Source: Edaphobacter flagellatus (GTDB taxonomy: Bacteria > Acidobacteriota > Terriglobia > Terriglobales > Acidobacteriaceae). Taken from it: a stretch of 64,000 nucleotides of DNA. The translations under genes and the position numbers were made by a program. Positions 1-64,000 of this stretch are shown here, piece after piece; position 1 is the first letter of the stretch; each line of letters begins with the position of its first letter. The stretch is from the NCBI RefSeq assembly GCF_025264665.1, contig NZ_CP073697.1:744001-808000 (forward strand), in the 5' to 3' direction. The notes beneath the pieces are model-generated. The model was not told where the DNA came from. It worked only from the letters and a program-made list of their open reading frames with translations, and searched no databases.

Positions 1-71
1 TCTTCTGCGCACTACAGGGGAACTTCCACAAGTCTTATCGAATGATCTCGTTCACTTTTGAGAGGCTTGCC

Positions 72-1478
72 TTATGCCGATATGAGCCCAAGCCAATGTC
101 GTGTTACAGGAATACGGCTGAGCACAAATCTCTCCGCTAGCAGCGTAAGAATCAGCGAGATCATTAACGCGGGAAGATAAAGAGCGAGCGCAAGAACTAC
201 AGCGATCAGAGCAAAACTCCATCGCGGACGAGCAAGAGCAATAGGGGCTCCCAACACTCCGACCTGTCTCCGTTTCCACCACATCACCGCCGCGCTTATG
301 CAGAGGAGAACGAGCCCCATGGCAGTAGCCAGCCCTAAAAGCTGATTCGCAAGTCCAAAGAGCTGGCCTTCGTGCGCTGCCACACCGATTCCCACCATCC
401 GATCGAGAAGCAGGCGCTGATTAAAATTTTGCCGACTCACGATTGCTCCCGTGCTCGGATTGGCTTGGATGACATCGCGTAAGGTTCGATTCTGCGCGTC
501 AGATTTAATTGTCCATGTACCGCCGGGCTTCATCGCAGGCATGATCTCGACCGGCGAGGCAAGATGCAGCGACTCGGCAACCGGAACCAGACGATTGAAG
601 GGCGTGTACGCATCGGGCGAGGTCATGTGGTGCATTATGTGCCCCATGTGACCGGAGTGTTCCATAGCTGTCATGTCATCCATGATGTTGAGGCTGTTCG
701 TGTTCATGGCGGCTCGATCCGCGAGTTCTCCGGCCCGGCTCGTGTTCCAATCCTGACGTGCGACAGAAGTACCTGTGATCTGACGAATCTTCTTGAAGCA
801 CCCTCCCCAGCCTTTTGCCCACGGTAAGCCGGTCAGGATGAGGAACAGGGCGAAGGCCGACACCCAAACGCCGGTCACGGCGTGAAGATCGCGCCAGAGG
901 ATGCGCTGCCCCTTGCTTGTGCGCACCCAAAGAACTCCTGCAAGCCTTTCCGTTTGTCGCGGCCACCAGAGGTAAAGACCGGTGAGTAGAAGCACGATCG
1001 CCCAGGAAGCAGCCAGTTCGACCAGATAGGATCCCCATCTTCCGGCAAGCAGCTCGCCATGCAGATAGAAGAGGATGCGCATGGGACGCTTGTCTTCGTT
1101 CACGACGTTGAGGATCGCCAAGGTTTGAGGATGTACATACACCCGATATTCCTGCTTCCCGACGCCAACGATGACACGCACGGCAGCATTCGCGCTCGGC
1201 GGAAGTTCATAGTAATGCAAGCTGGAATCGGCAACAGCAGCGACGGCCGCCTTCGCGATGGCCTCCGGCGTTGCTCGTGAGCCGGCCATATGAAGATGGT
1301 CATAAGGCCTATCAAAGTACCGTTCGATCTGAGGCTTGAAGAGATAGATCGATCCCGTGCATGCCAGCCAAATAACAAGGGGGATGCAGAAGATTCCGGC
1401 ATAGAAGTGCCACCGCCAGATTGTGCGATACAGGCGTCGGCTCTGTTCCTGTTTCGTAGAATTCACGTGTGAAGCCAT
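72..1478 (-). CDS. PepSY-associated transmembrane protein with His/Met-rich loop
   Basis: 468-aa inner-membrane protein of the PepSY/PiuB type, a family usually found beside TonB-dependent metal receptors. Hydrophobic segments are visible near the N-terminus (IPLVIWLACTGSIYLF), in the middle (SWAIVLLLTGLYLWW, SAFALFLILTGLPW) and twice at the C-terminus. A periplasmic-type segment at about residues 265-285 is rich in Met and His (HSGHMGHIMHHM), as in copper-binding loops. Start at 1478 is chosen because GGAG lies just upstream; the in-frame ATG at 1490 has no ribosome site. It follows the TonB receptor gene on the same strand with a strong hairpin between them. The copper role is inference; iron or siderophore reduction is the family alternative. 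Confidence 0.85.
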   Translation of the reverse strand: MASHVNSTKQEQSRRLYRTIWRWHFYAGIFCIPLVIWLACTGSIYLFKPQIERYFDRPYDHLHMAGSRATPEAIAKAAVAAVADSSLHYYELPPSANAAVRVIVGVGKQEYRVYVHPQTLAILNVVNEDKRPMRILFYLHGELLAGRWGSYLVELAASWAIVLLLTGLYLWWPRQTERLAGVLWVRTSKGQRILWRDLHAVTGVWVSAFALFLILTGLPWAKGWGGCFKKIRQITGTSVARQDWNTSRAGELADRAAMNTNSLNIMDDMTAMEHSGHMGHIMHHMTSPDAYTPFNRLVPVAESLHLASPVEIMPAMKPGGTWTIKSDAQNRTLRDVIQANPSTGAIVSRQNFNQRLLLDRMVGIGVAAHEGQLFGLANQLLGLATAMGLVLLCISAAVMWWKRRQVGVLGAPIALARPRWSFALIAVVLALALYLPALMISLILTLLAERFVLSRIPVTRHWLGLISA

Positions 1479-1513
1479 GTGTTTCTCCATTCAAGATTTC
1501 GGTAATTCAGTGT

Positions 1514-1550
1514 TGCTGCTCTGCGGCGCGGTGCAAGCCGCAGAGCAGCA
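1514..1550 (-). terminator. 14-bp perfect hairpin between receptor and PepSY genes
   Basis: Positions 1514-1527 (TGCTGCTCTGCGGC) are perfectly complementary to 1537-1550, with a 9-nt loop. It lies in the 77 bp between the TonB receptor stop and the PepSY start. On the minus strand no T-run follows, so it may be a partial terminator or an RNA-processing/stability hairpin setting receptor to PepSY ratio rather than a full terminator. Confidence 0.55.
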
Positions 1551-1555
1551 TTTGG

Positions 1556-4099
1556 TCAGAACCGCACCCGCACGCCGCCATAGGAGGCGCGTGGTGTGCC
1601 AGCGTAAATTGATCCAGTAGTGGTGGCCAAAACCGCTGCGCCATTTTGCTGGCCCATACTGTTCAGACTGTTCGTGATATTTCCCGCGGAGGCGATGTAA
1701 GTCTTGTCCGCGAGATTCTGCATGTCGAAAAAGAACCTGAGACGAGAGAGGGCTCCGTGTCCTGCGGGAGGGTCGTAGTGCGTGCTCAGGTTGAGTAACG
1801 TATAACCTGCCGCAGAAAGCAGGTTTGCATTGTCCAATGAGTATGCATCTCTCCAGTTCGTTTCCAGATACCCACCAAAACCACGCAGTTTACCGTGCGG
1901 TTGATCGTAGACAATGCGTCCATTTAGAAAGTGTGGCTGCACACCCGGAATACGATTGCCGTTACGGGAGAAGCTGTTGCTGAAGCTTCCCGTAGTGATC
2001 TGCTCGGTGTAGTTGGTATATATCTGATTGTCATACGTGTAGGAAGCGCGGAGACGCAGACCGGAAAGTGCGACAGGCATCGGGTGCCAATCCACGCTTG
2101 CCTGAACGCCGCGATGGGCGGATGCCGGTGCATTGAAGGTGAAGCTCTGAAGGTTCACCCCGGGAGACTGCGTCACCTGTTCGTTGTGGAACCATTCGTA
2201 GAACAGAGCCGCGGAAAGTTGCAGTCTAGAGCTAAGCGACCAATCGGCACCGCCATCCACACCGATGTTGCGCTGTGTTTTGAGCGTGGTGTTATTGCCG
2301 AACTGCCCCTGTGCATTTGTAAAGAGTTGGGTGGCCTGGGGTGTTCCATATCCCATACCCAACCGGGCATGAATGCGCCAGACATGATCGGGATGAAACT
2401 GAACACCCACTTCTGGAGCAACGTTGAAGAAGGTGCGGTTTGCTGGAACCGGAGAGATGGTCGGTGTTCCCCCGACTGGATACGTGAAGTTGTTGGCGAT
2501 GGCGCTCAGGCTGGTATATTCAGCGCCGAGACCGGCGACGAGCGTCCACCTCTCCGCAAGCGCCATCTCCTCACGAAGATGAAATCCGGTGTTGAGATGG
2601 CTTCCGACAACGGTCTGCGTCGCTCCACCGAGTGTGGCTCCTCCACCCGGCATGAGGTTGGAGCTTTGTGAGTTGATGTTTTCATAATTGAAGAAGCCGC
2701 CCGCAAGTGTGGTGGATTGTCGCCCAGCGGTCAGTCCATGACGAAGCACATTGCTTGCGACATTGAAGGATGGCAGTGTTCCTCGATAGGCGGAGGCACT
2801 GGTCGGCTGATTAGCATCACGGTTGTCCCAAACAAATTGTGTCTGCCATGTGGTGTTTGCCGTGAGGTCATGCTCGTACCGCGCGCCGACGATCGTACGA
2901 CGGTCATGGCGATTGAGTCCGGCCTGTGCGGCACCCAATGACACTCTCGTACCGTTGTATCCGTTCGCATACACGCTGACACTGCCGCAGCCATTTGTCG
3001 CAAAGGCCGCGCTGTAGGTTTGGCAGTCCAGCTGATATGGGTTCAGACGGTATTGAGCCAGCGATAGTCGAATGGACAGGTTTGTGTCGAGATCGTTGTT
3101 GATGAACTTGAAGGTCATCCGATCACGAGGCGTCGCTGCAAAGGTTGCGAGGATGTTAGCCGTGACCGTGTTGTATTGATTATTGACCGTGGCCTGGTCA
3201 GCTCGGACATTGCTCACAAAGGCCGAAAGTTGATAGCGCTCATTCCCGACGCCATAGGCGATGTAGTCGTTGTAGTATCCAAAGCTGCCAAAGTCAGCGC
3301 CAATTTCTACGCCCTGAATCTCGCTGCCGCTCCGTGTGTGGAAGTTAATTGCACCGCCGGACGCATAGTTCCCATACAGCGCTGATGATGGACCTTCGAC
3401 AACGTCAATGCTGCTATAGGCGTGCGGGTCTGTGAGATCGGTTCGCGCCAAGCCGTCGGGCTGCGTCACGGGAAACCCGTCCTCAAAGACCTGAACGTTG
3501 CGAACTCCGTACGTCTGTCGCGTGCTTGACCCACGCACCGAGACAGCTACATCACGCGGACCATTACCTTGTACGAAGGTTACTCCGGGCACCAGGCTGA
3601 TAACATCGGCGATGGTTGTTGCCGGAGAGTTCTTGAAGTCCTCACGACTTACCTGAGCTTGTGTCTGACTAACGGGTGTTTCTGTCGCCAATCCCGCCTG
3701 AGCTTCAACGGTGACACTTTGCGTGAGTGTGGAGACCAGCATTTTGAACGTCAATGCGACACTGGTACCGGCCACTATGGTTACGCGTTGCCGCGTCTCC
3801 TGGAAGCCTTCATGTGTGATCACAATTTCGTAGCTACCAGAAGATAGCTGGCGAAGAGCGAAATGGCCTTGTTGATCTGTTGTCGCTCTTTGTTGAGTTC
3901 CTTGAGCAGAGCGCAGTTCGATCTGTGCTCCAACGATGGCCGCGTTACCTGAGTCGATTACACTGCCGCTTAGAGCCGTAAGGGACTGCCGCTCATTCTG
4001 ACCCGTAAGCTCAGCCCTCTCCTGAGCGCGAATAGAAATGGTGATCGTCAGAGCTGGCAAGACAGCAGCCAGCACGTAAGGTCGGGCAAAACTTAACAT
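1556..4099 (-). CDS. TonB-dependent outer-membrane receptor with N-terminal carboxypeptidase-regulatory domain
   Basis: 847 aa. An N-terminal signal peptide (about residues 1-25, ending near IRAQ) is followed by a CarboxypepD_reg-like beta domain (about 40-115). Next comes a TonB plug (about 140-260, with VISLVPGV, VSVRGSSTRQTYG and VVEGPSSALYGNYASGGAI), then a long beta-barrel ending in aromatic/Arg (GGVRVRF), the usual outer-membrane C-terminus. It imports a substrate through the outer membrane using TonB energy. The N-terminal regulatory domain before the plug is common in Acidobacteriota and Bacteroidota receptors. GGAG precedes the start. The PepSY gene downstream and Cys/His-rich exported proteins upstream suggest a metal, perhaps copper, as ligand; the substrate itself cannot be read from sequence. 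Confidence 0.92.
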   Translation of the reverse strand: MLSFARPYVLAAVLPALTITISIRAQERAELTGQNERQSLTALSGSVIDSGNAAIVGAQIELRSAQGTQQRATTDQQGHFALRQLSSGSYEIVITHEGFQETRQRVTIVAGTSVALTFKMLVSTLTQSVTVEAQAGLATETPVSQTQAQVSREDFKNSPATTIADVISLVPGVTFVQGNGPRDVAVSVRGSSTRQTYGVRNVQVFEDGFPVTQPDGLARTDLTDPHAYSSIDVVEGPSSALYGNYASGGAINFHTRSGSEIQGVEIGADFGSFGYYNDYIAYGVGNERYQLSAFVSNVRADQATVNNQYNTVTANILATFAATPRDRMTFKFINNDLDTNLSIRLSLAQYRLNPYQLDCQTYSAAFATNGCGSVSVYANGYNGTRVSLGAAQAGLNRHDRRTIVGARYEHDLTANTTWQTQFVWDNRDANQPTSASAYRGTLPSFNVASNVLRHGLTAGRQSTTLAGGFFNYENINSQSSNLMPGGGATLGGATQTVVGSHLNTGFHLREEMALAERWTLVAGLGAEYTSLSAIANNFTYPVGGTPTISPVPANRTFFNVAPEVGVQFHPDHVWRIHARLGMGYGTPQATQLFTNAQGQFGNNTTLKTQRNIGVDGGADWSLSSRLQLSAALFYEWFHNEQVTQSPGVNLQSFTFNAPASAHRGVQASVDWHPMPVALSGLRLRASYTYDNQIYTNYTEQITTGSFSNSFSRNGNRIPGVQPHFLNGRIVYDQPHGKLRGFGGYLETNWRDAYSLDNANLLSAAGYTLLNLSTHYDPPAGHGALSRLRFFFDMQNLADKTYIASAGNITNSLNSMGQQNGAAVLATTTGSIYAGTPRASYGGVRVRF

Positions 4100-4122
4100 G
4101 GATTCTCCAGCGTTTTGGCGGC

Positions 4123-4575
4123 CTAATAGACCGCAGCCAAGGACAAAACCTCAGGCGAATTGGCTGGAAAAGGAGGACCACGTTGGCGATTAGGAGTAGC
4201 GATCTCACGGGCGTCCGTAGACCCCGACATCGCCTGAAACGCGGAATGCTGCAGTTGCAATCGGAGTTGAACAATCTCGACGGGACGAGCATGGTGATCC
4301 CCGAACAATACCGGCGCGTTGGGTACATTACAGGGACATTTCTCAGAGATGTGAGGCGCGGAGACACTGCGCCCATGAGTATCTGAGGCAACGAGCAGAT
4401 GCCCCATGGAGCACTTGTGCTTCCCATGAGAACGGCAGCACGCGGGCAACGTGGCCTCATCGTCAGTACCGAGGGATTGCGCAGCAGCGATGAACGGCAG
4501 CAGGAATCCGAGCAACAGCACCAGAGCGCTGGCTCTTCTCCATGTTCTCCATCCGAGCTTTGCTACCGTTCTCAG
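4123..4575 (-). CDS. Exported Cys/His-rich small protein (paralogue A)
   Basis: About 150 aa. An N-terminal basic region plus hydrophobic segment (ALVLLLGFLLPFIAAAQ) looks like a signal peptide or anchor. After it comes LPACCRSHGKHKCSM, closely matched in the neighbouring protein at 4768-5163 (LPACCRKNGKHHCMM), then CPC and HHAR motifs. The CC-H-H-C-M spacing suggests a soft-metal site. It sits 23 bp upstream of the TonB receptor on the same strand, so co-transcription is likely. Start is uncertain: ATG at 4575 or an upstream GTG at 4602, both with weak ribosome sites. I do not recognise a named family; a metal-chaperone role is inference. Confidence 0.6.
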   Translation of the reverse strand: MRTVAKLGWRTWRRASALVLLLGFLLPFIAAAQSLGTDDEATLPACCRSHGKHKCSMGHLLVASDTHGRSVSAPHISEKCPCNVPNAPVLFGDHHARPVEIVQLRLQLQHSAFQAMSGSTDAREIATPNRQRGPPFPANSPEVLSLAAVY

Positions 4576-4767
4576 CATCTGCGGCGCCTGCGCCTTTTCC
4601 ACTGGATTCCAAGGCGAAACCCTGCAGAAGCAATCGTTGATTCACACACATATCGTCCAATGCACTTCATCGATGCAAGAGTCGACATTCTGGCTGATCA
4701 CCTGGAGCCAGATACACGAGAGCTGTGCCGAACGTTAAGTTCGGATCAGCCGGGTTTGGTCGGCGAG

Positions 4768-5163
4768 CTAGAGGGAGAAGCTTGGAGGGCCGCGCTTCTG
4801 ACGGGAGCGATCACGAGAGATGCGACGCTTCGATTCCGTCTGCGCAACCACTGCGGACTGGCCGGCCAGTCCAATAAACACCATTTGCCCCGACGGAATG
4901 CCAAAAGGGTTCGGCTGATGACCGAGCGTCAGCGCACCGGGACAATAAGGGCACTTCTCTCCGGGAGCGGTGAACTGTGGCTTACCACTCACAAGAGAGT
5001 TGCGTTCCATCATGCTCATCATGCAGTGATGCTTACCGTTCTTGCGGCAGCAAGCAGGCAGATTCGCCTCGCTCTTTGGTGTCATCGCAAAGAGCGTCGA
5101 AGCGAACGGAAGGCCAAAGATGGCCAACAGCGTGATGGCGATCAGCTTACGCAATGTCTCCAT
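4768..5163 (-). CDS. Exported Cys/His-rich small protein (paralogue B)
   Basis: 131 aa starting METLRKLIA, with a signal-like hydrophobic stretch (ITLLAIFGLPFASTLFA) followed by LPACCRKNGKHHCMMSMM and later EKCPYCPGA. The shared CCR-GKH-C-M block marks it as a paralogue of the protein at 4123-4575. The longer reading frame starting at 5331 adds a low-complexity N-terminus before the signal peptide and is rejected. It heads the minus-strand run leading into the TonB receptor and PepSY genes. A metal-binding periplasmic function is inferred from Cys, His and Met content only. Confidence 0.6.
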   Translation of the reverse strand: METLRKLIAITLLAIFGLPFASTLFAMTPKSEANLPACCRKNGKHHCMMSMMERNSLVSGKPQFTAPGEKCPYCPGALTLGHQPNPFGIPSGQMVFIGLAGQSAVVAQTESKRRISRDRSRQKRGPPSFSL

Positions 5164-5579
5164 TGAAGCATTGTTATGATCTTCACCGCAATCTGACGTG
5201 CACGGCGCGCAAAAGCGAGTTAGGGAAATCGCAGAACTTGGCTTGCGTCTCGTCAAGTTTGAAAAGGACCGGGGAGAGGAAAGAATAGAAATCCCTTCGG
5301 GATTTTCACGGTCCCAGCGCTCTCGATTCAAACGATCCCTCCGATTCCAGGCGAGTAACCGATGACCCGCAGAGATGATCCGAAAGGTGACAAATTTTGT
5401 TTATGTGGCAGCATTTGCTCCCGGTCTGGGACAATCCGCAGTCGACTATCCAACCAGTTCCTCCTAACTTCCACTCACTAAGCGCATTGTTCTTTCACAT
5501 TTTTGAATCTTTAGACCGACTGGTCTACTCTATTTCAGCTATGAGGTAACAGGCCTCGGAGATTTAGGAGGAACAAGCA
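5164..5579. other. Divergent intergenic region
   Basis: 416 bp between the leftward metal cluster and the rightward SDR gene, so it should hold promoters for both directions. The only clear site is the TAGACC-GACT-GGTCTA palindrome at 5512-5527. No further gene is supported here. Confidence 0.6.
5512..5527. promoter_or_regulatory. NemR/AcuR-type TetR operator
   Basis: TAGACC-GACT-GGTCTA is a 6-4-6 palindrome identical in form to the box known for NemR of E. coli and AcuR-type regulators (TAGACC-N4-GGTCTA). It lies 52 bp upstream of the SDR start and 39-54 bp upstream of its AGGAGG site, in core-promoter range. The TetR protein encoded at 6423-7010 is the obvious ligand. Confidence 0.75.
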
Positions 5580-6374
5580 ATGTCAGCACCAAAAGGCACA
5601 GCACTGATCACAGGAGCATCCACCGGCATCGGCGCCGTTTATGCCGATCGCCTTGCAAAGCGCGGTTACGATCTGATTCTTGTTGCTCGCAACGAGGAGA
5701 GGCTCTCAGAGTCTGCCGCACGATTGAAGCCTACCGGCCGCAGAATTGAGACAATTGTGGCCGACCTGACCAACAAAGAGGACGTGCAGCGCGTAGCTGA
5801 ACGCCTGAGTACTGATCCGGCGATCACGGCGCTCGTGAATAATGCCGGTTTGGGCAGCGCGCGAAAGCTTCTTGAGGAGAAGATAGATGCTCTGGAGTCG
5901 ATGATCTATTTGAATGTCACCGCGTTGACGAGACTGGCCCTTGCTGCGCTGCCCGCATTTATCGCGCGCAAGAACGGTTTGCTCATCAACATTGCCTCGG
6001 TGGTGGCTCTTGCGCCGGATCTCTTGAACGGCACTTACAGTGGCACCAAGGCGTACGTCGTCAACTTTACCCTGGCGCTGAAGAACGAGTTGGAAGGCAC
6101 CGGCGTGACCGTTCAGGCTGTACTGCCTGGAGCAACTGCAACGCCATTCTGGGAGAAGGCTGGCCGTCCGGTAGAGGATTTTCCGGCCGAGTTTGTGATG
6201 ACGGCAGAGGATATGGTGGATGCGTCGCTTGCAGGCCTCGACCAACATGAATTGATCACCATTCCTGCTCTACCCGATGTCGCTGACTGGGAGAAATACG
6301 AAATGGCACGCAAAGCTTTAGGGCCGAATCTTTCACGCCAGAAACCGGCAGATCGTTATGGAATTCAAGACTGA
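5580..6374 (+). CDS. Short-chain dehydrogenase/reductase
   Basis: 264-aa classical SDR with the NAD(P) glycine motif near the N-terminus (TGASTGIG), NNAG at about residue 87, and catalytic Tyr-Lys as YSGTK about residue 158. AGGAGG lies 8 bp before the ATG. It is transcribed behind a NemR-type box and followed after 48 bp by the TetR gene, so it is likely repressed by TetR and induced by an electrophile or similar stress. It is similar to the SDR at 15456-16229 inside the ICE: same GAVYA extension after the glycine motif and same C-terminal EL(I/V)TIP--PDV--W block. Substrate unknown. Confidence 0.9.
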   Translation: MSAPKGTALITGASTGIGAVYADRLAKRGYDLILVARNEERLSESAARLKPTGRRIETIVADLTNKEDVQRVAERLSTDPAITALVNNAGLGSARKLLEEKIDALESMIYLNVTALTRLALAALPAFIARKNGLLINIASVVALAPDLLNGTYSGTKAYVVNFTLALKNELEGTGVTVQAVLPGATATPFWEKAGRPVEDFPAEFVMTAEDMVDASLAGLDQHELITIPALPDVADWEKYEMARKALGPNLSRQKPADRYGIQD

Positions 6375-6422
6375 AAGTACTGTTCGAATTTCCACGCAAC
6401 CGGAAGCAGTTAGGAGTCTTCG

Positions 6423-7010
6423 ATGACACCCAATTCGACACGCGAACACCTGATTGAAGTAGGGCAGAAGCTAATGCGTCGATATGGATACAATGCAACG
6501 GGGCTAAGCGACATTTTGAAGGCTGCGGATGTGCCGAAAGGTTCCTTCTATCATCATTTTGACAGCAAGGAAGATTTTGCCAAAGCAGCGTTGGATAAGT
6601 ATCGCGACAGCCTCGCGGAGCGGACCGCAGCAGCTCTGAATAATTCGAAGGTCGCTCCACTGAAACGTTTAAAGGGTCTCTTCACAGATTTGATTAAAAC
6701 TTCCGGTCACAGCGGACCAATCCCCGGATGCATGCTGGGCCGTTTCAGTTTAGAGATTGCTACAGATCATCCTCAGTTGAGGGAACAGCTCAGCACGGGA
6801 TTTTCAAACTGGCAACGTGCAATCACGGCTGTGCTTCAACAGGCAGTTGCGCAGAAGGAACTTCCCGCAAGTACAAATCCTGAGTTATTAGCGGGTTTCG
6901 TGGTCAACAGTTGGGAGGGGGCGTTGTTGCGCTCACAGGCTGAAAAGAGCGATGCGCCTCTTCAAACATTCATGGAATACATATTCGACGTGCTCTTGAA
7001 AAAGCGCTAA
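6423..7010 (+). CDS. TetR/AcrR family regulator, NemR/AcuR-like
   Basis: 195 aa. The N-terminal helix-turn-helix (about residues 8-55) reads GLSDILKAADVPKGSFYHHFDSKEDF, the typical TetR recognition region. The C-terminal ligand domain carries PGCMLGRFSLEIA with a Cys at the place where NemR-like regulators have a reactive Cys. It follows the SDR gene by 48 bp in the same direction, and a NemR-type palindrome lies upstream of that gene; autoregulation of the unit is likely. Sensing of electrophiles or hypochlorite is inferred from the family and the single conserved Cys. Confidence 0.88.
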   Translation: MTPNSTREHLIEVGQKLMRRYGYNATGLSDILKAADVPKGSFYHHFDSKEDFAKAALDKYRDSLAERTAAALNNSKVAPLKRLKGLFTDLIKTSGHSGPIPGCMLGRFSLEIATDHPQLREQLSTGFSNWQRAITAVLQQAVAQKELPASTNPELLAGFVVNSWEGALLRSQAEKSDAPLQTFMEYIFDVLLKKR

Positions 7011-7134
7011 AGCTTTACAGCCTGGCGAGACATAACCAGTAGCGACGCTGGAAGGAGAGCCCTACGCCAACTCGGGGTGGGTAAGAAGTCATCGCAAACC
7101 CGAAACCAACAGAATTGAACGGAAGGAGAAACAT

Positions 7135-7632
7135 ATGTCCATGATCTATCTTCATCAGACAACAACCCTCACACCCGAGCAGTACATCGCCGGGCTTACG
7201 GACTTCGGCCCGGGCCGGGCGAAGCTATTCGCAAACAGCTCCGACGAGTATCTTAAGGTGCATCAGCATAGCGAGACGCAGGCAGACGTTACGGAAGGCT
7301 CAGGCGGCATATGGGAACGTCTGCATTATGACTGGTCTGATCCCGATCATGTTGTCCTTACGACAACTGACTCCAACGTTTGGGGAGGTGCTTCCGGCCA
7401 CACGTACCATTTCACACGCCGTCCTGACGGAACTACCGACATCGATGTAGTTGTCGTACGCGAGGGCAAGAACTTGAAGGGGCGTTTTCTTGGCTTTGTC
7501 CTGGGCACAATCGGCAAGAGTGTCTTGGAGAAGGCTTTTATGAATAGTGTTAAAGCCATCGAAGCATGCCACGTTGCCATGAACACACAAGGCGCCTCAG
7601 ACAGAATGCCAGAATCGTTGTCGCAGGCGTAA
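7135..7632 (+). CDS. SRPBCC-like small-molecule-binding protein
   Basis: 165 aa. The pattern of a short N-terminal strand, alternating beta strands (HVVLTTTDSNVWGG, HTYHFTRRPDGTTDIDVVVVREG) and a long C-terminal helix (VLEKAFMNSVKAIEA) fits the START/SRPBCC helix-grip fold, which binds hydrophobic ligands. AAGGAG precedes the start, with a second ATG two codons on. It lies 124 bp after TetR and 45 bp before the VOC gene, so it probably belongs to the same stress cluster. No catalytic residues can be assigned. Confidence 0.6.
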   Translation: MSMIYLHQTTTLTPEQYIAGLTDFGPGRAKLFANSSDEYLKVHQHSETQADVTEGSGGIWERLHYDWSDPDHVVLTTTDSNVWGGASGHTYHFTRRPDGTTDIDVVVVREGKNLKGRFLGFVLGTIGKSVLEKAFMNSVKAIEACHVAMNTQGASDRMPESLSQA

Positions 7633-7677
7633 AAGCCATCAATTCGCGATCCAAAAATCGAACGTGTGGAGGAAGTC

Positions 7678-8316
7678 ATGAGCAGCGAACTCAATATGGA
7701 TATGAAGCTCGAAGCAGTTGTCATTCCGGTTTCAGACGTCGATCGTGCGAAAGAGTTTTACTCACGACTAAGCTGGCGGCTCGATGCGGACTTCCGTTTC
7801 GAGAACGGGTTTCGCTTGATTCAGTTCACACCGCCAGGCTCAGGAGCTTCGGTTCAGTTCGGCACGAAGATTACTTCGGCTACACCGGGCTCTGCGCAGG
7901 GTCTTTATCTGGTGGTCTCGGACATCGCAGCAGCACGCAGCGAGCTTGCTGCCCGTGGTGTTGAAATCAGCGAAGTGTTTCATCCGGAAGCGCCGGGTGC
8001 ACAATTCCGAGCTGGGCAAACCGATGCACGCATTGCTGGTGCTGCACCAAATAGAGCAAGCTATGGATCGTTTGCAACATTCAACGATCCAGACGGCAAT
8101 ACCTGGTTATTGCAGGAAGTCACAAATCGGCTTCCGGGACGTATCACCAGCGAGACGAGTTATAAGTCGGCAGACGATCTGACCCAGGCACTTATTCGTG
8201 CAGCAAAAGCACATGGACAGCACGAACAAAGAATTGGACAAGCCGACCCTGAGTGGCCTGTCTGGTACGCCGAGTATATGATCCGAGAGCAAGCGGGTAA
8301 GGAATTGCCTCGGTAA
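7678..8316 (+). CDS. VOC (glyoxalase/bleomycin-resistance fold) protein
   Basis: 212 aa. The N-terminal half shows the VOC pattern: VVIPVSDVDRAKEFYSRLSWRLDADF, then QFTPPGSGASVQFG, then YLVVSDIAAARSELAARGVE and FNDPDGNTWLLQEV. The last about 60 residues form an extra C-terminal tail. Start at 7678 is preferred over 7666 because GGAGG lies 7 bp before it. Family members are metal-dependent lyases, dioxygenases or antibiotic-binding proteins; here the usual metal-site His is not obvious and the Glu of the last strand is present, so activity is uncertain. Confidence 0.85.
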   Translation: MSSELNMDMKLEAVVIPVSDVDRAKEFYSRLSWRLDADFRFENGFRLIQFTPPGSGASVQFGTKITSATPGSAQGLYLVVSDIAAARSELAARGVEISEVFHPEAPGAQFRAGQTDARIAGAAPNRASYGSFATFNDPDGNTWLLQEVTNRLPGRITSETSYKSADDLTQALIRAAKAHGQHEQRIGQADPEWPVWYAEYMIREQAGKELPR

Positions 8317-8378
8317 ATTGACGATTTTGCGTTCATAACATGCGGTAGTGGCAATAAATCTAGCGAGGAGGAATGACA

Positions 8379-8786
8379 ATGCATCCATTACGAAAATTAC
8401 GGGAAGCGGGGAAGCCTACAGCCGCTGAGATTAGCGAACTGCTCGCAGAAAACGTCGTATTCAACAGCCCAATACTGGCCCGGTCGATCCAGGGACGTGA
8501 AGCCTGCGCGGCGATTTTCGCGCAGTCTAGTTCTACGCGCGGTTCCGGCACCTATATCGCTGAGGTCAAGCTCGATGAGCGCACCACCTTCTTGCGTTGG
8601 GTGGGGACGATGGATGGTCACAAGTTCGAGAGCTTGGAGGTCGTTGTAGACAACGAGCAAGGGCTGATTGTTGAGCGCACAATTGCTCTCCGGCCGTATC
8701 CAGCTCTAAAGCTATTCCGAGATGCCATGTATGCATCGCTCAAGGACAAACTGCCGCATGATGTTTGGGACTACCCAACGTCCTAG
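8379..8786 (+). CDS. NTF2-like/SnoaL-like protein
   Basis: 135 aa with the cone-shaped NTF2-like pattern: N-terminal helix (ISELLAENVVFNSPILARSIQGREACAAIF), then beta strands (YIAEVKLDERTTFLRWVGTMDGHKFESLEVVVDNEQGLIVERTIALRPYPAL). Such proteins are small enzymes or ligand-binding subunits. Start at 8379 rather than 8373 because GGAGG then has a 7-bp spacer. It closes the SDR-TetR-SRPBCC-VOC run. A distant functional analogue sits inside the ICE at 16641-17093. Confidence 0.7.
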   Translation: MHPLRKLREAGKPTAAEISELLAENVVFNSPILARSIQGREACAAIFAQSSSTRGSGTYIAEVKLDERTTFLRWVGTMDGHKFESLEVVVDNEQGLIVERTIALRPYPALKLFRDAMYASLKDKLPHDVWDYPTS

Positions 8787-9131
8787 TGTTCCGGTCACAA
8801 ATGGTTCAAATCGGGCTGACATATCCCTCGATCGAAAACGGACCGCAAGCGATGCGTGTCCTCCTCATACCGGCGCTCTTCTTGCTCGGCTTGCCCCGTG
8901 CGACGCCGGAGATACGCAAGGATGCTGGGGCAGATCGGAGTTCCTTAGCGTTCGGTATGGGCACTTCTTTGCTAAACGGATTTCAGGCAAGCTATTGCGG
9001 GCGATTTCTGCGACCAAACGCGAGGCCCTTGAGTCTTGAGGGCAGCAAAAAAGGTGCCGGAAACTCTTAGCACCCTCGCGGGTCACAACTGATCTTGTCA
9101 CTATGCCATAACCGGTTTATTTTCTTTGGTT
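8787..9131. other. Intergenic region left of the ICE
   Basis: 345 bp with no convincing gene. Short open frames here have no ribosome site and no recognisable protein. This is the last chromosomal DNA before the left att site. Confidence 0.5.
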
Positions 9132-9178
9132 TATGGCGGAGGCGACGGGGCTCGAACCCGCGACCTCTGCCGTGACAG
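9132..9178. repeat. Left att site: displaced 3' end of tRNA-Asp
   Basis: 47 bp matching 57656-57702 with two mismatches; the inner 36 bp (9143-9178 versus 57667-57702) are identical. It covers the CCA, acceptor 3' strand, T-arm, variable loop and anticodon-stem 3' part of tRNA-Asp and stops in the anticodon loop, as expected for a tyrosine-recombinase crossover in a tRNA. The two mismatches lie in the acceptor 3' strand. This marks the left end of the ICE. Confidence 0.9.
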
Positions 9179-9842
9179 CTAAGCCGGATCGCGTAACTTA
9201 TTGAAACGAGGCGTAGCGGATGGCTCCTTGAGCGCCTTATTGGACCCTCGGCAACGGTTATTGGACCCTTAGCGGACCCACGACCTTTGCCCTCCAAACC
9301 TCTGCCTCAACTCCATATTTTGAGCTGAAACCTGAACGTACTTAGCGAAGAAACGGCGGCAATCCTCTTTCGCTGCAAGGCAAAGGACTCGGGTCCGATA
9401 GAGAATGGCGGGGTGGTAGGGTCACCACCCTTGAAGCAATGGGCTTTGTTCGCGGTCTTGGTGGTTGACTGCGGTGCCTACTTCGCTTTTTCGCTTCGCA
9501 GCGAACTCCTGCGCCTTCCCTCACTGCTGTGAACGGCGTTTCTCATTACCATTCAATGTCTCGCTGATGAAGACGCGCTCAATGAGTGCATTGGCCTGAA
9601 GTCACCAATTGAGAATGCGTTGAGGCGAATCGCTGGCGATAAGCCGACTTCTAGGTAGTTGTCGCACACCTCTGTTCCGCGGACACTTTCGTAGAGCTTA
9701 GCCGAGTCACATCCCATTCCGTTCTTGAAAACGATACCGGTCTCTCGATCACTTCGAATCGAGCCTCAGAATTTAGTCTCAGGCTATCCGCCTCCGTTTG
9801 AAAAATCTCAGACTGAGAGGCTTTCTTTAGCGAAGCGATGCA
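9179..9842. other. Left ICE terminus, non-coding
   Basis: 664 bp between the left att site and the PLD-nuclease stop. It holds the TTATTGGACCC repeats at 9237-9268; no gene is supported. Short frames here lack ribosome sites and resemble no protein I know. Confidence 0.6.
9237..9279 (+). repeat. Integrase arm-type repeats, left end
   Basis: TTATTGGACCC occurs at 9237-9247 and 9258-9268, 21 bp apart, followed by a partial copy (CGGACCC, 9273-9279). The same 11-mer occurs at 57595-57605 next to the integrase stop, with a variant TAATGGACCC at 57585-57594. Same-orientation copies near both ends of a tyrosine-recombinase element are expected for arm-type integrase or excisionase sites. Confidence 0.65.
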
Positions 9843-10982
9843 TTACATTTCTCGCGAAGCCCATTCACAGAAGACATCGAGCGCCCAGAAGTCGGGCTGT
9901 CCCCGCCGTGATAGAACGTCTCGCATAGTCGCTGCAAAGGATAGGTAGTGCGTCGCTCCCCAGTCCACCGAGAGGCCGTAAGAGCTAAGGGTCTTTTTCA
10001 CTCGGTGATTGAAGACCGGCCATCGGTTACGGTCCGACACGGTCAAAATTTTTGATATGAGGTTCGTCCCAAGACCGCGCACATGGTGCAAGCCATCGAC
10101 GGCGAGGATTTGTTCGAGTGTCTCCTCTTGGAGAGAGCCTGCGGTAAGGAGCTTGAGGGTTAGCCTTAACTTCGGGGTCTCAGCCGACATCGTTTTGTAG
10201 CTTTGTCGAATCCGGCCGAACTCCACAATACCGTAAAAGTACTCCCAATTCGCTTTGTTAAAGCCAAAGTTCGGCATGTCCAATGCCGTTCGAATTTCAC
10301 GGGCACCGTTGATTCGATCTTTAAGACTCTCCACACCCTCAGAGGTGGCTAGGTGCCGGTCCATGTCTTTGAGGAAGTCCGTGATGTTCCAAGGCGGGAG
10401 CGGGCGGGATCGCCGCTCACTCAGAGACTTGTTCAGCAGTAGGCGAAGGCGCGCTTCGGCCCTTTTCGCTTTTCGAAATCCCTGGTGGGCGGCTGCATGC
10501 ACGATTTCGTATTCTTCAATGATGTTGTGTGTCAGTGGCGATCGAGCGAGGCCGCTGATCCACAAAGTCAGCTCATTTATGTGGGCCTCTTCGTCTACGA
10601 GAACACCGCACTCGACGTTCGTCCCCAATCCACCGCCCGTTAGGTTCCCGGAGCCGACAATCGCGAATCGATCGCCGTGCGGACTCTCCACGAGAATAAC
10701 TTTTGGATGAAAGACGGGATCCGTTGGAGCAACTTCAACGCGAAAGCGATATGGTTCCTGCGCCTGAAGCTCTAGCCAATCGTACAAGAGGGACGGGTCG
10801 GTGATCGCAAAGTTCAAGCCAACGACGATGTTGATCTGCGCTGCGCCTCCCAATAGAGGCTCCTTGATGTTCTTCCAGCCACTGCGTTTTGCAAAGGCCA
10901 TCACCAGTGTGACGACGGAGGCATGGTGAAGCGAATCTAAGAGCTGAAAGTCTTTGCTAGCGCCAATGATCATGTTGGCCAT
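9843..10982 (-). CDS. PLD-family (HxK) nuclease-like protein with C-terminal helical domain
   Basis: 379 aa. The N-terminal half carries one phospholipase D-type motif: HPK at about residue 92 followed by GSGNLTGGG at about 110, as in single-motif PLD nucleases of the BfiI/Nuc type that dimerise to form an active site. The C-terminal half is helical, with HHVRGLGTNLISKIL resembling a helix-hairpin-helix DNA-binding element. GAGG with a 6-bp spacer supports ATG 10982; an alternative TTG at 11045 would overlap the RT stop. It lies 43 bp downstream of the reverse-transcriptase gene in the same direction, so the two are probably one operon. A DNA-cleaving effector partner of the RT is inference. 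Confidence 0.75.
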   Translation of the reverse strand: MANMIIGASKDFQLLDSLHHASVVTLVMAFAKRSGWKNIKEPLLGGAAQINIVVGLNFAITDPSLLYDWLELQAQEPYRFRVEVAPTDPVFHPKVILVESPHGDRFAIVGSGNLTGGGLGTNVECGVLVDEEAHINELTLWISGLARSPLTHNIIEEYEIVHAAAHQGFRKAKRAEARLRLLLNKSLSERRSRPLPPWNITDFLKDMDRHLATSEGVESLKDRINGAREIRTALDMPNFGFNKANWEYFYGIVEFGRIRQSYKTMSAETPKLRLTLKLLTAGSLQEETLEQILAVDGLHHVRGLGTNLISKILTVSDRNRWPVFNHRVKKTLSSYGLSVDWGATHYLSFAATMRDVLSRRGQPDFWALDVFCEWASREM

Positions 10983-11025
10983 CGACATCCTCGGTTTCGA
11001 AAGACTGGTCCGTTCGCCGTCAACC

Positions 11026-12228
11026 CTATATCGTGGGGATTCCAAGGATGCAAAGCTGCTTCGCTGTAACTGTTCGGCCGTCGTGAGTGAAGCCGTTCAC
11101 TCGCAAGAATGACGTCACACAGTTCGCGACATGCGTATTGATCCGAACAGCAGCTTCGGTCATCTCCGAGCCCTTGTATGCCTCTCTCCAACCACTCAGG
11201 ACCGCCGCAATCCTAACGACAATGGGCAACAGAGGCTTACCCTTCGGATGTTCAAAGGCTTTATCAACCTTGTCTAGCAATTTCTTGATGCTCGTCTGTG
11301 AAGGGAAATGCTGCCCCTTCCTCACGTCGTATCCCAGGAACGTAAATCCACCCTGGTACTGCACGATTCGGGTCTTCTGTGATCCCAAACTGTGCACCGT
11401 AAGCTTTAGCTCATTCTCTAGGTAGCCCTTGGCAATGATGTACGCGTGCTTTGCCCTGGCCTCGCTCTCACACATCACCACAAAGTCATCTGCGTAACGG
11501 ATCACCTTCAGCCCGCGTTTCTGCATTTCGAGATCGAACGTGCTCAGGTAAAAGTTAGCCAGCATAGGAGACAAGATGGCACCTTGGGGTATCCCTACAC
11601 CAGCCTTTGGAAAGCTCCCCTTGTGCTTTGCAACGATGTCGTCTCGGTTGCCAATCTCGTTAACGACCGCGGACATCAGCAGTTCTTTGATCGATGATCT
11701 TCCGATCACTTTGAAGAGCTTCGCGAACAGAAGGGCGTTATTTACCTCTCCAAAGAAGTTCGTGATGTCAGCCTCTAAAACCCAGGTGTAGCCCGCTGCT
11801 GCAGCCGCGTGTATGGCTGCGATCGCGTCATTCCTACTCAGTCCGCTCCGGTAGCCGAAACTGAAATCATGGTCAAGCTTCTTTAGCTCAGGTTCGATGA
11901 GCTGGGCGATAGCTTTTGCAACAACACGATCCCGAACGGCCGGTACCTGTATCGGCCTGATCTTATCAGTCCCAGGCTTCGGAATCGCCACACCACGAAG
12001 CTTCTGGAATTTGAAAGTTTTCGAGAGCAGTTCCGCCCGGATCTTTGAAAGTTCTGAGTTCAAGTTGCTACGGAAGCCGTCAATCGACACATTGTCGATA
12101 CCGAACGAAGAGGGGTTTTTCCCAATGCTGTCCCAGGCGTCACGCAAAAAGGAAAGCTCACACAGTTGTGTGAGCGCTCTCTTCCTCTTAGGCCGTCGTC
12201 CGAGTTCCACTACAGCTTTCTCAGCCAC
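11026..12228 (-). CDS. Group II-like reverse transcriptase without intron
   Basis: 400 aa RNA-directed DNA polymerase. Motifs in order: FGIDNVSIDGF (about 42-52), IPKPGTDKIRPI (82-93), FGYRSGLSRNDAI (124-136), catalytic Asp in LEADITNFF (151-159), IPQGAILSPMLANF (213-226), YADD (245-248), FLGYDV, then a maturase-like thumb (VLSGWREAY). It resembles group II intron RTs but has no endonuclease domain, and I see no intron RNA ending. The retron signature (NAxxH, VTG) is absent. Start is GTG with a weak ribosome site. It is followed by a PLD-type nuclease gene and preceded by a hairpin-rich leader. A domesticated defence RT is likely; its exact class needs a phylogeny. Confidence 0.88.
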   Translation of the reverse strand: MAEKAVVELGRRPKRKRALTQLCELSFLRDAWDSIGKNPSSFGIDNVSIDGFRSNLNSELSKIRAELLSKTFKFQKLRGVAIPKPGTDKIRPIQVPAVRDRVVAKAIAQLIEPELKKLDHDFSFGYRSGLSRNDAIAAIHAAAAAGYTWVLEADITNFFGEVNNALLFAKLFKVIGRSSIKELLMSAVVNEIGNRDDIVAKHKGSFPKAGVGIPQGAILSPMLANFYLSTFDLEMQKRGLKVIRYADDFVVMCESEARAKHAYIIAKGYLENELKLTVHSLGSQKTRIVQYQGGFTFLGYDVRKGQHFPSQTSIKKLLDKVDKAFEHPKGKPLLPIVVRIAAVLSGWREAYKGSEMTEAAVRINTHVANCVTSFLRVNGFTHDGRTVTAKQLCILGIPTI

Positions 12229-12249
12229 AGGACTACGCCGACCTCGTAC

Positions 12250-12420
12250 TTAGAGTCTTGCCCTGCGGGAACAAGGAGCGATGCATTGCTCAAAGCACCG
12301 AGGATCAGACTGCAGCGATGACGGAAACCCTGTACTCGAATCTTGCCTTGCTGTAGATCGCTCTACGGGGCAAGAACGGGTAGACCAACTGTGATGCCCT
12401 GATTCTAGGGCAATCACAAC
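12250..12420 (-). ncRNA. Hairpin-rich leader of the RT gene, candidate non-coding RNA
   Basis: Three hairpins are visible between the RT start and the upstream gene: 12257-12275 (CTTG-CCC/GGG-CAAG), 12342-12374 (CTTGCC...GGCAAG with inner GTAG/CTAC), and 12391-12417 (GTGATGCCCT paired with AGGGCAATCAC, one bulge). The first two share a GTACT-N5/6-TCTTGCC prefix. RT defence genes often carry a structured template RNA directly upstream, so a functional RNA is possible. Terminators or attenuators are the plain alternative. Confidence 0.35.
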
Positions 12421-12648
12421 CTCGCACTCAACTAATTTCTTCCATTTCGCCATTCTGCATTTAAGTACTGCTGCATTGGCCATATCGAACGCCGTCGACC
12501 TGCACGGTCCTCTCAGCGACTGCCTCAAACAGGACGTCCTTAGCCGGAGGTCGCTTTATGGAAAGTTCAGCAGCTACGCAAGTCAAAGAGTTCAGATTGA
12601 TGAGCGCCCTGATCGAGTTGCAAAACGAGCACGGGCGGATGCCGTCTT

Positions 12649-13068
12649 CTAGTCTTCGAATCGTTCCTCTATGCCTCGAAGGACCTGCCCTTCTTTGCGT
12701 AGTTCGAGCGACAAGATGTTCATATCCTTTTGAGGAGAGAAGGGCGAAGATTGGTCGTAGTATCGCCACTGGAACCGCACAGTGAAGCCTCCCTCTGTGA
12801 CTTGCCACGCTTGTCCCGGAGGCCGGCTCGGCGATACCTCCGTGAATCCAATTCGCACGGCCTCATTCGCAACAATCCAATGATTCTCGCTTTCGGCAGC
12901 GGGCTTCATCTTGTCGGCAAGGTTATCGAAGATGTGATGAAAGCGGGCGAGCGTGTCTGCATCGGACATGCTCAAAATTATAAGAGTGGGAGCGTCGCCG
13001 GCCGCGTAACACGTCTTATTTACCTCAGCAGGAACGACCGTTACCGATAGCCCGCGCTCACCTTGCAT
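12649..13068 (-). CDS. Hypothetical protein
   Basis: About 139 aa starting MQGERGLSV. Mixed alpha/beta composition (APTLIILSMSDADTLARFHHIFDNL, GGFTVRFQWRYYDQ, DMNILSLELRKEGQ) suggests a small folded protein, but no family is recognised. It lies upstream of the RT leader on the same strand, separated by about 230 bp from the first hairpin. It may belong to the RT unit or be an independent ICE gene. Confidence 0.45.
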   Translation of the reverse strand: MQGERGLSVTVVPAEVNKTCYAAGDAPTLIILSMSDADTLARFHHIFDNLADKMKPAAESENHWIVANEAVRIGFTEVSPSRPPGQAWQVTEGGFTVRFQWRYYDQSSPFSPQKDMNILSLELRKEGQVLRGIEERFED

Positions 13069-13504
13069 TTTCCGCAATAATCATCTCGCTGAGATTCTCC
13101 GCGAGCGCTTGAAGTTTGTGCACGACTCGATGCCGGAAGCGTCTTTGATGTTGAGTAATTGCACCGCTTTTCAGTAGTGATATAGGTTTCTTTCTCGATG
13201 AACGCCGTTCTCGGAAAGGGGTGCGGCTGGATTGGTGAGAAATCGCCGAATCACTCACCGAACCGGATCGGTACTGACAATTCGGCATATGAGAAGTGAT
13301 GCCACTGATTTGACCCCCGTGGGGCGACTGCATTACGAGTCAAGCGGCGAACTGAGCGGTGACCTGATTGCATCGTTGGTCGCGCAAAGTAGAGGAAGTA
13401 TTGCGCAAAGTAGCCCTCTCTCATTGAGTCAGACGCTCCACTAGCGCCTTCCGGCCAATCGTGGCGGCTTTGAACCGGTAGCAGAGGAACAGTTTCCACA
13501 GAGT
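13069..13504. other. Intergenic stretch
   Basis: 436 bp downstream of the HxlR gene. One 91-codon minus frame crosses it but has low-complexity, Arg/Ser-rich content and no ribosome site, so no gene is supported. Confidence 0.4.
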
Positions 13505-13894
13505 TCATTGCTTCTGTGACGAACTCCGGCGCTCCTTTGCCGCTACATTAGCTTCACGTTCAAGAAAACTTGCACCCCAGGCAGACAGTTGATCCAGGAG
13601 CGATCCGAGACTCACTCGAACATCTGGGTGGAGTTCATACTCGACATGCAAAATGAGGTCACTGAGATCTCGTCGAACAACGATGCCTCTCGCTTCGAGC
13701 TTGCGTAGGCTTTCTGCCAGCACCTTCTTCGACGCCCCCGGGATGAGACGCCCGAGTTGACCAATGCGTACTGGTCCCTGACGAAGTGCGAAGAGAATAT
13801 GCACTTGCCACTTGCCCCTCAACAGTGTGTCTATCGAGAACACCGCACACCGAATAAGAGCTGTTTGATTGGACCAATCGTCTTTTCCAGTCAT
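13505..13894 (-). CDS. HxlR family transcriptional regulator
   Basis: 129 aa. The winged helix (about residues 20-100) shows the HxlR pattern LLRGKWQVHILFALRQGPVRIGQLGRLIPGASKKVLAESLRKLEARGIVVRR followed by the YELHPDVR wing. HxlR proteins are small MarR-like dimers that respond to aldehydes, quinones or oxidants. It is the last gene of the minus-strand metabolic cargo run, about 100 bp after the aldehyde dehydrogenase, which it may control. The effector is unknown. Confidence 0.88.
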   Translation of the reverse strand: MTGKDDWSNQTALIRCAVFSIDTLLRGKWQVHILFALRQGPVRIGQLGRLIPGASKKVLAESLRKLEARGIVVRRDLSDLILHVEYELHPDVRVSLGSLLDQLSAWGASFLEREANVAAKERRSSSQKQ

Positions 13895-13991
13895 CCTCTC
13901 ATCTCGGAGCGGGTTATGAATTGAACTTTATGCCCCTCACCAGGCCGGAGGCCGCCGATGGTGCAACGGCAGCCTCCGTCTCAGACGGGGT

Positions 13992-15365
13992 TCATGATTT
14001 GCTAACGACTACGAGTTTCTGATTGACGAACTCCTTGATGCCCAAGCTGCCGAGTTCACGGCCGTAACCGGAGCGCTTCACGCCTCCAAAGGGGAGCTCG
14101 GGTAGCGATGTGGTCCACATGTTGATGAAGACCATGCCCGTGTCGATGCGCGAAGCCATTGCACGCGCCCGTGCGATATCACTCGAAAAAATAGAGCCTC
14201 CCAGACCAAACTTGGAATCATTTGCGAGCGCGACCACAGCGTCATCGTCATCAACGACAAAGAGTTGAGCGACGGGACCGAAGAACTCCTCATAAAACGC
14301 TGGATTCTCGGGCGTGAGTCCCGTCAGGATTGTTGGCTCGTAAAAGAAGCCCTTCCTGTCAGCACGTTTCCCGCCGATAAGAACCTTCGCTCCATGGCTG
14401 ATCGCATTCTCAACCTGGCGGCTGAGGCCTTCGACTGCATCTTGTGATGCTAGTGGACCGAGGAGGGTCGTGGGGTCCTTCGGGTCTCCCATCGGCGCAC
14501 TCTTCATCGCGTCGATGAAGGCGTTGGTGAATTGATCTGCAATCGAGCGCTGGACGATGAACCGCTTGGCACCACTGCAAATTTGACCCGCATTCCCAAG
14601 ACGCCCATAAACCGCACCTTGTACAGCCTTCTGCATATCCGCATCATCGAGGACGATAAAAGGATCGCTGCCGCCCAGTTCCATAGTCGATTTCTTCAGC
14701 ATCTCTGATGCGCGCGCTCCAACCTTGCTGCCCGCTCCTTCTGAGCCTGTGAGTGCCACACCTTGAATGCGATCGTCAGCGATCAGTTCCGAAACCTTTG
14801 CTGCGGAGATGTAGAGGTTTGTGACTGCGCCAACGGGAGCGCCTGCCTCCAACACTAAAGCTTCGAACAATGCGGCGCACTGGGGCACAATACCCGCGTG
14901 CTTATATAGGACCGGGTTGCCGACAGCGATAGCAGGCGCAACAACCCGGATAAGCTGATAGATGGGAAAGTTCCATGGCTCAACTGCGAGCAGGACGCCG
15001 ATCGGATGGAACTCGATCCATGACTCTCCGACGGCGCTTTTGATTGCTTGTGCCGCTAGCAGTTCAGCGGCGTGATCGGCATAATAGCGTGCAATGGAAG
15101 CGCACTGGTCCGCTTCCATCTGTCCCTGGAAAAGAGGCTTTCCCATCTCTTCGGCCATCGTGTGCGCAAGTTTGTCGCGATTTGCAGAGATAACCCCTGC
15201 GAGTCGGTCGAGCACAGCGAGCCGGGTGGCTCGATCTCCCTGAGACCAGTCTGATCGGAATAGAGCATCAGCCTTAGAGATAGCAGCCTCGACCTCCGCG
15301 TCGGTATGGTTCGGGAAGTCCCTAACAACTTCTTCTGTGAACGGATTAAGGCTTTGATAGGCCAT
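13992..15365 (-). CDS. gabD: NAD(P)-dependent succinate-semialdehyde dehydrogenase-like aldehyde dehydrogenase
   Basis: 457 aa, the usual length for the SSADH branch. Catalytic Glu in MELGGSDPFIVLDDADM and catalytic Cys in GQICSGAKRFIV are both present, as are the cofactor-site PWNFPIYQ and GSEGAGSKVGA segments. It oxidises an aldehyde (succinate semialdehyde in close relatives) to the acid in the cytosol. Start at 15365 is supported by GGAG 8 bp upstream; an ATG 24 bp further upstream is weaker. It is cargo in the ICE, between an SDR and an HxlR regulator, suggesting an aldehyde-handling pathway. True substrate is not fixed by sequence. Confidence 0.88.
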   Translation of the reverse strand: MAYQSLNPFTEEVVRDFPNHTDAEVEAAISKADALFRSDWSQGDRATRLAVLDRLAGVISANRDKLAHTMAEEMGKPLFQGQMEADQCASIARYYADHAAELLAAQAIKSAVGESWIEFHPIGVLLAVEPWNFPIYQLIRVVAPAIAVGNPVLYKHAGIVPQCAALFEALVLEAGAPVGAVTNLYISAAKVSELIADDRIQGVALTGSEGAGSKVGARASEMLKKSTMELGGSDPFIVLDDADMQKAVQGAVYGRLGNAGQICSGAKRFIVQRSIADQFTNAFIDAMKSAPMGDPKDPTTLLGPLASQDAVEGLSRQVENAISHGAKVLIGGKRADRKGFFYEPTILTGLTPENPAFYEEFFGPVAQLFVVDDDDAVVALANDSKFGLGGSIFSSDIARARAMASRIDTGMVFINMWTTSLPELPFGGVKRSGYGRELGSLGIKEFVNQKLVVVSKS

Positions 15366-15455
15366 TGAGAACTCCTTCAGACACGGCATCGCCCGTGTCT
15401 ATGCGGTTGAGGAATGATTAGGTGGCTGCCGAGGGATGGCCAACAGCCAGGATGA

Positions 15456-16229
15456 TCAGGCGCGATAACGCGCCGCTGGCTGCGAGTTGCTAAATCCCTG
15501 GGCTAGAACTCCACGCGCCTGCTCGAATGCGTCCCATGCCTCAACATCCGGTACGGGCGGAATTGTGACCAATTCCTTGCGATCGAATCCGACCAGCGCT
15601 GCATCGACAAGGTCATCGACTTCCATAACGTTCGGGATCTTGCTGATATCTCCGCCCGCGCGCTCATAGATTTCGGTGCGCGTCGCCGCTGGCAAGACCG
15701 CCTGGACATAAACACCTTTCGAAGAGACCTCCGCGGCTAGGCTCTGAGACATTGTCAGCACATAGGATTTCGTGGCTGCGTAAATTCCGGGAGCATACTC
15801 CGGCAAGAGACCAAGCACCGACCCAACGTTGATAATCGCGCCCTTCCCCCGCGCAATCATCCCACCGACGACGGCAGAGACCAGCAGCGTAGGGGCAACC
15901 ACATTCAGACGCAAAAGCCTTTCCATCTCTGCAGGATCAACGGTGGCGAAGCCGCCGAGCAGCCCGGCGCCGGCGTTGTTGACGAGTACCTCGATCGGCG
16001 GCTCGGAACGGAGACGCTTACTGACCACTTCGATCTGTGCGGGATCTACCAGATCGGCTGGAATGATCTCGACCTCTACTCCGTATGTACCGCGAAGTAC
16101 CGCAGCCAGGTCGTTCAGGCGATCGACTGCTCGGGCGACAAGGACAAGGTTGTAACCTCGCGCGGCAAAGCGCCGTGCGTACACTGCGCCGATTCCACTC
16201 GAAGCTCCCGTGATAAGTGCAATGCTCAT
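15456..16229 (-). CDS. Short-chain dehydrogenase/reductase, ICE copy
   Basis: 257 aa classical SDR: TGASSGIG near residue 8, NNAGAG about residue 83, Tyr-Lys catalytic pair in YAATK about residue 153. Start at 16229 is preceded by AGGAGA; the longer frame to 16271 adds a basic tail without a ribosome site. It closely resembles the chromosomal SDR at 5580-6374 (GAVYA after the glycine motif; ELVTIPPVPDVEAW versus ELITIPALPDVADW), so the ICE carries a paralogue of a host function. It lies 90 bp upstream of the aldehyde dehydrogenase in the same direction. Confidence 0.9.
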   Translation of the reverse strand: MSIALITGASSGIGAVYARRFAARGYNLVLVARAVDRLNDLAAVLRGTYGVEVEIIPADLVDPAQIEVVSKRLRSEPPIEVLVNNAGAGLLGGFATVDPAEMERLLRLNVVAPTLLVSAVVGGMIARGKGAIINVGSVLGLLPEYAPGIYAATKSYVLTMSQSLAAEVSSKGVYVQAVLPAATRTEIYERAGGDISKIPNVMEVDDLVDAALVGFDRKELVTIPPVPDVEAWDAFEQARGVLAQGFSNSQPAARYRA

Positions 16230-16307
16230 GAATGTTCTCCTGGTTCGGCGGCAAGCAGCCGCCGGCTGCATTTCGCAGTGGTCAAAGTAAAGCGCCGCGT
16301 CGCCGCT

Positions 16308-16607
16308 CTAGAGAGCAGGTGTCGTGAGATGGAGCATTACGTAGTGCTCCATGTGACCGGCGCCGTTTTGTACAAGGGGGTCTTGCGAGACGATCGACTC
16401 AATGTCCTCATCGTCAGCGAGCTGATAAAGGGACAAACCGAAGCCGCCGGTTGGGTCAATGACCGGACCATGGGCAACTATCTTTCCCTGGGCCACAAGG
16501 TTATTGAGAAAGACTCCGTGCTGCTTCATCCACAGACTCTCCTGAGCAGTCATCGTTGCGAGGAAATCAGTGCGTGGGGGGATATATTTGCAGAAGTAAT
16601 ACTTCAT
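16308..16607 (-). CDS. YciI-like protein
   Basis: 99 aa, the size of the YCII-related family (ferredoxin-like fold, small dimers). The segment LNNLVAQGKIVAHGPVIDPTGGFGLSLYQLADDEDIESIVSQDPLVQNGAG matches the family pattern, including the HGP motif whose His is proposed to be catalytic. GAGG precedes the start. It lies between an NTF2-like gene and an SDR gene on the same strand. The reaction is unknown for most of this family. Confidence 0.8.
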   Translation of the reverse strand: MKYYFCKYIPPRTDFLATMTAQESLWMKQHGVFLNNLVAQGKIVAHGPVIDPTGGFGLSLYQLADDEDIESIVSQDPLVQNGAGHMEHYVMLHLTTPAL

Positions 16608-16640
16608 TTAGATACCTCTTGAGGTGGCTCTTAGGCGTGT

Positions 16641-17093
16641 CTACTTTGTTGAAGTAGCGCTCACGCCCAAGCGGTTGGCTGCTTCGGCTGACAAGGTCAG
16701 AACAACGTCTGCCGGACGGATCAGGACCATCAGATTGGTGATCAGACCCTGCCCGTTGAGCTCAATCATGTCTACGCCGAAGAGCTTCGCATCACCGATG
16801 CGAGCAGTGAATTCGAGAACATAGCCTGCGTCGCTGCTGAACTGTCGGTGATATTCGAAATCCTCAAAGATGTCGAACACCGTGCGAAGCACCGTGACGA
16901 GGGTACTTTTCCCGACATAGGGATCAAAGGAGGCAGGGTTGTGATAGGCAACATCTTCCGCCAGCAATTTTCCGACTGCACTCCAGTCCCGCTGGACGAT
17001 CCCTCGCTTCCAAGCCTCCATGCTCTGTTGCAACAAGGGATCGGGCTGGTCTGTTTGGTGGCTGCTCGTTGCAGACGAGCTAATTGTGGTCAT
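16641..17093 (-). CDS. NTF2-like/SnoaL-like protein, ICE cargo
   Basis: 150 aa. MEAWKRGIVQRDWSAVGKLLAEDVAYHNPASFDPYVGKSTLVTVLRTVFDIFEDFEYHR followed by alternating strands is the NTF2-like/SnoaL pattern, with the HNP segment typical of the ligand pocket. GAGGAG lies just upstream. It sits between two SDR genes in a likely operon. Such proteins act as small isomerases, cyclases or ligand binders; which one cannot be told here. Confidence 0.8.
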   Translation of the reverse strand: MTTISSSATSSHQTDQPDPLLQQSMEAWKRGIVQRDWSAVGKLLAEDVAYHNPASFDPYVGKSTLVTVLRTVFDIFEDFEYHRQFSSDAGYVLEFTARIGDAKLFGVDMIELNGQGLITNLMVLIRPADVVLTLSAEAANRLGVSATSTK

Positions 17094-17198
17094 CGCATCT
17101 CCTCATGGAAGGCTCGTGCGGGAGCCAAACACCACGGTGAGGGCTTGTCTAAAATCGACAAGTCGGCTGCTTTGAGGGCTGATGCTTTGGCAAAGCCC

Positions 17199-18005
17199 TC
17201 AGGCTGCATTGGCCACGCTCTTGAGAATCGAATTCTCAAATACCTTGGGCGCATACTTTTGCAGGAACAGGAACACGCCAACCATCTTGCCGACCGGATT
17301 GCTGAATTGCGGGTCCTTGGCATCGATGAGCTCGGCAATCTTCTTCACGACGGCATCCGGGCTTTCCGCTTCATCGATACCCTTCTTGGTCGCGGCATCC
17401 GCCTTGCGGCGATACGCGTCGTATTCGCCAATCGATCCGGAGTTCGCCTTTACGGAGTTGGCACCAAGGTTGGTCTTGAACCACACGGGCTCTACCATGC
17501 TTACCTTGATATTCAACGGACTCAGTTCGAACCGTAGGGACTTGAAATAGCCCTCAACGGCATGTTTCGAAGCGGTGTAAAACGACAGATTGGGCGGCCC
17601 GATGAGGGCTACGATCGAACTTACCGTGATGATCTTGCCGAACCGCTGACGCCGGAAGTGCGGCAGAATCGCATTTGTGACCTTCACGGTGCCCCAGAAA
17701 TTCGTCTCGAACTGCTGCCGAGCAGCCTCCAACGGTGTTTCTTCGGCCAGGCCGGTCAGCATGTAACCGGCATTATTGACCAGAACATCCAACTTCTGGA
17801 CGCGTCGAAAGAGTTCGTTCGGGAAGGAGCGGATCGAAGCATCGTCATCAATGTCGAGACGAAGCAGCTCGAAAGGCACTTTTCCGGTAAATTTTTCTGG
17901 ATTCCGGCTGGTGCCGATAACGTTGTGGCCTTGCTTGTGAAGCATCGTTGCGAGCATCAAGCCGAAGCCTGACGAGGCACCCGTGATGAGAATTGTCTTT
18001 TTCAT
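17199..18005 (-). CDS. Short-chain dehydrogenase/reductase, first gene of cargo operon
   Basis: 268 aa SDR with TGASSGFG at the N-terminus, NNAGY about residue 91, and catalytic YTASK about residue 153 preceded by SSI. The C-terminal third (KKGIDEAESPDAVVKKIAELIDAKDPQF) is typical of the SDR branch acting on bulky carbonyls. GAGGG lies upstream. It heads the minus-strand cargo run and is divergent from the AraC regulator 215 bp away, which is the likely regulator of this operon. Confidence 0.9.
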   Translation of the reverse strand: MKKTILITGASSGFGLMLATMLHKQGHNVIGTSRNPEKFTGKVPFELLRLDIDDDASIRSFPNELFRRVQKLDVLVNNAGYMLTGLAEETPLEAARQQFETNFWGTVKVTNAILPHFRRQRFGKIITVSSIVALIGPPNLSFYTASKHAVEGYFKSLRFELSPLNIKVSMVEPVWFKTNLGANSVKANSGSIGEYDAYRRKADAATKKGIDEAESPDAVVKKIAELIDAKDPQFSNPVGKMVGVFLFLQKYAPKVFENSILKSVANAA

Positions 18006-18220
18006 GTATTTGCATCCCTCGCATCATTGCAATGAAAGCAATGGGCTGAGATGAACTATATTTCGCAAAAGCGCCGATTTCACTAGCGAAAGGTGCCAAA
18101 GAAAATGCAGATCGCGTCAAATAGGCCCTGCATGTCTGGATGGTGCCGCCTTGCTCTATGCGACGCAGATTGGCGCGATCCGCAATTGTCCTGGCATGAT
18201 CTGCAAGATAGACTCGATTA

Positions 18221-19363
18221 ATGGCCAACGAATCCACCACATTTTCAGGTCGATCGGTTCACACCTTGGATTACGCCATCTGGCCTGGCTGGCGCTTGAT
18301 AATGCAAGATGCGGGGTTGGCTACGGCACCCGTCTTGCGTCGCGCTGATCTGCCCGGCGATTTATTTGCCCGCGATCAAGTTTGCCTGACGTCGAAGGAT
18401 TTTTTCAACTTATGGGCGGCGATCGAAGAGGAAGCCCGATCGCTCGACACTGGATTGCCCGCACCCTTGCGAATTGCGAAGGTCATGACCAGTGACTGGT
18501 TCGATCCCGAACTGTTCGCCGCGTTGTGCAGTGCCAATTTTGCCAGCGCGCTAGAACGCTTGTCCAAGTATGCGAGGCTGATCGCACCGATGACGTTCAC
18601 GGTCGTACGTACGGCGTCGAACGCCGCAGTTACGATCAATTTTCTGGACCAAACCGTACCGCCACCCGATGTCTTTCTTGCATTCAAGCTGGTGTTCTTT
18701 GTCCAACTTGCACGCCTCGCCACACGTGCTCCCATCAAGCCGATGAAAGTGACGTGGCCGACAGCGGCCAGCCTCGCTGCGGAGGATGCCACTTTGTACT
18801 CTGATTTTTTTGGCGTAGATGTCGAAGCGGGTCCATTCGCGACCATAGTTTTTCGTGGCGAAGACATGGATCGCCCATTCTTGACTGAAAACCATAAGCT
18901 TTGGCAGTTTTTCGAACCATCCTTGCGCCAAAGACTGGCGGATCTCGACCGGACCGCTAGCATGGTCGAGCGGGTGCGAAGCGCGTTGCTGGAGGCGATG
19001 CCTGCCGGAGATGTGTCCGTGCAATCTGTGGGAAAGCGGCTCGGCGTCGGAACTCGCACCCTTCAGCGTCGACTTCAAGAAGAGGGCACTTCGTTTCAAC
19101 TTACCCTCGATACTGTCCGATCCTCGCTGGCCGATCACTACTTACGTAAGACAGCGATGTCGAATGCCGAGATCGCACTTTTACTTGGTTTCGACGATGC
19201 CAATTCTTTCATTCGAGCGTTTCGCGCATGGACGGATACAACGCCGCAGTCGATTCGACGCGGCGCATTGAAATCGGATCTCGCTCCCGCTTGTGATGAC
19301 AGTGCGGAAGGAGTGACGGCCGAGAAAGATCAAGGAGCAGGAATAGTCCCTCCAGTTCGTTGA
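18221..19363 (+). CDS. AraC family regulator with N-terminal arabinose-binding-like domain
   Basis: 380 aa. The N-terminal 200 residues match the Arabinose_bd-type sensor of the OruR/ArgR-like AraC group (FFNLWAAIEEEARSLDTGLPAPLRIAKVMTS; FASALERLSKYARLIAPMTF). The C-terminal AraC HTH shows SVQSVGKRLGVGTRTLQRRLQEEGTSFQ and NAEIALLLGFDDANSFIRAFRAW. It is transcribed divergently from the SDR at 17199-18005 and probably controls that operon. Ribosome site is weak; no better start is seen. Confidence 0.9.
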   Translation: MANESTTFSGRSVHTLDYAIWPGWRLIMQDAGLATAPVLRRADLPGDLFARDQVCLTSKDFFNLWAAIEEEARSLDTGLPAPLRIAKVMTSDWFDPELFAALCSANFASALERLSKYARLIAPMTFTVVRTASNAAVTINFLDQTVPPPDVFLAFKLVFFVQLARLATRAPIKPMKVTWPTAASLAAEDATLYSDFFGVDVEAGPFATIVFRGEDMDRPFLTENHKLWQFFEPSLRQRLADLDRTASMVERVRSALLEAMPAGDVSVQSVGKRLGVGTRTLQRRLQEEGTSFQLTLDTVRSSLADHYLRKTAMSNAEIALLLGFDDANSFIRAFRAWTDTTPQSIRRGALKSDLAPACDDSAEGVTAEKDQGAGIVPPVR

Positions 19364-19538
19364 ATGAGGGGAAGAATGCAAAGAGGAGGAACTTGACTCT
19401 TTGCCGCGCAGCCGGCGAGCGAGGGCCGGAGTGGAGCGAATGAGGGTGCAGGGGGAAAACAGCATGTGTTTCCCCTGCCGCCGTTCGCGGCGCAAGAAAG
19501 GGGCGGCAGGCTCGCCGCCCTCGAAGGAAGGTGGGTTT

Positions 19539-21125
19539 CTAGGCTGCTTTCTTGGTGGGCTTGTTTGCTGACGGCGGTGCCTTCTTCGCCCTCTCTTTTG
19601 CGGAGAATTCCTGCCGTACCTTTTCGGCGATAGCGTCCGTATCCACCTTGTAAGCGGCGGCAGCCTCTTTGAGGACGATGCTTGGATTGCCGCGCGTGGC
19701 TGCTAACAGAATGCAAGCCTCCACGAGCAACCGCGAGAGTGTCCCTTCATCAGAACGGCGAAAGAAGGCGGTCAGTGTCTTCTTCAGGCCGCCATCGTCG
19801 CGCTTCTGACGGATGCCGTGCTGCCGCGCCAGCATCTCGATACGGCTGTCATCGAGTGCCGATGCCAGTCGCTCAATGACAAACAGCAGATCGCGCTTGA
19901 GCAGGCGCACTGGTACGGCAGAGCCGATGGCCCCGAGGACACGGAGACCGGTCGCGTTTGCAATGGCCTGTTCCTTCCGCTGCTTCTCCTGCTCGGCCTT
20001 CCACTTGGCCTCGTCCCGTCCGCTGGTTTGCTTGGGATGATGCACCGGGCAGTTCATGTTCGCGCATACCTTATGGATAGTGCCAACATCGCTGCCCTCG
20101 GTGATGATGGCCTCCGTGGTGTACTTGCACTGCTTGAACTCGGGACGCTTCGCCTCGTCATTGGACTTGGGGCGGTCGTCCCGAATGGCAGTGTACTTGT
20201 TGCGCGGCAGGACGGGACTGCCTTCCTGCTGCACACCATAGGCCGTGCTGATCTGTACCAGTTCCGGTTTCGCTGCGATGGTTTTCGCAATGTGCGCCTC
20301 CACCTTGGCCTGATAGCAGGTTGGGTCGGTGCATTGGTCGCCCTGTTTGCCGAGGTCATCGCCAAACAACAGCTTGTTGTGTCCAGTGCGCTTGGGGCAA
20401 TCGGCGCAACTACCAGCGGTCGGTACAAGCTGCGCATCGCGCTTGTTGAACGGCGCATCCTTGAGGATGAGCAGGACGTTGGTTGCAATCCAGAACTGAA
20501 GATTGCGTAGAGGCAGCAGGACGCGGGTAGGCTTCTCGCCTCCGTTGTAGACCTCCTTGAAGCAAGCCTTGAGAGCATGTTCCTGCTGGTCGGCTGGCAG
20601 CTTCGCCAGTAAGAGCGTGTGTCCTACTCCGATGGCATCGGCATAGAAGGCTTCGACGACTACCGGGGCAAGGTCACACAGCTTGAGCCGTTGGGCAACA
20701 AACGCGGGTGCCTTGCCCACCTTCGCAGCGATCTGCTCAATGCTGTACTTTGGGTCTTCCAAGTCCAGCAAGGCGCGGAAGCCTTGCGCTTCCTCCATGG
20801 GGTGAATCTCGGAGCGAACCAAATTCTCAACCAGTTGAGCCTCTAACGCGGCGGCGTCAGAAAGATTGACGATGCGGACAGGTACGGTGGACTGTTCCGC
20901 CATCTGCGCGGCGCGGTAACGCCTTGCTCCTGCGATGATCTCGAAGCCCTTTTCCGTGATGGGTCGCACCAGCAGCGGGGACAGAACGCCCTGGGTACGG
21001 ATGGAGTCTGCCAGTTCCTTCAAGGCGGTTTCCTCGAAGGTGCGGCGCGGGTTGGTCTTGGACTCATTCAAGAGCGACAGTGAGACATTGCGGTATTCGG
21101 TGGCATCGATGACTTGGGTTTCCAT
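19539..21125 (-). CDS. ParB/Spo0J-like partition protein with Cys cluster
   Basis: 528 aa. The N-terminal ParB/Srx domain (about residues 10-110) has NPRRTFEETALKELADSIRTQGVLSPLLVRP, GARRYRAAQ and ENLVRSEIHPMEEAQGF, followed by a HTH (YSIEQIAAKVGKAPAFVAQRL). The middle carries paired Cys motifs (GSCADCPKRTGH; QCTDPTCYQAK), as in ParB-like proteins of mobile elements; the C-terminal tail is Lys/Ala-rich. AAGGAG precedes the start. No ParA is encoded nearby, so it may act as an ICE regulator or maintenance protein rather than in classical partition. Confidence 0.88.
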   Translation of the reverse strand: METQVIDATEYRNVSLSLLNESKTNPRRTFEETALKELADSIRTQGVLSPLLVRPITEKGFEIIAGARRYRAAQMAEQSTVPVRIVNLSDAAALEAQLVENLVRSEIHPMEEAQGFRALLDLEDPKYSIEQIAAKVGKAPAFVAQRLKLCDLAPVVVEAFYADAIGVGHTLLLAKLPADQQEHALKACFKEVYNGGEKPTRVLLPLRNLQFWIATNVLLILKDAPFNKRDAQLVPTAGSCADCPKRTGHNKLLFGDDLGKQGDQCTDPTCYQAKVEAHIAKTIAAKPELVQISTAYGVQQEGSPVLPRNKYTAIRDDRPKSNDEAKRPEFKQCKYTTEAIITEGSDVGTIHKVCANMNCPVHHPKQTSGRDEAKWKAEQEKQRKEQAIANATGLRVLGAIGSAVPVRLLKRDLLFVIERLASALDDSRIEMLARQHGIRQKRDDGGLKKTLTAFFRRSDEGTLSRLLVEACILLAATRGNPSIVLKEAAAAYKVDTDAIAEKVRQEFSAKERAKKAPPSANKPTKKAA

Positions 21126-21210
21126 GACGACAAGCTCCTTGTGGTATTTCTGCGTTGCGGTTTTGGCGCGGCGTCACTCATCCTCCTCCGCGTCGTGGGC
21201 GGAGAAAGGG

Positions 21211-21627
21211 TTAGCCGCGGATGTGCTTCTGCGGATTGAAAGCATTCGCAAACTTCTGCTGCGTCAGTGCGTCGTCCCAAAGCTGCGCCATCTCTTCCTG
21301 TTGCTGGAACCACTGCGGATGAAAGCAATAGTTGCCATCGCGTATGAAGCGCGACCATTGCTCCACACCGAGGAAGTCATTGCGGTAATAGAAGACCGTT
21401 AGGTGTGCGCCACCCGCGAGTCCAAGCTCGAAGCACATCTCAGGGTCACGCATCAGATCGCCGTTGACTTCGGTGTAGCGGCAAACTGAGATTGCGGGAA
21501 GCCCGCACGGGCCGGACTCGTCCATGGCCTCAATGACAAGCTCTTTATAGGGCGGCTTGTCGATCTTGAGGTAGAGGCCGGGATGCCAGCCTCCGGCCTT
21601 TTGGAGGATTGCGAGGATGGTTTTCAT
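21211..21627 (-). CDS. DUF6908-type small protein
   Basis: 138 aa. The pattern ILQKAGGWHPGLYLKIDKPPYKELVIEAM with a downstream DPEMCFEL segment fits small proteins annotated as DUF6908 on mobile elements. It overlaps the stop of the ArdC-like gene (ATGA-type overlap), so the two are translationally coupled. Function unknown; possibly an ICE maintenance or anti-restriction accessory. Confidence 0.65.
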   Translation of the reverse strand: MKTILAILQKAGGWHPGLYLKIDKPPYKELVIEAMDESGPCGLPAISVCRYTEVNGDLMRDPEMCFELGLAGGAHLTVFYYRNDFLGVEQWSRFIRDGNYCFHPQWFQQQEEMAQLWDDALTQQKFANAFNPQKHIRG

Positions 21628-22520
21628 GCGGCCACCTCCACAAACTCGTCGGTGGCTTCATCTGCTATGTGCGGTTCGAATGCGGCAAGGATGACGCTGG
21701 CGGTCTGCTGAATGACTTCCAAGCTCTCGGCCAACAGGCTGGCATTGCCCTGATAAAGCTGTATGTAGTCAGCGGATGCGCTTTCGTTCTTGAGTCCTAC
21801 GGCCTTGCCTACGACAAAGGCCACAGCCTCGGCCTCAAGCTCACGCATGGTCTTCGTGGTTGCGGTGCGCCGCTCGGCCTTGTGCAACAGTTCGTGCGCT
21901 GTCTCGTGAACGAGGGTCGAAAACTCTTCGGCCTTCGACTGTCCGGGCAGGATGGCTATGCGTCCGCCGTAGCTCATGCCGAGCGCGGGGGCGATGTTGG
22001 GGTTATAAGCAAGCTGAATGCCTCTGCCCTTGAGGAACGCGGCGAGATGCTCGATGTTATCGCCGGGGTCGCCGCTGACTTCGTGCATGGATGGAAGGTC
22101 CACACCGTTGGTCTGCGACACATCGAAGACGTAGGCATTGCGGAAGCCAAGCAACACGCGCGTGTTCTGCTTGGTGATGTCCTTTTCGGCTTCTTCGTCT
22201 TTCTTGCGGCGAACGCCGACAATCGGGGCAAGGATGCGAATGCCTTTGGCTCCTGCGTTGACGCTGCGCCCCATGTTCTTCCACGTCCAAAACCCTGCTA
22301 CGCGGGTCGCGCTGGGCATCTGCCGTGCGATCTCCAGCACGTTCCCAAAGCTGTAGTTGTGAAAGCGGCTCATGGCCGTGAGGTAGTTGGTGAGGGCGTC
22401 GGAGTATCCTGCCTCCAACTGCTCAATCAAAAGCTTGATATTAGCGGCAATCAGTTCCTGTTTAGTGAGGGGCTTCTTGCTATCGATGGCTACGGTGTTG
22501 GTGGTGGCTGCGCTGCTCAT
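21624..22520 (-). CDS. ArdC-like anti-restriction protein (ssDNA-binding plus zincin)
   Basis: 298 aa. The N-terminal half resembles the ssDNA-binding domain of ArdC (LTNYLTAMSRFHNYSFGNVLEIARQMPSATRVAGFWTWKNMGRSV). The C-terminal half has the metallopeptidase motif HETAHELLH at about residue 206, with a downstream Glu in ELEAEAVAFVVGKA. ArdC proteins protect incoming single-stranded conjugative DNA from restriction. AAAGGAG precedes the start. Position near the ParB-like gene fits an early-expressed establishment cluster. Confidence 0.85.
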   Translation of the reverse strand: MSSAATTNTVAIDSKKPLTKQELIAANIKLLIEQLEAGYSDALTNYLTAMSRFHNYSFGNVLEIARQMPSATRVAGFWTWKNMGRSVNAGAKGIRILAPIVGVRRKKDEEAEKDITKQNTRVLLGFRNAYVFDVSQTNGVDLPSMHEVSGDPGDNIEHLAAFLKGRGIQLAYNPNIAPALGMSYGGRIAILPGQSKAEEFSTLVHETAHELLHKAERRTATTKTMRELEAEAVAFVVGKAVGLKNESASADYIQLYQGNASLLAESLEVIQQTASVILAAFEPHIADEATDEFVEVAA

Positions 22521-22925
22521 GGTGTGTCTCTCCTTTGCGGTTGCTTTTGCTTTTCATGCCGTCGCGGCATGTACCTACATGCCGAACGCCTCCTGGCGAA
22601 GGCGGGGCGGCAAAGCGCAAGAGGAGGGGTATCCCCACCCGGAGCAGGGCGAGGGCGAGCGTAGCGAAGGTCTGCACAAGCGAAGCGCGGAAGATTGGGG
22701 AAACCTCTTGCGCTGCGCCAGGGCAGCGCCCTCAGCCAAGGTTTGGTTTCCTTATTCGTGCGCATCAGCGCACAAGACTTTCAGGGTCGCGTTGCGGCAG
22801 GAACGGGCCGCTGGGGTGGGGGGCGGAAGACGCGGAACGCGGCTGGAGACAGGCGAGGGGCGAAGTCCCTCCCTTGCTGCAACTCTTTTTCAAAGAGTGC
22901 TTCGTTATCATGGAGCACAAGGAAC
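22521..22925. other. Divergent intergenic region
   Basis: 405 bp between the leftward ArdC-like gene and the rightward nuclease gene. It is GC-rich with many GCGAAG/GGCGAG runs. Long frames cross it on both strands but none has a ribosome site or protein-like content. Similar GC-rich filler is seen at 19390-19530 and 44700-44900. Confidence 0.5.
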
Positions 22926-23966
22926 ATGCCCCTTTCCGACTCCAATCCGAAGCATCTCCAGAACACCGGCACCGAAGAAACGACCTTCGCGGAGATCGTG
23001 CAACTGATCGCGGCCTCGCAGGAAAAGGCAGTCCGGGCAGTCAATACCGTTCTCATCGACTTGTATTGGAACGTCGGAGAAATCATCAGCCGGAAAATCG
23101 CATCCTCGGAATGGGGCGATGGTGTCGTACGCCAGCTCGCGGAATACATCGTCCGGACGCAGCCGGGATTGCGGGGCTTCACGCGCGCCAACCTGTTCCG
23201 GATGCGGCAGTTCTACGAGACTTATCGCGACGACGAAAAAGTCGCACCACTGGTACGACAATTGCCGTGGTCGCATCACCTGCTTATCCTGGCCCAGAGC
23301 AAACGGCAGGAAGAGCGCGAATTCTATATCCAGACGGCCATTCACGAAGGCTGGAGCAAGCGGGAGTTGGAACGACAGTTGGACAGCGCCCTGTTTGCGC
23401 GGGTCGTCCTCAGTCCGCCAAAAGTCTCACCAGCGGTGCGACAATTCCACCCGGAAGCGGTGAGCGTGTTCAAAGACGCTTACACGCTGGAGTTTCTGGG
23501 GCTCCCCGAGATTCATGCCGAAGCGGACCTGCACCGCGCCCTGCTCGACAGGCTGAAAGACTTCCTGATCGAACTCGGCCGGGACTTTTGTTTTGTCGGC
23601 TCCGAGTATCCATTGCAAGTAGGCGGACAGGACTTCGCGCTCGACCTACTGTTATTCCATCGCGGACTCAATTGCCTGGTGGCCATTGAGCTGAAGATCA
23701 ATGCGTTCCGCCCCGAGTACATGGGCAAGCTCGACTTCTATCTGGAAGCGCTGGACCGGACGGTGCGCAAGAGCCACGAACGGCCTTCGATCGGCTTGCT
23801 GCTTTGCGCTAGCAAGAACGATGAGGTCGTGGAATACGCCCTGAGCCGGAGCCTTTCTCCGGCGCTGGTCGCGGAATACCAGACACAGCTTCCCGACAAG
23901 AAACTTTTGCAGGCAAAGCTGCACGAGTTCTATCAGCAGAAGGCGCTCTCTGACACCGACGGTTAG
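22926..23966 (+). CDS. YhcG-type (DUF1016) PDDEXK nuclease
   Basis: 346 aa. The N-terminal DUF1016 helical domain (VLIDLYWNVGEIISRKI; GFTRANLFRMRQFYETY; LPWSHHLLIL) is followed by a PDDEXK domain with FALDLLLFHRGLNCLVAIELKI, where the D and the E-x-K pair are present, then GLLLCASKNDEVVEYAL. Members are DNA nucleases found on mobile elements and in R-M-like loci. Start at 22926 is chosen over 22695: it matches the family N-terminus and has AAGGA upstream. A hairpin-rich non-coding stretch follows it. Confidence 0.9.
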   Translation: MPLSDSNPKHLQNTGTEETTFAEIVQLIAASQEKAVRAVNTVLIDLYWNVGEIISRKIASSEWGDGVVRQLAEYIVRTQPGLRGFTRANLFRMRQFYETYRDDEKVAPLVRQLPWSHHLLILAQSKRQEEREFYIQTAIHEGWSKRELERQLDSALFARVVLSPPKVSPAVRQFHPEAVSVFKDAYTLEFLGLPEIHAEADLHRALLDRLKDFLIELGRDFCFVGSEYPLQVGGQDFALDLLLFHRGLNCLVAIELKINAFRPEYMGKLDFYLEALDRTVRKSHERPSIGLLLCASKNDEVVEYALSRSLSPALVAEYQTQLPDKKLLQAKLHEFYQQKALSDTDG

Positions 23967-24039
23967 CCACCGTCTTACCCTGGGCTTATCGCGTGGCGGA
24001 CGCCCTCCAACCCGATTCCATTGCATTTTCCAGTCTGAA

Positions 24040-24240
24040 CCGGGATCATACCTATGGGACGGGTACGCACCGTCCTGGGGCGTGGAAACCCCTGTCGAAA
24101 CTATCGTGTGCCGTTCTCGGCGCACTGAGAAATCCCTTGCCTTTGCGGTCGGGGAGCCTGTGGCGTATGTCCAGGCCCCTAAAGCTAAAGGCCATCGGGA
24201 CCGCGTTTCGACCGGTTTTTCCAACTCCCCGACCACGGGT
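24040..24240 (+). ncRNA. Hairpin-rich non-coding stretch, candidate structured RNA
   Basis: Between the YhcG nuclease (stop 23966) and the next gene (24390) there are several paired segments: GGACGG 24057-24062 with CCGTCC 24070-24075; GTGTGCCG 24106-24113 with CGGCGCAC 24118-24125 (TTCT loop); and GGTCGGGGAG 24147-24156 with CTCCCCGACC 24225-24234 enclosing smaller stems. An ACCG...CGGT stem runs into TTTTT near 24220. The long minus frame across this region overlaps the nuclease gene antisense and is not credible. A structured RNA is inference from pairing only; orientation is assumed from the T-run. Confidence 0.35.
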
Positions 24241-24389
24241 TTAGGGCATGTTTGCGGGGGCGCACCGCAGACGATTTTCCCGCAACCGAAAACTGGGAGG
24301 AGTAAGCTTATCCCGCTCTTCTTGAGCCTTTCCCAAGCAGACCAACTAGCCTCGTGTGCCGAGGCTTGGCCGGCAAAGGACATTTAAGA

Positions 24390-25391
24390 ATGCGTGAGCT
24401 GATCTTCAGCGCGGATGGAACGGGGCGGCTGCCTCTGCCGGATCGCTGTCCAGTCGATCTCGCGTGCCTGAACGAGCCAGAAGTTCAGGAAGCCGTGATG
24501 CAGATTTTGGAAGAGAACTTGTATGTTGCGGCTTTTGCCGGGATCGACCTGAAAGCACTCGATGGGATCACGGTGGCAACGGACTGCCAGGCGGCAGCGT
24601 GTGCTCTCCAAAATCTTCCAACGGGCCAAGTCCCCCTAGAGATGAGTGAACAGCCGGACGCGATGGAGATGGCGAGGACTGCCGCAGTGCGCCGCAATGG
24701 GGACTTGCGGTTTCACATTGTGGTGCGGCCTGGGCTTGTGCTGCTGGCGATGTCGCCTGATCCGGCGATGCAACGCCTGGCGCGAGGGTGTCTCGCGCAC
24801 GAGGCAGCACATGTCGAACACGAGAGCCATCTCTATCGGATGTTTCCAGACAGTTACGGCAAGCCGTTGGAGTGCGGAGACCGTTCCCGGCAAACCTACC
24901 TCAAGGCGATGGATGTGTGGAGCGAATACGCCGCATGCCGTTCCTCCGCAATGTTTCGCCCGGAGGCAATTGAAGAGTTCGAAGGCATCCTCTGCCGCGC
25001 TCTCGAAGAGAGTCCGGCTGCGGCTACGGAGCAAATCAGGATGCACCGCGAGGGGCGGTCTGCGGGAGACGCCTTCCGAGAGATTCAACAAATCTTCGGC
25101 GATGCCTTTATCCATGCTGGCTATTTGCTGGGGCACGTTCATGGGGTCGAACAACGCCTGAAGGACTGCACGCCACGGCTGAACGAAATCCTGACAAGGA
25201 ACCCTGAGCTGAAGTCCTTGATGGAGCGGCTTGAGCGGGTTCTCCATGAACTCTGGCTACAAGAATTCGCATGGCATTCCATTGAAGTCTTCGCTCCGGT
25301 CTATGACCTGATCTGTGAACGGATGAGTCAGTGCGGCTTGGTCTTTGTCCGACACAATGACGAGTGGCGGGTCGTGATCTATGAAGAATGA
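24390..25391 (+). CDS. Hypothetical protein with HEAAH zincin-like motif
   Basis: 333 aa, not matched to a named family. The motif HEAAHVEHE at about residue 137 has the HExxH form of zinc metallopeptidases; a Glu lies further on in EYAACRSS. The preceding stretch (FHIVVRPGLVLLAMSP) would form the edge strand usual in zincins. The C-terminal half is helical. Start ATG 24390 gives MRELIF; the upstream frame to 24354 has no ribosome site. It lies before a convergent serine-protease gene. Peptidase activity is inference from one motif. Confidence 0.6.
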   Translation: MRELIFSADGTGRLPLPDRCPVDLACLNEPEVQEAVMQILEENLYVAAFAGIDLKALDGITVATDCQAAACALQNLPTGQVPLEMSEQPDAMEMARTAAVRRNGDLRFHIVVRPGLVLLAMSPDPAMQRLARGCLAHEAAHVEHESHLYRMFPDSYGKPLECGDRSRQTYLKAMDVWSEYAACRSSAMFRPEAIEEFEGILCRALEESPAAATEQIRMHREGRSAGDAFREIQQIFGDAFIHAGYLLGHVHGVEQRLKDCTPRLNEILTRNPELKSLMERLERVLHELWLQEFAWHSIEVFAPVYDLICERMSQCGLVFVRHNDEWRVVIYEE

Positions 25392-25487
25392 GACGCAATG
25401 GAAGCGGCCAAAGAAGCATTGAGACCTTGGACTAACCCGTCCAAGGACGTGGGAGAATGACGCATCCGCGTTGTGCTCGGAAAGTCG

Positions 25488-26369
25488 TTACTTTGGCCAA
25501 ACTTCCCAGGTAAGGTCCTGGGTCATGGATGGCTTTGGATGTGCGGACCGCAATTCTGCGAGGGTTGGGAATGCTGAGACATCCTGCGGGTACTCACGCT
25601 TGTATTCCGCCAGTGCCTGCTGAATAACATGGGAAGGTTCCGCCAGGCTGATATTGGTGTTCAGCGTGTAGCTCAAGCTGGCCGATGCGGACTGTGCTGT
25701 CCGCGTCTCAATGACACCGCCGTACATCATGCCCACGACTTCTGCGTTGGAGGTTGAAAGGATTGGCGAGCCGCTGGAGCCGCCCTGCTGCATGATGTCA
25801 ATCGAAAAACCGTGAGGACGACGAGTGGGAAATGGCAGGACACTGCTCACGATGCCGCGCCGAATAAAGGGGCTCACCTGATTGAGCTTTCCGAGTGCGG
25901 TGAGAGGGGCCGTCCCCAGTGGATAGCCAATGGTGGCAATCTCCATGCCTACCTCCAGATAAGAATCCGCGCTGGCCAAGGGAAGAAAAGGGGTTCCTTT
26001 CACCTTGAGTTGCACAAATCCGATGTCCGGCACCGTCTGACCATACCAGTCGCCCTCTGTACTGAAGCTTCCCAGAGCACATGAACCTTTCGGCTCGATC
26101 GCGGCCATCTGACAGGCCAACCGGTCTTCGCTGAAGAAAAAGATAACGGCCGCAACCGGCGACTCCTTTCTCTCCGGATGCTGCGGGATCTGGTCAAACA
26201 CGTCCACCACATGACGGTTGGTGACCACGGTTCCGCAGTCATCAACAAGAAAGCCGGTGCCCAAGATGTCTGGAAAAAGCGGTGGCGAATTCGCCGGCAA
26301 GACTTTGAAGCGCGCGATAAAACCCACGACACAAGGAGTTGCCTGATAGTAGAGATCGGTCAATGTCAT
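25488..26369 (-). CDS. Cytosolic trypsin-like serine protease
   Basis: 293 aa Trypsin_2-type protease. The triad is readable: His53 in TNRHVV, Asp115 in VPDIGFVQL and Ser199 in GGSSGSPIL. No signal peptide precedes LYYQATPCVVGF, so it should act inside the cell. Its ATG overlaps the stop of the HEPN-domain gene (ATGA), so the two are translationally coupled. Proteases coupled to toxins or sensors are common effectors in anti-phage systems; here cleavage of its HEPN partner or of a host protein is inference. Confidence 0.88.
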   Translation of the reverse strand: MTLTDLYYQATPCVVGFIARFKVLPANSPPLFPDILGTGFLVDDCGTVVTNRHVVDVFDQIPQHPERKESPVAAVIFFFSEDRLACQMAAIEPKGSCALGSFSTEGDWYGQTVPDIGFVQLKVKGTPFLPLASADSYLEVGMEIATIGYPLGTAPLTALGKLNQVSPFIRRGIVSSVLPFPTRRPHGFSIDIMQQGGSSGSPILSTSNAEVVGMMYGGVIETRTAQSASASLSYTLNTNISLAEPSHVIQQALAEYKREYPQDVSAFPTLAELRSAHPKPSMTQDLTWEVWPK

Positions 26370-27658
26370 CGGTTTCTCCGGCGCATAGCGCGAACCAGCC
26401 GCTTTTGCTCGACTGCCAAGAAGAGTTCATCATCCTGGGTAATTAAGCGAGAGTGCATGGTATCGATGCGAATGGGATAGAGCCGTTGCAGGGACTCTCG
26501 TGCACTTTCCACGCGGTCGAAGTACCTCTCGAACAGCTTCCAATTGTCGCGTTTACAAATCACGCGCTCGTAGTCCGTGAAATCAGCATAGGCGATGAGT
26601 GGAAGATCGGCATCGGTGTGTCGCTGGGCTGATTGTTTTCGCTCGCGCCAAGCCGTTACGGTATCCGCAGGCACACGATGTTTCGGCCACTCCGGACCGA
26701 AGGCCTCCGTCATAACTTCATCGATGAATCCTCGTAGCTCCGTCTCCAACCGCTGCAGTCGGTCGTGCGCGGCGTTGGTCCTCCGGAAGCCCGATTCCTC
26801 GTCATCTGCGACCTGTTCGGGCTCTTCGGCTTCTACCTTTTCAATAGGTGGAGGCAAAGTGTCGATCAAGCCAGCCATCGTGAGACTCTCGCGAAAGGCA
26901 GGTGCTGGCATGACGGTCAGAGCGGAATTGACGCCAAGGCTAGCGTAGAAATCCGAGCGGGCTTGGAGGTCGGTATAGATAGAGTTGGGAAACTCTATGT
27001 GCTCGCGCCAGTCCCCGAGTTCGAGACGCAACGCAGCGGAGAGTTCGTGGTCAAAGGGCGGAATGATGCTGATCCCCCTACCCATCTCCTGAATTGCGGA
27101 AAACGCAGATGACGAGAGAAGCGGATTGGCAACGTCCAGCCAAGGGGAGCGCATGTTTTCCATGGCACGTTGAATGTCTGCAGAGCCGCTGAGAGATGCG
27201 AAGGCCTTGCCTGCGGCAGAGCTGTGGAAGTCTGCTGCTAGTCTCGCCGCTTCCTCGGCCCCCGGCAAGCGAAACCCCGCCTCGAAGTTCTGCAGAATAT
27301 TTCGGTTGATGCCGATACTTTCAAGCACAGCCTCCTGCGCGCGAAATAGGCCCCTCTCCTTGAGATCAGCGAGTGGCCCAATAGCCAATCGAGGAATGAT
27401 TTCGTGGGCGCGCAAGGTTTCGAACAGAGAAGAGACTGATGCGGAAGCCGACGTGGCAAAGCCCAACTGTTTGAAATACTTTTCATGTTCAGCAATCGCT
27501 GAGAAAAGCGACCGATGCTGCTCCATGTCCCTGAACACACGGGAATGCTCGGCCATCGCAGAGGTTATGGCATTATGCAAGCGCAAGTCCTCAGTTAGAC
27601 CGAGTTTGTCTTTCCAAGTGAGACTTCGATTTCGAAAAAAATCATCTGCACCGCTCAT
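26366..27658 (-). CDS. Swt1-like HEPN-domain protein
   Basis: 430 aa. The N-terminal 270 residues are helical and unrecognised. The C-terminal 130 residues match the Swt1-like HEPN domain: LRGFIDEVMTEAFGPEWPKHRVP, PLIAYADFTDYERVI, NWKLFERYF, then RxxxxH as RIDTMH at about residues 395-400, the motif used by HEPN RNases. Start at 27658 is chosen because AGG lies 9 bp upstream; the frame to 27883 has an implausible basic extension. It overlaps the protease gene by 4 bp. An abortive-infection-type RNase gated by the protease is a reasonable hypothesis. Confidence 0.8.
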   Translation of the reverse strand: MSGADDFFRNRSLTWKDKLGLTEDLRLHNAITSAMAEHSRVFRDMEQHRSLFSAIAEHEKYFKQLGFATSASASVSSLFETLRAHEIIPRLAIGPLADLKERGLFRAQEAVLESIGINRNILQNFEAGFRLPGAEEAARLAADFHSSAAGKAFASLSGSADIQRAMENMRSPWLDVANPLLSSSAFSAIQEMGRGISIIPPFDHELSAALRLELGDWREHIEFPNSIYTDLQARSDFYASLGVNSALTVMPAPAFRESLTMAGLIDTLPPPIEKVEAEEPEQVADDEESGFRRTNAAHDRLQRLETELRGFIDEVMTEAFGPEWPKHRVPADTVTAWRERKQSAQRHTDADLPLIAYADFTDYERVICKRDNWKLFERYFDRVESARESLQRLYPIRIDTMHSRLITQDDELFLAVEQKRLVRAMRRRNR

Positions 27659-27943
27659 GACCATTACCTGCCTTCTCAATTGTCCCAAAGCCCGGTACCC
27701 ACGTACATAGCCCCGCGAAATGATGCTGGCGAGCCAACAAGAAGAGCATGCAAACAGAATGCGAAGGGGGTGCCTCCTTGCGGCCCGATTTTGGCGCAAA
27801 GAGAGATGCGAGAACGACCGGCAGGGGTGGAAAGCGTAGAACGGAAAATGGCCGACACGGGGAGGAAGTGTCCTGCCGCTCAATCAAAAGACTGTCATTG
27901 GTAAAGTTATTGGGAAGAATTCACATCGATTGGAGTAGCTCGC

Positions 27944-29005
27944 ATGAAGAAAGGGCTTATCTGTCTGAGTTCCGGAACAACTCCTCAATACCGCCTCGAC
28001 ATTCTGCGTGTAATGGCCTTACCCGAGGGAGCGGAGATCCAGTTTCGCTATGACGGCGATCTGATCGATGCGGCCAGTCGACTACATTTTGGCCGCGACC
28101 AGAAGCACGATACTCCAGCGCTCCTGGCCCATCTCGATCTGACGGTACCGGTCACCACCGCAGGGCCACGCCCGATTCATCCCTGTCGACATGCAAAGCT
28201 GATTGCATCCGAAGAACTTGGCCAGTTTTATATTTTGAGGTTCCGGTTGGGAGCCTTTTGCCAGTGTTCTGACCTCGACGGATTTCGAAAGCACCTGGCC
28301 ACGAAAGGTCCTCAGGCAAAGGACGGGAAGCTCGAAGGACACTGGGTCTTCGAAGATGAGTTCACGAAGGCCTGTACGACTTCGAACGAGATGGGTGTCT
28401 GGCAGGCCTCGATGAAGGATCTGGGGAAGACAGCGGACTATGACAAGGAAAGCTTTTTCTTCAGGGTGATAGGACTCTACCGGCGCGGCAGCGATCATGC
28501 GGTCAAGCCTGCGGATGGTGAATATAAGCTGAAGTCCAACACCGAGTACGAGTGGCGCGTCTTTCATTTCCATCCGGAGTCGGACGCCCACCAGACCAGC
28601 AGTGTCTCGACGCTGATCCAGGTCAACTCCATGTCGGACGACATCGTCCCTGTGACCTCCCCTGAACTCGCAATCGATTCTTCCTACGATCTGAAGTCCT
28701 TCCACTTTCGAACGAAGGCAGTGACCGCCACAGACTATACGTCCTTCACGATCAAGTTTCAGGATGTTGTGCCAACAGGCAGTGTAGGGGCCGTCCATCC
28801 CGAGCTCTTCCTTCCGCTCAAGGTGGTTCCTTCATGGTGGCGAGCAATTCTGTCCGTGCTCGGGCTGACGGTACTGCTGTTTCTTCAGCAATATATCTCC
28901 GCGACCGCGAAGGGAGGCATCCCGCACCACACGAGCTACGCGTTGCTGGGATTGGCGTTCTTGACGGCCCTGGTCGCGGTGTACGCCCTCAAGAAGCCGC
29001 TTTAG
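27944..29005 (+). CDS. Hypothetical protein with two C-terminal transmembrane segments
   Basis: 353 aa, no family recognised. The first 295 residues look soluble and beta-rich. The last 60 contain two hydrophobic segments (WRAILSVLGLTVLLFLQQYI and YALLGLAFLTALVAVYAL), so it is a tail-anchored hairpin membrane protein with a cytosolic N-domain. It is divergent from the HEPN-protease operon across a 285-bp gap, and its stop overlaps the convergent YunG-like gene. A membrane effector tied to the neighbouring HEPN-protease unit is possible but unproven. Confidence 0.6.
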   Translation: MKKGLICLSSGTTPQYRLDILRVMALPEGAEIQFRYDGDLIDAASRLHFGRDQKHDTPALLAHLDLTVPVTTAGPRPIHPCRHAKLIASEELGQFYILRFRLGAFCQCSDLDGFRKHLATKGPQAKDGKLEGHWVFEDEFTKACTTSNEMGVWQASMKDLGKTADYDKESFFFRVIGLYRRGSDHAVKPADGEYKLKSNTEYEWRVFHFHPESDAHQTSSVSTLIQVNSMSDDIVPVTSPELAIDSSYDLKSFHFRTKAVTATDYTSFTIKFQDVVPTGSVGAVHPELFLPLKVVPSWWRAILSVLGLTVLLFLQQYISATAKGGIPHHTSYALLGLAFLTALVAVYALKKPL

Positions 29006-29431
29006 TGCTGCGGGTGCGGGGCGAGGTGGGAACTGACGCGCTGCTGCAACTCGTGATAACGCCGCATGGTGTCGGGAAAGGACAGGATGAAGTCACGACC
29101 GCAGGGTTTCGCCTTGGAGTGGTGCGCCGATTTTCCGAACTGCGTTAAGGTCAGGTCCCATTCGACACTGGAAGACAAGCGATTCCAGTAGTGCGGAATC
29201 CCATTTACTTCTCCGGATACGATGGCGCCGCCGCAATAATCCTGGATGACCAATGCGGTCACGGCACACTGTCCCCATGCAGGATTCTTCGCGGACCACT
29301 GGGCTGGATCGTAGGAGGTATCGCGTCCCCAAGCATGCCGAAGGGCGGCTGCCAAAAGTCTGGGTCGAGATGCACTGCGTGGTGCCGACTTTAGCTTTGG
29401 ATCTGCCATATCTCTGCCAAACTTAAGCATA
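29002..29431 (-). CDS. YunG-like protein
   Basis: About 142 aa. The pattern LLAAALRHAWGRDTSYDPAQW, NPAWGQCAVTALVIQDYCGGAI, GIPHYWNRL and EWDLTLTQFG fits the YunG-like family, small proteins with conserved Cys and His that resemble a papain-like arrangement. Start at 29431 has GAGGAG 7 bp upstream; the frame extends to 29766 but would run into the sigma-factor gene on the other strand. It converges with the two-TM gene with overlapping stops. Biochemical role unknown. Confidence 0.65.
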
Positions 29432-29677
29432 CGCCCACTCCTCGGCCCTATCACATTTTTTTCGCATTTTATTCGCCTCGCCCCAAGCTGGTTACCCGAC
29501 ACGGGCCATAGGAGCGCAGAAATCCTGGGGTCAGGACTTAATTCTGGGGGGATGGCGGCGTATATAGTTGTAGATGGATTGACGGGGGTTTGCACCCAAG
29601 TGGCTCCAATAGCGGGCCCGAGAAGCGTGTAGACCGGATGCGTAGCCTCCGTGATTTTGTACGACACGAGGTTAAGC

Positions 29678-30292
29678 ATGCGCGGTTCTACCGACGCCGT
29701 TTCAGACGGTGCGTCCTTTTCGCTATCCACCTGTGGTCCGCTTCTTTCGGAGACCTCCGTTCTCACGATTGATCGCCACCTGAAGTATCTCGCCTATCAC
29801 CTTGCCCCCACCGCTGACCGTCAGGACGACCTGATCCAGGTGGCGTTGCGTGCGATCCACTACGCGCACGTCATCTACGAGCCGGGGCGCGGTGCCTCTC
29901 TGGAGACGTATCTAGTAAAGTGCGGCCAGAACGCCATGCTGGACTTCCTGCGTGCGGAACGGCGTCAGACCGGTCGTTGGGATTCTGGCGATGCTCCACT
30001 CAGCGCCGACACCGACGAGACGTTGTTCGACACGTTCCCTGCTAAGGACGCCGAGTCCGACCCGGAGCGCATGTTCCTGCTGCAGCAGGTGAAGTACGCC
30101 GTTGAAGATCTGCCCGAGCGCCAGCGCGAGTGTATCCAGCAGCACTTTTACGAGGGCCGCGAGAACGCCGAGATCGCGGACAAGCTCGGGATCTCACGCC
30201 CGCGCGTAACGCAGCTGATCCAAGCGGGCCTCAACCAACTGCGCGCCCGCCTCACCTACCGCACCTTAACGCCGGCGACAGCCATTCACTAA
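29678..30292 (+). CDS. Sigma-70 family RNA polymerase sigma factor
   Basis: 204 aa. Region 2: LKYLAYHLAPTADRQDDLIQVALRAIHYAHVIYEPGRGASLETYLVKCGQNAMLDFLRAERR. Region 4: DLPERQRECIQQHFYEGRENAEIADKLGISRPRVTQLIQAGLNQLRARL. There is no region 1.1 or full region 3, so it is of the small alternative type. Start at 29678 follows GAGG. It ends 10 bp before the first GHKL ATPase gene, so it is the first gene of that operon and may direct its own transcription. A dedicated sigma factor heading a defence-like operon is unusual. Confidence 0.88.
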   Translation: MRGSTDAVSDGASFSLSTCGPLLSETSVLTIDRHLKYLAYHLAPTADRQDDLIQVALRAIHYAHVIYEPGRGASLETYLVKCGQNAMLDFLRAERRQTGRWDSGDAPLSADTDETLFDTFPAKDAESDPERMFLLQQVKYAVEDLPERQRECIQQHFYEGRENAEIADKLGISRPRVTQLIQAGLNQLRARLTYRTLTPATAIH

Positions 30293-30302
30293 GGAGACCG
30301 CG

Positions 30303-32144
30303 ATGGCAAAAGGACCAAAGAAGATGAAGGGGCAAGCGGCGGAAGCCGCTGCACCGGTTCCCGAGCAGATGCTGCTCACCGATTTGGAAACACAGCATGT
30401 CTACGTTGAAAACCTCAAAGCTCAGGGAGACCGTGGCTTTGCACTCATCGCTGCCGCTGCCTTCGTCAAGGGAATGCGAGACAGCGGCTATCGTTCCACC
30501 GCGACTGCGATTGACGAACTTGTCGATAACTCTTACCAGAGCCAGGCCGACCGGGTGGATCTGCTGTGTGGCAACGACGGCGGCAAGGGAGTGGGAGACG
30601 TCTTCGTCATTGACAATGGCCACGGAATGGAACCGGAGATGATTCGCGCCGCTGTTCTATGGGGGGGAACGCACCGCTTCAATGACCGTTCGGGCCTCGG
30701 GCGATACGGCTTCGGATTGCCGAGCGCTGCGGTGAGCATGACCGAAAAGTATGCCGTCTATTCCAAGATTGCGGGCGGCGATTGGTATAAGGTCGAGATC
30801 GACCTAATGGATGTTGCCACGGGTAAGCTGACGAACGACGTTGGTTTGATCGTTGCACCCAATCCTCAGCGCGCCGAACTTCCTGCCTACGTGACGACCT
30901 ATCTCGGCGATCGCGTGTTGAATTCAGGTACGGTCGTGCATCTCATCAAACCGGATCGCCTTACGAGCGGTTTTAGGTTCATACAGAGCTTCGAGCAGAA
31001 GATGATGGAGCATCTGGGCGTTATCTATCGCGGCCTGCTTCGCACCTGCAGCATCTTCGTCAATAATCGAGCCGTGGAGGCAGTTGACCCGCTCTTCATC
31101 GATCCCAACGCGCGCTACTACGACATCGGCACAGGTGTTCGCGCTCAAGCATTGCCTGCAACGGAGATCACGCTTACTACGCAAAAGGGCGTAGAGGGTG
31201 TCATGCGCCTGCGTTTTTCATATATGCACCCCAACTTCCAGCGAGATGCCGAAGGCAGGATGCACAAGGGGCGATTTGGGGTCATAAAAGAAAACAACGG
31301 TTATCTCATCGTGACACGTGCAGGACGGCAGATTGATCTTGTTTCCCGACCGCAATACACCAAAGACGCGGACAACATCACAATTATCAACTTTGATCGC
31401 AACTGGGCCATCGAACTAGATTTCGACCCGGTGCTGGATGAAGAGTTCGGGATTACGGTCAATAAACAACAGGTGGCCCTCTCAGAATTGATTTGGCAGA
31501 AGCTTTCGGAGTACAAGGTCCCGAATGTCGTTGCGGAGATGAGAAAGAGGTTTAAGGACGACAAGCTTGCGATCAAGAACCCTAGTGGTGCTAGCACATC
31601 CCAAAAGCGAATTTCCGAACAGGTCATGCAAGAGGCAGGCAAATTTACCTCTAGATCGCAGCGGCCTGGCTCCGAAGAGCAGCAGCAGGAAGCTCGAGAA
31701 AAGGTACAAAAAGAGGCGGAAGAACGAGCACAGAAGTTCGATACCACTCCCGAAGAGGAGTTCACGAAGATTATCGCCGAGCAACGTGAGCACCCCTTCA
31801 TCGTTTGCTTTGAAGCGATGGAAGGGGCACCTTTCTACCGCACCGATCAGAACGGAGTTCAGGTGCGGATTTGGATCAATCGATCACATCGCTTTTATCA
31901 GGACTTCTACGCACAGCTCGGATCTGATCCTCGTAGCCAAGCCATTCTAGAGATTCTCTTGTTCGTTCTCGGTGATTGTGAGTTGGAGGCGCGTGGCGAC
32001 CGCAGCCTGTTCTATCGCGCGGAACGAGCAGAGTGGTCGAAGCGGCTGGATATCGCTCTGGCCTTGCTCGATCGAAATGACTCAGTGGAGGACATGGAAT
32101 CGGCATTGGCTGAAGAATCGGAGTCTGCCCATGAAGATGAATGA
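30303..32144 (+). CDS. MORC-like GHKL ATPase 1
   Basis: 613 aa. The Bergerat ATP site is complete: N box in IDELVDNSYQSQAD (about 62-75), G1 in VIDNGHGM, G2 in GLGRYGFGLPSA. An S5-like domain follows (to about residue 400), then a charged coiled-coil (EEQQQEAREKVQKEAEERAQKF) and a C-terminal block ending in an acidic tail. GGAG precedes the start. It is a full-length paralogue of the next gene, sharing the C-terminal N-x-HxFY...E-LL pattern. GHKL proteins of this kind occur in predicted R-M and defence loci (MORC-like) and work as ATP-gated dimer clamps on DNA. Confidence 0.85.
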   Translation: MAKGPKKMKGQAAEAAAPVPEQMLLTDLETQHVYVENLKAQGDRGFALIAAAAFVKGMRDSGYRSTATAIDELVDNSYQSQADRVDLLCGNDGGKGVGDVFVIDNGHGMEPEMIRAAVLWGGTHRFNDRSGLGRYGFGLPSAAVSMTEKYAVYSKIAGGDWYKVEIDLMDVATGKLTNDVGLIVAPNPQRAELPAYVTTYLGDRVLNSGTVVHLIKPDRLTSGFRFIQSFEQKMMEHLGVIYRGLLRTCSIFVNNRAVEAVDPLFIDPNARYYDIGTGVRAQALPATEITLTTQKGVEGVMRLRFSYMHPNFQRDAEGRMHKGRFGVIKENNGYLIVTRAGRQIDLVSRPQYTKDADNITIINFDRNWAIELDFDPVLDEEFGITVNKQQVALSELIWQKLSEYKVPNVVAEMRKRFKDDKLAIKNPSGASTSQKRISEQVMQEAGKFTSRSQRPGSEEQQQEAREKVQKEAEERAQKFDTTPEEEFTKIIAEQREHPFIVCFEAMEGAPFYRTDQNGVQVRIWINRSHRFYQDFYAQLGSDPRSQAILEILLFVLGDCELEARGDRSLFYRAERAEWSKRLDIALALLDRNDSVEDMESALAEESESAHEDE

Positions 32145-33702
32145 GACTTCGATGCCGATAGTAAACCAAGCCTCCATAGAGGCTACATCTCCAGGATTAC
32201 CCATCGTTTCAGTACGGGCTTTTATCGAAGCGACACGCGACTCTGGGTACAAGAGCACGTCGGCGGCCATCGCAGAGCTCGTAGATAATGCCATCGAAGC
32301 GAATGCAGAGCAAATCACAATCAGCATTGTCGAAACATTTATAGCGGGCAGCCGGACGATCTCCATTAGTGTGCTCGACAACGGCTCGGGTATGCCGAGG
32401 CAGGTCTTGGAATTGGCGCTTCAGTTTGGAGGGAGCACTCGGTTCGGATCACGAAAGGGCCTAGGACGATATGGAATGGGGCTGCCCAACGGTTCTCTAA
32501 GCCAGGCGCGCAGAGTGGAAGTCATCTCGTGGGAGAGACCGGACGAAGTCTGGATGTCTTACCTAGACGTGGATGAGATCGTAATTGGCAAGATTACGAG
32601 CATACCCGCACCGGTTAAGCTATCTCCAGAAGCGCTTGGCGTGGACGAGGCCAGCGGCACGTTGGTCACGCTCAGCCGGTGCGACCGGCTGGACTTCAAA
32701 CGGGCGAACAAGCTGGTGTCCAGGCTAAAGCTCGATCTTGGTCGGCTGTTCCGCTGTTATCTCGTTCAGGGCGGGCGGATTTCCATCAACGGGGAGCGTC
32801 TGGCTCCCGTTGATCCGACCTTTCTGATGCCACGCGGCGCCGAGCCACAGGCGAAGCCCTATGGTCCGCCCTCCGTGTATGGGGTCCGAGTTGTTGATCC
32901 AGTCACGGGCGAGGAGCGCACCGCAACAGTAAAGGTTATTTTTGCGGAGCTGCCGCTCGAAGCCTGGCATGGCCTATCCAACGAAGAAAAGAACCGACGT
33001 GGGATCGCTAAGGGCGCTGGAGTCGCAATATTGCGTGCTGGACGTGAGATCGATTACGGCTGGTACTTTATGGGCAGTAAGCGCCGTGAGAATTATGACG
33101 ATTGGTGGCGCTGCGAGATCAGCTTCCCTCCGGAATTGGACGAGCTGTTCGGCGTAACACACACCAAACAACGAATCCGTCCTGATGAACGCATCGTTGC
33201 ACTCTTATCCCCTGATATTGAGCGCACTGCGAGAGAACTAAGCAATCGGGTACGTAGGCTGTATGCCGCCATACGAGCTCAAGAGCCACGTGACCGGATG
33301 TTGGAAGGTTTCTCGCGGAAAGACTTCCTCTTAGAACCTCCCCCGGCGCGTTCGATGCGTCGAGCAAATGCAGCAGACGGTTCGCCTCATATGCCGAGGA
33401 CTATGCCGCCAGGAATGTCCTACAGGATCGAGGAAATTCCGATGGAAAGCCGCATGTTTTATGAGCCGATTCAGAAAGGGACAGGACTCACCCTCGCATT
33501 GAACGAGAACCATACGTTCTACAAAAAAATCATCAGCAGACTTGAACAGGAGCTACCAAACCATGATCTTCGACGCTGTATCGAGATGCTTCTTGTAGCA
33601 GCCGCACGGTCGGAGGTGATCCTCGGAGGGCAGCGGGAACGTGAGACAATGAAGAGATTCCGCCAGTCCTGGAGCGATTCACTTGTGGCCTTCTTGACTT
33701 GA
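32131..33702 (+). CDS. MORC-like GHKL ATPase 2
   Basis: 523 aa, starting 14 bp inside the previous gene, so translation is coupled; GGAG lies 7 bp before ATG 32131. N box IAELVDNAIEANAE, G1 VLDNGSGM, G2 GLGRYGMGLPNG are intact. The C-terminal part aligns with that of GHKL ATPase 1 (FYEPIQKGTGLTLALNENHTFYKK), but the coiled-coil is missing. The pair could form a heterodimeric clamp. It is followed after 7 bp by the DruA homologue. Confidence 0.85.
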   Translation: MKMNETSMPIVNQASIEATSPGLPIVSVRAFIEATRDSGYKSTSAAIAELVDNAIEANAEQITISIVETFIAGSRTISISVLDNGSGMPRQVLELALQFGGSTRFGSRKGLGRYGMGLPNGSLSQARRVEVISWERPDEVWMSYLDVDEIVIGKITSIPAPVKLSPEALGVDEASGTLVTLSRCDRLDFKRANKLVSRLKLDLGRLFRCYLVQGGRISINGERLAPVDPTFLMPRGAEPQAKPYGPPSVYGVRVVDPVTGEERTATVKVIFAELPLEAWHGLSNEEKNRRGIAKGAGVAILRAGREIDYGWYFMGSKRRENYDDWWRCEISFPPELDELFGVTHTKQRIRPDERIVALLSPDIERTARELSNRVRRLYAAIRAQEPRDRMLEGFSRKDFLLEPPPARSMRRANAADGSPHMPRTMPPGMSYRIEEIPMESRMFYEPIQKGTGLTLALNENHTFYKKIISRLEQELPNHDLRRCIEMLLVAAARSEVILGGQRERETMKRFRQSWSDSLVAFLT

Positions 33703-33709
33703 AGGACAA

Positions 33710-35746
33710 ATGACTTTGCTTGCAGTTAAATCAGACGTTTTGGAGTTTGATCGCGAATCCCTTCCCGCCGAGATTGACGAGTTCTTCGTACAGACGGCGG
33801 CTGCCCTGCGGCGTGCCGAAGACCCGGCGTCGCGCGCAGCGTCCATTTTCCGTCTCCGTACATCCATAAATGGGCATCATAAGCCTGCCTCCGTCAAGGC
33901 TCTTCGTTCGATCCTCTTTCGCCACGTTCTGCTGGATCTTCTGAACCAGGGTTGGTCGGTCGCGCTTTCCCGGAAACGGGTCTGCCTGAAACCGGGTGAC
34001 ACCTCGAATGAAGACCCTAAACAGGCCAAGGAGAGAATCCGCCAACAACATCTGCAGGAGCGGGATGCTCAGCTTCGGGAGCCGTCTGTCCGAGATTTTA
34101 TTAAGCAGATGGAACGGCGGAGGCTTACCTCCCAAGGCTGGCATTCGATCTTTTCGGTCATGCGAGATGGCGAAGAGCTTGCGCAAAAGCTGCAGGCGGC
34201 AACGAGCAAGACTGATCCAGCAGAACGCGAAGAAGCTTTAGCGAGTTGTGTCGATCCGTATCTGCAATATGTAGAACCAAAGGAAATCTGCACCGAAACC
34301 GGCCTTAGGCTTGGTGACATCTGGCGGTATTTCCGTCATACATGGACGAACTCGTACAGGAGTGTTCCTGGTCGAAGCATGGCGCTGCTGATTCGAGACC
34401 GGGCTGCCGCAAACCATCCAGTCATTGGCATTGCGGCCTTAGGAAGCTCAGTGGTACAGCAGTCTGTCCGCGATGCTTGGATCGGTTGGGACGCGGCTGG
34501 AATCGTCGAAACCTTTTGCTCTGCGCCAACCAAGGCTACGGTGCGATGGTTTTGCGAACGGGTAGATACACAGATTCAGGCTCTCTATAAGAAAGACCTG
34601 CTCCGTGACAAACTCATCACCAGCGCACAAGTTCGCAAGCCAACTGAGATCGATATAGAGCGGCTACTGCATGAATCAGATGCAGCAATCAAGCGGCATC
34701 GGCTTTATCCAGATAAGGAAACGCTCAAGCTGAGTGCAGAGAACGCTCCATGGAAGAAGGTCACAGCGACAGATTTGTATCGCAGCAAGCGCTGTAAGCA
34801 ATTGGCGATTCTGTTGTCGATCCGGAAGACAATTCTTGATGTCGGCTTAGAAGCGCTTCCGTTGAGAGAGCTGCGTTCTGTGATGCAGACAGCGAAGATG
34901 CGACGCGCTGTGACGCAGTTGTTCCGCCAGATCAAGGCAGAGCGGGTGGGCATCTGCATGATGGACATCACCGTCTGCGGAGCGATTGCGCCGTATAACG
35001 CAATCTTAGGTGGGAAACTGGTGTGCCTGATGCTATGCAGCCCAGAACTGGTGAGCATCTATCAAAAGCGTTATTCCAAACAGGTGAGCGTGATTGCGTC
35101 GGCCATGGCAGGCGCAAAAGTAGTGCGAAGCCCAAAGCTATCTTTGCTCTGCACCACGAGCTTGTATGGCGGAGGATCAAGCCAGTACAACCGCCTCAAG
35201 GTACCCGCCGGATCATTTGGCAATCTTCCGGCGCAGGACATTTCCTACATTGAACTTGGTATGAGCGAAGGATTCGGTTCCTACCACTTCAGCAAGGAGA
35301 CGATCCGTTCAGCAGACGCACTTCTCGGACGGCTCGAACATGGTAGGAAGGTGAATAGCATCTTTGGCGAGGGGGTCAATCCTCTGATGCGAAAGATGCG
35401 GGAGGCTCTAACGGAAGTCGGCCTTCCCAGTGAGATGTTATTGAAGCATGGGAATCGGCGCATTGTTTATGGCGTGCCCCTTGCCTCGAACTTCAGTGAC
35501 GTTCTCATGGGTCTATCAGATCGTCCCAAATATACTCTTCCGTTGAAAAACGCGACGCAGGAAACCGCGAACCTAGGTCAGTTCTGGCGGACTCGATGGC
35601 TATCAAATCGAATTATGCGTGAAGGTATCCTTGAAGAAGTTGCCCAGCATAAGCTTTCCTTCCCGGTGCACCATGGGGCGATGGTCCAGATACCGGATGA
35701 AGAGAGCCCAGAAGAGGGAGACTTTTCGCTTCGCCTCAATTCATAG
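33710..35746 (+). CDS. DruA (DUF4338) homologue
   Basis: 678 aa. The DUF4338 core is clear: NHPVIGIAALGSSVVQQSVRDAWIGWD at about 234-260, GGKLVCLMLCSPELVSIYQKRY at about 443-465, SLYGGGSSQYNRLKVP and GSYHFSKETI. This is the family of Druantia DruA. The N-terminal 230 residues are less typical, with a Ser/Arg-rich helical segment. Start ATG 33710 has AAGGA upstream and lies 7 bp after the GHKL ATPase 2 stop. No DruE-type helicase is nearby, so this is not canonical Druantia; the GHKL pair replaces it. DUF4338 biochemistry is unknown to me. Confidence 0.8.
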   Translation: MTLLAVKSDVLEFDRESLPAEIDEFFVQTAAALRRAEDPASRAASIFRLRTSINGHHKPASVKALRSILFRHVLLDLLNQGWSVALSRKRVCLKPGDTSNEDPKQAKERIRQQHLQERDAQLREPSVRDFIKQMERRRLTSQGWHSIFSVMRDGEELAQKLQAATSKTDPAEREEALASCVDPYLQYVEPKEICTETGLRLGDIWRYFRHTWTNSYRSVPGRSMALLIRDRAAANHPVIGIAALGSSVVQQSVRDAWIGWDAAGIVETFCSAPTKATVRWFCERVDTQIQALYKKDLLRDKLITSAQVRKPTEIDIERLLHESDAAIKRHRLYPDKETLKLSAENAPWKKVTATDLYRSKRCKQLAILLSIRKTILDVGLEALPLRELRSVMQTAKMRRAVTQLFRQIKAERVGICMMDITVCGAIAPYNAILGGKLVCLMLCSPELVSIYQKRYSKQVSVIASAMAGAKVVRSPKLSLLCTTSLYGGGSSQYNRLKVPAGSFGNLPAQDISYIELGMSEGFGSYHFSKETIRSADALLGRLEHGRKVNSIFGEGVNPLMRKMREALTEVGLPSEMLLKHGNRRIVYGVPLASNFSDVLMGLSDRPKYTLPLKNATQETANLGQFWRTRWLSNRIMREGILEEVAQHKLSFPVHHGAMVQIPDEESPEEGDFSLRLNS

Positions 35747-35766
35747 TTGCTTTTGAAAGGAGAGCG

Positions 35767-35781
35767 ATGTTTCGCTTATGA
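35767..35781 (+). promoter_or_regulatory. Mini-leader start site (MFRL stop) before the ATL gene
   Basis: AAGGAG is correctly spaced from ATG 35767, which opens a 4-codon frame MFRL ending in TGA. That TGA overlaps the ATG at 35778 (ATGA) of the next gene. Ribosomes would start on the mini-frame and re-initiate on the alkyltransferase-like gene. Confidence 0.4.
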
Positions 35782-36158
35782 GCCGTCGGCTAGCTCCGGA
35801 GGGAGTCAAGAGAAATATCACCAAGCGAGGCTACGCCCGCGATGAGGAGAGAGACGATGCGTTTCGCCAAATAATTCGTTCCATTCCGCGAGGGCGAGTA
35901 TCAACCTATGCGCGGGTTGCCGAAGCTGCTGGCTATCCGTTATTCCATCGGGCGGTAGCTAGGCTTCTCCGGAAGGACACGCTTACCTCTCTCCCTTGGC
36001 AGAGAATCGTGGGTTCTGGAGGAGAGATTCGGTTGAAGGGTGAGTTTGCGGAGGAACAGCGACTGCGTTTGAGAATGGAAGGTGTTCAATTTCATGGTGA
36101 GCGCGTAAACATGGGCATCTATCAACACGAGCTACGCAGATGGGAGGTTTTGGATTGA
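35778..36158 (+). CDS. Alkyltransferase-like (MGMT-fold) protein without active Cys
   Basis: 126 aa. The MGMT DNA-binding fold is clear: FRQIIRSIPRGRVSTYARVAEAAGYP, RAVARLLRK and GGEIRLKG, with PWQR at about residue 73 in place of the methyltransferase PCHR. Loss of the Cys marks an ATL-type protein that binds O6-alkylguanine or other lesions and recruits repair, without transfer. It closes the sigma-GHKL-GHKL-DruA operon, overlapped by a 4-codon leader frame. Sensing of modified bases in phage DNA is an attractive inference. Confidence 0.8.
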   Translation: MSRRLAPEGVKRNITKRGYARDEERDDAFRQIIRSIPRGRVSTYARVAEAAGYPLFHRAVARLLRKDTLTSLPWQRIVGSGGEIRLKGEFAEEQRLRLRMEGVQFHGERVNMGIYQHELRRWEVLD

Positions 36159-36181
36159 TCGATAGGGCCAATCTTGCGTTT

Positions 36182-36502
36182 TCATTCGCTCGCCGGATAG
36201 CCATAGTCCCGCAGCCGCTTGCGACATAAGTCCAGTTCGTCACTGGTAAAGAGAGGATGCCATCGTGCATTGTTGAGAATGACAGCCTCGACAGTGAGAT
36301 CAAGCCGTTGTCGCTGCCAAAGAGCTGTATATCCTTCCGATACCTGCGGTGCATGGAGGAGATACTTGGCCGTCGCGAGTCCGCCCTCATCGTGAATCAT
36401 CGTTAAGAATCGACTGGCTTTGTACTTAACTTCGGAAAGCGCTCGCCGGTAGACCTCTACCATCGCCTCTTCGAACTCCATCACAAGTCTTGCTTTGTCC
36501 AT
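36182..36502 (-). CDS. Hypothetical mobile-element protein
   Basis: 106 aa, mostly helical. The pattern FLTMIHDEGGLATAKYLLHAPQVSEGYTALWQRQRLDLTVEAVIL and LFTSDELDLCRKRL is of a type commonly seen in accessory regions, but no function is known to me. It converges with the ATL gene and lies upstream of the relaxase gene on the same strand. Confidence 0.6.
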   Translation of the reverse strand: MDKARLVMEFEEAMVEVYRRALSEVKYKASRFLTMIHDEGGLATAKYLLHAPQVSEGYTALWQRQRLDLTVEAVILNNARWHPLFTSDELDLCRKRLRDYGYPASE

Positions 36503-36589
36503 AGGAAACCATTCTATGTGCCCGGTTCTTGCCTGAACCGTTTCTTCGTTGCCCCAGCGATGCTCCGGGCATTCTCGTTCGTTTCTAAT

Positions 36590-39500
36590 CTACCGGCCAA
36601 TCCCGAATCCTTCTATCTCAATGCTCGGCATCTTTTGCTCCGTAGGGGTAACTCCGGCCCCGAGAGATGATGGGTCGAGGTCTTTGCCTAATGCGTTCCT
36701 ATCCAGCGAAATCTCTCTGCCTCGCGAGATGAAGATAGCGAGATCATTTGTTTGGAGGGTGAGGAGCGCGAACTGACGTTGATGTTGAGAAAGTACATTG
36801 CTGTCTCCGGTGACGAGAACACGGTGCATTGAGCGCGGTAGGTCTTCTGTCGCGTATCCGTACTCGATGTGCCGGGTCTGCGCTTGGGAGAGAGCAGCAG
36901 ACTTACCCTGATCGCTACGCACCATCAGCGAACGGTCCTCTCCTATTCGTTCGATCGTGGCAAAGTCACCCTTGCGAATACCAATTTCCTGCGCCGTCGC
37001 GGTAAAACGGATGCGCTCACCTTCGGAGACATCGCGCATCTCTTCCCGGAAGACATGCGCCTGGCTGGTCAAGCCCCTTACCAACGCAGGGTTATAGCTG
37101 ACTTCACTTCCATCGAGTGAGGCAACGGTGAGCCGGTTGGTTTTCGCATCGACGGTTAGTACGGTTACGGTACTGTTGTCGGCGATGCCGAGTTCGGCAC
37201 TACCTACTTTGTAATGAATCTGGTCACCAGCGGCGTAGTTCGCCGCGAGACGAGGATTGCCAAAGCGCTGTTCGACCCACACAGGAAGCTGATGGCTTTC
37301 CGCGGAGAGCCGTCCCTGCTGGCGGAGTTCATCACGGATAAGCTGCGTCAGTTCTTTACGTTCACCTGCATCCGGCGCGACGACTAAGGCGCGGTCCTGC
37401 TGCGAAGCATAAGCCAGAGCGACTGCGGCTAAGCGGTGTTCTGCGCTAGCGTATTCATGGACACGACCATCCTGCTGGAGGATGGTCGTAGCGGTGGCGG
37501 GATCATTCTCACGGAAAGCGGAGACGGCACGCTCTACCTCGCTCTTCTTCGGAGGTTGCGCGAGGTCGACGGCTGCTGTCTTCGAGATATCGGTGGCGAG
37601 ACGATTGCCTAGACGCGCGGCGTCGTTGGTATAGATGTGGGCGTCGTGCGACGCACGCGAGATGGCAACGTATGCCAGCCGTGTGTTCACCAACCCGCGC
37701 GGGCCCCCGGTATCGAAATGAGCCAGCACACGCTCTGAAGTGAGGCCCTGCGAGCTATGCGAGGTCACGGCATACCCATGATCGTACTGCCGGACCGTTT
37801 CGGTATCGAAAGTGAGCGTCCGCTTGTCTTTACCGTCGATACGCACTGTCATGCGTCTGTCTTCGATACGTTCGATGGTGGCAAGGTCGCGGTTGGCAAC
37901 GCTCAACTCTTTCAGCGGCGCGGTGAACTGGATACGGTCTCCAGTGGCAAACGCGCGCTCCTGCTCGCGGAAGACATTTACCCCTCGTAGGCGCCGCGGA
38001 TCGTAGGCCACAACCTCTCCATCGGCGCGCTTAACCGTCAATAGGTTTGCCTTGGCATCGACAGCCTTGACTGTAGTAAAGCTGCCGCGCTCGATGCCCA
38101 GTTCCTTGCTTCCGGTGTTGTACTGAACCACGTCGCCGATGCTGTACCGAGCCGCCCAGGTACGGTCGGCTCCAGTCATGTCAGAACGATGGGAGAGGGT
38201 ACGAAACATCCTGCCATCGTCTTTCAACTTGCCCGTCTGCAACAACTCGGCGCGGATGGCCTCGTTGATCTCCTGACGGCTCTTGTTATCAGGAGAGACG
38301 ACGAGTGTGTTCTCCGGACTGGCCGCATAATCCTTGGCGATGGCGGCGATGCGGTCACTCCGAGCCAGCAACTCGGTGATGCGGCCCTGCTCTTGCAGCA
38401 ACGCGATGCCTTGCTGCGTTTCGGCCTTCGCAAGGTGCTCCACAGCTTTTAGGAGTGAAGGATCTTTCTGTCTCATGATGCGGTCAAGCTGGGCGGTGCG
38501 CATCCCGGCCTCCTGCATCTGTTGGAACGGACGACCGGCGTCTACGCCCTGATGCTGAGCGGTGTCACCGATGACCAGCACCCGGTCCTGCGGTTGCAAT
38601 TTTTGCAGAAAGTCGCGCATCTGTTTGGTACTGGCAAGGCTCGATTCATCGAGCATGTAGAGGTGACCCGATTGCTGCTCACGGGATAAGTCCATCTTCC
38701 GTGCAAGGAAGCTCTGCAACGTAGAGGCGTCGATGCCAGCCTCACGGAGTTGGGCTGCTGCGCGGGACGTGGGTGCAAATCCCTCGACAATGAACCCACT
38801 CTTTTCTGCACCCTCGCGAATGGAAAAAAGCACTGAGGTCTTGCCCGATCCTGCCCGCCCCTGCAAACCGTGGATACGGTCGGGCGAGTTCAACACCTCT
38901 TCGATGACGCGCTTCTGGGAGTCATTCAGGAAGGTGTGCGACTGTGCCTGACGCTGTGCGTCTTCGGCACTCATGATCGGCTGAACGGTGTTCTTGGCGC
39001 CGCGAACGTATTCGATGTTGGCGCGTTCGGCGGCGATGGTTTCCGACGTGGTGAAGCGCGGGCTGGAGGCATGTTTGTGGGATTCCACCGAGAGGAAATC
39101 TCCCCGTTGCCGCCGCGCCTCGAATTCGGCGCGGACCTGGGGATAGGTGGTATTTCCCATACCGCGCCGTAAGGCATCACGGAGCAAAAGGCGCTCGTCC
39201 AGCACAGCCTCGCGCTCATACAGGCTGCTGCGAGCATAGGTTACAGCCTCCCGCGCATGAGCGGTGCGGTCAGGTGTATGGCTCTGCACCTGTGCCCGTT
39301 CACGGGCTTCGGCCACGATGCGCTGTGGTTGGTTGCCGTACTCGGCAGCGATCTCCCGATGCGCCGCCAGGACCTCGGCAGGCGACATCGCCTGCTTCTT
39401 CTCGCGGGTGGACCGCGCCGCGATCTCAGCCGCCTCTGGTCCAGAGACGCCGCGCTTTTCCATCTCTTCCTTGATCTTCTCGCGACGCAGGCTGGAGGCT

Positions 39501-40240
39501 TTCAAATAGTCCGCTGAATAGGACTTGATTTCAGGTGCTCCACTTTCGCCCGGTTCGATCTCATATCCGAGGCCACGTAGGCGGTACATCAATTCCGACT
39601 GATACACCGCCGTCACGAAGTTCTGGCTCTCAAAGAACGGTTGTTCTTGTAAGGCCCGCGTCGTGCCACCGGTGCGTTGGGTCACATTGAAGATGACGGC
39701 ATGAGTGTGGAGTTGCGGAGCGGCGTAGCCATCAACCGGACGTGCGGTGTCGTGCTCGAACTTCGCTGCCAGGAACCTGCCCGTTTGTTCCGCTGGTTTA
39801 TTTCCGCCCAGACGGGCGTGCGTGTACTTCTCCAACTCATCCAAAGCCGCCGTCACGGCTGCACGATGGGCTTCGCGGATACGATCGTCGCCTCCCACGA
39901 GGGCGGTCAACGAAACAGACTTCGTGGGTGCAAACATCGCATCCCATCCGGCACGGTGAGCCACGGCCTTCGTCGTAGAGCCATCGGGATTCTTGTATTC
40001 GGTAGCGATACGATGGCGCACCATCTGTTCGCCTGTCACCGGATGCTTGCCTTCGGTGAGGCGGGAGAACTCCAGGGCGGAGACCTCGCCGGAGACACCC
40101 ATGGATTCGGCGAGCTTACCTTGCCATTCGCCTATCACCTGATCGCCCTGGGCGTAGTAGCTCTGCGTGGGCGAGGTGTAATCGAGCTTGTGATAGGTCT
40201 GCGCCTGGGTCGCGTTCAGAGGTTTGGAGATGTCGAGCAT
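36590..40240 (-). CDS. MobF-family conjugative relaxase (TrwC/TraI type) with duplicated C-terminal module
   Basis: 1216 aa. The N-terminal relaxase has candidate catalytic tyrosines (Tyr16, 21, 28, 29) and the metal His triad (His163, His178, His180 in LHTHAVIF). A SF1 helicase follows, with GRAGSGKTS at about residue 463 and the RecD-like SHSSQG motif near 800-830. Residues about 620-880 are followed by a second, degenerate copy of the same helicase half (about 925-1190) in which SHSSQG is replaced by TEDLPRS. It nicks oriT and unwinds the strand for transfer. It lies directly downstream of the coupling-protein gene (4-bp gap). Confidence 0.93.
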   Translation of the reverse strand: MLDISKPLNATQAQTYHKLDYTSPTQSYYAQGDQVIGEWQGKLAESMGVSGEVSALEFSRLTEGKHPVTGEQMVRHRIATEYKNPDGSTTKAVAHRAGWDAMFAPTKSVSLTALVGGDDRIREAHRAAVTAALDELEKYTHARLGGNKPAEQTGRFLAAKFEHDTARPVDGYAAPQLHTHAVIFNVTQRTGGTTRALQEQPFFESQNFVTAVYQSELMYRLRGLGYEIEPGESGAPEIKSYSADYLKASSLRREKIKEEMEKRGVSGPEAAEIAARSTREKKQAMSPAEVLAAHREIAAEYGNQPQRIVAEARERAQVQSHTPDRTAHAREAVTYARSSLYEREAVLDERLLLRDALRRGMGNTTYPQVRAEFEARRQRGDFLSVESHKHASSPRFTTSETIAAERANIEYVRGAKNTVQPIMSAEDAQRQAQSHTFLNDSQKRVIEEVLNSPDRIHGLQGRAGSGKTSVLFSIREGAEKSGFIVEGFAPTSRAAAQLREAGIDASTLQSFLARKMDLSREQQSGHLYMLDESSLASTKQMRDFLQKLQPQDRVLVIGDTAQHQGVDAGRPFQQMQEAGMRTAQLDRIMRQKDPSLLKAVEHLAKAETQQGIALLQEQGRITELLARSDRIAAIAKDYAASPENTLVVSPDNKSRQEINEAIRAELLQTGKLKDDGRMFRTLSHRSDMTGADRTWAARYSIGDVVQYNTGSKELGIERGSFTTVKAVDAKANLLTVKRADGEVVAYDPRRLRGVNVFREQERAFATGDRIQFTAPLKELSVANRDLATIERIEDRRMTVRIDGKDKRTLTFDTETVRQYDHGYAVTSHSSQGLTSERVLAHFDTGGPRGLVNTRLAYVAISRASHDAHIYTNDAARLGNRLATDISKTAAVDLAQPPKKSEVERAVSAFRENDPATATTILQQDGRVHEYASAEHRLAAVALAYASQQDRALVVAPDAGERKELTQLIRDELRQQGRLSAESHQLPVWVEQRFGNPRLAANYAAGDQIHYKVGSAELGIADNSTVTVLTVDAKTNRLTVASLDGSEVSYNPALVRGLTSQAHVFREEMRDVSEGERIRFTATAQEIGIRKGDFATIERIGEDRSLMVRSDQGKSAALSQAQTRHIEYGYATEDLPRSMHRVLVTGDSNVLSQHQRQFALLTLQTNDLAIFISRGREISLDRNALGKDLDPSSLGAGVTPTEQKMPSIEIEGFGIGR

Positions 40241-40243
40241 AGC

Positions 40244-42301
40244 CTATGTCTCCCGGATCAAAGCAGGACCTACCGCCTGTTCTTCTTCAAGTTCTTCATC
40301 CTCTGAAGGGCTAGGTGTTAGCTCTTCTGCCTGCTGCACGGCAGCGGGTGTAGGCCATGCAATCGGAGCACGTTCTTTATCGTGTGGACCGTCACTTTCG
40401 GTCGCCGGAGGGGTGTCTTCCTTCTCCTGGGATTCTTGCTCTGGCGTGGGTGCTGGCACATTCTGCTCCAACGTGTCCGGGTTAAAGCGCAGTCCGCCTG
40501 CGGTCTTCCGTGGCAGGAAACCGGGCGTGGGCGTCGGCAGGTCCATGTAGTCAAAAGCGAACCGCGCCACGCTGTTACCCAGTTTGAGATAGGCGTGTCT
40601 GTCGTCGAGACCGGATATCTCGGAACCCATGACCAGAGGTTCGATCTGACGTTCCACGGTGAAGTTGTGCCCGGAGCGCGTACCGTCGAATTTCGTTTCC
40701 TTCAGCCGCTCGATCTCCACCTTACCGATCGCCTCGGATATCCACTCGGCGGCCTTTGGTTCGGCGGTCTTCATGAAGATTTTGGTGGCAGGCTGGGACA
40801 GCATCACTTCGGCAAGATGACCATAGATGACCTCAAGCTGGGCCTTGCCCTGAAAGCCGAGGATGAGCGGGTTCTTGGACTTCCTGTTCTCCGTAATGGC
40901 GGTATGAAGCTGCGGCAACCGCTGCAAGCTGGCCAACTCATCGATGACAAACCATACCGGCTTTTGGCCGGGCTGTGGGGTAGTCAGCAGCCGCATCACC
41001 AGCAGATCAATCCAAAGCGAATGTAGCGGTCGTAGCGTGTCTCGTTCAGGCGGTCGAGAGGTAATGAAGATCCACCCTCGACGCGTCTTCGACCAAGTGC
41101 GCGCGTTCCAAACGGCACGCTTTTCGTCACGCTCCGGAAGCATGCGAAATGACTTTGCGACCAATCCAAGCGAAGAAAGAACACCCGCCCGCTGAGGGCC
41201 GGCCTTCCTATCGATATAGAAGGCCATCTCCGTCCCCTCTACCATCTTCATCAACTCTGTATCGCTCGACATCCACGCGGCAAGCTGGTGCGGTGTCGGG
41301 CCGCGCTTCAACAGATGGGCGAAGATTTGGGCGGGCGTTTCGTGGAAAAACTCATCGATCTTGTCCGTCTTCGGTGCATACAGAGACGTGGCAATGGCAT
41401 AGGCTTCATCCTCCGATTCCAACTCTTGTGCCGGTCCCCAATAAGGGCATCGGGCATCGAGCGGATTGAGCACGATGTCTCCACGTTGGGCGTCATAGAA
41501 TCGCTGAATGTATTCACACGCCGGGTCATAGACGATGGCGGAATCACCCCGACCTCTGATCTGGCGAAGGCACTGCATGATGAGCTGCGTCTTGCCAACA
41601 CCCGTATCGCCCATGAGTTGGAGATGCTGTGCTTCCTTATGCAGTGGAATCCGCATCATCCGACCGGATTCCGTGGTCTTAAAACCCAGACCATCGCCCT
41701 TCTGAGCCTTGTTGAACTCGGTTGGATCGAGCATCCGAGGACCGCGAAGGACGCGGCCGTACTTCATCTCTTTGAAGCGCCGAATGTCCTTCGGAACAGC
41801 CAAAGCAAGCAAGACTGCAAGGCATAATCCGCCCTCGATCATGCTGACAGAGAATATTCGCCAGGGGCTTGCGCCACCGTAAACGACATCATGCTGCCAC
41901 CGGTACATCGAGGCGTCGGCCAGCCTCTCTGCGGGGCCGCGAAACGGAAAACGATACCCCTGAGCATAAGCAAGTTCGGACAGGGCGAACGGCATCCTTT
42001 TGCCCTTCGGCAGCGTCATCTCACCCTCAGCGAAGTCGATGGGCATTGCGAGACGCGGCTTCGCTTTTGAGCCTCCGAGATACAGTAGCCGGTAGCTCTG
42101 GTGGGCATGGAAGGCGCTACCGACACCAGCCCGCGCATAGTCTGTCATGTACGCCTTCTGGAGCGGCGGGAGTTGGAAAGCATATCGCTCCCAGGCAAAG
42201 AACAGCGTCAGCAAGAACGCTCCCGCAACGGCGCAATAGCTCATCAGCGGAACGTGCGGCGGCCAAATGATCGTCTCTTTTCTACCCCATTGTGTTGCCA
42301 T
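40244..42301 (-). CDS. Type IV coupling protein (VirD4/TraD/TrwB type)
   Basis: 685 aa. N-terminal TM segments (SYCAVAGAFLLTLFFAW and IEGGLCLAVLLALAVP), Walker A LMGDTGVGKTQL at about residue 230, Walker B WFVIDELASLQRLP at about 450, then LILGFQGKAQLE. The C-terminal tail is Pro/Glu-rich, probably a specificity tail. It links the relaxosome to the VirB channel and pumps DNA. GGAG precedes the start, which overlaps the RHH accessory gene by 20 bp; this is a relaxosome operon. Confidence 0.93.
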   Translation of the reverse strand: MATQWGRKETIIWPPHVPLMSYCAVAGAFLLTLFFAWERYAFQLPPLQKAYMTDYARAGVGSAFHAHQSYRLLYLGGSKAKPRLAMPIDFAEGEMTLPKGKRMPFALSELAYAQGYRFPFRGPAERLADASMYRWQHDVVYGGASPWRIFSVSMIEGGLCLAVLLALAVPKDIRRFKEMKYGRVLRGPRMLDPTEFNKAQKGDGLGFKTTESGRMMRIPLHKEAQHLQLMGDTGVGKTQLIMQCLRQIRGRGDSAIVYDPACEYIQRFYDAQRGDIVLNPLDARCPYWGPAQELESEDEAYAIATSLYAPKTDKIDEFFHETPAQIFAHLLKRGPTPHQLAAWMSSDTELMKMVEGTEMAFYIDRKAGPQRAGVLSSLGLVAKSFRMLPERDEKRAVWNARTWSKTRRGWIFITSRPPERDTLRPLHSLWIDLLVMRLLTTPQPGQKPVWFVIDELASLQRLPQLHTAITENRKSKNPLILGFQGKAQLEVIYGHLAEVMLSQPATKIFMKTAEPKAAEWISEAIGKVEIERLKETKFDGTRSGHNFTVERQIEPLVMGSEISGLDDRHAYLKLGNSVARFAFDYMDLPTPTPGFLPRKTAGGLRFNPDTLEQNVPAPTPEQESQEKEDTPPATESDGPHDKERAPIAWPTPAAVQQAEELTPSPSEDEELEEEQAVGPALIRET

Positions 42302-42683
42302 CGGAGGTCTCCTTTTCTGCGGTCCGCTTGTACTGCTGCATGACCTCTTGGGCGGCCTTATGTTTCTCCTTCCGCACCATCGTCATAGCTTCGGTAATCC
42401 ACGCTGGAGATACCTTCTCTCCGAGAGCCAGTGGCTTCAGAAGGTTGACTAGCAACATGCGCGTGGCGATCAGTTCTGTGAACAGTGCTGTTCGCATAGT
42501 CTTTCCAGCCGCATCGAGAAGCACCTCGCGGGACCACTCGCGAGCAGTCATGCCCGCGGCTTGAGCGGCGTCTTCTATCGCTGCCACCTCATCGCAGGTG
42601 AACCTCGTAGCAAAGCTTTCGCTACGAGCTGACCGGGTGCGGTGGGGTGAAAGCCTCGACTGGATAGTAGAGTTCCGATTCAT
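42282..42683 (-). CDS. RHH-type relaxosome accessory protein (TrwA/MobC-like)
   Basis: 133 aa. The N-terminal third (SESFATRFTCDEVAAIEDAAQAAGMTAREWSREVLLDAA) has the strand-helix-helix pattern of ribbon-helix-helix plasmid mobilisation proteins; the rest is helical. Start at 42683 has a perfect AGGAGG 6 bp upstream; the longer frame to 42758 is rejected. It is the first gene of the relaxosome operon and lies beside a palindrome array (42704-42790), its likely target for both oriT binding and autorepression, as known for TrwA. Confidence 0.75.
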   Translation of the reverse strand: MNRNSTIQSRLSPHRTRSARSESFATRFTCDEVAAIEDAAQAAGMTAREWSREVLLDAAGKTMRTALFTELIATRMLLVNLLKPLALGEKVSPAWITEAMTMVRKEKHKAAQEVMQQYKRTAEKETSDGNTMG

Positions 42684-42703
42684 TGCGCACCTCCTGAGAG
42701 AGC

Positions 42704-42870
42704 GGTTCCATTTGCAACCGGAATGGGTTCCATTCGGAACCGCCGATCGCATAAGCACTGCGTTTTCTGCATGGTTCCAACCGGAACCATTTGCACCTCA
42801 AAACACGCCCATCCGAGGGATGGAGTGTCAATCTTCTTCCCGTGCGCAGCACGGTTGTGGCTTTGCCACA
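42704..42870. promoter_or_regulatory. Palindrome array and hairpins, oriT/operator candidate
   Basis: Three copies of GGTTCC-N4-(GGAACC-like) start at 42704 (imperfect right half), 42726 and 42773; the last extends to ATGGTTCC-AACC-GGAACCAT (42771-42790). Next come hairpins CCATCC-GAG-GGATGG (42809-42823), CGTGC-GCA-GCACG (42841-42853) and TGTGGC-TTT-GCCACA (42856-42870). This 200-bp gap precedes the RHH accessory, coupling-protein and MobF relaxase genes, the usual place for oriT and the accessory-protein operator. The nick site itself is not identified. Confidence 0.55.
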
Positions 42871-42885
42871 CATTTAGCGGCGGGA

Positions 42886-43212
42886 TCATGCCTTCGACGC
42901 CACCACAGATGCAGGTGCTTGTGCAGGCGAAGATGCCGAAGAAACAGGCTTGCGTGCGGGCCGCTCGGAGGCATCATTTGCAGTGGCGCGGCGAACGCGA
43001 AGTGTCGGCGTAATCCGTTGTGCTTCCGGGGTACGAAGGAACTCCTGGAACTCGCGATCCTTGGAGAAGACATAGGCGAGCGCCTGTTCGACAACATCGT
43101 TCGCTGAAGCCTTGATGAATGCGGCATACTGATCGACCTGCATTGCCGTCGAATCAGTGAGTCGAATGGAAGCGCTGAGATGTTTGGTCTGGATGACTTC
43201 GAGTAGTGGCAT
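42886..43212 (-). CDS. Small RHH-like protein
   Basis: 108 aa starting MPLLEVIQTKHLSASIRL. The first 60 residues (ASIRLTDSTAMQVDQYAAFIKASANDVVEQALAYVFSKD) have the strand plus two-helix arrangement of RHH regulators; the tail is Ala/Pro/Ser-rich and disordered. AAGGAG lies 6 bp before 43212. It lies upstream of the oriT candidate and may be a second DNA-binding accessory or transfer-region repressor. Confidence 0.65.
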   Translation of the reverse strand: MPLLEVIQTKHLSASIRLTDSTAMQVDQYAAFIKASANDVVEQALAYVFSKDREFQEFLRTPEAQRITPTLRVRRATANDASERPARKPVSSASSPAQAPASVVASKA

Positions 43213-43237
43213 TTTCTTCTCCTTGAGTGATGGTGGT

Positions 43238-44185
43238 TTAGGCAATCTTTTTGCGAACAACCATGCGCTGTGCGGTGGCGGCAATCTCCCGCGAACGGGC
43301 GGAGCAGAGTGCAGCGGGGAGATCGTTCTCGCGGCGAAACTTCAGCATGGTGAGAACGTCCTCAAAGGGCATTCCTTCGAGGAACCATTGACGAGCGGAA
43401 GCAACGTCGATGGTGCGCTGCGCATAGTACAGAGGGTTGGGCTTATCGGCTCTGCGTTCGGCCAGGATGCGGGTCAGCTTCTTCGCATCCGCACCGGCTG
43501 CAAGTTGGGCACAAACCCACGCCCAATCCTGTTCGGAGTGGCTGTCCTTGCGAGAGGAAGAATGACGAGCGTTCCCGCGTAGCGGTAGCGCGGCATAGCC
43601 ATCCCCCTCCGGCAACCGGAAGTCCGCAGGACTGTAGGTAGCAGCGGACGGATATTCGACCGCGACGTAGTGCGCGGGAGAATACTTGTGATTGAAGAAA
43701 CCGGGGATGCGAAGTACCCGGTTGCAGTCGGTGCAAGCAGGATCGCCGCCGAAGGCAATGGCGAGCCGCTTGAGCATCTCTTCCTGTGTGCCGAAGTCAA
43801 AACCTTCGACCTGCCAAAGCACCTGGTATTTGTTAGGCGATGTGGAGAGGATGACGGAGGCCGGAGGCACGCCATCCGCTGCCCGGAGCGCAGCGAGCCG
43901 GGCATCGCCGTCTACGTCGACATCCAGGTAGAGATGACGGATAGAAGCAATGCTCTCCTTTGTCCGCTTGCGGCTACCGACGCGCAGCGGATTGGCAGCC
44001 GCGTACACGTTCGCACCGTGATGGTTTTGGTAAACGAGCCACCCGAGGTAACGAGGCGCGAGCGCCTGCTCCAGCGTGACCACACGCTGGACCGTCTTCA
44101 ACGGGCTCTCGGTGCGCAGCAGGAGAGCAATGGTCGAGCCAGGAGCGAAGCTCCGAGCGAGAAAGTCTTTAGCAACTTCGTTCAT
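43238..44185 (-). CDS. RepB-like primase-domain protein
   Basis: 315 aa. The archaeo-eukaryotic primase-type core is visible: IRHLYLDVDVDGD with catalytic Asp residues, SVILSTSPNKYQVLWQVEGF, then DCNRVLRIPGFFNHK. This matches RepB primases of conjugative elements, which prime replication of transferred single-stranded DNA. The C-terminal helical part (ADAKKLTRILAERRADKPNPLYYAQRTIDVASARQW) is a primase-associated domain. GGAGG precedes the start. It precedes the small RHH gene and follows SSB. Confidence 0.85.
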   Translation of the reverse strand: MNEVAKDFLARSFAPGSTIALLLRTESPLKTVQRVVTLEQALAPRYLGWLVYQNHHGANVYAAANPLRVGSRKRTKESIASIRHLYLDVDVDGDARLAALRAADGVPPASVILSTSPNKYQVLWQVEGFDFGTQEEMLKRLAIAFGGDPACTDCNRVLRIPGFFNHKYSPAHYVAVEYPSAATYSPADFRLPEGDGYAALPLRGNARHSSSRKDSHSEQDWAWVCAQLAAGADAKKLTRILAERRADKPNPLYYAQRTIDVASARQWFLEGMPFEDVLTMLKFRRENDLPAALCSARSREIAATAQRMVVRKKIA

Positions 44186-44288
44186 CGAACCACCTCCATT
44201 CCGTCTTTCATTGCGACCGCGATGCCACGGGTTCAGCAGCCGAAGAGGCCGGGTTCAATACCGGCCTCCTGGGGCGGAAACGACATCC

Positions 44289-44684
44289 CTAGTAAGGAAT
44301 GTCGTCGTCGTTCAGCCCATCTTCGGAGGTTGCATCTTCTGCCTCTTCCGTCGCCGCTTTAGCTGCGCGATCCAGCTTCAGAATCGAGTTCACCCGAACC
44401 TCCCACACGGTCTGCTCCGTGTCGGTCTTCGTGTTGGTGAACCTGCGGCTGCGATACTCGCCCTCGACGAGGATGTGTGCGCCTTTCTGAAGCTTGGCGG
44501 CGAACTCGCCGAGCTTGCCGAAGACGACGCAACGGTGCCAGTCGGTGTGCTCGATGTACTTGCCGTCCTTCTTGTAGGACGACTTGGTCGCGAGCGAAAG
44601 AGTCGTGAGGCTGCGGTCGCCGTTGGTGCGAACTTCTGCGTCGTTGCCGATAAAGCCGATGAGGGTGACGTTGTTCTTGTACAT
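44289..44684 (-). CDS. ssb: Single-stranded DNA-binding protein
   Basis: 131 aa with the SSB OB-fold pattern MYKNNVTLIGFIGNDAEVR, LSLATKSSYKKDGKYIEHTDWHRCVVFGKLGEFAAKLQKGAHILVEGEYRSRRF, and the acidic C-terminal tip ending DDDIPY, used to recruit partners. It is an ICE-encoded copy, placed before the primase gene, and likely coats the transferred strand. Confidence 0.95.
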   Translation of the reverse strand: MYKNNVTLIGFIGNDAEVRTNGDRSLTTLSLATKSSYKKDGKYIEHTDWHRCVVFGKLGEFAAKLQKGAHILVEGEYRSRRFTNTKTDTEQTVWEVRVNSILKLDRAAKAATEEAEDATSEDGLNDDDIPY

Positions 44685-45185
44685 GGGGGTGATCTCCGTT
44701 TCGTTGTATTTCCCCGTATCCTGCTCGGGTCACCCTTCGCGAAGCGAGCGAGTGGCCCCTGCTCCCAAGGCCGAAGCTCTGCATTTACGGAGGGTCCGCC
44801 GAAGGTGGAAACCGTAACCCGAAGGGCGGCGTAGCTGAAGCAGAAGAGCGAGCCTGCCGCAGGGCGCAGGATAGGGCCCGAAGCGTGAACCCGTGCAGAG
44901 GACGGGATACGAGTGGAAGGCACTCATATGCACGAACGGCACCCCGTCGCATGCGCCGACGCATCGTTGCTCCAACCGCAGCCCGATTCATCGCTGCAAT
45001 CAAATCCGCAGAGGACGGCTTCGAGCACACCGGCGTGTATGGCCACCGCTGCATTTCGCAGGCTGGAAACGCCATGCTTGGCGCGTTTGAAGACGAGTTG
45101 GGCTGTGCAGCTACAGGAGCCGCATGAAAGACCATCGGAGTGACCTCGGTTCGGGTTGGGATTCGTTTAGCTGGATGCGCCGATA
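44685..45185. other. Non-coding or poorly coding stretch between ssb and the T4SS operon
   Basis: 501 bp. GC-rich runs (CGAAGCGAGCGAG, GGCGGCG) occupy the first half. Only a small plus-strand frame at 44951-45127 looks protein-like. No promoter, repeat or RNA gene is clear. Confidence 0.45.
44951..45127 (+). CDS. Possible small protein
   Basis: 58 codons (MRRRIVAPTAARFIAAI then KSAEDGFEHTGVYGHRC) with GC-rich third positions and a plausible helix-rich composition. No clear ribosome site, and it is opposite in direction to all neighbours, so this is a weak call. It could equally be chance. Confidence 0.25.
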   Translation: MRRRIVAPTAARFIAAIKSAEDGFEHTGVYGHRCISQAGNAMLGAFEDELGCAATGAA

Positions 45186-46154
45186 TCAGGCGTCGGAGGC
45201 ACGATAGACCTCCTCGGTATTGAACGACTGTTCCGCATGGCTATAGCCGGAGACGGTAATCAGCTCCCGGACTCTTCGGCGGCCCCGTGCATCGCGCTCG
45301 CAATGCAGCACAAAGTCCACGGCTTTGCCCGTTTGTGACCGGACAAATGCCTGGTCCAAATTCGTTCTGGCACTCAGGGCCATATCCGCGAGTCTGTCGA
45401 GCGCATCGAGCGCGGAATCCGCGTGCAACGTAGACAGTGTTCCGCCGTGGCCGGTGTTCATCGCCTGGAGCAAGTCATAGCCGCATTCGTCGCGGATTTC
45501 ACCCATGATGATGCGGTCAGGGCGGTGCCGCAATGCGGCAGCTACAAGCTGACTCGGGGTGATGGTAACCTGCCCCGGGATCGCTGCGACAGCCTCCCAG
45601 CGAACGGCATTCGGATGCGCAATCTTCAATTCGGCAGGTTGCTCGATCACAACCAGTCGTTCATGCAAGGGAACATGGTCAAGGAGAGCCTTCATGAGCG
45701 TGGACTTGCCCGAGCCAGTTCCTCCGCTGATGATGCCGTTCTTCCGCTGCTGAATGAGAGCTACGACAGCATCCCGAATGTGGGCTGGAAAGCTGCCCGC
45801 CTGCACCAGCTCATCGCTCGTGTACCAGCGGTTGAATTTGCGGACTGTGAGTGTAGGTCCGTTGATCGAAGACGGAGGTCCGACGACAGCCACGCGCGAG
45901 CCATCTGGCAAGCGCGTGTTGAGGATAGGATTCTGACCGTTGAGGTCTTGTCCAAGCAGGCGTGCAACGCGCTCAATCGCCGCTGTAAGGCGGTCATTGG
46001 TGTATGGCGTGGAGAGCGGAATGTGCTCGACCACGCCTGCGCGATCCGCAAACACTCCCGTTGTCCCGTTAATCATCAGGTCTGAGATCGACGGGTCCAC
46101 CAGAAGAGCGCGAAGCTCTTCGGGAAAGAACGGGAGTATCAGCTCGGAGCTCAT
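45186..46154 (-). CDS. virB11: VirB11/TrbB-type traffic ATPase
   Basis: 322 aa. Walker A GGTGSGKSTLM at about residue 147, Asp box VIEQPAELKI, Walker B RHRPDRIIMGEIRDE and His box TGHGGTLSTLHA are all present. This hexameric ATPase powers the type IV secretion channel from the cytosolic side. Its ATG overlaps the end of the VirB8 gene; it is the last gene of the transfer operon. Confidence 0.95.
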   Translation of the reverse strand: MSSELILPFFPEELRALLVDPSISDLMINGTTGVFADRAGVVEHIPLSTPYTNDRLTAAIERVARLLGQDLNGQNPILNTRLPDGSRVAVVGPPSSINGPTLTVRKFNRWYTSDELVQAGSFPAHIRDAVVALIQQRKNGIISGGTGSGKSTLMKALLDHVPLHERLVVIEQPAELKIAHPNAVRWEAVAAIPGQVTITPSQLVAAALRHRPDRIIMGEIRDECGYDLLQAMNTGHGGTLSTLHADSALDALDRLADMALSARTNLDQAFVRSQTGKAVDFVLHCERDARGRRRVRELITVSGYSHAEQSFNTEEVYRASDA

Positions 46155-46945
46155 CGCACTGTCTCCGTGTTAGGCGGAACTGATGCGATGGGTTTTGCCG
46201 GAGTCATTGGCTGTACCGAGACACGGTTCTCATGGAACTCCGTGACAGTCAGACCCAATGGGTTGATGAACTCATACTGCGGGAAGATCTTCGCTTGGTC
46301 GTTGACCTGCTTCGGGTCGAGGTAATACGTGACGGACAGCATCCAATGCTCGGTGCGGGGATTGCGGGAGTTCTGTTGCGAGTACACCTTGTCGAGCGTC
46401 ACCAACGCCGTGCCGCGCGCAATCTTCACACCCTGCACCATCTCTTCCGACATGGACGTGATGGTCACATCCCGCACCTGCACATCACTCGATTCGACCT
46501 GGCCGGAGACCACCTCCGAAGCGAGGTGGTTCTGGTTATCATCGGCCATCAAACGCGATGCCAAAGCCTGCGACAGAAAGTAGTAGTTGAGCGGATATTT
46601 CTTCGCAATCGTGTCACGGCTGATGGTGTAGCGATAGTTCGCCCATTCGGTGAGATAGGTGCGCACCTCGCCTTCGCGTGGACTGTAGCTCAAATCGCTG
46701 TATTGAATGGCCTGGGCGCGGCCCATCTCGTCGATGCGGACATAGCGATTGGCGACCGGGCGGTGCGCCAAAGCGAAATTCAGACCCATCGAGCCAAGTA
46801 GCAACACCGTACCGCAACCGATGATGATGCGGTAGGCTTTCCGCTCGGCATAGTGGGACGAATAGACCTCGTTGCCGACCTCATCGGTCAGTATGGCCTG
46901 CCGAGGTGTGAGCGGCTGTTCAATGGCTGGGCTGTGTGTGGACAT
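46151..46945 (-). CDS. VirB8/TrbF-type T4SS inner-membrane protein
   Basis: 264 aa. A cytosolic N-tail is followed by one TM segment (YRIIIGCGTVLLLGSMGLNFAL) and a periplasmic VirB8-like NTF2-fold domain (YRYTISRDTIAKKYPLNYYFLSQALA; DVQVRDVTITSM; WMLSVTYYLDP). It nucleates assembly of the channel. AGGAG lies 10 bp upstream. It overlaps the preceding small membrane gene by 26 bp and VirB11 by 4 bp. Confidence 0.88.
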   Translation of the reverse strand: MSTHSPAIEQPLTPRQAILTDEVGNEVYSSHYAERKAYRIIIGCGTVLLLGSMGLNFALAHRPVANRYVRIDEMGRAQAIQYSDLSYSPREGEVRTYLTEWANYRYTISRDTIAKKYPLNYYFLSQALASRLMADDNQNHLASEVVSGQVESSDVQVRDVTITSMSEEMVQGVKIARGTALVTLDKVYSQQNSRNPRTEHWMLSVTYYLDPKQVNDQAKIFPQYEFINPLGLTVTEFHENRVSVQPMTPAKPIASVPPNTETVR

Positions 46946-47129
46946 GGGACGGCTTGCTCCTTTCGTGAAGTGCCTGTTGACGCACGGTCTGAAAGATGAT
47001 GAATCCGTAGATGAACCCCACGAGGAAAAGCAGCGCGAGGCACCACTTCGTGAGAGTCACCATCCACGATGGGAGAGCGATGCGATATCCCTCCCGTCGC
47101 AACCACATATAGAACCACCAGTCGCTCAC
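46920..47129 (-). CDS. Small single-TM protein of the T4SS operon
   Basis: 69 aa with GTG start and GGAGG upstream. SWMVTLTKWCLALLFLVGFIYGFIIF is one TM segment followed by a basic tail. The GTG overlaps the stop of the VirB6-like gene, so translation is coupled. No family recognised; position between B6 and B8 suggests a small channel accessory. Confidence 0.65.
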   Translation of the reverse strand: MSDWWFYMWLRREGYRIALPSWMVTLTKWCLALLFLVGFIYGFIIFQTVRQQALHERSKPSHVHTQPSH

Positions 47130-48046
47130 TTTGCTCCTCCCTTACCACCTGCAAGAAGTAGCGCTGACCTTCCGGCCACACTGACGGCTGAACCTGTAAT
47201 TCCGGCGGCTCCCCCAAAAATCGCCTGGGTAATGGACGGAATAAAGAGCATATTCACGACGAACGCAATAAAGACCATAGCGGTCGGAATCAGATTCGCC
47301 AGCCACATACCTATGGAATAGTCCCCGTGGAAGGTCCGTTGCAAGAACGTAATCATGAATCCTGACCACACGAAGATGAACGCGGCTGCGACAGCGCGAA
47401 TCATCGCGAAGCTGATGAGCACGTCGAGAAATTGAAAGAACTTAGCCCTGAAGGTCTGCGTCATCAGCAACGGGATGAAGACAGGTCCAAAAAGGGCCGT
47501 GATGCCGTAGAAGATGAACGAACTGCAGTTGATGACGAACAGAATGGCCGAGGCGACTCCGAGCAGTCCCTCAACGATGAAATAGCAGAGTTGCTGCGTT
47601 AGCTGCATCATGGACGGCGTCGGTGTATTGATTCCAGCTTCTTTCAACGCGGCCAGGAGTTGATTCAAAGAGTTCTGATCGAAGGCAGCGACCATGGCCT
47701 GTGCGATGTAGCTGAAGAAGTGGTTGATGCCGAAGCTCGCGCCGGGAAGTGGATTCACCCAGTAGTTCAATAACAAGGAGCAGATAATCAGCCTCGTCAT
47801 GAAGTTCACTAGCTCACCAGCACGCACGGGATGCGTATGGAAACGCAGTGTCATGCCAGACGTGCTCCAGTTCACTACCATGCTCACCAGCGTGAAGAGA
47901 GAGATGAAGCTCAACTCCACCGCACCGAACTGGGACAACGCACTACCGTTCTGGGTGGTGAGATCGGTGAGGTTATTAGTGAACTGGTAAAGCCAGTCCA
48001 CTCCCGAACTGGTACTCGGCATGGTTTGCAGCAACATCATCGTCAT
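47126..48046 (-). CDS. VirB6/TrbL-type polytopic T4SS protein
   Basis: 306 aa with about six TM segments (for example FISLFTLVSMVVNW, LIICSLLLNYWV, GVASAILFVINCSSFIFYGITALFG, MIRAVAAAFIFVWSGF, PTAMVFIAFVVNML) and a Gly-rich C-terminus. The central periplasmic loop between TM2 and TM3 is typical of VirB6. It forms the inner-membrane part of the DNA path. Two further Met codons lie right after the first, so the start may be 1-3 codons later. Confidence 0.85.
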   Translation of the reverse strand: MTMMLLQTMPSTSSGVDWLYQFTNNLTDLTTQNGSALSQFGAVELSFISLFTLVSMVVNWSTSGMTLRFHTHPVRAGELVNFMTRLIICSLLLNYWVNPLPGASFGINHFFSYIAQAMVAAFDQNSLNQLLAALKEAGINTPTPSMMQLTQQLCYFIVEGLLGVASAILFVINCSSFIFYGITALFGPVFIPLLMTQTFRAKFFQFLDVLISFAMIRAVAAAFIFVWSGFMITFLQRTFHGDYSIGMWLANLIPTAMVFIAFVVNMLFIPSITQAIFGGAAGITGSAVSVAGRSALLLAGGKGGAK

Positions 48047-48058
48047 ACGGTCACCCCT

Positions 48059-48328
48059 CTACGGGAGATAGTTCTGCCAGGTCTTGCCTTCGTTACCAGC
48101 GGCCATGCTGTGGTGCTTCTTCAGGCTGTCCACCTTCTGCCGAAAGGCATCGTCCTGCTTCTTCTGTTCGTCTCGCTCGCGCTGTTGCTGCTTCAACAGC
48201 GTGGCCGTCTTGGCCGCAGCTTCGGCGGCACGGTGTGCCTCATGAGCGCGGTAAATCTCGGTGCTGGCAATGATCGCCAGCACCGCAAGGATTGCAACGA
48301 GCAACTTCGTCTGAAGCAGTTTGAACAT
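48059..48328 (-). CDS. Small exported/anchored coiled-coil protein
   Basis: 89 aa: one hydrophobic segment (LLVAILAVLAIIAST) followed by a charged helix (AHEAHRAAEAAAKTATLLKQQQRERDEQKKQDDAFRQKVDSLKKHH) and the tail NEGKTWQNYLP. The same tail ends the VirB5-like neighbour (NEGSTWQSYLP). It lies between VirB5 and VirB6; it has the position of a VirB7 but lacks a lipobox Cys. Confidence 0.65.
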   Translation of the reverse strand: MFKLLQTKLLVAILAVLAIIASTEIYRAHEAHRAAEAAAKTATLLKQQQRERDEQKKQDDAFRQKVDSLKKHHSMAAGNEGKTWQNYLP

Positions 48329-48336
48329 CTCAGCTC

Positions 48337-49122
48337 CTACGGAAGGTACGACTGCCAGGTGCTGCCTTCGTTGGCTGCGCTCATATCGTTGGTGGCGCGC
48401 TGAGCCTGCACAAAGGCAGCGGTATTAAGGTCTGCAGCAGCGGCGTTACGCTGCTGCATGTTTGTGAGCATCATCTGAGAGGCCACGCAGGTAGCGAGAG
48501 CGCCCTGCGACTGCATCTCGGACATCTTCTGGGCTTCAGCGGCGTTCAACAGGTTTAACTGCTGGACCTCGCTATTTGTTGCGGTAGAGCCGTCAAGTTG
48601 GTTGGCGGCAAGTGTGCTGTTGGCTGTGGCGTTCGTCGTCCGCGCCGCACGGTACTGGCCCACTGCGGTCATGCAGTCCGGCGACGCAGCATCGGACGCT
48701 TCAATCATGGCGAGTTGAGAGAGCTGCGGACTGCCAACTGATTGCGTCTGGAGATAACTGCTCGTAGTGCTCGACAACGGTACAGAGGCCGCCGTCCATG
48801 CGGTATTCGAGGCCGACGGCGAGTTGGTATTCAGCGCCATCGTCATCCCATTCGTCTCTCCGAAGAGGTTCCGAACGTTAACGTTCTCCAGAGCGTGCAG
48901 TGTGGTTCGCCACTGCGACTTAAGGGAGAAGTGCTCAACGTTGTTTTTGAGCATCGTGTACTGCGTTTGCAGTGTCGTGAGTTGCGATACTAGGCTTGCG
49001 TAACTCGTGGGATCAAAGACGATATCGCCTAACCCGAAGAGTGCGAAGCTGGGCGTGGCGGTGAGCAGCAACGCTGCGCCGCCGAGCAACCATTTCCTGC
49101 GTTTGGTCAGGACCATTTTCAT
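48337..49122 (-). CDS. VirB5/TrbJ-like T4SS protein
   Basis: 261 aa with a signal peptide (KRRKWLLGGAALLLTATPSFA) and then a helical periplasmic body (VSQLTTLQTQYTMLKNNVEHF; QKMSEMQSQGALATCVASQM), as in VirB5 minor pilus proteins. Start at 49122 is set by AGGAGG 6 bp upstream; the frame to 49161 is rejected. The C-terminal NEGSTWQSYLP is shared with the small protein downstream. Confidence 0.8.
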   Translation of the reverse strand: MKMVLTKRRKWLLGGAALLLTATPSFALFGLGDIVFDPTSYASLVSQLTTLQTQYTMLKNNVEHFSLKSQWRTTLHALENVNVRNLFGETNGMTMALNTNSPSASNTAWTAASVPLSSTTSSYLQTQSVGSPQLSQLAMIEASDAASPDCMTAVGQYRAARTTNATANSTLAANQLDGSTATNSEVQQLNLLNAAEAQKMSEMQSQGALATCVASQMMLTNMQQRNAAAADLNTAAFVQAQRATNDMSAANEGSTWQSYLP

Positions 49123-49142
49123 AAGGCACCTCCTGTCATGGC

Positions 49143-49334
49143 CTAGATAGTGTTGGGGCACGGATAGAGGGTGAAGCGTCTATCCAGTGGGCGCGTTGTC
49201 AGTTCGTTCACCTCCTCGATAGCTCGCAGGGAGGTGGTTGCAAGCCATGTGTAGACCGCAGGACGCGACACAACGACAGCCGTGACGAGTACGGCGGCAA
49301 AAACCAGAACGGTACGAAGTCGATGTGATTTCAT
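49143..49334 (-). CDS. Small membrane protein
   Basis: 63 aa: MKSHRLRTVLVFAAVLVTA then a short periplasmic part with one Cys near the end (LYPCPNTI). One TM or signal segment. GAGGAG lies 11 bp upstream. It sits between VirB10 and VirB5 genes; function unknown. Confidence 0.5.
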   Translation of the reverse strand: MKSHRLRTVLVFAAVLVTAVVVSRPAVYTWLATTSLRAIEEVNELTTRPLDRRFTLYPCPNTI

Positions 49335-49339
49335 GGCGA

Positions 49340-49573
49340 TCAATTCTCCTCGTCGAGTTGCCGGGCGATACGAGGAATTGAGCCAACCCACTCCATCCCG
49401 CTGCGCTCGATGGCTTCCGCGATGGTGTAGCCCATCGCCTGGAGCCAATCAGCTCGATTCAGGACCAAGGCCACAGCAACCTTCTCGCCGGTGGACTGCA
49501 CGGCCCATGCCTGCTCTCCGCCATGCTTCGCCTCACGTGCTTTCCGGAAGAGATGTACGTATCCGTTCGACAT
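49340..49573 (-). CDS. Small hypothetical protein of the T4SS operon
   Basis: 77 aa starting MSNGYVHLFRKAREAKHGG, soluble, no TM. AAAGGA lies about 8 bp upstream. It lies 30 bp after VirB10 and 5 bp before the small membrane gene. Composition (WAVQSTGEKVAVALVLNRADWL; AIERSGMEWVGSIPRIARQL) suggests a small alpha/beta protein; no function known. Confidence 0.55.
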   Translation of the reverse strand: MSNGYVHLFRKAREAKHGGEQAWAVQSTGEKVAVALVLNRADWLQAMGYTIAEAIERSGMEWVGSIPRIARQLDEEN

Positions 49574-49602
49574 AGCTGTGTCCTTTCCTAGGGAAGGCAT
49601 AA

Positions 49603-50871
49603 CTACATTGTTGGGTCTACGCGATGGTCGGCATAGGAAGGCACAAGCAGGTCGCGTCCGATATACACACGTGCCCGCGAGCCCTCCTTGAGGGTGATGA
49701 CCGGGAGGCGGTTGAGGAAGTGATTCAAGAGCTGCTCGCCTTCCATCGAGGTCTGCGACGAGATGCCGTTGCGTATCTGCGTCGAAGGATCGAACACCGT
49801 GTCGTTATTGCCGATCTGCGCCAAGCCGCCCAGTCCACCGATGGCGGCTGCGGCACCGAAGGCCATGAGATAGCCGTGATCGACCTTGGTTGCAAGGCCG
49901 GTGGTTCCTATCGGATCAAGACCGAGGTACTTGTCGAAGTCGATGGAGAAACCGTCGGGACACACAGCGCGGTGGAAGCTGACAAACATCTTCCGCTGCT
50001 GGGCATTGCCGACGCTCTGCACGGAGCCAATGAGCCGCGTACCTTGGGGCATAAGGAGCTGCTGGTGGTCGTGCGAGTAGTAGTCGGTCGTCAGCATCAC
50101 CATGATCGGACCGGCGAAACCGCCGTCGATATGGTTGGTGACGACGCCCTCAAGCACCATGCCTTCGAAGATCCGGTAGAGGCGACCGTCGTAGGAGTCG
50201 AAACTATACTTGTCCATGGCGGCGGTGTCGCCGGCAGGCGAAGCCTGCCGCACCGGCGCATGGGCGTTGTCCGCATCGGTATCCGCTAGGGCGTTCTTGC
50301 TCTGAGCGGCTGTCTGAACGACCTGAGGAGCAGGCGTCGAACCAGCGGTGGAGAAGTCAATCGCGACGGTATCGCTGTTGAGGGCATCCTGTTTCTGCTT
50401 CTCGTCGGCAAGACGTTTCTGTTTCGCTTCGGCCTGTGCCTCGGAGACATTCGAGGTATGCTGCGGCGCATTGCCGCTGTTGCCATAGATACTGTCCCGC
50501 TGCGCCTTGGTCATCGGTGGCGCGGTATCACTCTCCGGGCCAGGGATGTCCTGCGATGCCTGCAACTGCTGCATCGCAGTGGCAAGCTCCTGTTGATGCC
50601 GCAGAGCATCGGCATCGCGCTGGGCCTGCAATTGTTGCTGCGCCGTGAAGCTATTTACCTGTTGCGCGTTCGGAGCGGAAGGCCGCATAGCCAACGCGCT
50701 CTGTTGCGCGGTCTTCTTGTTCCCGCTCACAAGGCTGGAGAGGTTGGCGATGCCAACGACTCCAACGATTACCACCAGAGTGATGACGACAGGCATACTC
50801 CTCTTGAGTGGTGGCTTGGCTTCCGGCTGCTCGGGAACGGTGGCGGGTACGTTGTTATTCATCTCTGCCAT
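49603..50871 (-). CDS. virB10: VirB10/TrbI-type channel protein
   Basis: 422 aa. A cytosolic Pro-rich N-tail precedes a TM (MPVVITLVVIVGVVGIANLSSLV). A long Gln/Ala-rich linker follows, then the conserved C-terminal beta-barrel domain (RIFEGMVLEGVVTNHIDGGFAGPIMVML; MPQGTRLIGSVQS; GLDPIGTTGLATKVD; PVITLKEGSRARVYIGRDL). It bridges inner and outer membrane in the core complex. AGGAGG lies 8 bp upstream, and only 2 bp separate it from the VirB9 stop. Confidence 0.95.
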   Translation of the reverse strand: MAEMNNNVPATVPEQPEAKPPLKRSMPVVITLVVIVGVVGIANLSSLVSGNKKTAQQSALAMRPSAPNAQQVNSFTAQQQLQAQRDADALRHQQELATAMQQLQASQDIPGPESDTAPPMTKAQRDSIYGNSGNAPQHTSNVSEAQAEAKQKRLADEKQKQDALNSDTVAIDFSTAGSTPAPQVVQTAAQSKNALADTDADNAHAPVRQASPAGDTAAMDKYSFDSYDGRLYRIFEGMVLEGVVTNHIDGGFAGPIMVMLTTDYYSHDHQQLLMPQGTRLIGSVQSVGNAQQRKMFVSFHRAVCPDGFSIDFDKYLGLDPIGTTGLATKVDHGYLMAFGAAAAIGGLGGLAQIGNNDTVFDPSTQIRNGISSQTSMEGEQLLNHFLNRLPVITLKEGSRARVYIGRDLLVPSYADHRVDPTM

Positions 50872-50873
50872 GA

Positions 50874-51719
50874 CTACCGGCCTCCTGTCCGATGAAACTC
50901 CACCTTCTGCTTGCCGATGGCGAGGTAGCCGTTATCCAGTTGCTTCGGCACCGTGTAGAGGCCATTCGCAAAGTCGAAGTTGATGAGAGACGGCTTCTTG
51001 TCCTTCACCTCGTAAAGGGCAGGCGTCTCCTGAAACTGCCCACGCAGGTAGGTGAACTTGTCGTCGCGCCATATCTGCTGGAGGCCGAGGTCTTTGCCCT
51101 TCTTCTCGTCCCAGGCGTAATCGAAGTGAAGCGAGCCGGGGTACTGGCTGCGGTAGGACTCTTCCTTGGCTTGTTCCGCCTTTAGCTCCGCGGCCTGCGC
51201 TGCCTTTGCGGCAGTGGCCTCCTGCTTGGCCTTTTCCAGATCGGCGGCAGGCACGAAGACCGGCATCTGCGTGAGACGGTCCTTGGCGGCCTTGTCATTG
51301 GGAGCAATCAGAACCTTGGAGTCATAGTGATCGTCTGAATCGGCAGATACTTCTCGCAACTGCAAGGTGTACTCGTTGCCGTGGTCGGAGACGACGTGAA
51401 CATCCGTCGATGCGTTAGCGATCTTCGGTTTTACGCTGATGAAGCGCGAAGCGACATGGCCTGCATCGAAGACCCATCCCACGGTATCCCCGGCATAAAC
51501 GTTGGCCACCTTCTCCTGATCGGGCAGGACAATGAGCGTGGACTGCAACAGGCCCGCTCTCACGACAGGCGGCGTCTCCGTTTCTGAGACGGCCACCGTG
51601 CGCGGTGCGCTGGGCTGAAGAGGATGGCTGGCAGGGTCCGCCGATGCACGGAGCGGCAACGCCGCCAGTGCAAGGCTATAGCCGATGACAATGGGGATAA
51701 GTGGCTTCACGGTGTTCAC
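50874..51719 (-). CDS. virB9: VirB9/TrbG-type outer-membrane core protein
   Basis: 281 aa with a signal peptide (PLIPIVIGYSLALAALPLRASA). N-terminal VirB9 domain (LIVLPDQEKVANVYAGDTVGWVFDAGHVASRFISVKPK) and C-terminal domain (YPGSLHFDYAWDEKKGKDLGLQQIWRDDKFTYLRG; ALYEVKDKKPSLINF; VPKQLDNGYLAIGKQ). The Ala/Lys-rich linker between them is a coiled segment. Start is GTG; a second GTG at 51710 is better spaced from AAGGA and may be the true start. Confidence 0.93.
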   Translation of the reverse strand: MNTVKPLIPIVIGYSLALAALPLRASADPASHPLQPSAPRTVAVSETETPPVVRAGLLQSTLIVLPDQEKVANVYAGDTVGWVFDAGHVASRFISVKPKIANASTDVHVVSDHGNEYTLQLREVSADSDDHYDSKVLIAPNDKAAKDRLTQMPVFVPAADLEKAKQEATAAKAAQAAELKAEQAKEESYRSQYPGSLHFDYAWDEKKGKDLGLQQIWRDDKFTYLRGQFQETPALYEVKDKKPSLINFDFANGLYTVPKQLDNGYLAIGKQKVEFHRTGGR

Positions 51720-51734
51720 GTCCTTTCGTTGTGG

Positions 51735-54104
51735 TTACAAACTCTCGCCATCTGCGAAACGGGCGATGCCCTCGGCAAGCCCGTACTTTTCGATCAGCTT
51801 GGCGCGGCGCACGCGGTCCTTTGGCTTCGTCGAGACCGCTGCGTAGGTCCGTTTGTCGAGATTCAGCCGAATCACCTTGCTCAATCCGTCGCGGCGCATG
51901 TAGAGTGCCTCCCGGTCCTGCAAGCTCTCAAAGAGCGCTATCTGCTGTTCGTTCATCTTGAACAGCTCCGCATACCGTTTGCGGTTGAAGGTCGCATCCT
52001 TAAGGAAGAGGAACGACGAGCAGGAGTTCACGATGCTCTCAGCGTTCTCGCCCAGGTCTGCGGCAAACTGGCCGATCATGGTGACGCCGCCCAGGTTCTT
52101 GCGTACCGTCTTGATGGACGACAGCGCCGCATCAAGAAGCTGTTTGTTCTTCATGCTGGAGAACAGCTCTTCAATCAATATGTGTTTGGGTACGCCGAGG
52201 TTCGCCGGGTTGAACAGGACATCGTTGATGCGCCGCAAGAGCCAAACCATCAGCGGCTCAATCAGGTCGGCATACTGCGCGTTGTTCACGCCCTGGAAGT
52301 CGAAGCACTGGATACGGGACAGGGACAAGCTGTCCTCTACGTTGTCGAAGATCGCGCTATAGACACCACGCCCAACCCATTTTGAGAGGTAGCGGTCGAG
52401 CTTCTTGGGCAGATAGAGATTCGACAATCGGCGATTCGCTGTGTCGAGCAGGTACATATCCTGCACGGCTTTGTGGATGACATCATCGTCCTCGGGCTCC
52501 AGTTCCGCGCCGCCGTTCGTGAGCAGAAGCTTCACGAACGAATAGAGGAATTGGATGTTGCTCTCGGTCGGCTCCAGCGTAAACGGGTTCACGCGCGGGC
52601 CGTCTTTGCCGATACGATCAACCCGGCCACCGTATAGCTCGACCACGCTCTCATAGCTGCCGCCAATATCGAAGATGTAGGCGAAGCCGCCATACTTCTG
52701 TTCGTGCGCGAGGGTGACGTTGCCTAAGACCGATTTCCCGCTGCCGGTAGGCCCGAGAATGAGCTGCACGCGGACTCCATCCACGTATGCATCCTGAAAG
52801 TACGGAGTGCGCGTGCGTGTCTCGAAGATGTTTAGATACTCCGAATCAAGGTCATCCGAATACGGATGGCCGAGATGCGGAACATAGATCGAAGACAAGC
52901 GTGCATGGTGGTCTTCGGCCAGCCACAACGGGAAGACGTTGAACTTGCCGTTGCCGGGGAACATTGCATAGAAGGCAGACAGATTGCCGAGCGTCTCTTC
53001 CATCACCTGCGTCCGCGCTTCCACAAACACGCGATGCACTGCTGGCGCTAAGCCGCGAAGTGCGTCGGCGCTCTGGGCTGCCACCAGCAGCCGTAGCGAG
53101 AACTCCCCCTGCGCCTTCTTATCGAGGGACCGAACCACTTCGCTGAGGTCATCGACCTGAAGGTTGGCCGCGCGTGCGCTCGCGCCCTCGTCCAGTGAGT
53201 CTGTATCACGTCCAGCCATCACGCGCGTGAGCACGCCCACCTTGAAGAAGCTGATGAACTTCTCCTGGTTGTCGATCTCCTTGCGCACCGTGGTTGCCGA
53301 CTTGGGCCGCCAGGTTGAGCACAGCACGCTATCGCAATCAAGCCGGGCCAGGTCCGCGAAGAGGCAAGGACGCGATGCCTCCGGCGTGGCCTTGAGCGAA
53401 TACATCTGCACGTACCGCTTGCCAATGCGGAGGTGATCTTCCTTCCATGCAACGGGAGCTTGCACGATCTGCCGGTCCACGCCGGAATCGCCTCGAAGCT
53501 GTCCTTGTTCTGCCGAGTCCTCAAGGCTGAAGAGATAGGAGAAGAACTGGAACGTACTCTGCTTATCGAGCAACTGAAGACCAAGCGTGTTGCCAAGATT
53601 GCCGACCAGCAATGATGCGGCCTTTTCCAGTTCGGCCAACATCCGCGTTGTGGACGCGGCATTCTCCTGTGGCTTACGCTCGAACGTTTTCAGCTTCTCC
53701 GGCTCAACGATTAGGCACCAGTGAAGATCAATGCGACGAAACCCAGCCGATGCTTCAAGGAAGCGGAGACGATCTTCCACGAACACCTGCGTTACGGGAT
53801 TGGCATATTTCTTCTGGCGCGGCAGTTCATATCCTGACCGCACGCGCGTGTACTGATACAGGCACGAGCCTTCCGGCAGGCCGCGCAATGCGCCTTCGAG
53901 CAAGCGGCACTGGGCCTCTAACTCCTGCTCCGTCATGTTCTCTTCGTCCACGCCCGTAAGCGTGAACAGGCATCCATAGCCTCCGCCCTTGAGCGCAAAG
54001 ATACGCTCATTCACAAACCGCGCAATCGGCACGATACTGCACGCCGCGCCAGCCTTGGCGAACCACGGAACGGATTTGATCTGCTCAGTATTTGCGCGGG
54101 TCAT
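51735..54104 (-). CDS. virB4: VirB4/TrbE-type ATPase
   Basis: 789 aa. N-terminal CagE/TrbE_VirB domain, then Walker A ILGPTGSGKSVLGN at about residue 455 and the Walker B region HILIEELFSSM. The C-terminal segment (IGQFAADLGENAESIVNSCSSFLFLKD) is typical. It energises pilus assembly and substrate transfer. It starts 20 bp inside the VirB3 gene. Confidence 0.95.
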   Translation of the reverse strand: MTRANTEQIKSVPWFAKAGAACSIVPIARFVNERIFALKGGGYGCLFTLTGVDEENMTEQELEAQCRLLEGALRGLPEGSCLYQYTRVRSGYELPRQKKYANPVTQVFVEDRLRFLEASAGFRRIDLHWCLIVEPEKLKTFERKPQENAASTTRMLAELEKAASLLVGNLGNTLGLQLLDKQSTFQFFSYLFSLEDSAEQGQLRGDSGVDRQIVQAPVAWKEDHLRIGKRYVQMYSLKATPEASRPCLFADLARLDCDSVLCSTWRPKSATTVRKEIDNQEKFISFFKVGVLTRVMAGRDTDSLDEGASARAANLQVDDLSEVVRSLDKKAQGEFSLRLLVAAQSADALRGLAPAVHRVFVEARTQVMEETLGNLSAFYAMFPGNGKFNVFPLWLAEDHHARLSSIYVPHLGHPYSDDLDSEYLNIFETRTRTPYFQDAYVDGVRVQLILGPTGSGKSVLGNVTLAHEQKYGGFAYIFDIGGSYESVVELYGGRVDRIGKDGPRVNPFTLEPTESNIQFLYSFVKLLLTNGGAELEPEDDDVIHKAVQDMYLLDTANRRLSNLYLPKKLDRYLSKWVGRGVYSAIFDNVEDSLSLSRIQCFDFQGVNNAQYADLIEPLMVWLLRRINDVLFNPANLGVPKHILIEELFSSMKNKQLLDAALSSIKTVRKNLGGVTMIGQFAADLGENAESIVNSCSSFLFLKDATFNRKRYAELFKMNEQQIALFESLQDREALYMRRDGLSKVIRLNLDKRTYAAVSTKPKDRVRRAKLIEKYGLAEGIARFADGESL

Positions 54105-54348
54105 AGTAGCTCTTCTGCGTGAGGCTCAGGCCCCACAGTTGGAACATCTTCGGGTGTTTACGGACGACCAGCCATGCACAGACTGCAAGCGTTGGAAACG
54201 CGAGCATGGCCAGCAATCGAAACCCAACGAGGAAAACCGCAGCACAGACGAATAAGATCGCCATCCATGCTGTAAGATCGAGACCAAGTTTGGCTCTCGG
54301 TCGGTTCAGCGCCTGATTGATTGCCTGCGGTTCTCCTCGCCTGGTCAT
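54085..54348 (-). CDS. VirB3/TrbD-type inner-membrane protein
   Basis: 87 aa with two adjacent hydrophobic segments (LTAWMAILFVCAAVFLVGF and LLAMLAFPTLAVCAWLVV) and a short basic C-terminus ending YYDPRKY, the VirB3 pattern. ATG 54348 has AGGAGG about 10 bp upstream; a GTG at 54360 is too close to it. It overlaps the VirB4 gene. Confidence 0.85.
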   Translation of the reverse strand: MTRRGEPQAINQALNRPRAKLGLDLTAWMAILFVCAAVFLVGFRLLAMLAFPTLAVCAWLVVRKHPKMFQLWGLSLTQKSYYDPRKY

Positions 54349-54363
54349 AGCCGATGTCACCTC

Positions 54364-54705
54364 CTACATCGACTGCCCAGTAAGAGACCCGATCCAACCG
54401 GCTCCCCAGCCGAGAACTCCAGCGCCAAATAGAGCGCCGAAGAGTCCAGGAACGGCCTCACTGAAGCGACCGCTCATCATACGAATGCCCGCGAAAATCA
54501 GGCCGCCAAGGCAGATGACAGCCCCCGCATACATCGCGAAGGTTTTGAAAGTTGACATCAACGTCATCGCGCCGGAGAAATCCATCGTTCCTTGCGCGTG
54601 GGCCACTCCGGCGAATGTAAGAGCGAAAAGCGCAGGCAGAAGCATCCTTCCAATGTGGAGGACCCCCTGAATGAGCCAGTTACGAGGATGTGAGTTCTGT
54701 GACAT
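54364..54705 (-). CDS. VirB2/TrbC-type pilin
   Basis: 113 aa. A signal-like segment (MLLPALFALTFAGVAHAQG) is followed by two hydrophobic helices (FKTFAMYAGAVICLGGLIFAGI; AVPGLFGALFGAGVLGWGAGWI), the pilin layout. ATG 54705 has AGGAG 7 bp upstream (the frame extends to a TTG at 54711). First structural gene of the T4SS operon, about 120 bp after the LysR gene on the same strand. Confidence 0.85.
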   Translation of the reverse strand: MSQNSHPRNWLIQGVLHIGRMLLPALFALTFAGVAHAQGTMDFSGAMTLMSTFKTFAMYAGAVICLGGLIFAGIRMMSGRFSEAVPGLFGALFGAGVLGWGAGWIGSLTGQSM

Positions 54706-54823
54706 AGGCAATCTCCTGATGGCTGGTTTTGCTCCGCCATGTCACGGAAGGTAAGGCCAGGAGATTCGCTGAGTCCAAGACGTAATTTCTATAGCACCCA
54801 AGATTCTGTTTATAGATAGGCGA

Positions 54824-55780
54824 TCAACCAACGAGCGTGAGCTGTTTAGGATGGCGAACCGCAGCGGGTTGCGGCTGCTTCCGATGGTCTCCCAGACCGT
54901 GCTCATCGAGGTATCGCTCGATAAACATCAACGCCATATGTTTCTGTCCTCTTGCGGTAACGAAAGCAAAATCCGCCGTCCATTTCAGTCCCGCCAATGG
55001 TCTCGTTATGAGTCCCGCATCAAGTGGCCATAGCTGATCGATGAGAGCAAGTCCGTAGCCCTGCTTGACCATCATTTGAATATCCGCCGGAGTGGCAGCA
55101 GAACTTGCGAGATGCAGGTCGATACCCAGTTCGGAGAACATCTCCGAAAGACGTGCATGTGCAGCCGGATGTAGCTCGGGATCACGGAAGACTTTCAGAC
55201 GTTGGGCGACCTCTCGAATGTCTACCTGCACTTGTGTGCTGAGGGCATCGTCCGAACGCATGCAGATGACCAACGGTGAATGAGCAACTTCGCGAACATC
55301 CCAACGGTCTCTGTCGATAGGCATTGGAAGCAGAGCGCAGTCGAGTGTTCCTGCTTCCAGTCGCTCCAAAACATGCTGTGTATCCGCGCCAGATAGCTGG
55401 ATCTCGCAGTCTGGAAACATTCCCTGATAGACGAGACGAAAGTTATCGAGCAGGAAGCTATTCACGAACGATGAGAAGCCCATACGGAGAGGCGGTACCG
55501 TTCCGTCATGTATGGCTTTCGCCATGCGGAAGGTCTCCTTCTTTTGTGGGAGTATGACTCTAGCCCATGCAAGCACAAACTCCCCAGCAGGTGTCGGATG
55601 AACCCCATTGCGTCCGTCGCGTACCAGAAGGGGATATCCAATATCAGCCTCCACCATTTTGATCTGGTGACTGATAGCGGGTTGTGAGCGTAAAACATGC
55701 TCGGCGGCCTTGCTGAAATTACGACGCTCAGCAATCGCAACCAAATACTCCAGATGGCGAAACTCGACGATATCTGACAT
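54824..55780 (-). CDS. LysR family transcriptional regulator
   Basis: 318 aa. N-terminal HTH (VEFRHLEYLVAIAERRNFSKAAEHVLRSQPAISHQIKMVEADIGYPLLVR, about 5-58) and a C-terminal substrate-binding domain (LRMGFSSFVNSFLLDN onward). It lies upstream of the pilin gene in the same direction, so it can head and control the transfer operon. The inducer is unknown. Weak ribosome site. Confidence 0.9.
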   Translation of the reverse strand: MSDIVEFRHLEYLVAIAERRNFSKAAEHVLRSQPAISHQIKMVEADIGYPLLVRDGRNGVHPTPAGEFVLAWARVILPQKKETFRMAKAIHDGTVPPLRMGFSSFVNSFLLDNFRLVYQGMFPDCEIQLSGADTQHVLERLEAGTLDCALLPMPIDRDRWDVREVAHSPLVICMRSDDALSTQVQVDIREVAQRLKVFRDPELHPAAHARLSEMFSELGIDLHLASSAATPADIQMMVKQGYGLALIDQLWPLDAGLITRPLAGLKWTADFAFVTARGQKHMALMFIERYLDEHGLGDHRKQPQPAAVRHPKQLTLVG

Positions 55781-56056
55781 GGCCCCGATACTCCGCTGGC
55801 GGTGGTGTCAGACTCTACATCTCCCTCGGGGGAGGAGAGTCGATGTTGCACCTTAATCGTTGCTTCAGGAACCAGATGCGTCAATTAGTTTCGTTGAGGT
55901 CTCTGGATACGCGATGAGGTAACTAGAAACCAATTGGTTCCTACCGTGACCAACCAGCTATGCACAAAACTTTGAGTGGTATTTATGAGAAGTATTGGAC
56001 TCCGACGGAATCGAACGGCACTCTGAAGCCGGGTATATCCCATAAGCGAGGTGTAC

Positions 56057-56305
56057 ATGCCTTCAGACCTGTATGGTGTCGATGACCAGAATCCTCCGGG
56101 CAAGAAGCCTCCCGCCTCTGCGGGTGGCTTTATACCAGAGCGTCTGCTTGATAGCGATGAAGCAGCAAAGATCATGAACGTCCATCCGAAAACACTTCAG
56201 AAACTAGCCCGCAAAGGAATAGTGCGTGGAGTGCATGTCGGGAAGCTCTGGCGTTTCCGCGCCTCCACGATTGAGGACTGGATTCAGAGCCAGCTTGCCA
56301 GCTAA
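56057..56305 (+). CDS. Excisionase-like HTH protein
   Basis: 82 aa. RLLDSDEAAKIMNVHPKTLQKLARKGIVRGVHVGKLWRFRASTIEDWI is the MerR-type winged HTH of excisionase (HTH_17) proteins; the N-terminal 27 residues are a Pro/Gly-rich tail. ATG 56057 has GAGG upstream (GTG 56051 is an alternative). It lies 82 bp before the integrase gene in the same direction, so it probably acts as directionality factor. Confidence 0.8.
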   Translation: MPSDLYGVDDQNPPGKKPPASAGGFIPERLLDSDEAAKIMNVHPKTLQKLARKGIVRGVHVGKLWRFRASTIEDWIQSQLAS

Positions 56306-56387
56306 TCCCGAACGAATGTCTCGACCTTTGCCCAGCGTAGCGGTAGCCTAATAACAGCCATCCGTTGCGCCGAAGACAGGAGAGAAA

Positions 56388-57587
56388 ATGTCTAGGCGGA
56401 CACGGTATCAGAATGGAAGCGTGCAACGCGAAAAGCGCCAGAACGGACCCGATGTATGGGTCTTTCGCTGGTGGGAGCCTGGCTCTGATGGAACGAATAA
56501 GCGAAGGAAAGCAATCGTGGGAAATATCCACACGCTGCCGACTGAAGCAATCGCCCTCAAAGCAGCTCGCGCGTTGCGCATCGACGCCAACGCACAAACC
56601 CCGCAGATAGAGGGCGGGCCGGAGACAATCGCGGACTTGGTGGCTCATTATCGTCTCAAGGAATTGAACGAAGAGAGCCACAGCCAAAAATCGTTTCCGA
56701 CACGAGCTGCCTATCAAAGTTATCTGGAGAACTGGATCTTGCCCCGCTGGGGTGGACTCAAGATGGACCAGGTGAAACCCGTAGCAGTCGAAGAGTGGCT
56801 GCGAGGGATCAAGCGGGCCAAAGCAACACGAGCCAAGCTACGGAATCTGATGAGCGCACTTTTCAGTCACGCGATGCGGTACGAGTGGACGGACAAGAAT
56901 CCGATCAAGCTCGTGCGTCAGAGCGCGAAGCGAGAGCGCGTTCCTGATGTTCTCGAACTCAGGGAACTTCAGCTTCTTCTCACCAAACTCGACACACGGG
57001 AACGCACCTTGGTTCTGCTGGCTGCTGCCACCGGACTTCGTGTGAGCGAACTGTTAGGGATTCGGTGGGCGGATGTGGACTTCGACAGTCTTGAGCTGCG
57101 TGTGACCCGATCCATCTGGCACCAGAAGATCGGGGATTGCAAAACGGAAGCTTCTGCCAAGCCCGTCCCACTCGATGAGTACATGGCGGAAGACCTGCTT
57201 CAGTGGCGAAAGAAGAGTCCCTATCCGACGCAAGAGGATTGGGTCTTTGCCAGCCCGACCATGAAGGGGGAACAACCCTACTGGCCGGACAATCTGATGA
57301 AGCGGTACATCAAGCCGGTCGCCAAGGCGAACGGCATCTTCAAAAACATCGGCTGGCACACCTTCCGCCATACCTTCGGCACGTTGCTGAAGGCGAACGG
57401 GGAAGATGTGAAGACGGTACAGGAGCTTTTACGGCACGCGAACAGCAGGATCACACTGGATGTGTATACCCAGGCAGTGGGTTCCAATAAGCGCGCCGCA
57501 CAAAGCAAGGTTGTAAGGATGATAATTCCCGGCGTGGGTCAGAAGGCGGGTGAGACGGACCCCCAGAAAGCTCAGGTTGGAGCGTAA
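56388..57587 (+). CDS. Tyrosine-type site-specific integrase of the ICE
   Basis: 399 aa. SAM-like core-binding domain about 90-180 (SYLENWILPRWGGLKMDQVKPVAVEEWL), catalytic domain with Arg in AATGLRVSELLGIRW (about 217), HTFRHTFG (about 324), the third-box LLRHANSRITLDVYTQ with nucleophile Tyr about 360. GGAG precedes the start. The stop TAA is itself part of a TAATGGACCC arm-like repeat, and the right att site in tRNA-Asp begins 68 bp later. It inserts and excises the ICE at tRNA-Asp. Confidence 0.95.
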   Translation: MSRRTRYQNGSVQREKRQNGPDVWVFRWWEPGSDGTNKRRKAIVGNIHTLPTEAIALKAARALRIDANAQTPQIEGGPETIADLVAHYRLKELNEESHSQKSFPTRAAYQSYLENWILPRWGGLKMDQVKPVAVEEWLRGIKRAKATRAKLRNLMSALFSHAMRYEWTDKNPIKLVRQSAKRERVPDVLELRELQLLLTKLDTRERTLVLLAAATGLRVSELLGIRWADVDFDSLELRVTRSIWHQKIGDCKTEASAKPVPLDEYMAEDLLQWRKKSPYPTQEDWVFASPTMKGEQPYWPDNLMKRYIKPVAKANGIFKNIGWHTFRHTFGTLLKANGEDVKTVQELLRHANSRITLDVYTQAVGSNKRAAQSKVVRMIIPGVGQKAGETDPQKAQVGA

Positions 57588-57605
57588 TGGACCCTTATTG
57601 GACCC
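57585..57605 (+). repeat. Integrase arm-type repeats, right end
   Basis: TAATGGACCC (57585-57594) and TTATTGGACCC (57595-57605) abut each other at the integrase stop and match the two left-end copies at 9237-9268. Confidence 0.65.
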
Positions 57606-57655
57606 GGATTTACTTGTCACTTGAGGTCCCATACGAAGCTAAGTTCTTTGCTTTG

Positions 57656-57702
57656 TATGGCGGGGACGACGGGGCTCGAACCCGCGACCTCTGCCGTGAC
57701 AG
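57656..57702. repeat. Right att site within tRNA-Asp
   Basis: Direct repeat partner of 9132-9178; the inner 36 bp (57667-57702) are identical. Crossing-over within this repeat would excise about 48.5 kb and leave one tRNA gene. Confidence 0.9.
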
Positions 57703-57734
57703 GGCAGCGCTCTGACCAACTGAGCTACGTCCCC
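57658..57734 (-). tRNA. tRNA-Asp(GTC)
   Basis: The minus strand folds as a standard cloverleaf: acceptor GGGGACG/CGTCCCC, D-arm AGCTCAGTTGGTCAGAGC, anticodon loop CTGTCAC with anticodon GTC, T-arm GGTTCGAGCC, discriminator G and encoded CCA (57658-57660). The gene is intact because the ICE restores the 3' half. Confidence 0.97.
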
Positions 57735-58111
57735 AGCTTGTTTTTCAACAAGATGGAATTAAGTCACATAGAATCAGGCATTTCGCAGCTTTCGCAAATT
57801 TCGCTCTGTTTCTACCTTTTCGCTGGTTTGGACCAGATTTCGGGTCTTTTTGGACACCAAGTGGACACCAAACTGGACACCAAAACCGCCTCAACCAGCG
57901 ATGAACCTAGTGTAGCAGAGTTTGGTGTCCACATCCCCTCTCACCGGACCGATTTCTCAGAATTCACTCTCGACAGTGTGGCAGTTGTCCCCTTTAGTTC
58001 GCTATTGCTCGTCCCGCAATCTGACTCCCGAACGTCACGAGCATTGTTCGATGTTGAAGAATTTGTCGCTATCATTATCCGACCAACAAACCCTATGCGG
58101 AGTCAGTTTGT
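57735..58111. other. Region between tRNA-Asp and the Gabija-like operon
   Basis: 377 bp. It should contain the tRNA promoter (leftward) and the promoter of the nuclease operon (rightward). The TGGACACCAA repeats lie at 57851-57931. The plus-strand frame crossing the tRNA is an antisense artefact. Confidence 0.5.
57851..57931. repeat. TGGACACCAA repeats, three direct and one inverted
   Basis: TGGACACCAA occurs at 57851-57860, 57862-57871 and 57874-57883, with the inverse TTGGTGTCCA at 57922-57931. Spacing of 11-12 bp between direct copies places them on nearly the same helix face. They resemble arm-type integrase sites of a different element, which would fit a second island to the right. Confidence 0.5.
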
Positions 58112-59959
58112 ATGCGTGTACGACGGTTGAAGATCTCCCACTTCCGTGGCGTTGCCGAAGGAACCGTTGACTTCAGCGGGCATACATTGCTTGTCGGTGG
58201 CAACAACATCGGCAAGTCAACAATCTGCGAAGCGCTCGATCTGGTTCTCGGCCCGGAGAGACTATTCCGACGTCCGGTCGTCGATGAGCATGACTTTTAC
58301 TGCGGCCGTTACCTGGACAACGATGGTAATCCGATTGAGATTCGCATTGAAGCAATACTCGTTGATCTCTCCGAGGAAGCCCAGCGCCGATTCCGTGGAC
58401 ACGCTCGCCGTTGGGACGACAAAAAGTGCGCATTCCTCGATGAAGCTGCTGAAGCAGTTGACAAGGCCGATGGCGAAGGCATGATTTGGGCTCTACCGCT
58501 GGTCTTCATTGGAAGATATGACAAAGATGAGGACGATTTTGTTGGCAACACCTTTTTCGATCATCCCCTGGGCGAAGCAGATGCCCTGGATGATGAAGTG
58601 GAAAGCAGATTAGGCCAAGGTCGCGCGCCATTCAATCGCGGTCACAAGCGACTTTGCGGCTTCGTCTTTCTGCGAACGTTGCGGACGGGCTCCCGAGCGC
58701 TAAGCCTTCAGAGAGGTTCCCTTCTGGACAGCGTGTTGCGGCTTGGCGGCTCAGGCTCGGTCGAGATGTGGCAAGACACCCTCGGGCGGCTCCAGGCCCT
58801 TGACCCAGCAATCGGAGACATCGCACAGCTCAAACAGATTCGTGAAGAGATTCGTGCCCGCATGGGACGTTTCGTGAATCTCGCAGCCGGCGACGAATCA
58901 ACCGGCTTCTTCGCATCCGATCTCACGCGTGAGCATGTGCGCGAAGTTGTCCGCTTGTTCATTGCCGCTCAGCCGGGCAAGCATCTTGTCCCGTTTGGGC
59001 GTCTCGGCACTGGTTCCATAAATCTTCTCGTCTTCGCTTTACTCACCTTCATTGCGGAATTGAAGGATAAGCAGTCCGTCATTTTCGCTATGGAAGAGCC
59101 TGAGATTGCTTTACCACCTCACACGCAGCGAAGAGTGACCCGTTTTGTATTGGCGGAGATGGGACAATCTATCGTCACCTCCCACTCTCCCTACGTCATT
59201 GAGCAGTTCGAGCCTACGCAAATTGTGATTCTTGACCGTGACCATGACGGCCAACTGACAGGAAAACCAATCGATCACACGGCGATCAAGCCGAAGAGTT
59301 TCCGCGTCGAACGGCGTCAGTTCGCCGAGGCGATTCTGAGCCGTGCGGTCCTGGTAGTGGAAGGTTCAACCGAGGCCTCGCTGTTTCCCATTGCCTCCAC
59401 GGTCCTCGAAGAGAAGCTGCCGCCTGAGGATTACATGCATCTGGATTTGGCGGGCGTAACAGTCTTCAACGCTGGAGGCGATGGTGCGGTTCCTCGCTAC
59501 GGCCCCACATTCTCCGCACTGGGCAAACTGTCATTCGGCTTCTACGATCAGCCCAACGCTGCGCTCACAGAGGAGGCTACGAAGAACCTTGCTAGCTATA
59601 CGCAATATTGGGAGTCTCCGCAAAAAGGAATTGAAGCCCTTCTTCTGGATGAAATGCCGATTGCTGTTGTCCGCCGCTTCCTCGATACAGCGAAAGACAA
59701 GGCCGACTACCCGAACGAACCAAAGTATGACGCTGCAATGACCGACGACACCGTCCTGGCGCTTGCACTCAAAGTGCTGAAGGCCAGAAAGGGCGATGCA
59801 TATGGGTACGCCGCGCTTTTGATTGGCCAGTGCAAGACCGCAGACGAATTGCCCAAGACTATCCGTGACATCCTCACGACGATCCACAAGGAACTCCAAG
59901 CGGTTCCCGAAGAAATTGCAGCGCCCGCACTGCTTACGCCGGAGCCTGCCGCAGAATGA
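58112..59959 (+). CDS. gajA: Gabija GajA-like OLD-family ATPase/TOPRIM nuclease
   Basis: 615 aa. ATPase part: Walker A GGNNIGKST about 29-37, ABC signature-like GTGSINLL, Walker B VIFAMEEPEIALPP, His switch TSHSPYVIEQ. TOPRIM part: VVEGSTEASLFP about 414, then the second acidic position reads FYDQP (about 476) instead of the usual DxD, so one acidic residue is missing. ATG 58112 has GGAG 9 bp upstream. It overlaps the helicase gene by 4 bp. Gabija GajA nicks phage DNA when nucleotides are depleted; class 2 OLD nuclease is the broader name. Confidence 0.85.
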   Translation: MRVRRLKISHFRGVAEGTVDFSGHTLLVGGNNIGKSTICEALDLVLGPERLFRRPVVDEHDFYCGRYLDNDGNPIEIRIEAILVDLSEEAQRRFRGHARRWDDKKCAFLDEAAEAVDKADGEGMIWALPLVFIGRYDKDEDDFVGNTFFDHPLGEADALDDEVESRLGQGRAPFNRGHKRLCGFVFLRTLRTGSRALSLQRGSLLDSVLRLGGSGSVEMWQDTLGRLQALDPAIGDIAQLKQIREEIRARMGRFVNLAAGDESTGFFASDLTREHVREVVRLFIAAQPGKHLVPFGRLGTGSINLLVFALLTFIAELKDKQSVIFAMEEPEIALPPHTQRRVTRFVLAEMGQSIVTSHSPYVIEQFEPTQIVILDRDHDGQLTGKPIDHTAIKPKSFRVERRQFAEAILSRAVLVVEGSTEASLFPIASTVLEEKLPPEDYMHLDLAGVTVFNAGGDGAVPRYGPTFSALGKLSFGFYDQPNAALTEEATKNLASYTQYWESPQKGIEALLLDEMPIAVVRRFLDTAKDKADYPNEPKYDAAMTDDTVLALALKVLKARKGDAYGYAALLIGQCKTADELPKTIRDILTTIHKELQAVPEEIAAPALLTPEPAAE

Positions 59960-61668
59960 ACTTTCAGCTGTGTGATAAACGCAAAGCGATCATCGCGGAG
60001 CCGGGTCACCTTCTCGTCCTCGGAGGGCCGGGGTCTGGTAAGACGACAGTTGCGTTGTTCAAAGCACAAAAGCGTTTCCCCACACTGAAGCCGGGCCAGG
60101 AGATCCTCTTCCTGAGTTTCTCGCGAGCTGCAATCCGCCAGGTGTTGCTTCGTTGCAAGGAAATTCTGAAGCCAGCAGAGAGACGCGCCGTAACAGTCCA
60201 GACCTATCACTCCTTCTGTATGGATATCCTGCGTGCCCACGGGCGACTGTTGGTAGGACGTCCAGTTCGTTTCCTGTATCCCGGCGACGAGCGGCTACAG
60301 AAAGCTGCCTTTGATGGAGATTGGGAGGTAGAACGGCAGAGACAGGCAAAGGAAGCAGGAGTCTACTGTTTCGATCTGTTCGCGCACGGTACAGCAGAGC
60401 TGTTAGAGAGATGCACAGCACTACGAAACCTGATCGGCGACAGCTTTCCGATGATCATTGTCGATGAATTCCAGGACACGGATGACAACCAGTGGCGCAT
60501 CGTCGCGCAGTTGTCCAAGGTGGCGGACATCTTCTGTCTCGCCGACCCCGATCAGAGAATCTTCGATTACAGGGACGATATCGATCCGCTGCGCGTCGAT
60601 GGGCTGCGTACAGCGCTCGCGCCTCGCGAGTTCGATCTCGGAGGCGAGAATCATCGAAGTCCCAATGCAGGGATTCTAAAGTTCGCGAATGCGGTGCTGC
60701 ACAATCAGACGCCCCTTCCCGAGACAGAAGACATCACGCAAGTCCGCTACTGGCCGCGCGCATTTGCCTCAACCGTGCATGCTTGCGTGGTCTTCACGTT
60801 TTCTGAGCTTCGGAAATTGGGTGTACAGAATCCGAGCATTGCAGTCCTTTCACGCAGCAACGCGCTGGTTTCTGACATTTCGATGATTCTTTCGGAGCCT
60901 CATTCCTACAACGGACGGGATTTGCCTGTCATCGAGCACGATGTTGTCTGGGATGCGGAGTTGTCCGCGGCTGCCGCGATCGTCGTGGCATCCATCCTGG
61001 AATGGCCGACGCAGCCATCGCAGAAGTCGGTCTCGAAAACCCTTCGCTGCATCGCGGCTTATTACAAACTGAAGAACGCAGAAGAACCCACGAAGACTGC
61101 GGCCGAGGTTGCACAGAAATATGAGGCCGCGGCGGCGAAAGTGGCCGGTGAGGAGAAGCCCCGCATCAATGCCGCGAAAGAGATGCTGGCGTTGCACCAA
61201 AGAGGCCTTCAGCTGGTTGGAGATCCCGTTGTTGATTGGAAGAGCGCGCGCCGCGTCCTACAAGATATTTCCGCTTTAGGTGAATTGTTCCGTGAGGTGA
61301 GACTTGTCCGGCTGTTCAGAGCGACCGATGCACTGGCAAGTGGCCTGTTGAACAAGTGGCTTGCCAGCGGCAACTATGAGGGCGTCAGCGATCTTGTCCA
61401 AGGCATTCTCGAACAAGAGAAGCTGATCGCCGTCGAACGCGATCCGCGCGGTTGCATTCTGATGAACATTCACAAGTCCAAAGGCAAAGAATTTGACGGT
61501 GTTGTGCTGATTGAGGGGGCATTTAAATCGCAGTTCTTCGATGAGAGAAAAGAAGTGTACCCATACGAACGCAGCAGAAGGCTATTGCGTGTCGGACTGA
61601 CTCGCGCGAGGAGTCGCGTCACCATCCTCCGCCCTCACGGCGCAAGATCCTTAGTTGGCCCCGCATAG
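59956..61668 (+). CDS. gajB: Gabija GajB-like UvrD/PcrA-type helicase
   Basis: 570 aa SF1A helicase: Walker A GGPGSGKTT about 23, motif Ia LSFSRAA, motif II IIVDEFQDTDDNQ about 167, motif III LADPDQRIFDYR, motif V HKSKGKEFDGVVLIEG and motif VI RLLRVGLTRARSRVTIL. It overlaps the GajA-like gene by ATGA, the typical arrangement. It is a little longer than the Bacillus GajB but has all ATPase motifs. Partner in nucleotide sensing and DNA processing. Confidence 0.88.
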   Translation: MNFQLCDKRKAIIAEPGHLLVLGGPGSGKTTVALFKAQKRFPTLKPGQEILFLSFSRAAIRQVLLRCKEILKPAERRAVTVQTYHSFCMDILRAHGRLLVGRPVRFLYPGDERLQKAAFDGDWEVERQRQAKEAGVYCFDLFAHGTAELLERCTALRNLIGDSFPMIIVDEFQDTDDNQWRIVAQLSKVADIFCLADPDQRIFDYRDDIDPLRVDGLRTALAPREFDLGGENHRSPNAGILKFANAVLHNQTPLPETEDITQVRYWPRAFASTVHACVVFTFSELRKLGVQNPSIAVLSRSNALVSDISMILSEPHSYNGRDLPVIEHDVVWDAELSAAAAIVVASILEWPTQPSQKSVSKTLRCIAAYYKLKNAEEPTKTAAEVAQKYEAAAAKVAGEEKPRINAAKEMLALHQRGLQLVGDPVVDWKSARRVLQDISALGELFREVRLVRLFRATDALASGLLNKWLASGNYEGVSDLVQGILEQEKLIAVERDPRGCILMNIHKSKGKEFDGVVLIEGAFKSQFFDERKEVYPYERSRRLLRVGLTRARSRVTILRPHGARSLVGPA

Positions 61669-61702
61669 ATTCACTATCTTAGACTCGCAGGGGCGGTAAA
61701 GC

Positions 61703-62560
61703 ATGACAGAGGAACTCGATGTTCAAAAGGAATGCCAGAAGGAACTGGTTGCCCTTGTTAACAGGCTGAGGCAGGTTGTCACCGATCAAGCAAATGACAT
61801 AAAGAATCGCGAGCCCAACGTAACGGAGAGGTCTCTTATCCTCTCTTCATCGGTTTCCAAGCTCAATGAACTCGCCCGCGTGATTCTACAAATCAGGTCT
61901 CTCGACGCAATTGACGAGATGCAGGTTCTTCTTCGATCAATGCTGGAGCTGGTGGTGAATGCATGTTACCTGCAGCAAGCAAGCGATGATGAAGTGTGGA
62001 AGTACCTCCACTTTGACCCAATCAATAACCACACAGCTATGACAGATTTGGAGCGGGCGTCGGGCGGAAGGCTAAGGATTCCAAAGGAACTCGCAGAGAG
62101 AACGACGAAGTTTGCAACTGACGCAAGTGCAGCGTCAAATCTTCCTCTAGGCTCGCGAGACTGGAGCAAGAAAAACCTGTTTAAGAGAGCTGTTAGTGTG
62201 GACAAGGCTGTAGGCGGCGATGATTTGGCTATGCTAATGGCTAACATCTATGTCACAGGCAGCGGTTACGTCCACACCACGTACAAAACTCTACACAGAC
62301 ATGCCAATTGGCTACTACACGGCAAGAAAGAGCATCCCCTCCGGATGCTGTTCGGAACCAACAATGCAATCCATGGTGTCGCTCTGGTTTTGATCAACCT
62401 CGGACGCTACTTCAATCGCAAGTACGATACAGCCAGACAGCCGTTCAATGAAGCCGCAGTAATCGCTGAGCATCTGGCAAACGTGGCGAATGAAGACCAT
62501 AGCAATCATCGCAAGAAACATAAAGCCAAAGTCTCGCATAGCGACGGCTGCGGCGAATAG
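61703..62560 (+). CDS. DUF5677-like helical protein
   Basis: 285 aa, all-helical. The segment IRSLDAIDEMQVLLRSMLELVVNACYLQQASDDEVWKYLHF and the later SGYVHTTYKTLHRH match the DUF5677 pattern, which is predicted to be HEPN-related and often found near defence genes. It starts 34 bp after the helicase gene in the same direction, so it may be a third gene of the Gabija-like operon. Function unknown. Confidence 0.65.
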   Translation: MTEELDVQKECQKELVALVNRLRQVVTDQANDIKNREPNVTERSLILSSSVSKLNELARVILQIRSLDAIDEMQVLLRSMLELVVNACYLQQASDDEVWKYLHFDPINNHTAMTDLERASGGRLRIPKELAERTTKFATDASAASNLPLGSRDWSKKNLFKRAVSVDKAVGGDDLAMLMANIYVTGSGYVHTTYKTLHRHANWLLHGKKEHPLRMLFGTNNAIHGVALVLINLGRYFNRKYDTARQPFNEAAVIAEHLANVANEDHSNHRKKHKAKVSHSDGCGE

Positions 62561-62608
62561 ACCCGAGAGCCAGCAAGGTACAATGGTGCCGTCCCACATG
62601 GAGGTTTT

Positions 62609-62809
62609 ATGAAGAATCTCTCTCACGGCCAGCTTGCGCTGATCCTCTTCGCGTTCGTTGTAGCGGTCCTCATCATCGCTGACAAATACGATGTCTTCGA
62701 AGGCGCCTTTTCGCTCAATCCTCTAGGCTTCAAGTTCAAGGCGAAGCGCGAGAGCATCTGGACTGATATTGCCGACGCAAATCCCAAGCTTACATTACAG
62801 GGCAACTGA
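62609..62809 (+). CDS. Small single-TM protein
   Basis: 66 aa: LALILFAFVVAVLIIADKYDVF is one TM segment, followed by a charged cytosolic or exported tail (FKAKRESIWTDIADANPK). GGAGG lies 4 bp upstream. It is followed after 1 bp by the next small gene. Unknown; possibly accessory to the defence operon. Confidence 0.6.
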   Translation: MKNLSHGQLALILFAFVVAVLIIADKYDVFEGAFSLNPLGFKFKAKRESIWTDIADANPKLTLQGN

Positions 62810-62810
62810 C

Positions 62811-63104
62811 ATGCTGCCGAAGCGTGTAATGGACCTCCCCGGTTGGGCTCCACAGCCAGGCGGCGCGACGAAGCCGGGAAGCACGTTTCCTATCTCGACG
62901 GACGAAGTGACTATCGAGCGCGTGATTACCTATGCAACGAACACGCTGCTTTTCTCCTGCAAATTCAAGGGCGACTCCGTTTTCTATCACTTCCATCAAC
63001 TCGACGAAAAAACCGCTACGAAAGTCGGGGCGATTTTGCATGAGCACATCGGACACCCTCTCACCTCAGTTGCACAAGTTCCCATTCCTGAAGACAAAGA
63101 CTGA
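62811..63104 (+). CDS. Small hypothetical protein
   Basis: 97 aa starting MLPKRVMDLPGWAPQPGG; mixed beta content (EVTIERVITYATNTLLFSCKF; GDSVFYHFHQLDEKTATKVG). ATG 62811 directly follows the stop of the small TM gene, so translation is probably coupled. No family recognised. Confidence 0.55.
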   Translation: MLPKRVMDLPGWAPQPGGATKPGSTFPISTDEVTIERVITYATNTLLFSCKFKGDSVFYHFHQLDEKTATKVGAILHEHIGHPLTSVAQVPIPEDKD

Positions 63105-63142
63105 TTCTTCTCTATATTGGGTAGGCGCATTACCGAAATAGC

Positions 63143-63931
63143 TTAGGAGTCCGACGGTGTCACTTCTTGTGATGTCGCGGTCTGGAGGTTGAAATACTGC
63201 CTCATGTCGATCTGGAGTTTGTACTTTTGATTCACAAGACCCATTAGGAACCACGCGGTCTTTTGCAAGTATTCGAGATCATCGGCAAGCGTCGGGAGTG
63301 GCGTTCCTGCCGCATTCTCGTGAATGACGCGATGCCGCTGGCCGTCGATGGTCTTGAGTCGATCCTCACTGTATTGGTAGTTGTTTATCGGCGCGTAGTC
63401 TTTAGGCGGCGTGCATAGCTTGAACAAGAGATTGATTTTGACGAGAAGCGATTCGCGCCCGATCTGCTTGAGACGGTCCTCAATAAAGTCCGCACGAAGC
63501 TGCTCGAAGGTCTTGGTCTTGAAATCCTTCATGCTGACCTGTTTGTTCTCGAACATGTATTCCCAAGCCGCGGGGTCCGTTGTCGCACACACTTTGAGAT
63601 AAGACCACGCCGCATCGTCCAGAATGGATTGCGCAAAGACGAGGGAGGCGGCATCGATTGCTGTCGATGCGTTCGTCAACACCATCTGGGTTATCTGTGT
63701 CTGAAGGAACGACAACACTTCGGGATCGGTAGGTTTGTCGGCATCACCGAAGATTCGCCTAAAGTCGGGTTCGGTCGCCGCTGCCTCCATGAGGCTCGCG
63801 TGGTATTCCTGAACTGCCAATGGCGCGATGCTGCCCGTCGCTGCGATGAATTGCCGCAAAGACAGGACGAGATTCCAGTTGTTGTTGAATCTGCGGAAGG
63901 TCTCGAGGAACTGCTCTTCTGCTGTCGGCAC
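63143..63931 (-). CDS. HEPN-like helical protein with RxxxxH motif
   Basis: 262 aa, all-helical; GTG start with GGAGG upstream. Near the end of the protein DGQRHRVIHEN contains R-x4-H with a following Glu, the sequence signature of HEPN RNases, preceded by long helices (FIEDRLKQIGRESLLVKINLLFKL). It converges with the defence-like genes on the plus strand. A stand-alone HEPN toxin or effector is inferred; the rest matches no family I recognise. Confidence 0.55.
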   Translation of the reverse strand: MPTAEEQFLETFRRFNNNWNLVLSLRQFIAATGSIAPLAVQEYHASLMEAAATEPDFRRIFGDADKPTDPEVLSFLQTQITQMVLTNASTAIDAASLVFAQSILDDAAWSYLKVCATTDPAAWEYMFENKQVSMKDFKTKTFEQLRADFIEDRLKQIGRESLLVKINLLFKLCTPPKDYAPINNYQYSEDRLKTIDGQRHRVIHENAAGTPLPTLADDLEYLQKTAWFLMGLVNQKYKLQIDMRQYFNLQTATSQEVTPSDS

Positions 63932-64000
63932 TACCCGCCTCCTTGCCCAGCATCCGGTACTGCTAAGGTCAGCTCTAGTGTCGCACCGCCGGAGGCAGTA

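Follow-up and report, generated by a model that had tools for sequence, protein, structure and literature searches.

Five adjacent genes in a 64,000-nt window of the Edaphobacter flagellatus genome (GCF_025264665.1, NZ_CP073697.1, positions 744,001-808,000, forward strand) raise the question of which of them belong together, and what a sigma factor, two GHKL ATPases and a DruA homologue might do as one unit. The genes occupy positions 29678-36158 of the window, all intact and all on the plus strand. They encode a sigma-70 family factor with regions 2 and 4 (204 aa, 29678-30292; Pfam Sigma70_r2 2e-10, r4 2e-13), GHKL-1 (613 aa, 30303-32144; HATPase_c_3 7e-16), GHKL-2 (523 aa, 32131-33702; HATPase_c_3 2e-20), a long DruA (DUF4338; 678 aa, 33710-35746; PF14236 1.6e-31, PADLOC DruA1 over residues 61-664) and an alkyltransferase-like (ATL) protein (126 aa, 35778-36158; DNA_binding_1, PF01035, 1.6e-15). 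The sigma and GHKL-1 genes are 10 bp apart, GHKL-1 and GHKL-2 overlap by 14 bp, and gaps of 7 bp and 31 bp precede DruA and ATL; a first-pass annotation of the sequence had proposed a single operon. The operon encodes no nuclease. The sigma gene starts at the ATG at 29678, with an alternative longer GTG start at 29651; GHKL-2 starts at the ATG at 32131, not at 31972, and this start lies 14 bp inside the end of GHKL-1.

Conservation and setting of the gene set

The sigma factor, GHKL-1, GHKL-2 and the long DruA are a conserved, widespread four-gene module. Among 54 genome loci for which a GHKL profile was the sole selection criterion, a codirectional DruA gene lies within 360 bp of the GHKL gene in 45, above chance, and is absent from nine. 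A sigma gene lies within 402 bp in 27 of these loci; in the other 27 none was detected nearby, with a sigma-like neighbour seen in six of them by profile comparison only. The sigma factor, first regarded as an unusual addition, is thus a regular gene of the family, and MZA has one too. The distances of DruA correlate with those of its neighbouring GHKL (r = 0.95, 50 loci, none of 2000 permutations as high), in a value that includes shared ancestry. The gene set is spread patchily across phyla and recurs in very distant bacteria. The expectation that all five genes travel together was borne out for the sigma factor, both GHKLs and DruA, and failed for the ATL gene, which is unmatched in the 83 loci compared. 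DruA also exists without GHKL, as the three other plasmid DruA loci examined (L088-L090) have none. A single-sequence query of viral contigs gave no match, and an alignment query gave four loci, two of them matching across most of the protein; the phage records searched held no DruA match.

The ATL protein reads PWQRIVG, with Trp in place of the catalytic Cys; the counterpart motif in the methyltransferase is PCHRV. The 83 loci compared include many short ones, and a relative 65% identical to the ATL protein sits in the ordinary chromosome of the same genome. These two results exclude the ATL gene from the core, contrary to its initial inclusion in the set, and indicate that it was probably recruited.

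The window module is cargo of a 48.5-kb integrative and conjugative element (ICE; 9143-57702) sited in tRNA-Asp, with integrase and type IV secretion genes; its ends are inferred from 36-nt repeats at 9143-9178 and 57667-57702. The module is found on plasmids in two Roseobacteraceae, and in Pelagibacteraceae its neighbours on both sides look, by eye, like ordinary genes of the chromosome. The ICE, the conserved sigma leaders, two recurrent upstream genes and the relatives bearing DruE or DruD were missed in the first-pass annotation.

The GHKL pair and the nearest known systems

Comparison of GHKL-1 with GHKL-2 showed 26% identity over a 544-position alignment (E = 1e-36); the two had been proposed to be paralogues over their length. 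The proposal that both ATP sites are intact stands: each protein keeps the N-box Glu/Asn, DxGxG, the G-box and the transducer (S5) Lys. Across 86 GHKLs, the N-box Glu is kept in 84, the Asn in 85 and the Lys in 85. The best matches of the GHKL-1 family profile among PDB sequences are MORC2 chains (E 1e-9), followed by MutL, with ~95-110 positions covered. In the tree, GHKL-1 belongs to clade Y and GHKL-2 to clade S, and wherever a locus has DruA and two GHKLs (21 of 21 cases), the two GHKLs come from different clades. Random pairing gave all-mixed clades in 7 of 200,000 trials, and in 2,946 of 200,000 after the 21 loci were collapsed to 11 lineages. One locus, L012, has two GHKLs of the same clade, but in separate operons and with no DruA. 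The consistent mixing of clades points to a heterodimer of GHKL-1 and GHKL-2, and so supports the heterodimer, though not directly the clamp, that had been put forward as plausible.

The module resembles Druantia in its long DruA, which matches PADLOC DruA1 at 600 bits, and in many relatives the core is accompanied by DruE (1528 bits), DruD (517 bits) or a nuclease with weak similarity to DruK (45 bits). It differs in its two GHKLs and sigma factor, and in that the window genome has no DruE: a genome-wide search with PADLOC DruE1 gave one partial match of 27 bits and none at E <= 1e-40, which extends to the whole genome the earlier remark that the large helicase is missing. Druantia type I has DruB, DruC and DruD as partners, and in a scan of ten proteins encoded at 25488-36502, DruA was the only PADLOC Dru model with a match. 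DruE is absent from 19 of 33 genomes examined (the window's and 18 of 32 others), several of the 19 being incomplete assemblies; because of these absences, the module is not Druantia by definition. The 19 include all four genomes that combine the window's clade pairing with a sigma gene and the region upstream of it (the window, L011, L021 and L037). The literature searched for Druantia paired with GHKL, a sigma factor or MutL contained no paper with both. DruA had no match at E <= 1 among PDB sequences; DUF4338 is called a GNAT in a single published passage (PMC10853773).

MZA (mzaABCDE) is the other near kin of the module. It likewise has a sigma factor, mzaA according to the available part of PMC9523054, and a GHKL/MutL-like ATPase; the window GHKLs score 41 and 66 bits with the MzaB model, below the equivalog cut-off of 850. 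The MORC and paraMORC operons of Iyer et al. (2008, PMC2292703) share GHKL + S5 ATPases, with the motifs and S5 lysine that both window proteins keep, and, in the part of that article available, mobile restriction-like neighbourhoods in which MORC and paraMORC1 sometimes occur together. However, its text contains neither 'sigma' nor 'acetyltransferase', and the available part describes no DruA or leader RNA. Haloarchaeal DruA-Ssp-like loci (L089, L090) have a long DruA adjoining defence ATPases with DruE nearby, but SspF/G/H-like proteins (scanned in L089) take the place of the GHKLs, and there is no sigma match. The module appears to be related to known antivirus systems and to be itself undescribed.

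Predicted leader RNAs and promoter motifs

In the X-clade subgroup, one conserved leader RNA precedes the sigma gene at each of the 14 loci from which its model was built. The model found no further copy in 64 sources searched, and occurs once per genome in 12 X-type genomes and in none of 10 others. The alignment keeps 99.3% of pair cells; by one count, double changes do not exceed those of shuffles (43/500). The ribosome site is partly paired in all 14 predicted minimum-energy folds. An alternative fold, predicted to be 10.6-16.2 kcal/mol worse, clearly frees this site in ten of the 14; in two more it hardly does so, and in L025 and L035 it does not. In a search with the leader of one locus (L024), no Rfam gathering score was reached. 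Weak matches to the model within the genus (G029, 30.5 bits; G053, 26.2 bits) were taken as chance because they lie inside coding sequence, apparently of a gyrB-like and an unrelated gene. A leader peptide considered for the alphaproteobacterial leader was dropped because, judged by eye, its reading frame is shifted by differences in length in several of the sequences.

In eight of nine alphaproteobacterial loci, the same private-looking promoter motif (CGCAC-N14-YTGGCC) stands before both operons. The two promoter sites are also the two best matrix scores of the locus in eight of nine, although in L035 a further site (at 11741, next to the DruA start) outranks the sigma site with one matrix; one background locus scores 17.4. 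The window has neither the X-type leader nor this motif, and no sigma-70 consensus promoter was found at 29300-29720. The core of its own putative leader, GGCUCCAAUAGCGGGCC (29602-29618), also precedes the sigma gene in L011, L021 and L037. This candidate window-type leader scores 44, against a maximum of 41 across 60 shuffles, and folds weakly. Across ten genomes the core pattern matched at four sigma leaders and one other place, but a reversed control matched eight times, which shows that the pattern by itself lacks specificity. A leader hairpin of the sigma mRNA at 29587-29635 (plus strand) is suggestive only.

Proposed function and upstream partners

We tentatively read the locus, with a little less than even confidence, as an immunity module, carried by the ICE, that acts against other mobile DNA. 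The two GHKLs would act as a heterodimeric clamp on DNA, gated by ATP as in MORC and MutL, that shuts on invading DNA and recruits DruA, which is predicted to be acyltransferase-like (GNAT). DNA caught in this way would then be silenced, or passed to a partner: the DruE helicase in many relatives, and here perhaps the 353-aa protein c6. The sigma factor would turn on the operon from private promoters, and the leader RNA, by pairing with the ribosome-binding site, may restrain sigma translation until a signal or protein frees it. Counted in favour of immunity are the DruA-GHKL adjacency and distance correlation, the mixed-clade pairs, the kept ATP-site residues, the DruE, DruD and DruK-like neighbours, the GHKL-1 family match to MORC2, the shared promoter motif, the X-type leaders, the patchy cross-phylum spread and the plasmid or ICE location. 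A bolder and rather doubtful version makes the module a separate class of DNA defence, in which a mix-and-match heterodimeric GHKL clamp with DruA is switched on by its own sigma factor, a leader RNA gates sigma synthesis by sensing either infection or the complex's state, and DruE, SNF2/NERD and membrane arms are interchangeable effectors. Confidence in both is lowered because the ribosome site is not released by the alternative fold in all leaders.

The sigma factor and clamp might instead regulate or silence the genes, transfer or copy number of the ICE itself, which we consider unlikely. The sigma factor and leaders are regulatory, the module is carried by the ICE here and by plasmids in the two Roseobacteraceae, and MORC proteins silence transposons in eukaryotes according to the part of the source available. 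However, the Pelagibacteraceae copies are flanked by chromosomal-looking genes, the module joins the known defence genes DruE and DruD, and its own two promoter sites are top-scoring in eight of nine loci, the L035 site notwithstanding. It is quite unlikely that the locus is a reduced or decayed one of Druantia type, left with little activity after losing DruE. The window genome lacks DruE at the sensitivity used, and two relatives from the same genus and class (G049, G198) retain it next to one GHKL and DruA, but all window genes are intact, their ATP-site residues are kept, and the lack of DruE is shared with L011, L021, L037 and others among the 19, several of them incomplete. Very improbable is a repair or damage-response module in which the ATL protein flags lesions: the ATL gene lies just 3' of DruA and MutL has the GHKL fold too, but this gene is the one without a match at the other loci compared and with a second copy in the ordinary chromosome.

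The module connects Druantia and MZA through a common sigma-GHKL core. DruA gains a conserved partner and thus a route to its function, and prokaryotic MORC-like heterodimers are offered in a genetically tractable setting. If true, induction through a sigma factor that is devoted to an immune operon and gated by an RNA would be an uncommon mechanism, one that predicts directly which promoter, which hairpin and which ATPase pair are involved.

The c6 gene (27944-29005, plus strand), a recurrent partner of the core, encodes a protein with two C-terminal hydrophobic segments (by eye) that is probably membrane-anchored. It is present in ten of 54 genomes examined, always in single copy and within 16 kb of the core, and in one of 396 genomes of the phylum, the window's own. 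The only PDB sequence matched was Claudin-3 (E 0.25-0.51). Mutual exclusion of c6 and DruE was ruled out by L101 and L102, which have both in one island. Next to c6, on the minus strand, lies a YunG-like gene (29002-29410, true start near 29410, approximate; PF24585 3.7e-32). It adjoins c6 also in L021, L037 and L084, and the Cys, His and Asp of its product are common to the four homologues compared.

Conservation of the gene set

Five genes on the forward strand, encoding a sigma factor (29678-30292), GHKL-1 (30303-32144), GHKL-2 (32131-33702), DruA (33710-35746) and an alkyltransferase-like (ATL) protein (35778-36158), were described as one operon in the first-pass annotation, and all five are real and intact. 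GHKL-2 starts at the ATG at 32131 and overlaps the last 14 bp of GHKL-1. The window DruA is of the long form (678 aa), and the PADLOC DruA model matches its residues 61-664 with 600 bits.

Comparisons with related loci (L numbers) showed a conserved gene set. In the least biased set, 54 genome loci retrieved with the GHKL profile, DruA is codirectional with a GHKL and within 360 bp of it at 45/54 loci; at one locus beyond these, L009, DruA adjoins the GHKL but is convergent. A sigma gene lies within 402 bp of a GHKL at 27/54 loci, the one at L054 being weak. Addition of five plasmid regions (from 39 plasmid records), two of four viral-contig loci and four relatives, the last chosen after short loci had already revealed DruA, gave 65 loci with 54 codirectional DruAs and 29 sigma genes. 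Near-identical loci were kept in these counts (L018/L019, L004/L005, L006/L044, L060/L061, L043/L053 and L051/L062), and seven lower-scoring relatives with no DruA in flanks of up to about 1.4 kb were left out. The other two viral-contig loci contain no GHKL, DruA or sigma factor by the profiles used. At L004 and L005 the sigma gene adjoins DruA. Immediately upstream at six Pelagibacteraceae loci is a gene that is sigma-like by profile comparison (probability 93.8%, E 1.7e-7) and has no Pfam call. By eye, GHKL-DruA and the sigma-like gene are flanked by ordinary-looking chromosomal genes in the small Pelagibacteraceae genomes of L043, L048, L049, L051, L053 and L062.

The earlier inclusion of ATL in the set did not hold up. 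The ATL profile matched 0/83 loci, many of them short, a motif scan of the same loci returned spurious ORFs only, and a second ATL, 65% identical, lies within ordinary chromosome of the same genome.

Long DruA occurs in one of the 396 genomes of the phylum sample, the window's own, and short DruA in three others. DruA is also present in 14 plasmid records, of which three newly examined, L088-L090, have no GHKL. On the haloarchaeal plasmids L089 and L090, where a GHKL match is absent, long DruA stands between DruE/DruD-like and SspF/G/H-like genes (the latter scanned in L089). Sigma-GHKL pairs without DruA are followed by a 769-aa protein with no Pfam match at L012 (9230-14201) and by a PLD/ResIII helicase and an AAA_23 protein at L013 (9309-16368); the sigma-GHKL module may be used there with other effectors.

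Clade-mixed GHKL pairs

GHKL-1 and GHKL-2 share 26% identity across a 544-position alignment. The ATP sites are conserved: both proteins retain the residues of the site, as well as the transducer lysine. A tree of 84 GHKLs, built with a quick method that left 19 open forks, resolved three supported groups, S (16 rows), X (14) and Y (51), with the GHKLs of L007, L008 and L054 outside them; GHKL-1 belongs to Y and GHKL-2 to S. Two GHKLs together with DruA are found at 20 loci and in the window, as 12 X+Y, 2 X+S and 7 Y+S pairs, the second GHKL of L064 being too short for the tree and assigned by profile score only. None of these 21 pairs is of a single clade. The two Y-type GHKLs of L012 belong to different operons, which are oppositely oriented and lack DruA. 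Random pairing gave no same-clade pair in 7/200,000 trials, or in 2,946/200,000 when the loci were collapsed by hand to 11 lineages. The distance matrices of DruA and the adjacent GHKL correlate at 0.95 (50 loci), a value inflated by shared ancestry. We infer that the paired GHKLs form heterodimers, which in the module would act as a clamp.

Sigma-gene leaders and a putative promoter motif

Upstream of the sigma gene, 14/14 X-type loci carry a conserved leader roughly 100 nt long. A covariance model of the 14 leaders found no further copy in 64 sources (1.3 Mb), the next-best match (E 0.026) coming from the complementary strand at the leader's own position. In the genomes searched, 12/12 of X type have exactly one copy and 10/10 others have no copy (best 150 candidates scored per genome), and the single leader tested matched no Rfam family. 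Leader pairs are retained in 99.3% of cells, a value reached in 0/500 shuffles. Three double changes occur, in two pairs; the number of doubly changed pairs was reached in 43/500 shuffles and that of pair types in 242/500. Five leaders tested against shuffles fold better (z -2.7 to -4.2). Each of the 14 minimum-energy folds shows the CUGC strand base-paired to downstream sequence (in L004/L005, CUGU to ACAG) and partial pairing of the ribosome site, whose mean unpaired probability is 0.14-0.57. The competing pairing, in which the partner is a UGCAG-type strand lying upstream, is retained as well but comes out 10.6-16.2 kcal/mol worse; when forced, it clearly frees the ribosome site in 10/14 leaders, an effect that is slight in L022 and L047 and missing in L025 and L035.

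The X-type leader is absent from the window. A different hairpin core, GGCUCCNAUAGYGGGYC, occupies the same place in the window and in L011 (several bases off), L021 and L037, the other Y+S loci with the sigma upstream region present. The core scores 44 vs. at most 41 in 60 shuffles. Because the folds are unconvincing (z -1.1, -2.9, -1.5 and +2.1; -0.6 for a longer window stretch) and the pattern by itself is not specific, the hairpin is only suggestive of a real leader. By eye, Y-type sigma genes at L016 (9312-9572) and L052 (9402-9612) have a possible third structured leader with a GUCCGC/GUUCGC ... GCGGAC closing stem.

Alignment of the regions upstream of the GHKL-X and the sigma-GHKL-DruA operons of nine alphaproteobacterial X+Y loci showed a motif, CGCAC-N14-YTGGCC then TAGTA, on the X side at 9/9 loci and on the sigma side at 8/9 (not L022; weak at L027, score 12.3). 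The sites, initially chosen by pattern close to gene starts, are the top two scores of the locus in 8/9; the next-best score in those eight is at most 15.5, and background locus L011 reaches 17.4. Among about 43,000 positions scored with a matrix from the other loci's sigma-side sites, the X-side site takes rank 1-3 in 8/9 loci (100 at L030). In the reverse test, the sigma-side site ranks 1-3 in 4/8 loci and 5-31 in the other four. In this reverse test a site at 11741 of L035 scores above the L035 sigma site.

Partner genes, proposed function and mobile setting

A genome-wide search bore out the first-pass remark that the large helicase is missing, as no DruE was found in the window's genome. 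A DruE-like helicase is present at 26/83 loci and at L086, L087 and L102, the L004 DruE matching PADLOC DruE1 with 1528 bits; the relatives' loci further include DruD (517 bits) and a nuclease with weak likeness to DruK (45 bits). At E<=1e-40, 14/33 selected genomes have DruE and 19/33 lack it, several of the 19 being incomplete assemblies. The recurrent partner c6 (353 aa, 27944-29005, forward strand) has, by eye, two C-terminal hydrophobic segments and occurs in 10/54 genomes examined, as a single copy within 16 kb of the core, and in 1/396 phylum genomes, its own. Mutual exclusion of c6 and DruE was rejected, both being present in three genomes (G576, G589 and G598). A YunG-like protein with common Cys, His and Asp adjoins c6 in the window, L021, L037 and L084; a peptidase-like role would be a guess. 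A companion block of a SNF2-type helicase, a NERD-UvrD protein and two families without match (c7 and c16) lies near the core, with varying completeness, at L004 (25035-29670), L006, L025, L026, L028, L033, L035, L047 and L102.

The kin of the module are clearly Druantia, MZA and MORC/paraMORC. DUF4338 is regarded as a GNAT (PMC10853773), and in Druantia III DruH is the likely sensor and DruE the helicase-nuclease effector (PMC13192584). DruA may be an acyl-transfer or adaptor subunit, the sigma factor would autoregulate the module, the leader would gate sigma translation, and the purpose of the module may be defence. The open-licence literature searched, subscription papers being outside the scope, holds no paper joining Druantia with GHKL, a sigma factor or MutL, and DruA is absent from the DruA/MORC/GHKL ATPase papers among the matches listed. 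The sigma-GHKL-DruA set is undescribed in the available text of open-licence papers on DUF4338, Druantia-DruE and sigma/MORC (including PMC12458937, PMC13192584, PMC8565338, PMC9523054, PMC2292703 and PMC8011034).

The window copy is carried by an integrative and conjugative element bounded by a pair of 36-nt repeats, 9143-9178 and 57667-57702, of which the second falls within the 3' half of tRNA-Asp. The element encodes an integrase, the TrwC relaxase and the TrwB coupling protein, together with VirB/Trb genes. Just within its end, a reverse transcriptase gene beside a PLD-domain gene (9846-12228, reverse strand) resembles a defence-type pair. The element also contains a YhcG-type PDDEXK nuclease gene (22695-23966, forward strand). 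At 25488-27883 (reverse strand), a trypsin-like protease gene overlaps a HEPN_Swt1-domain gene, with weak likeness to the PADLOC candidates PDC-M34/M35, and an OLD-like AAA/TOPRIM protein is encoded just past tRNA-Asp (58112-59959, forward strand).
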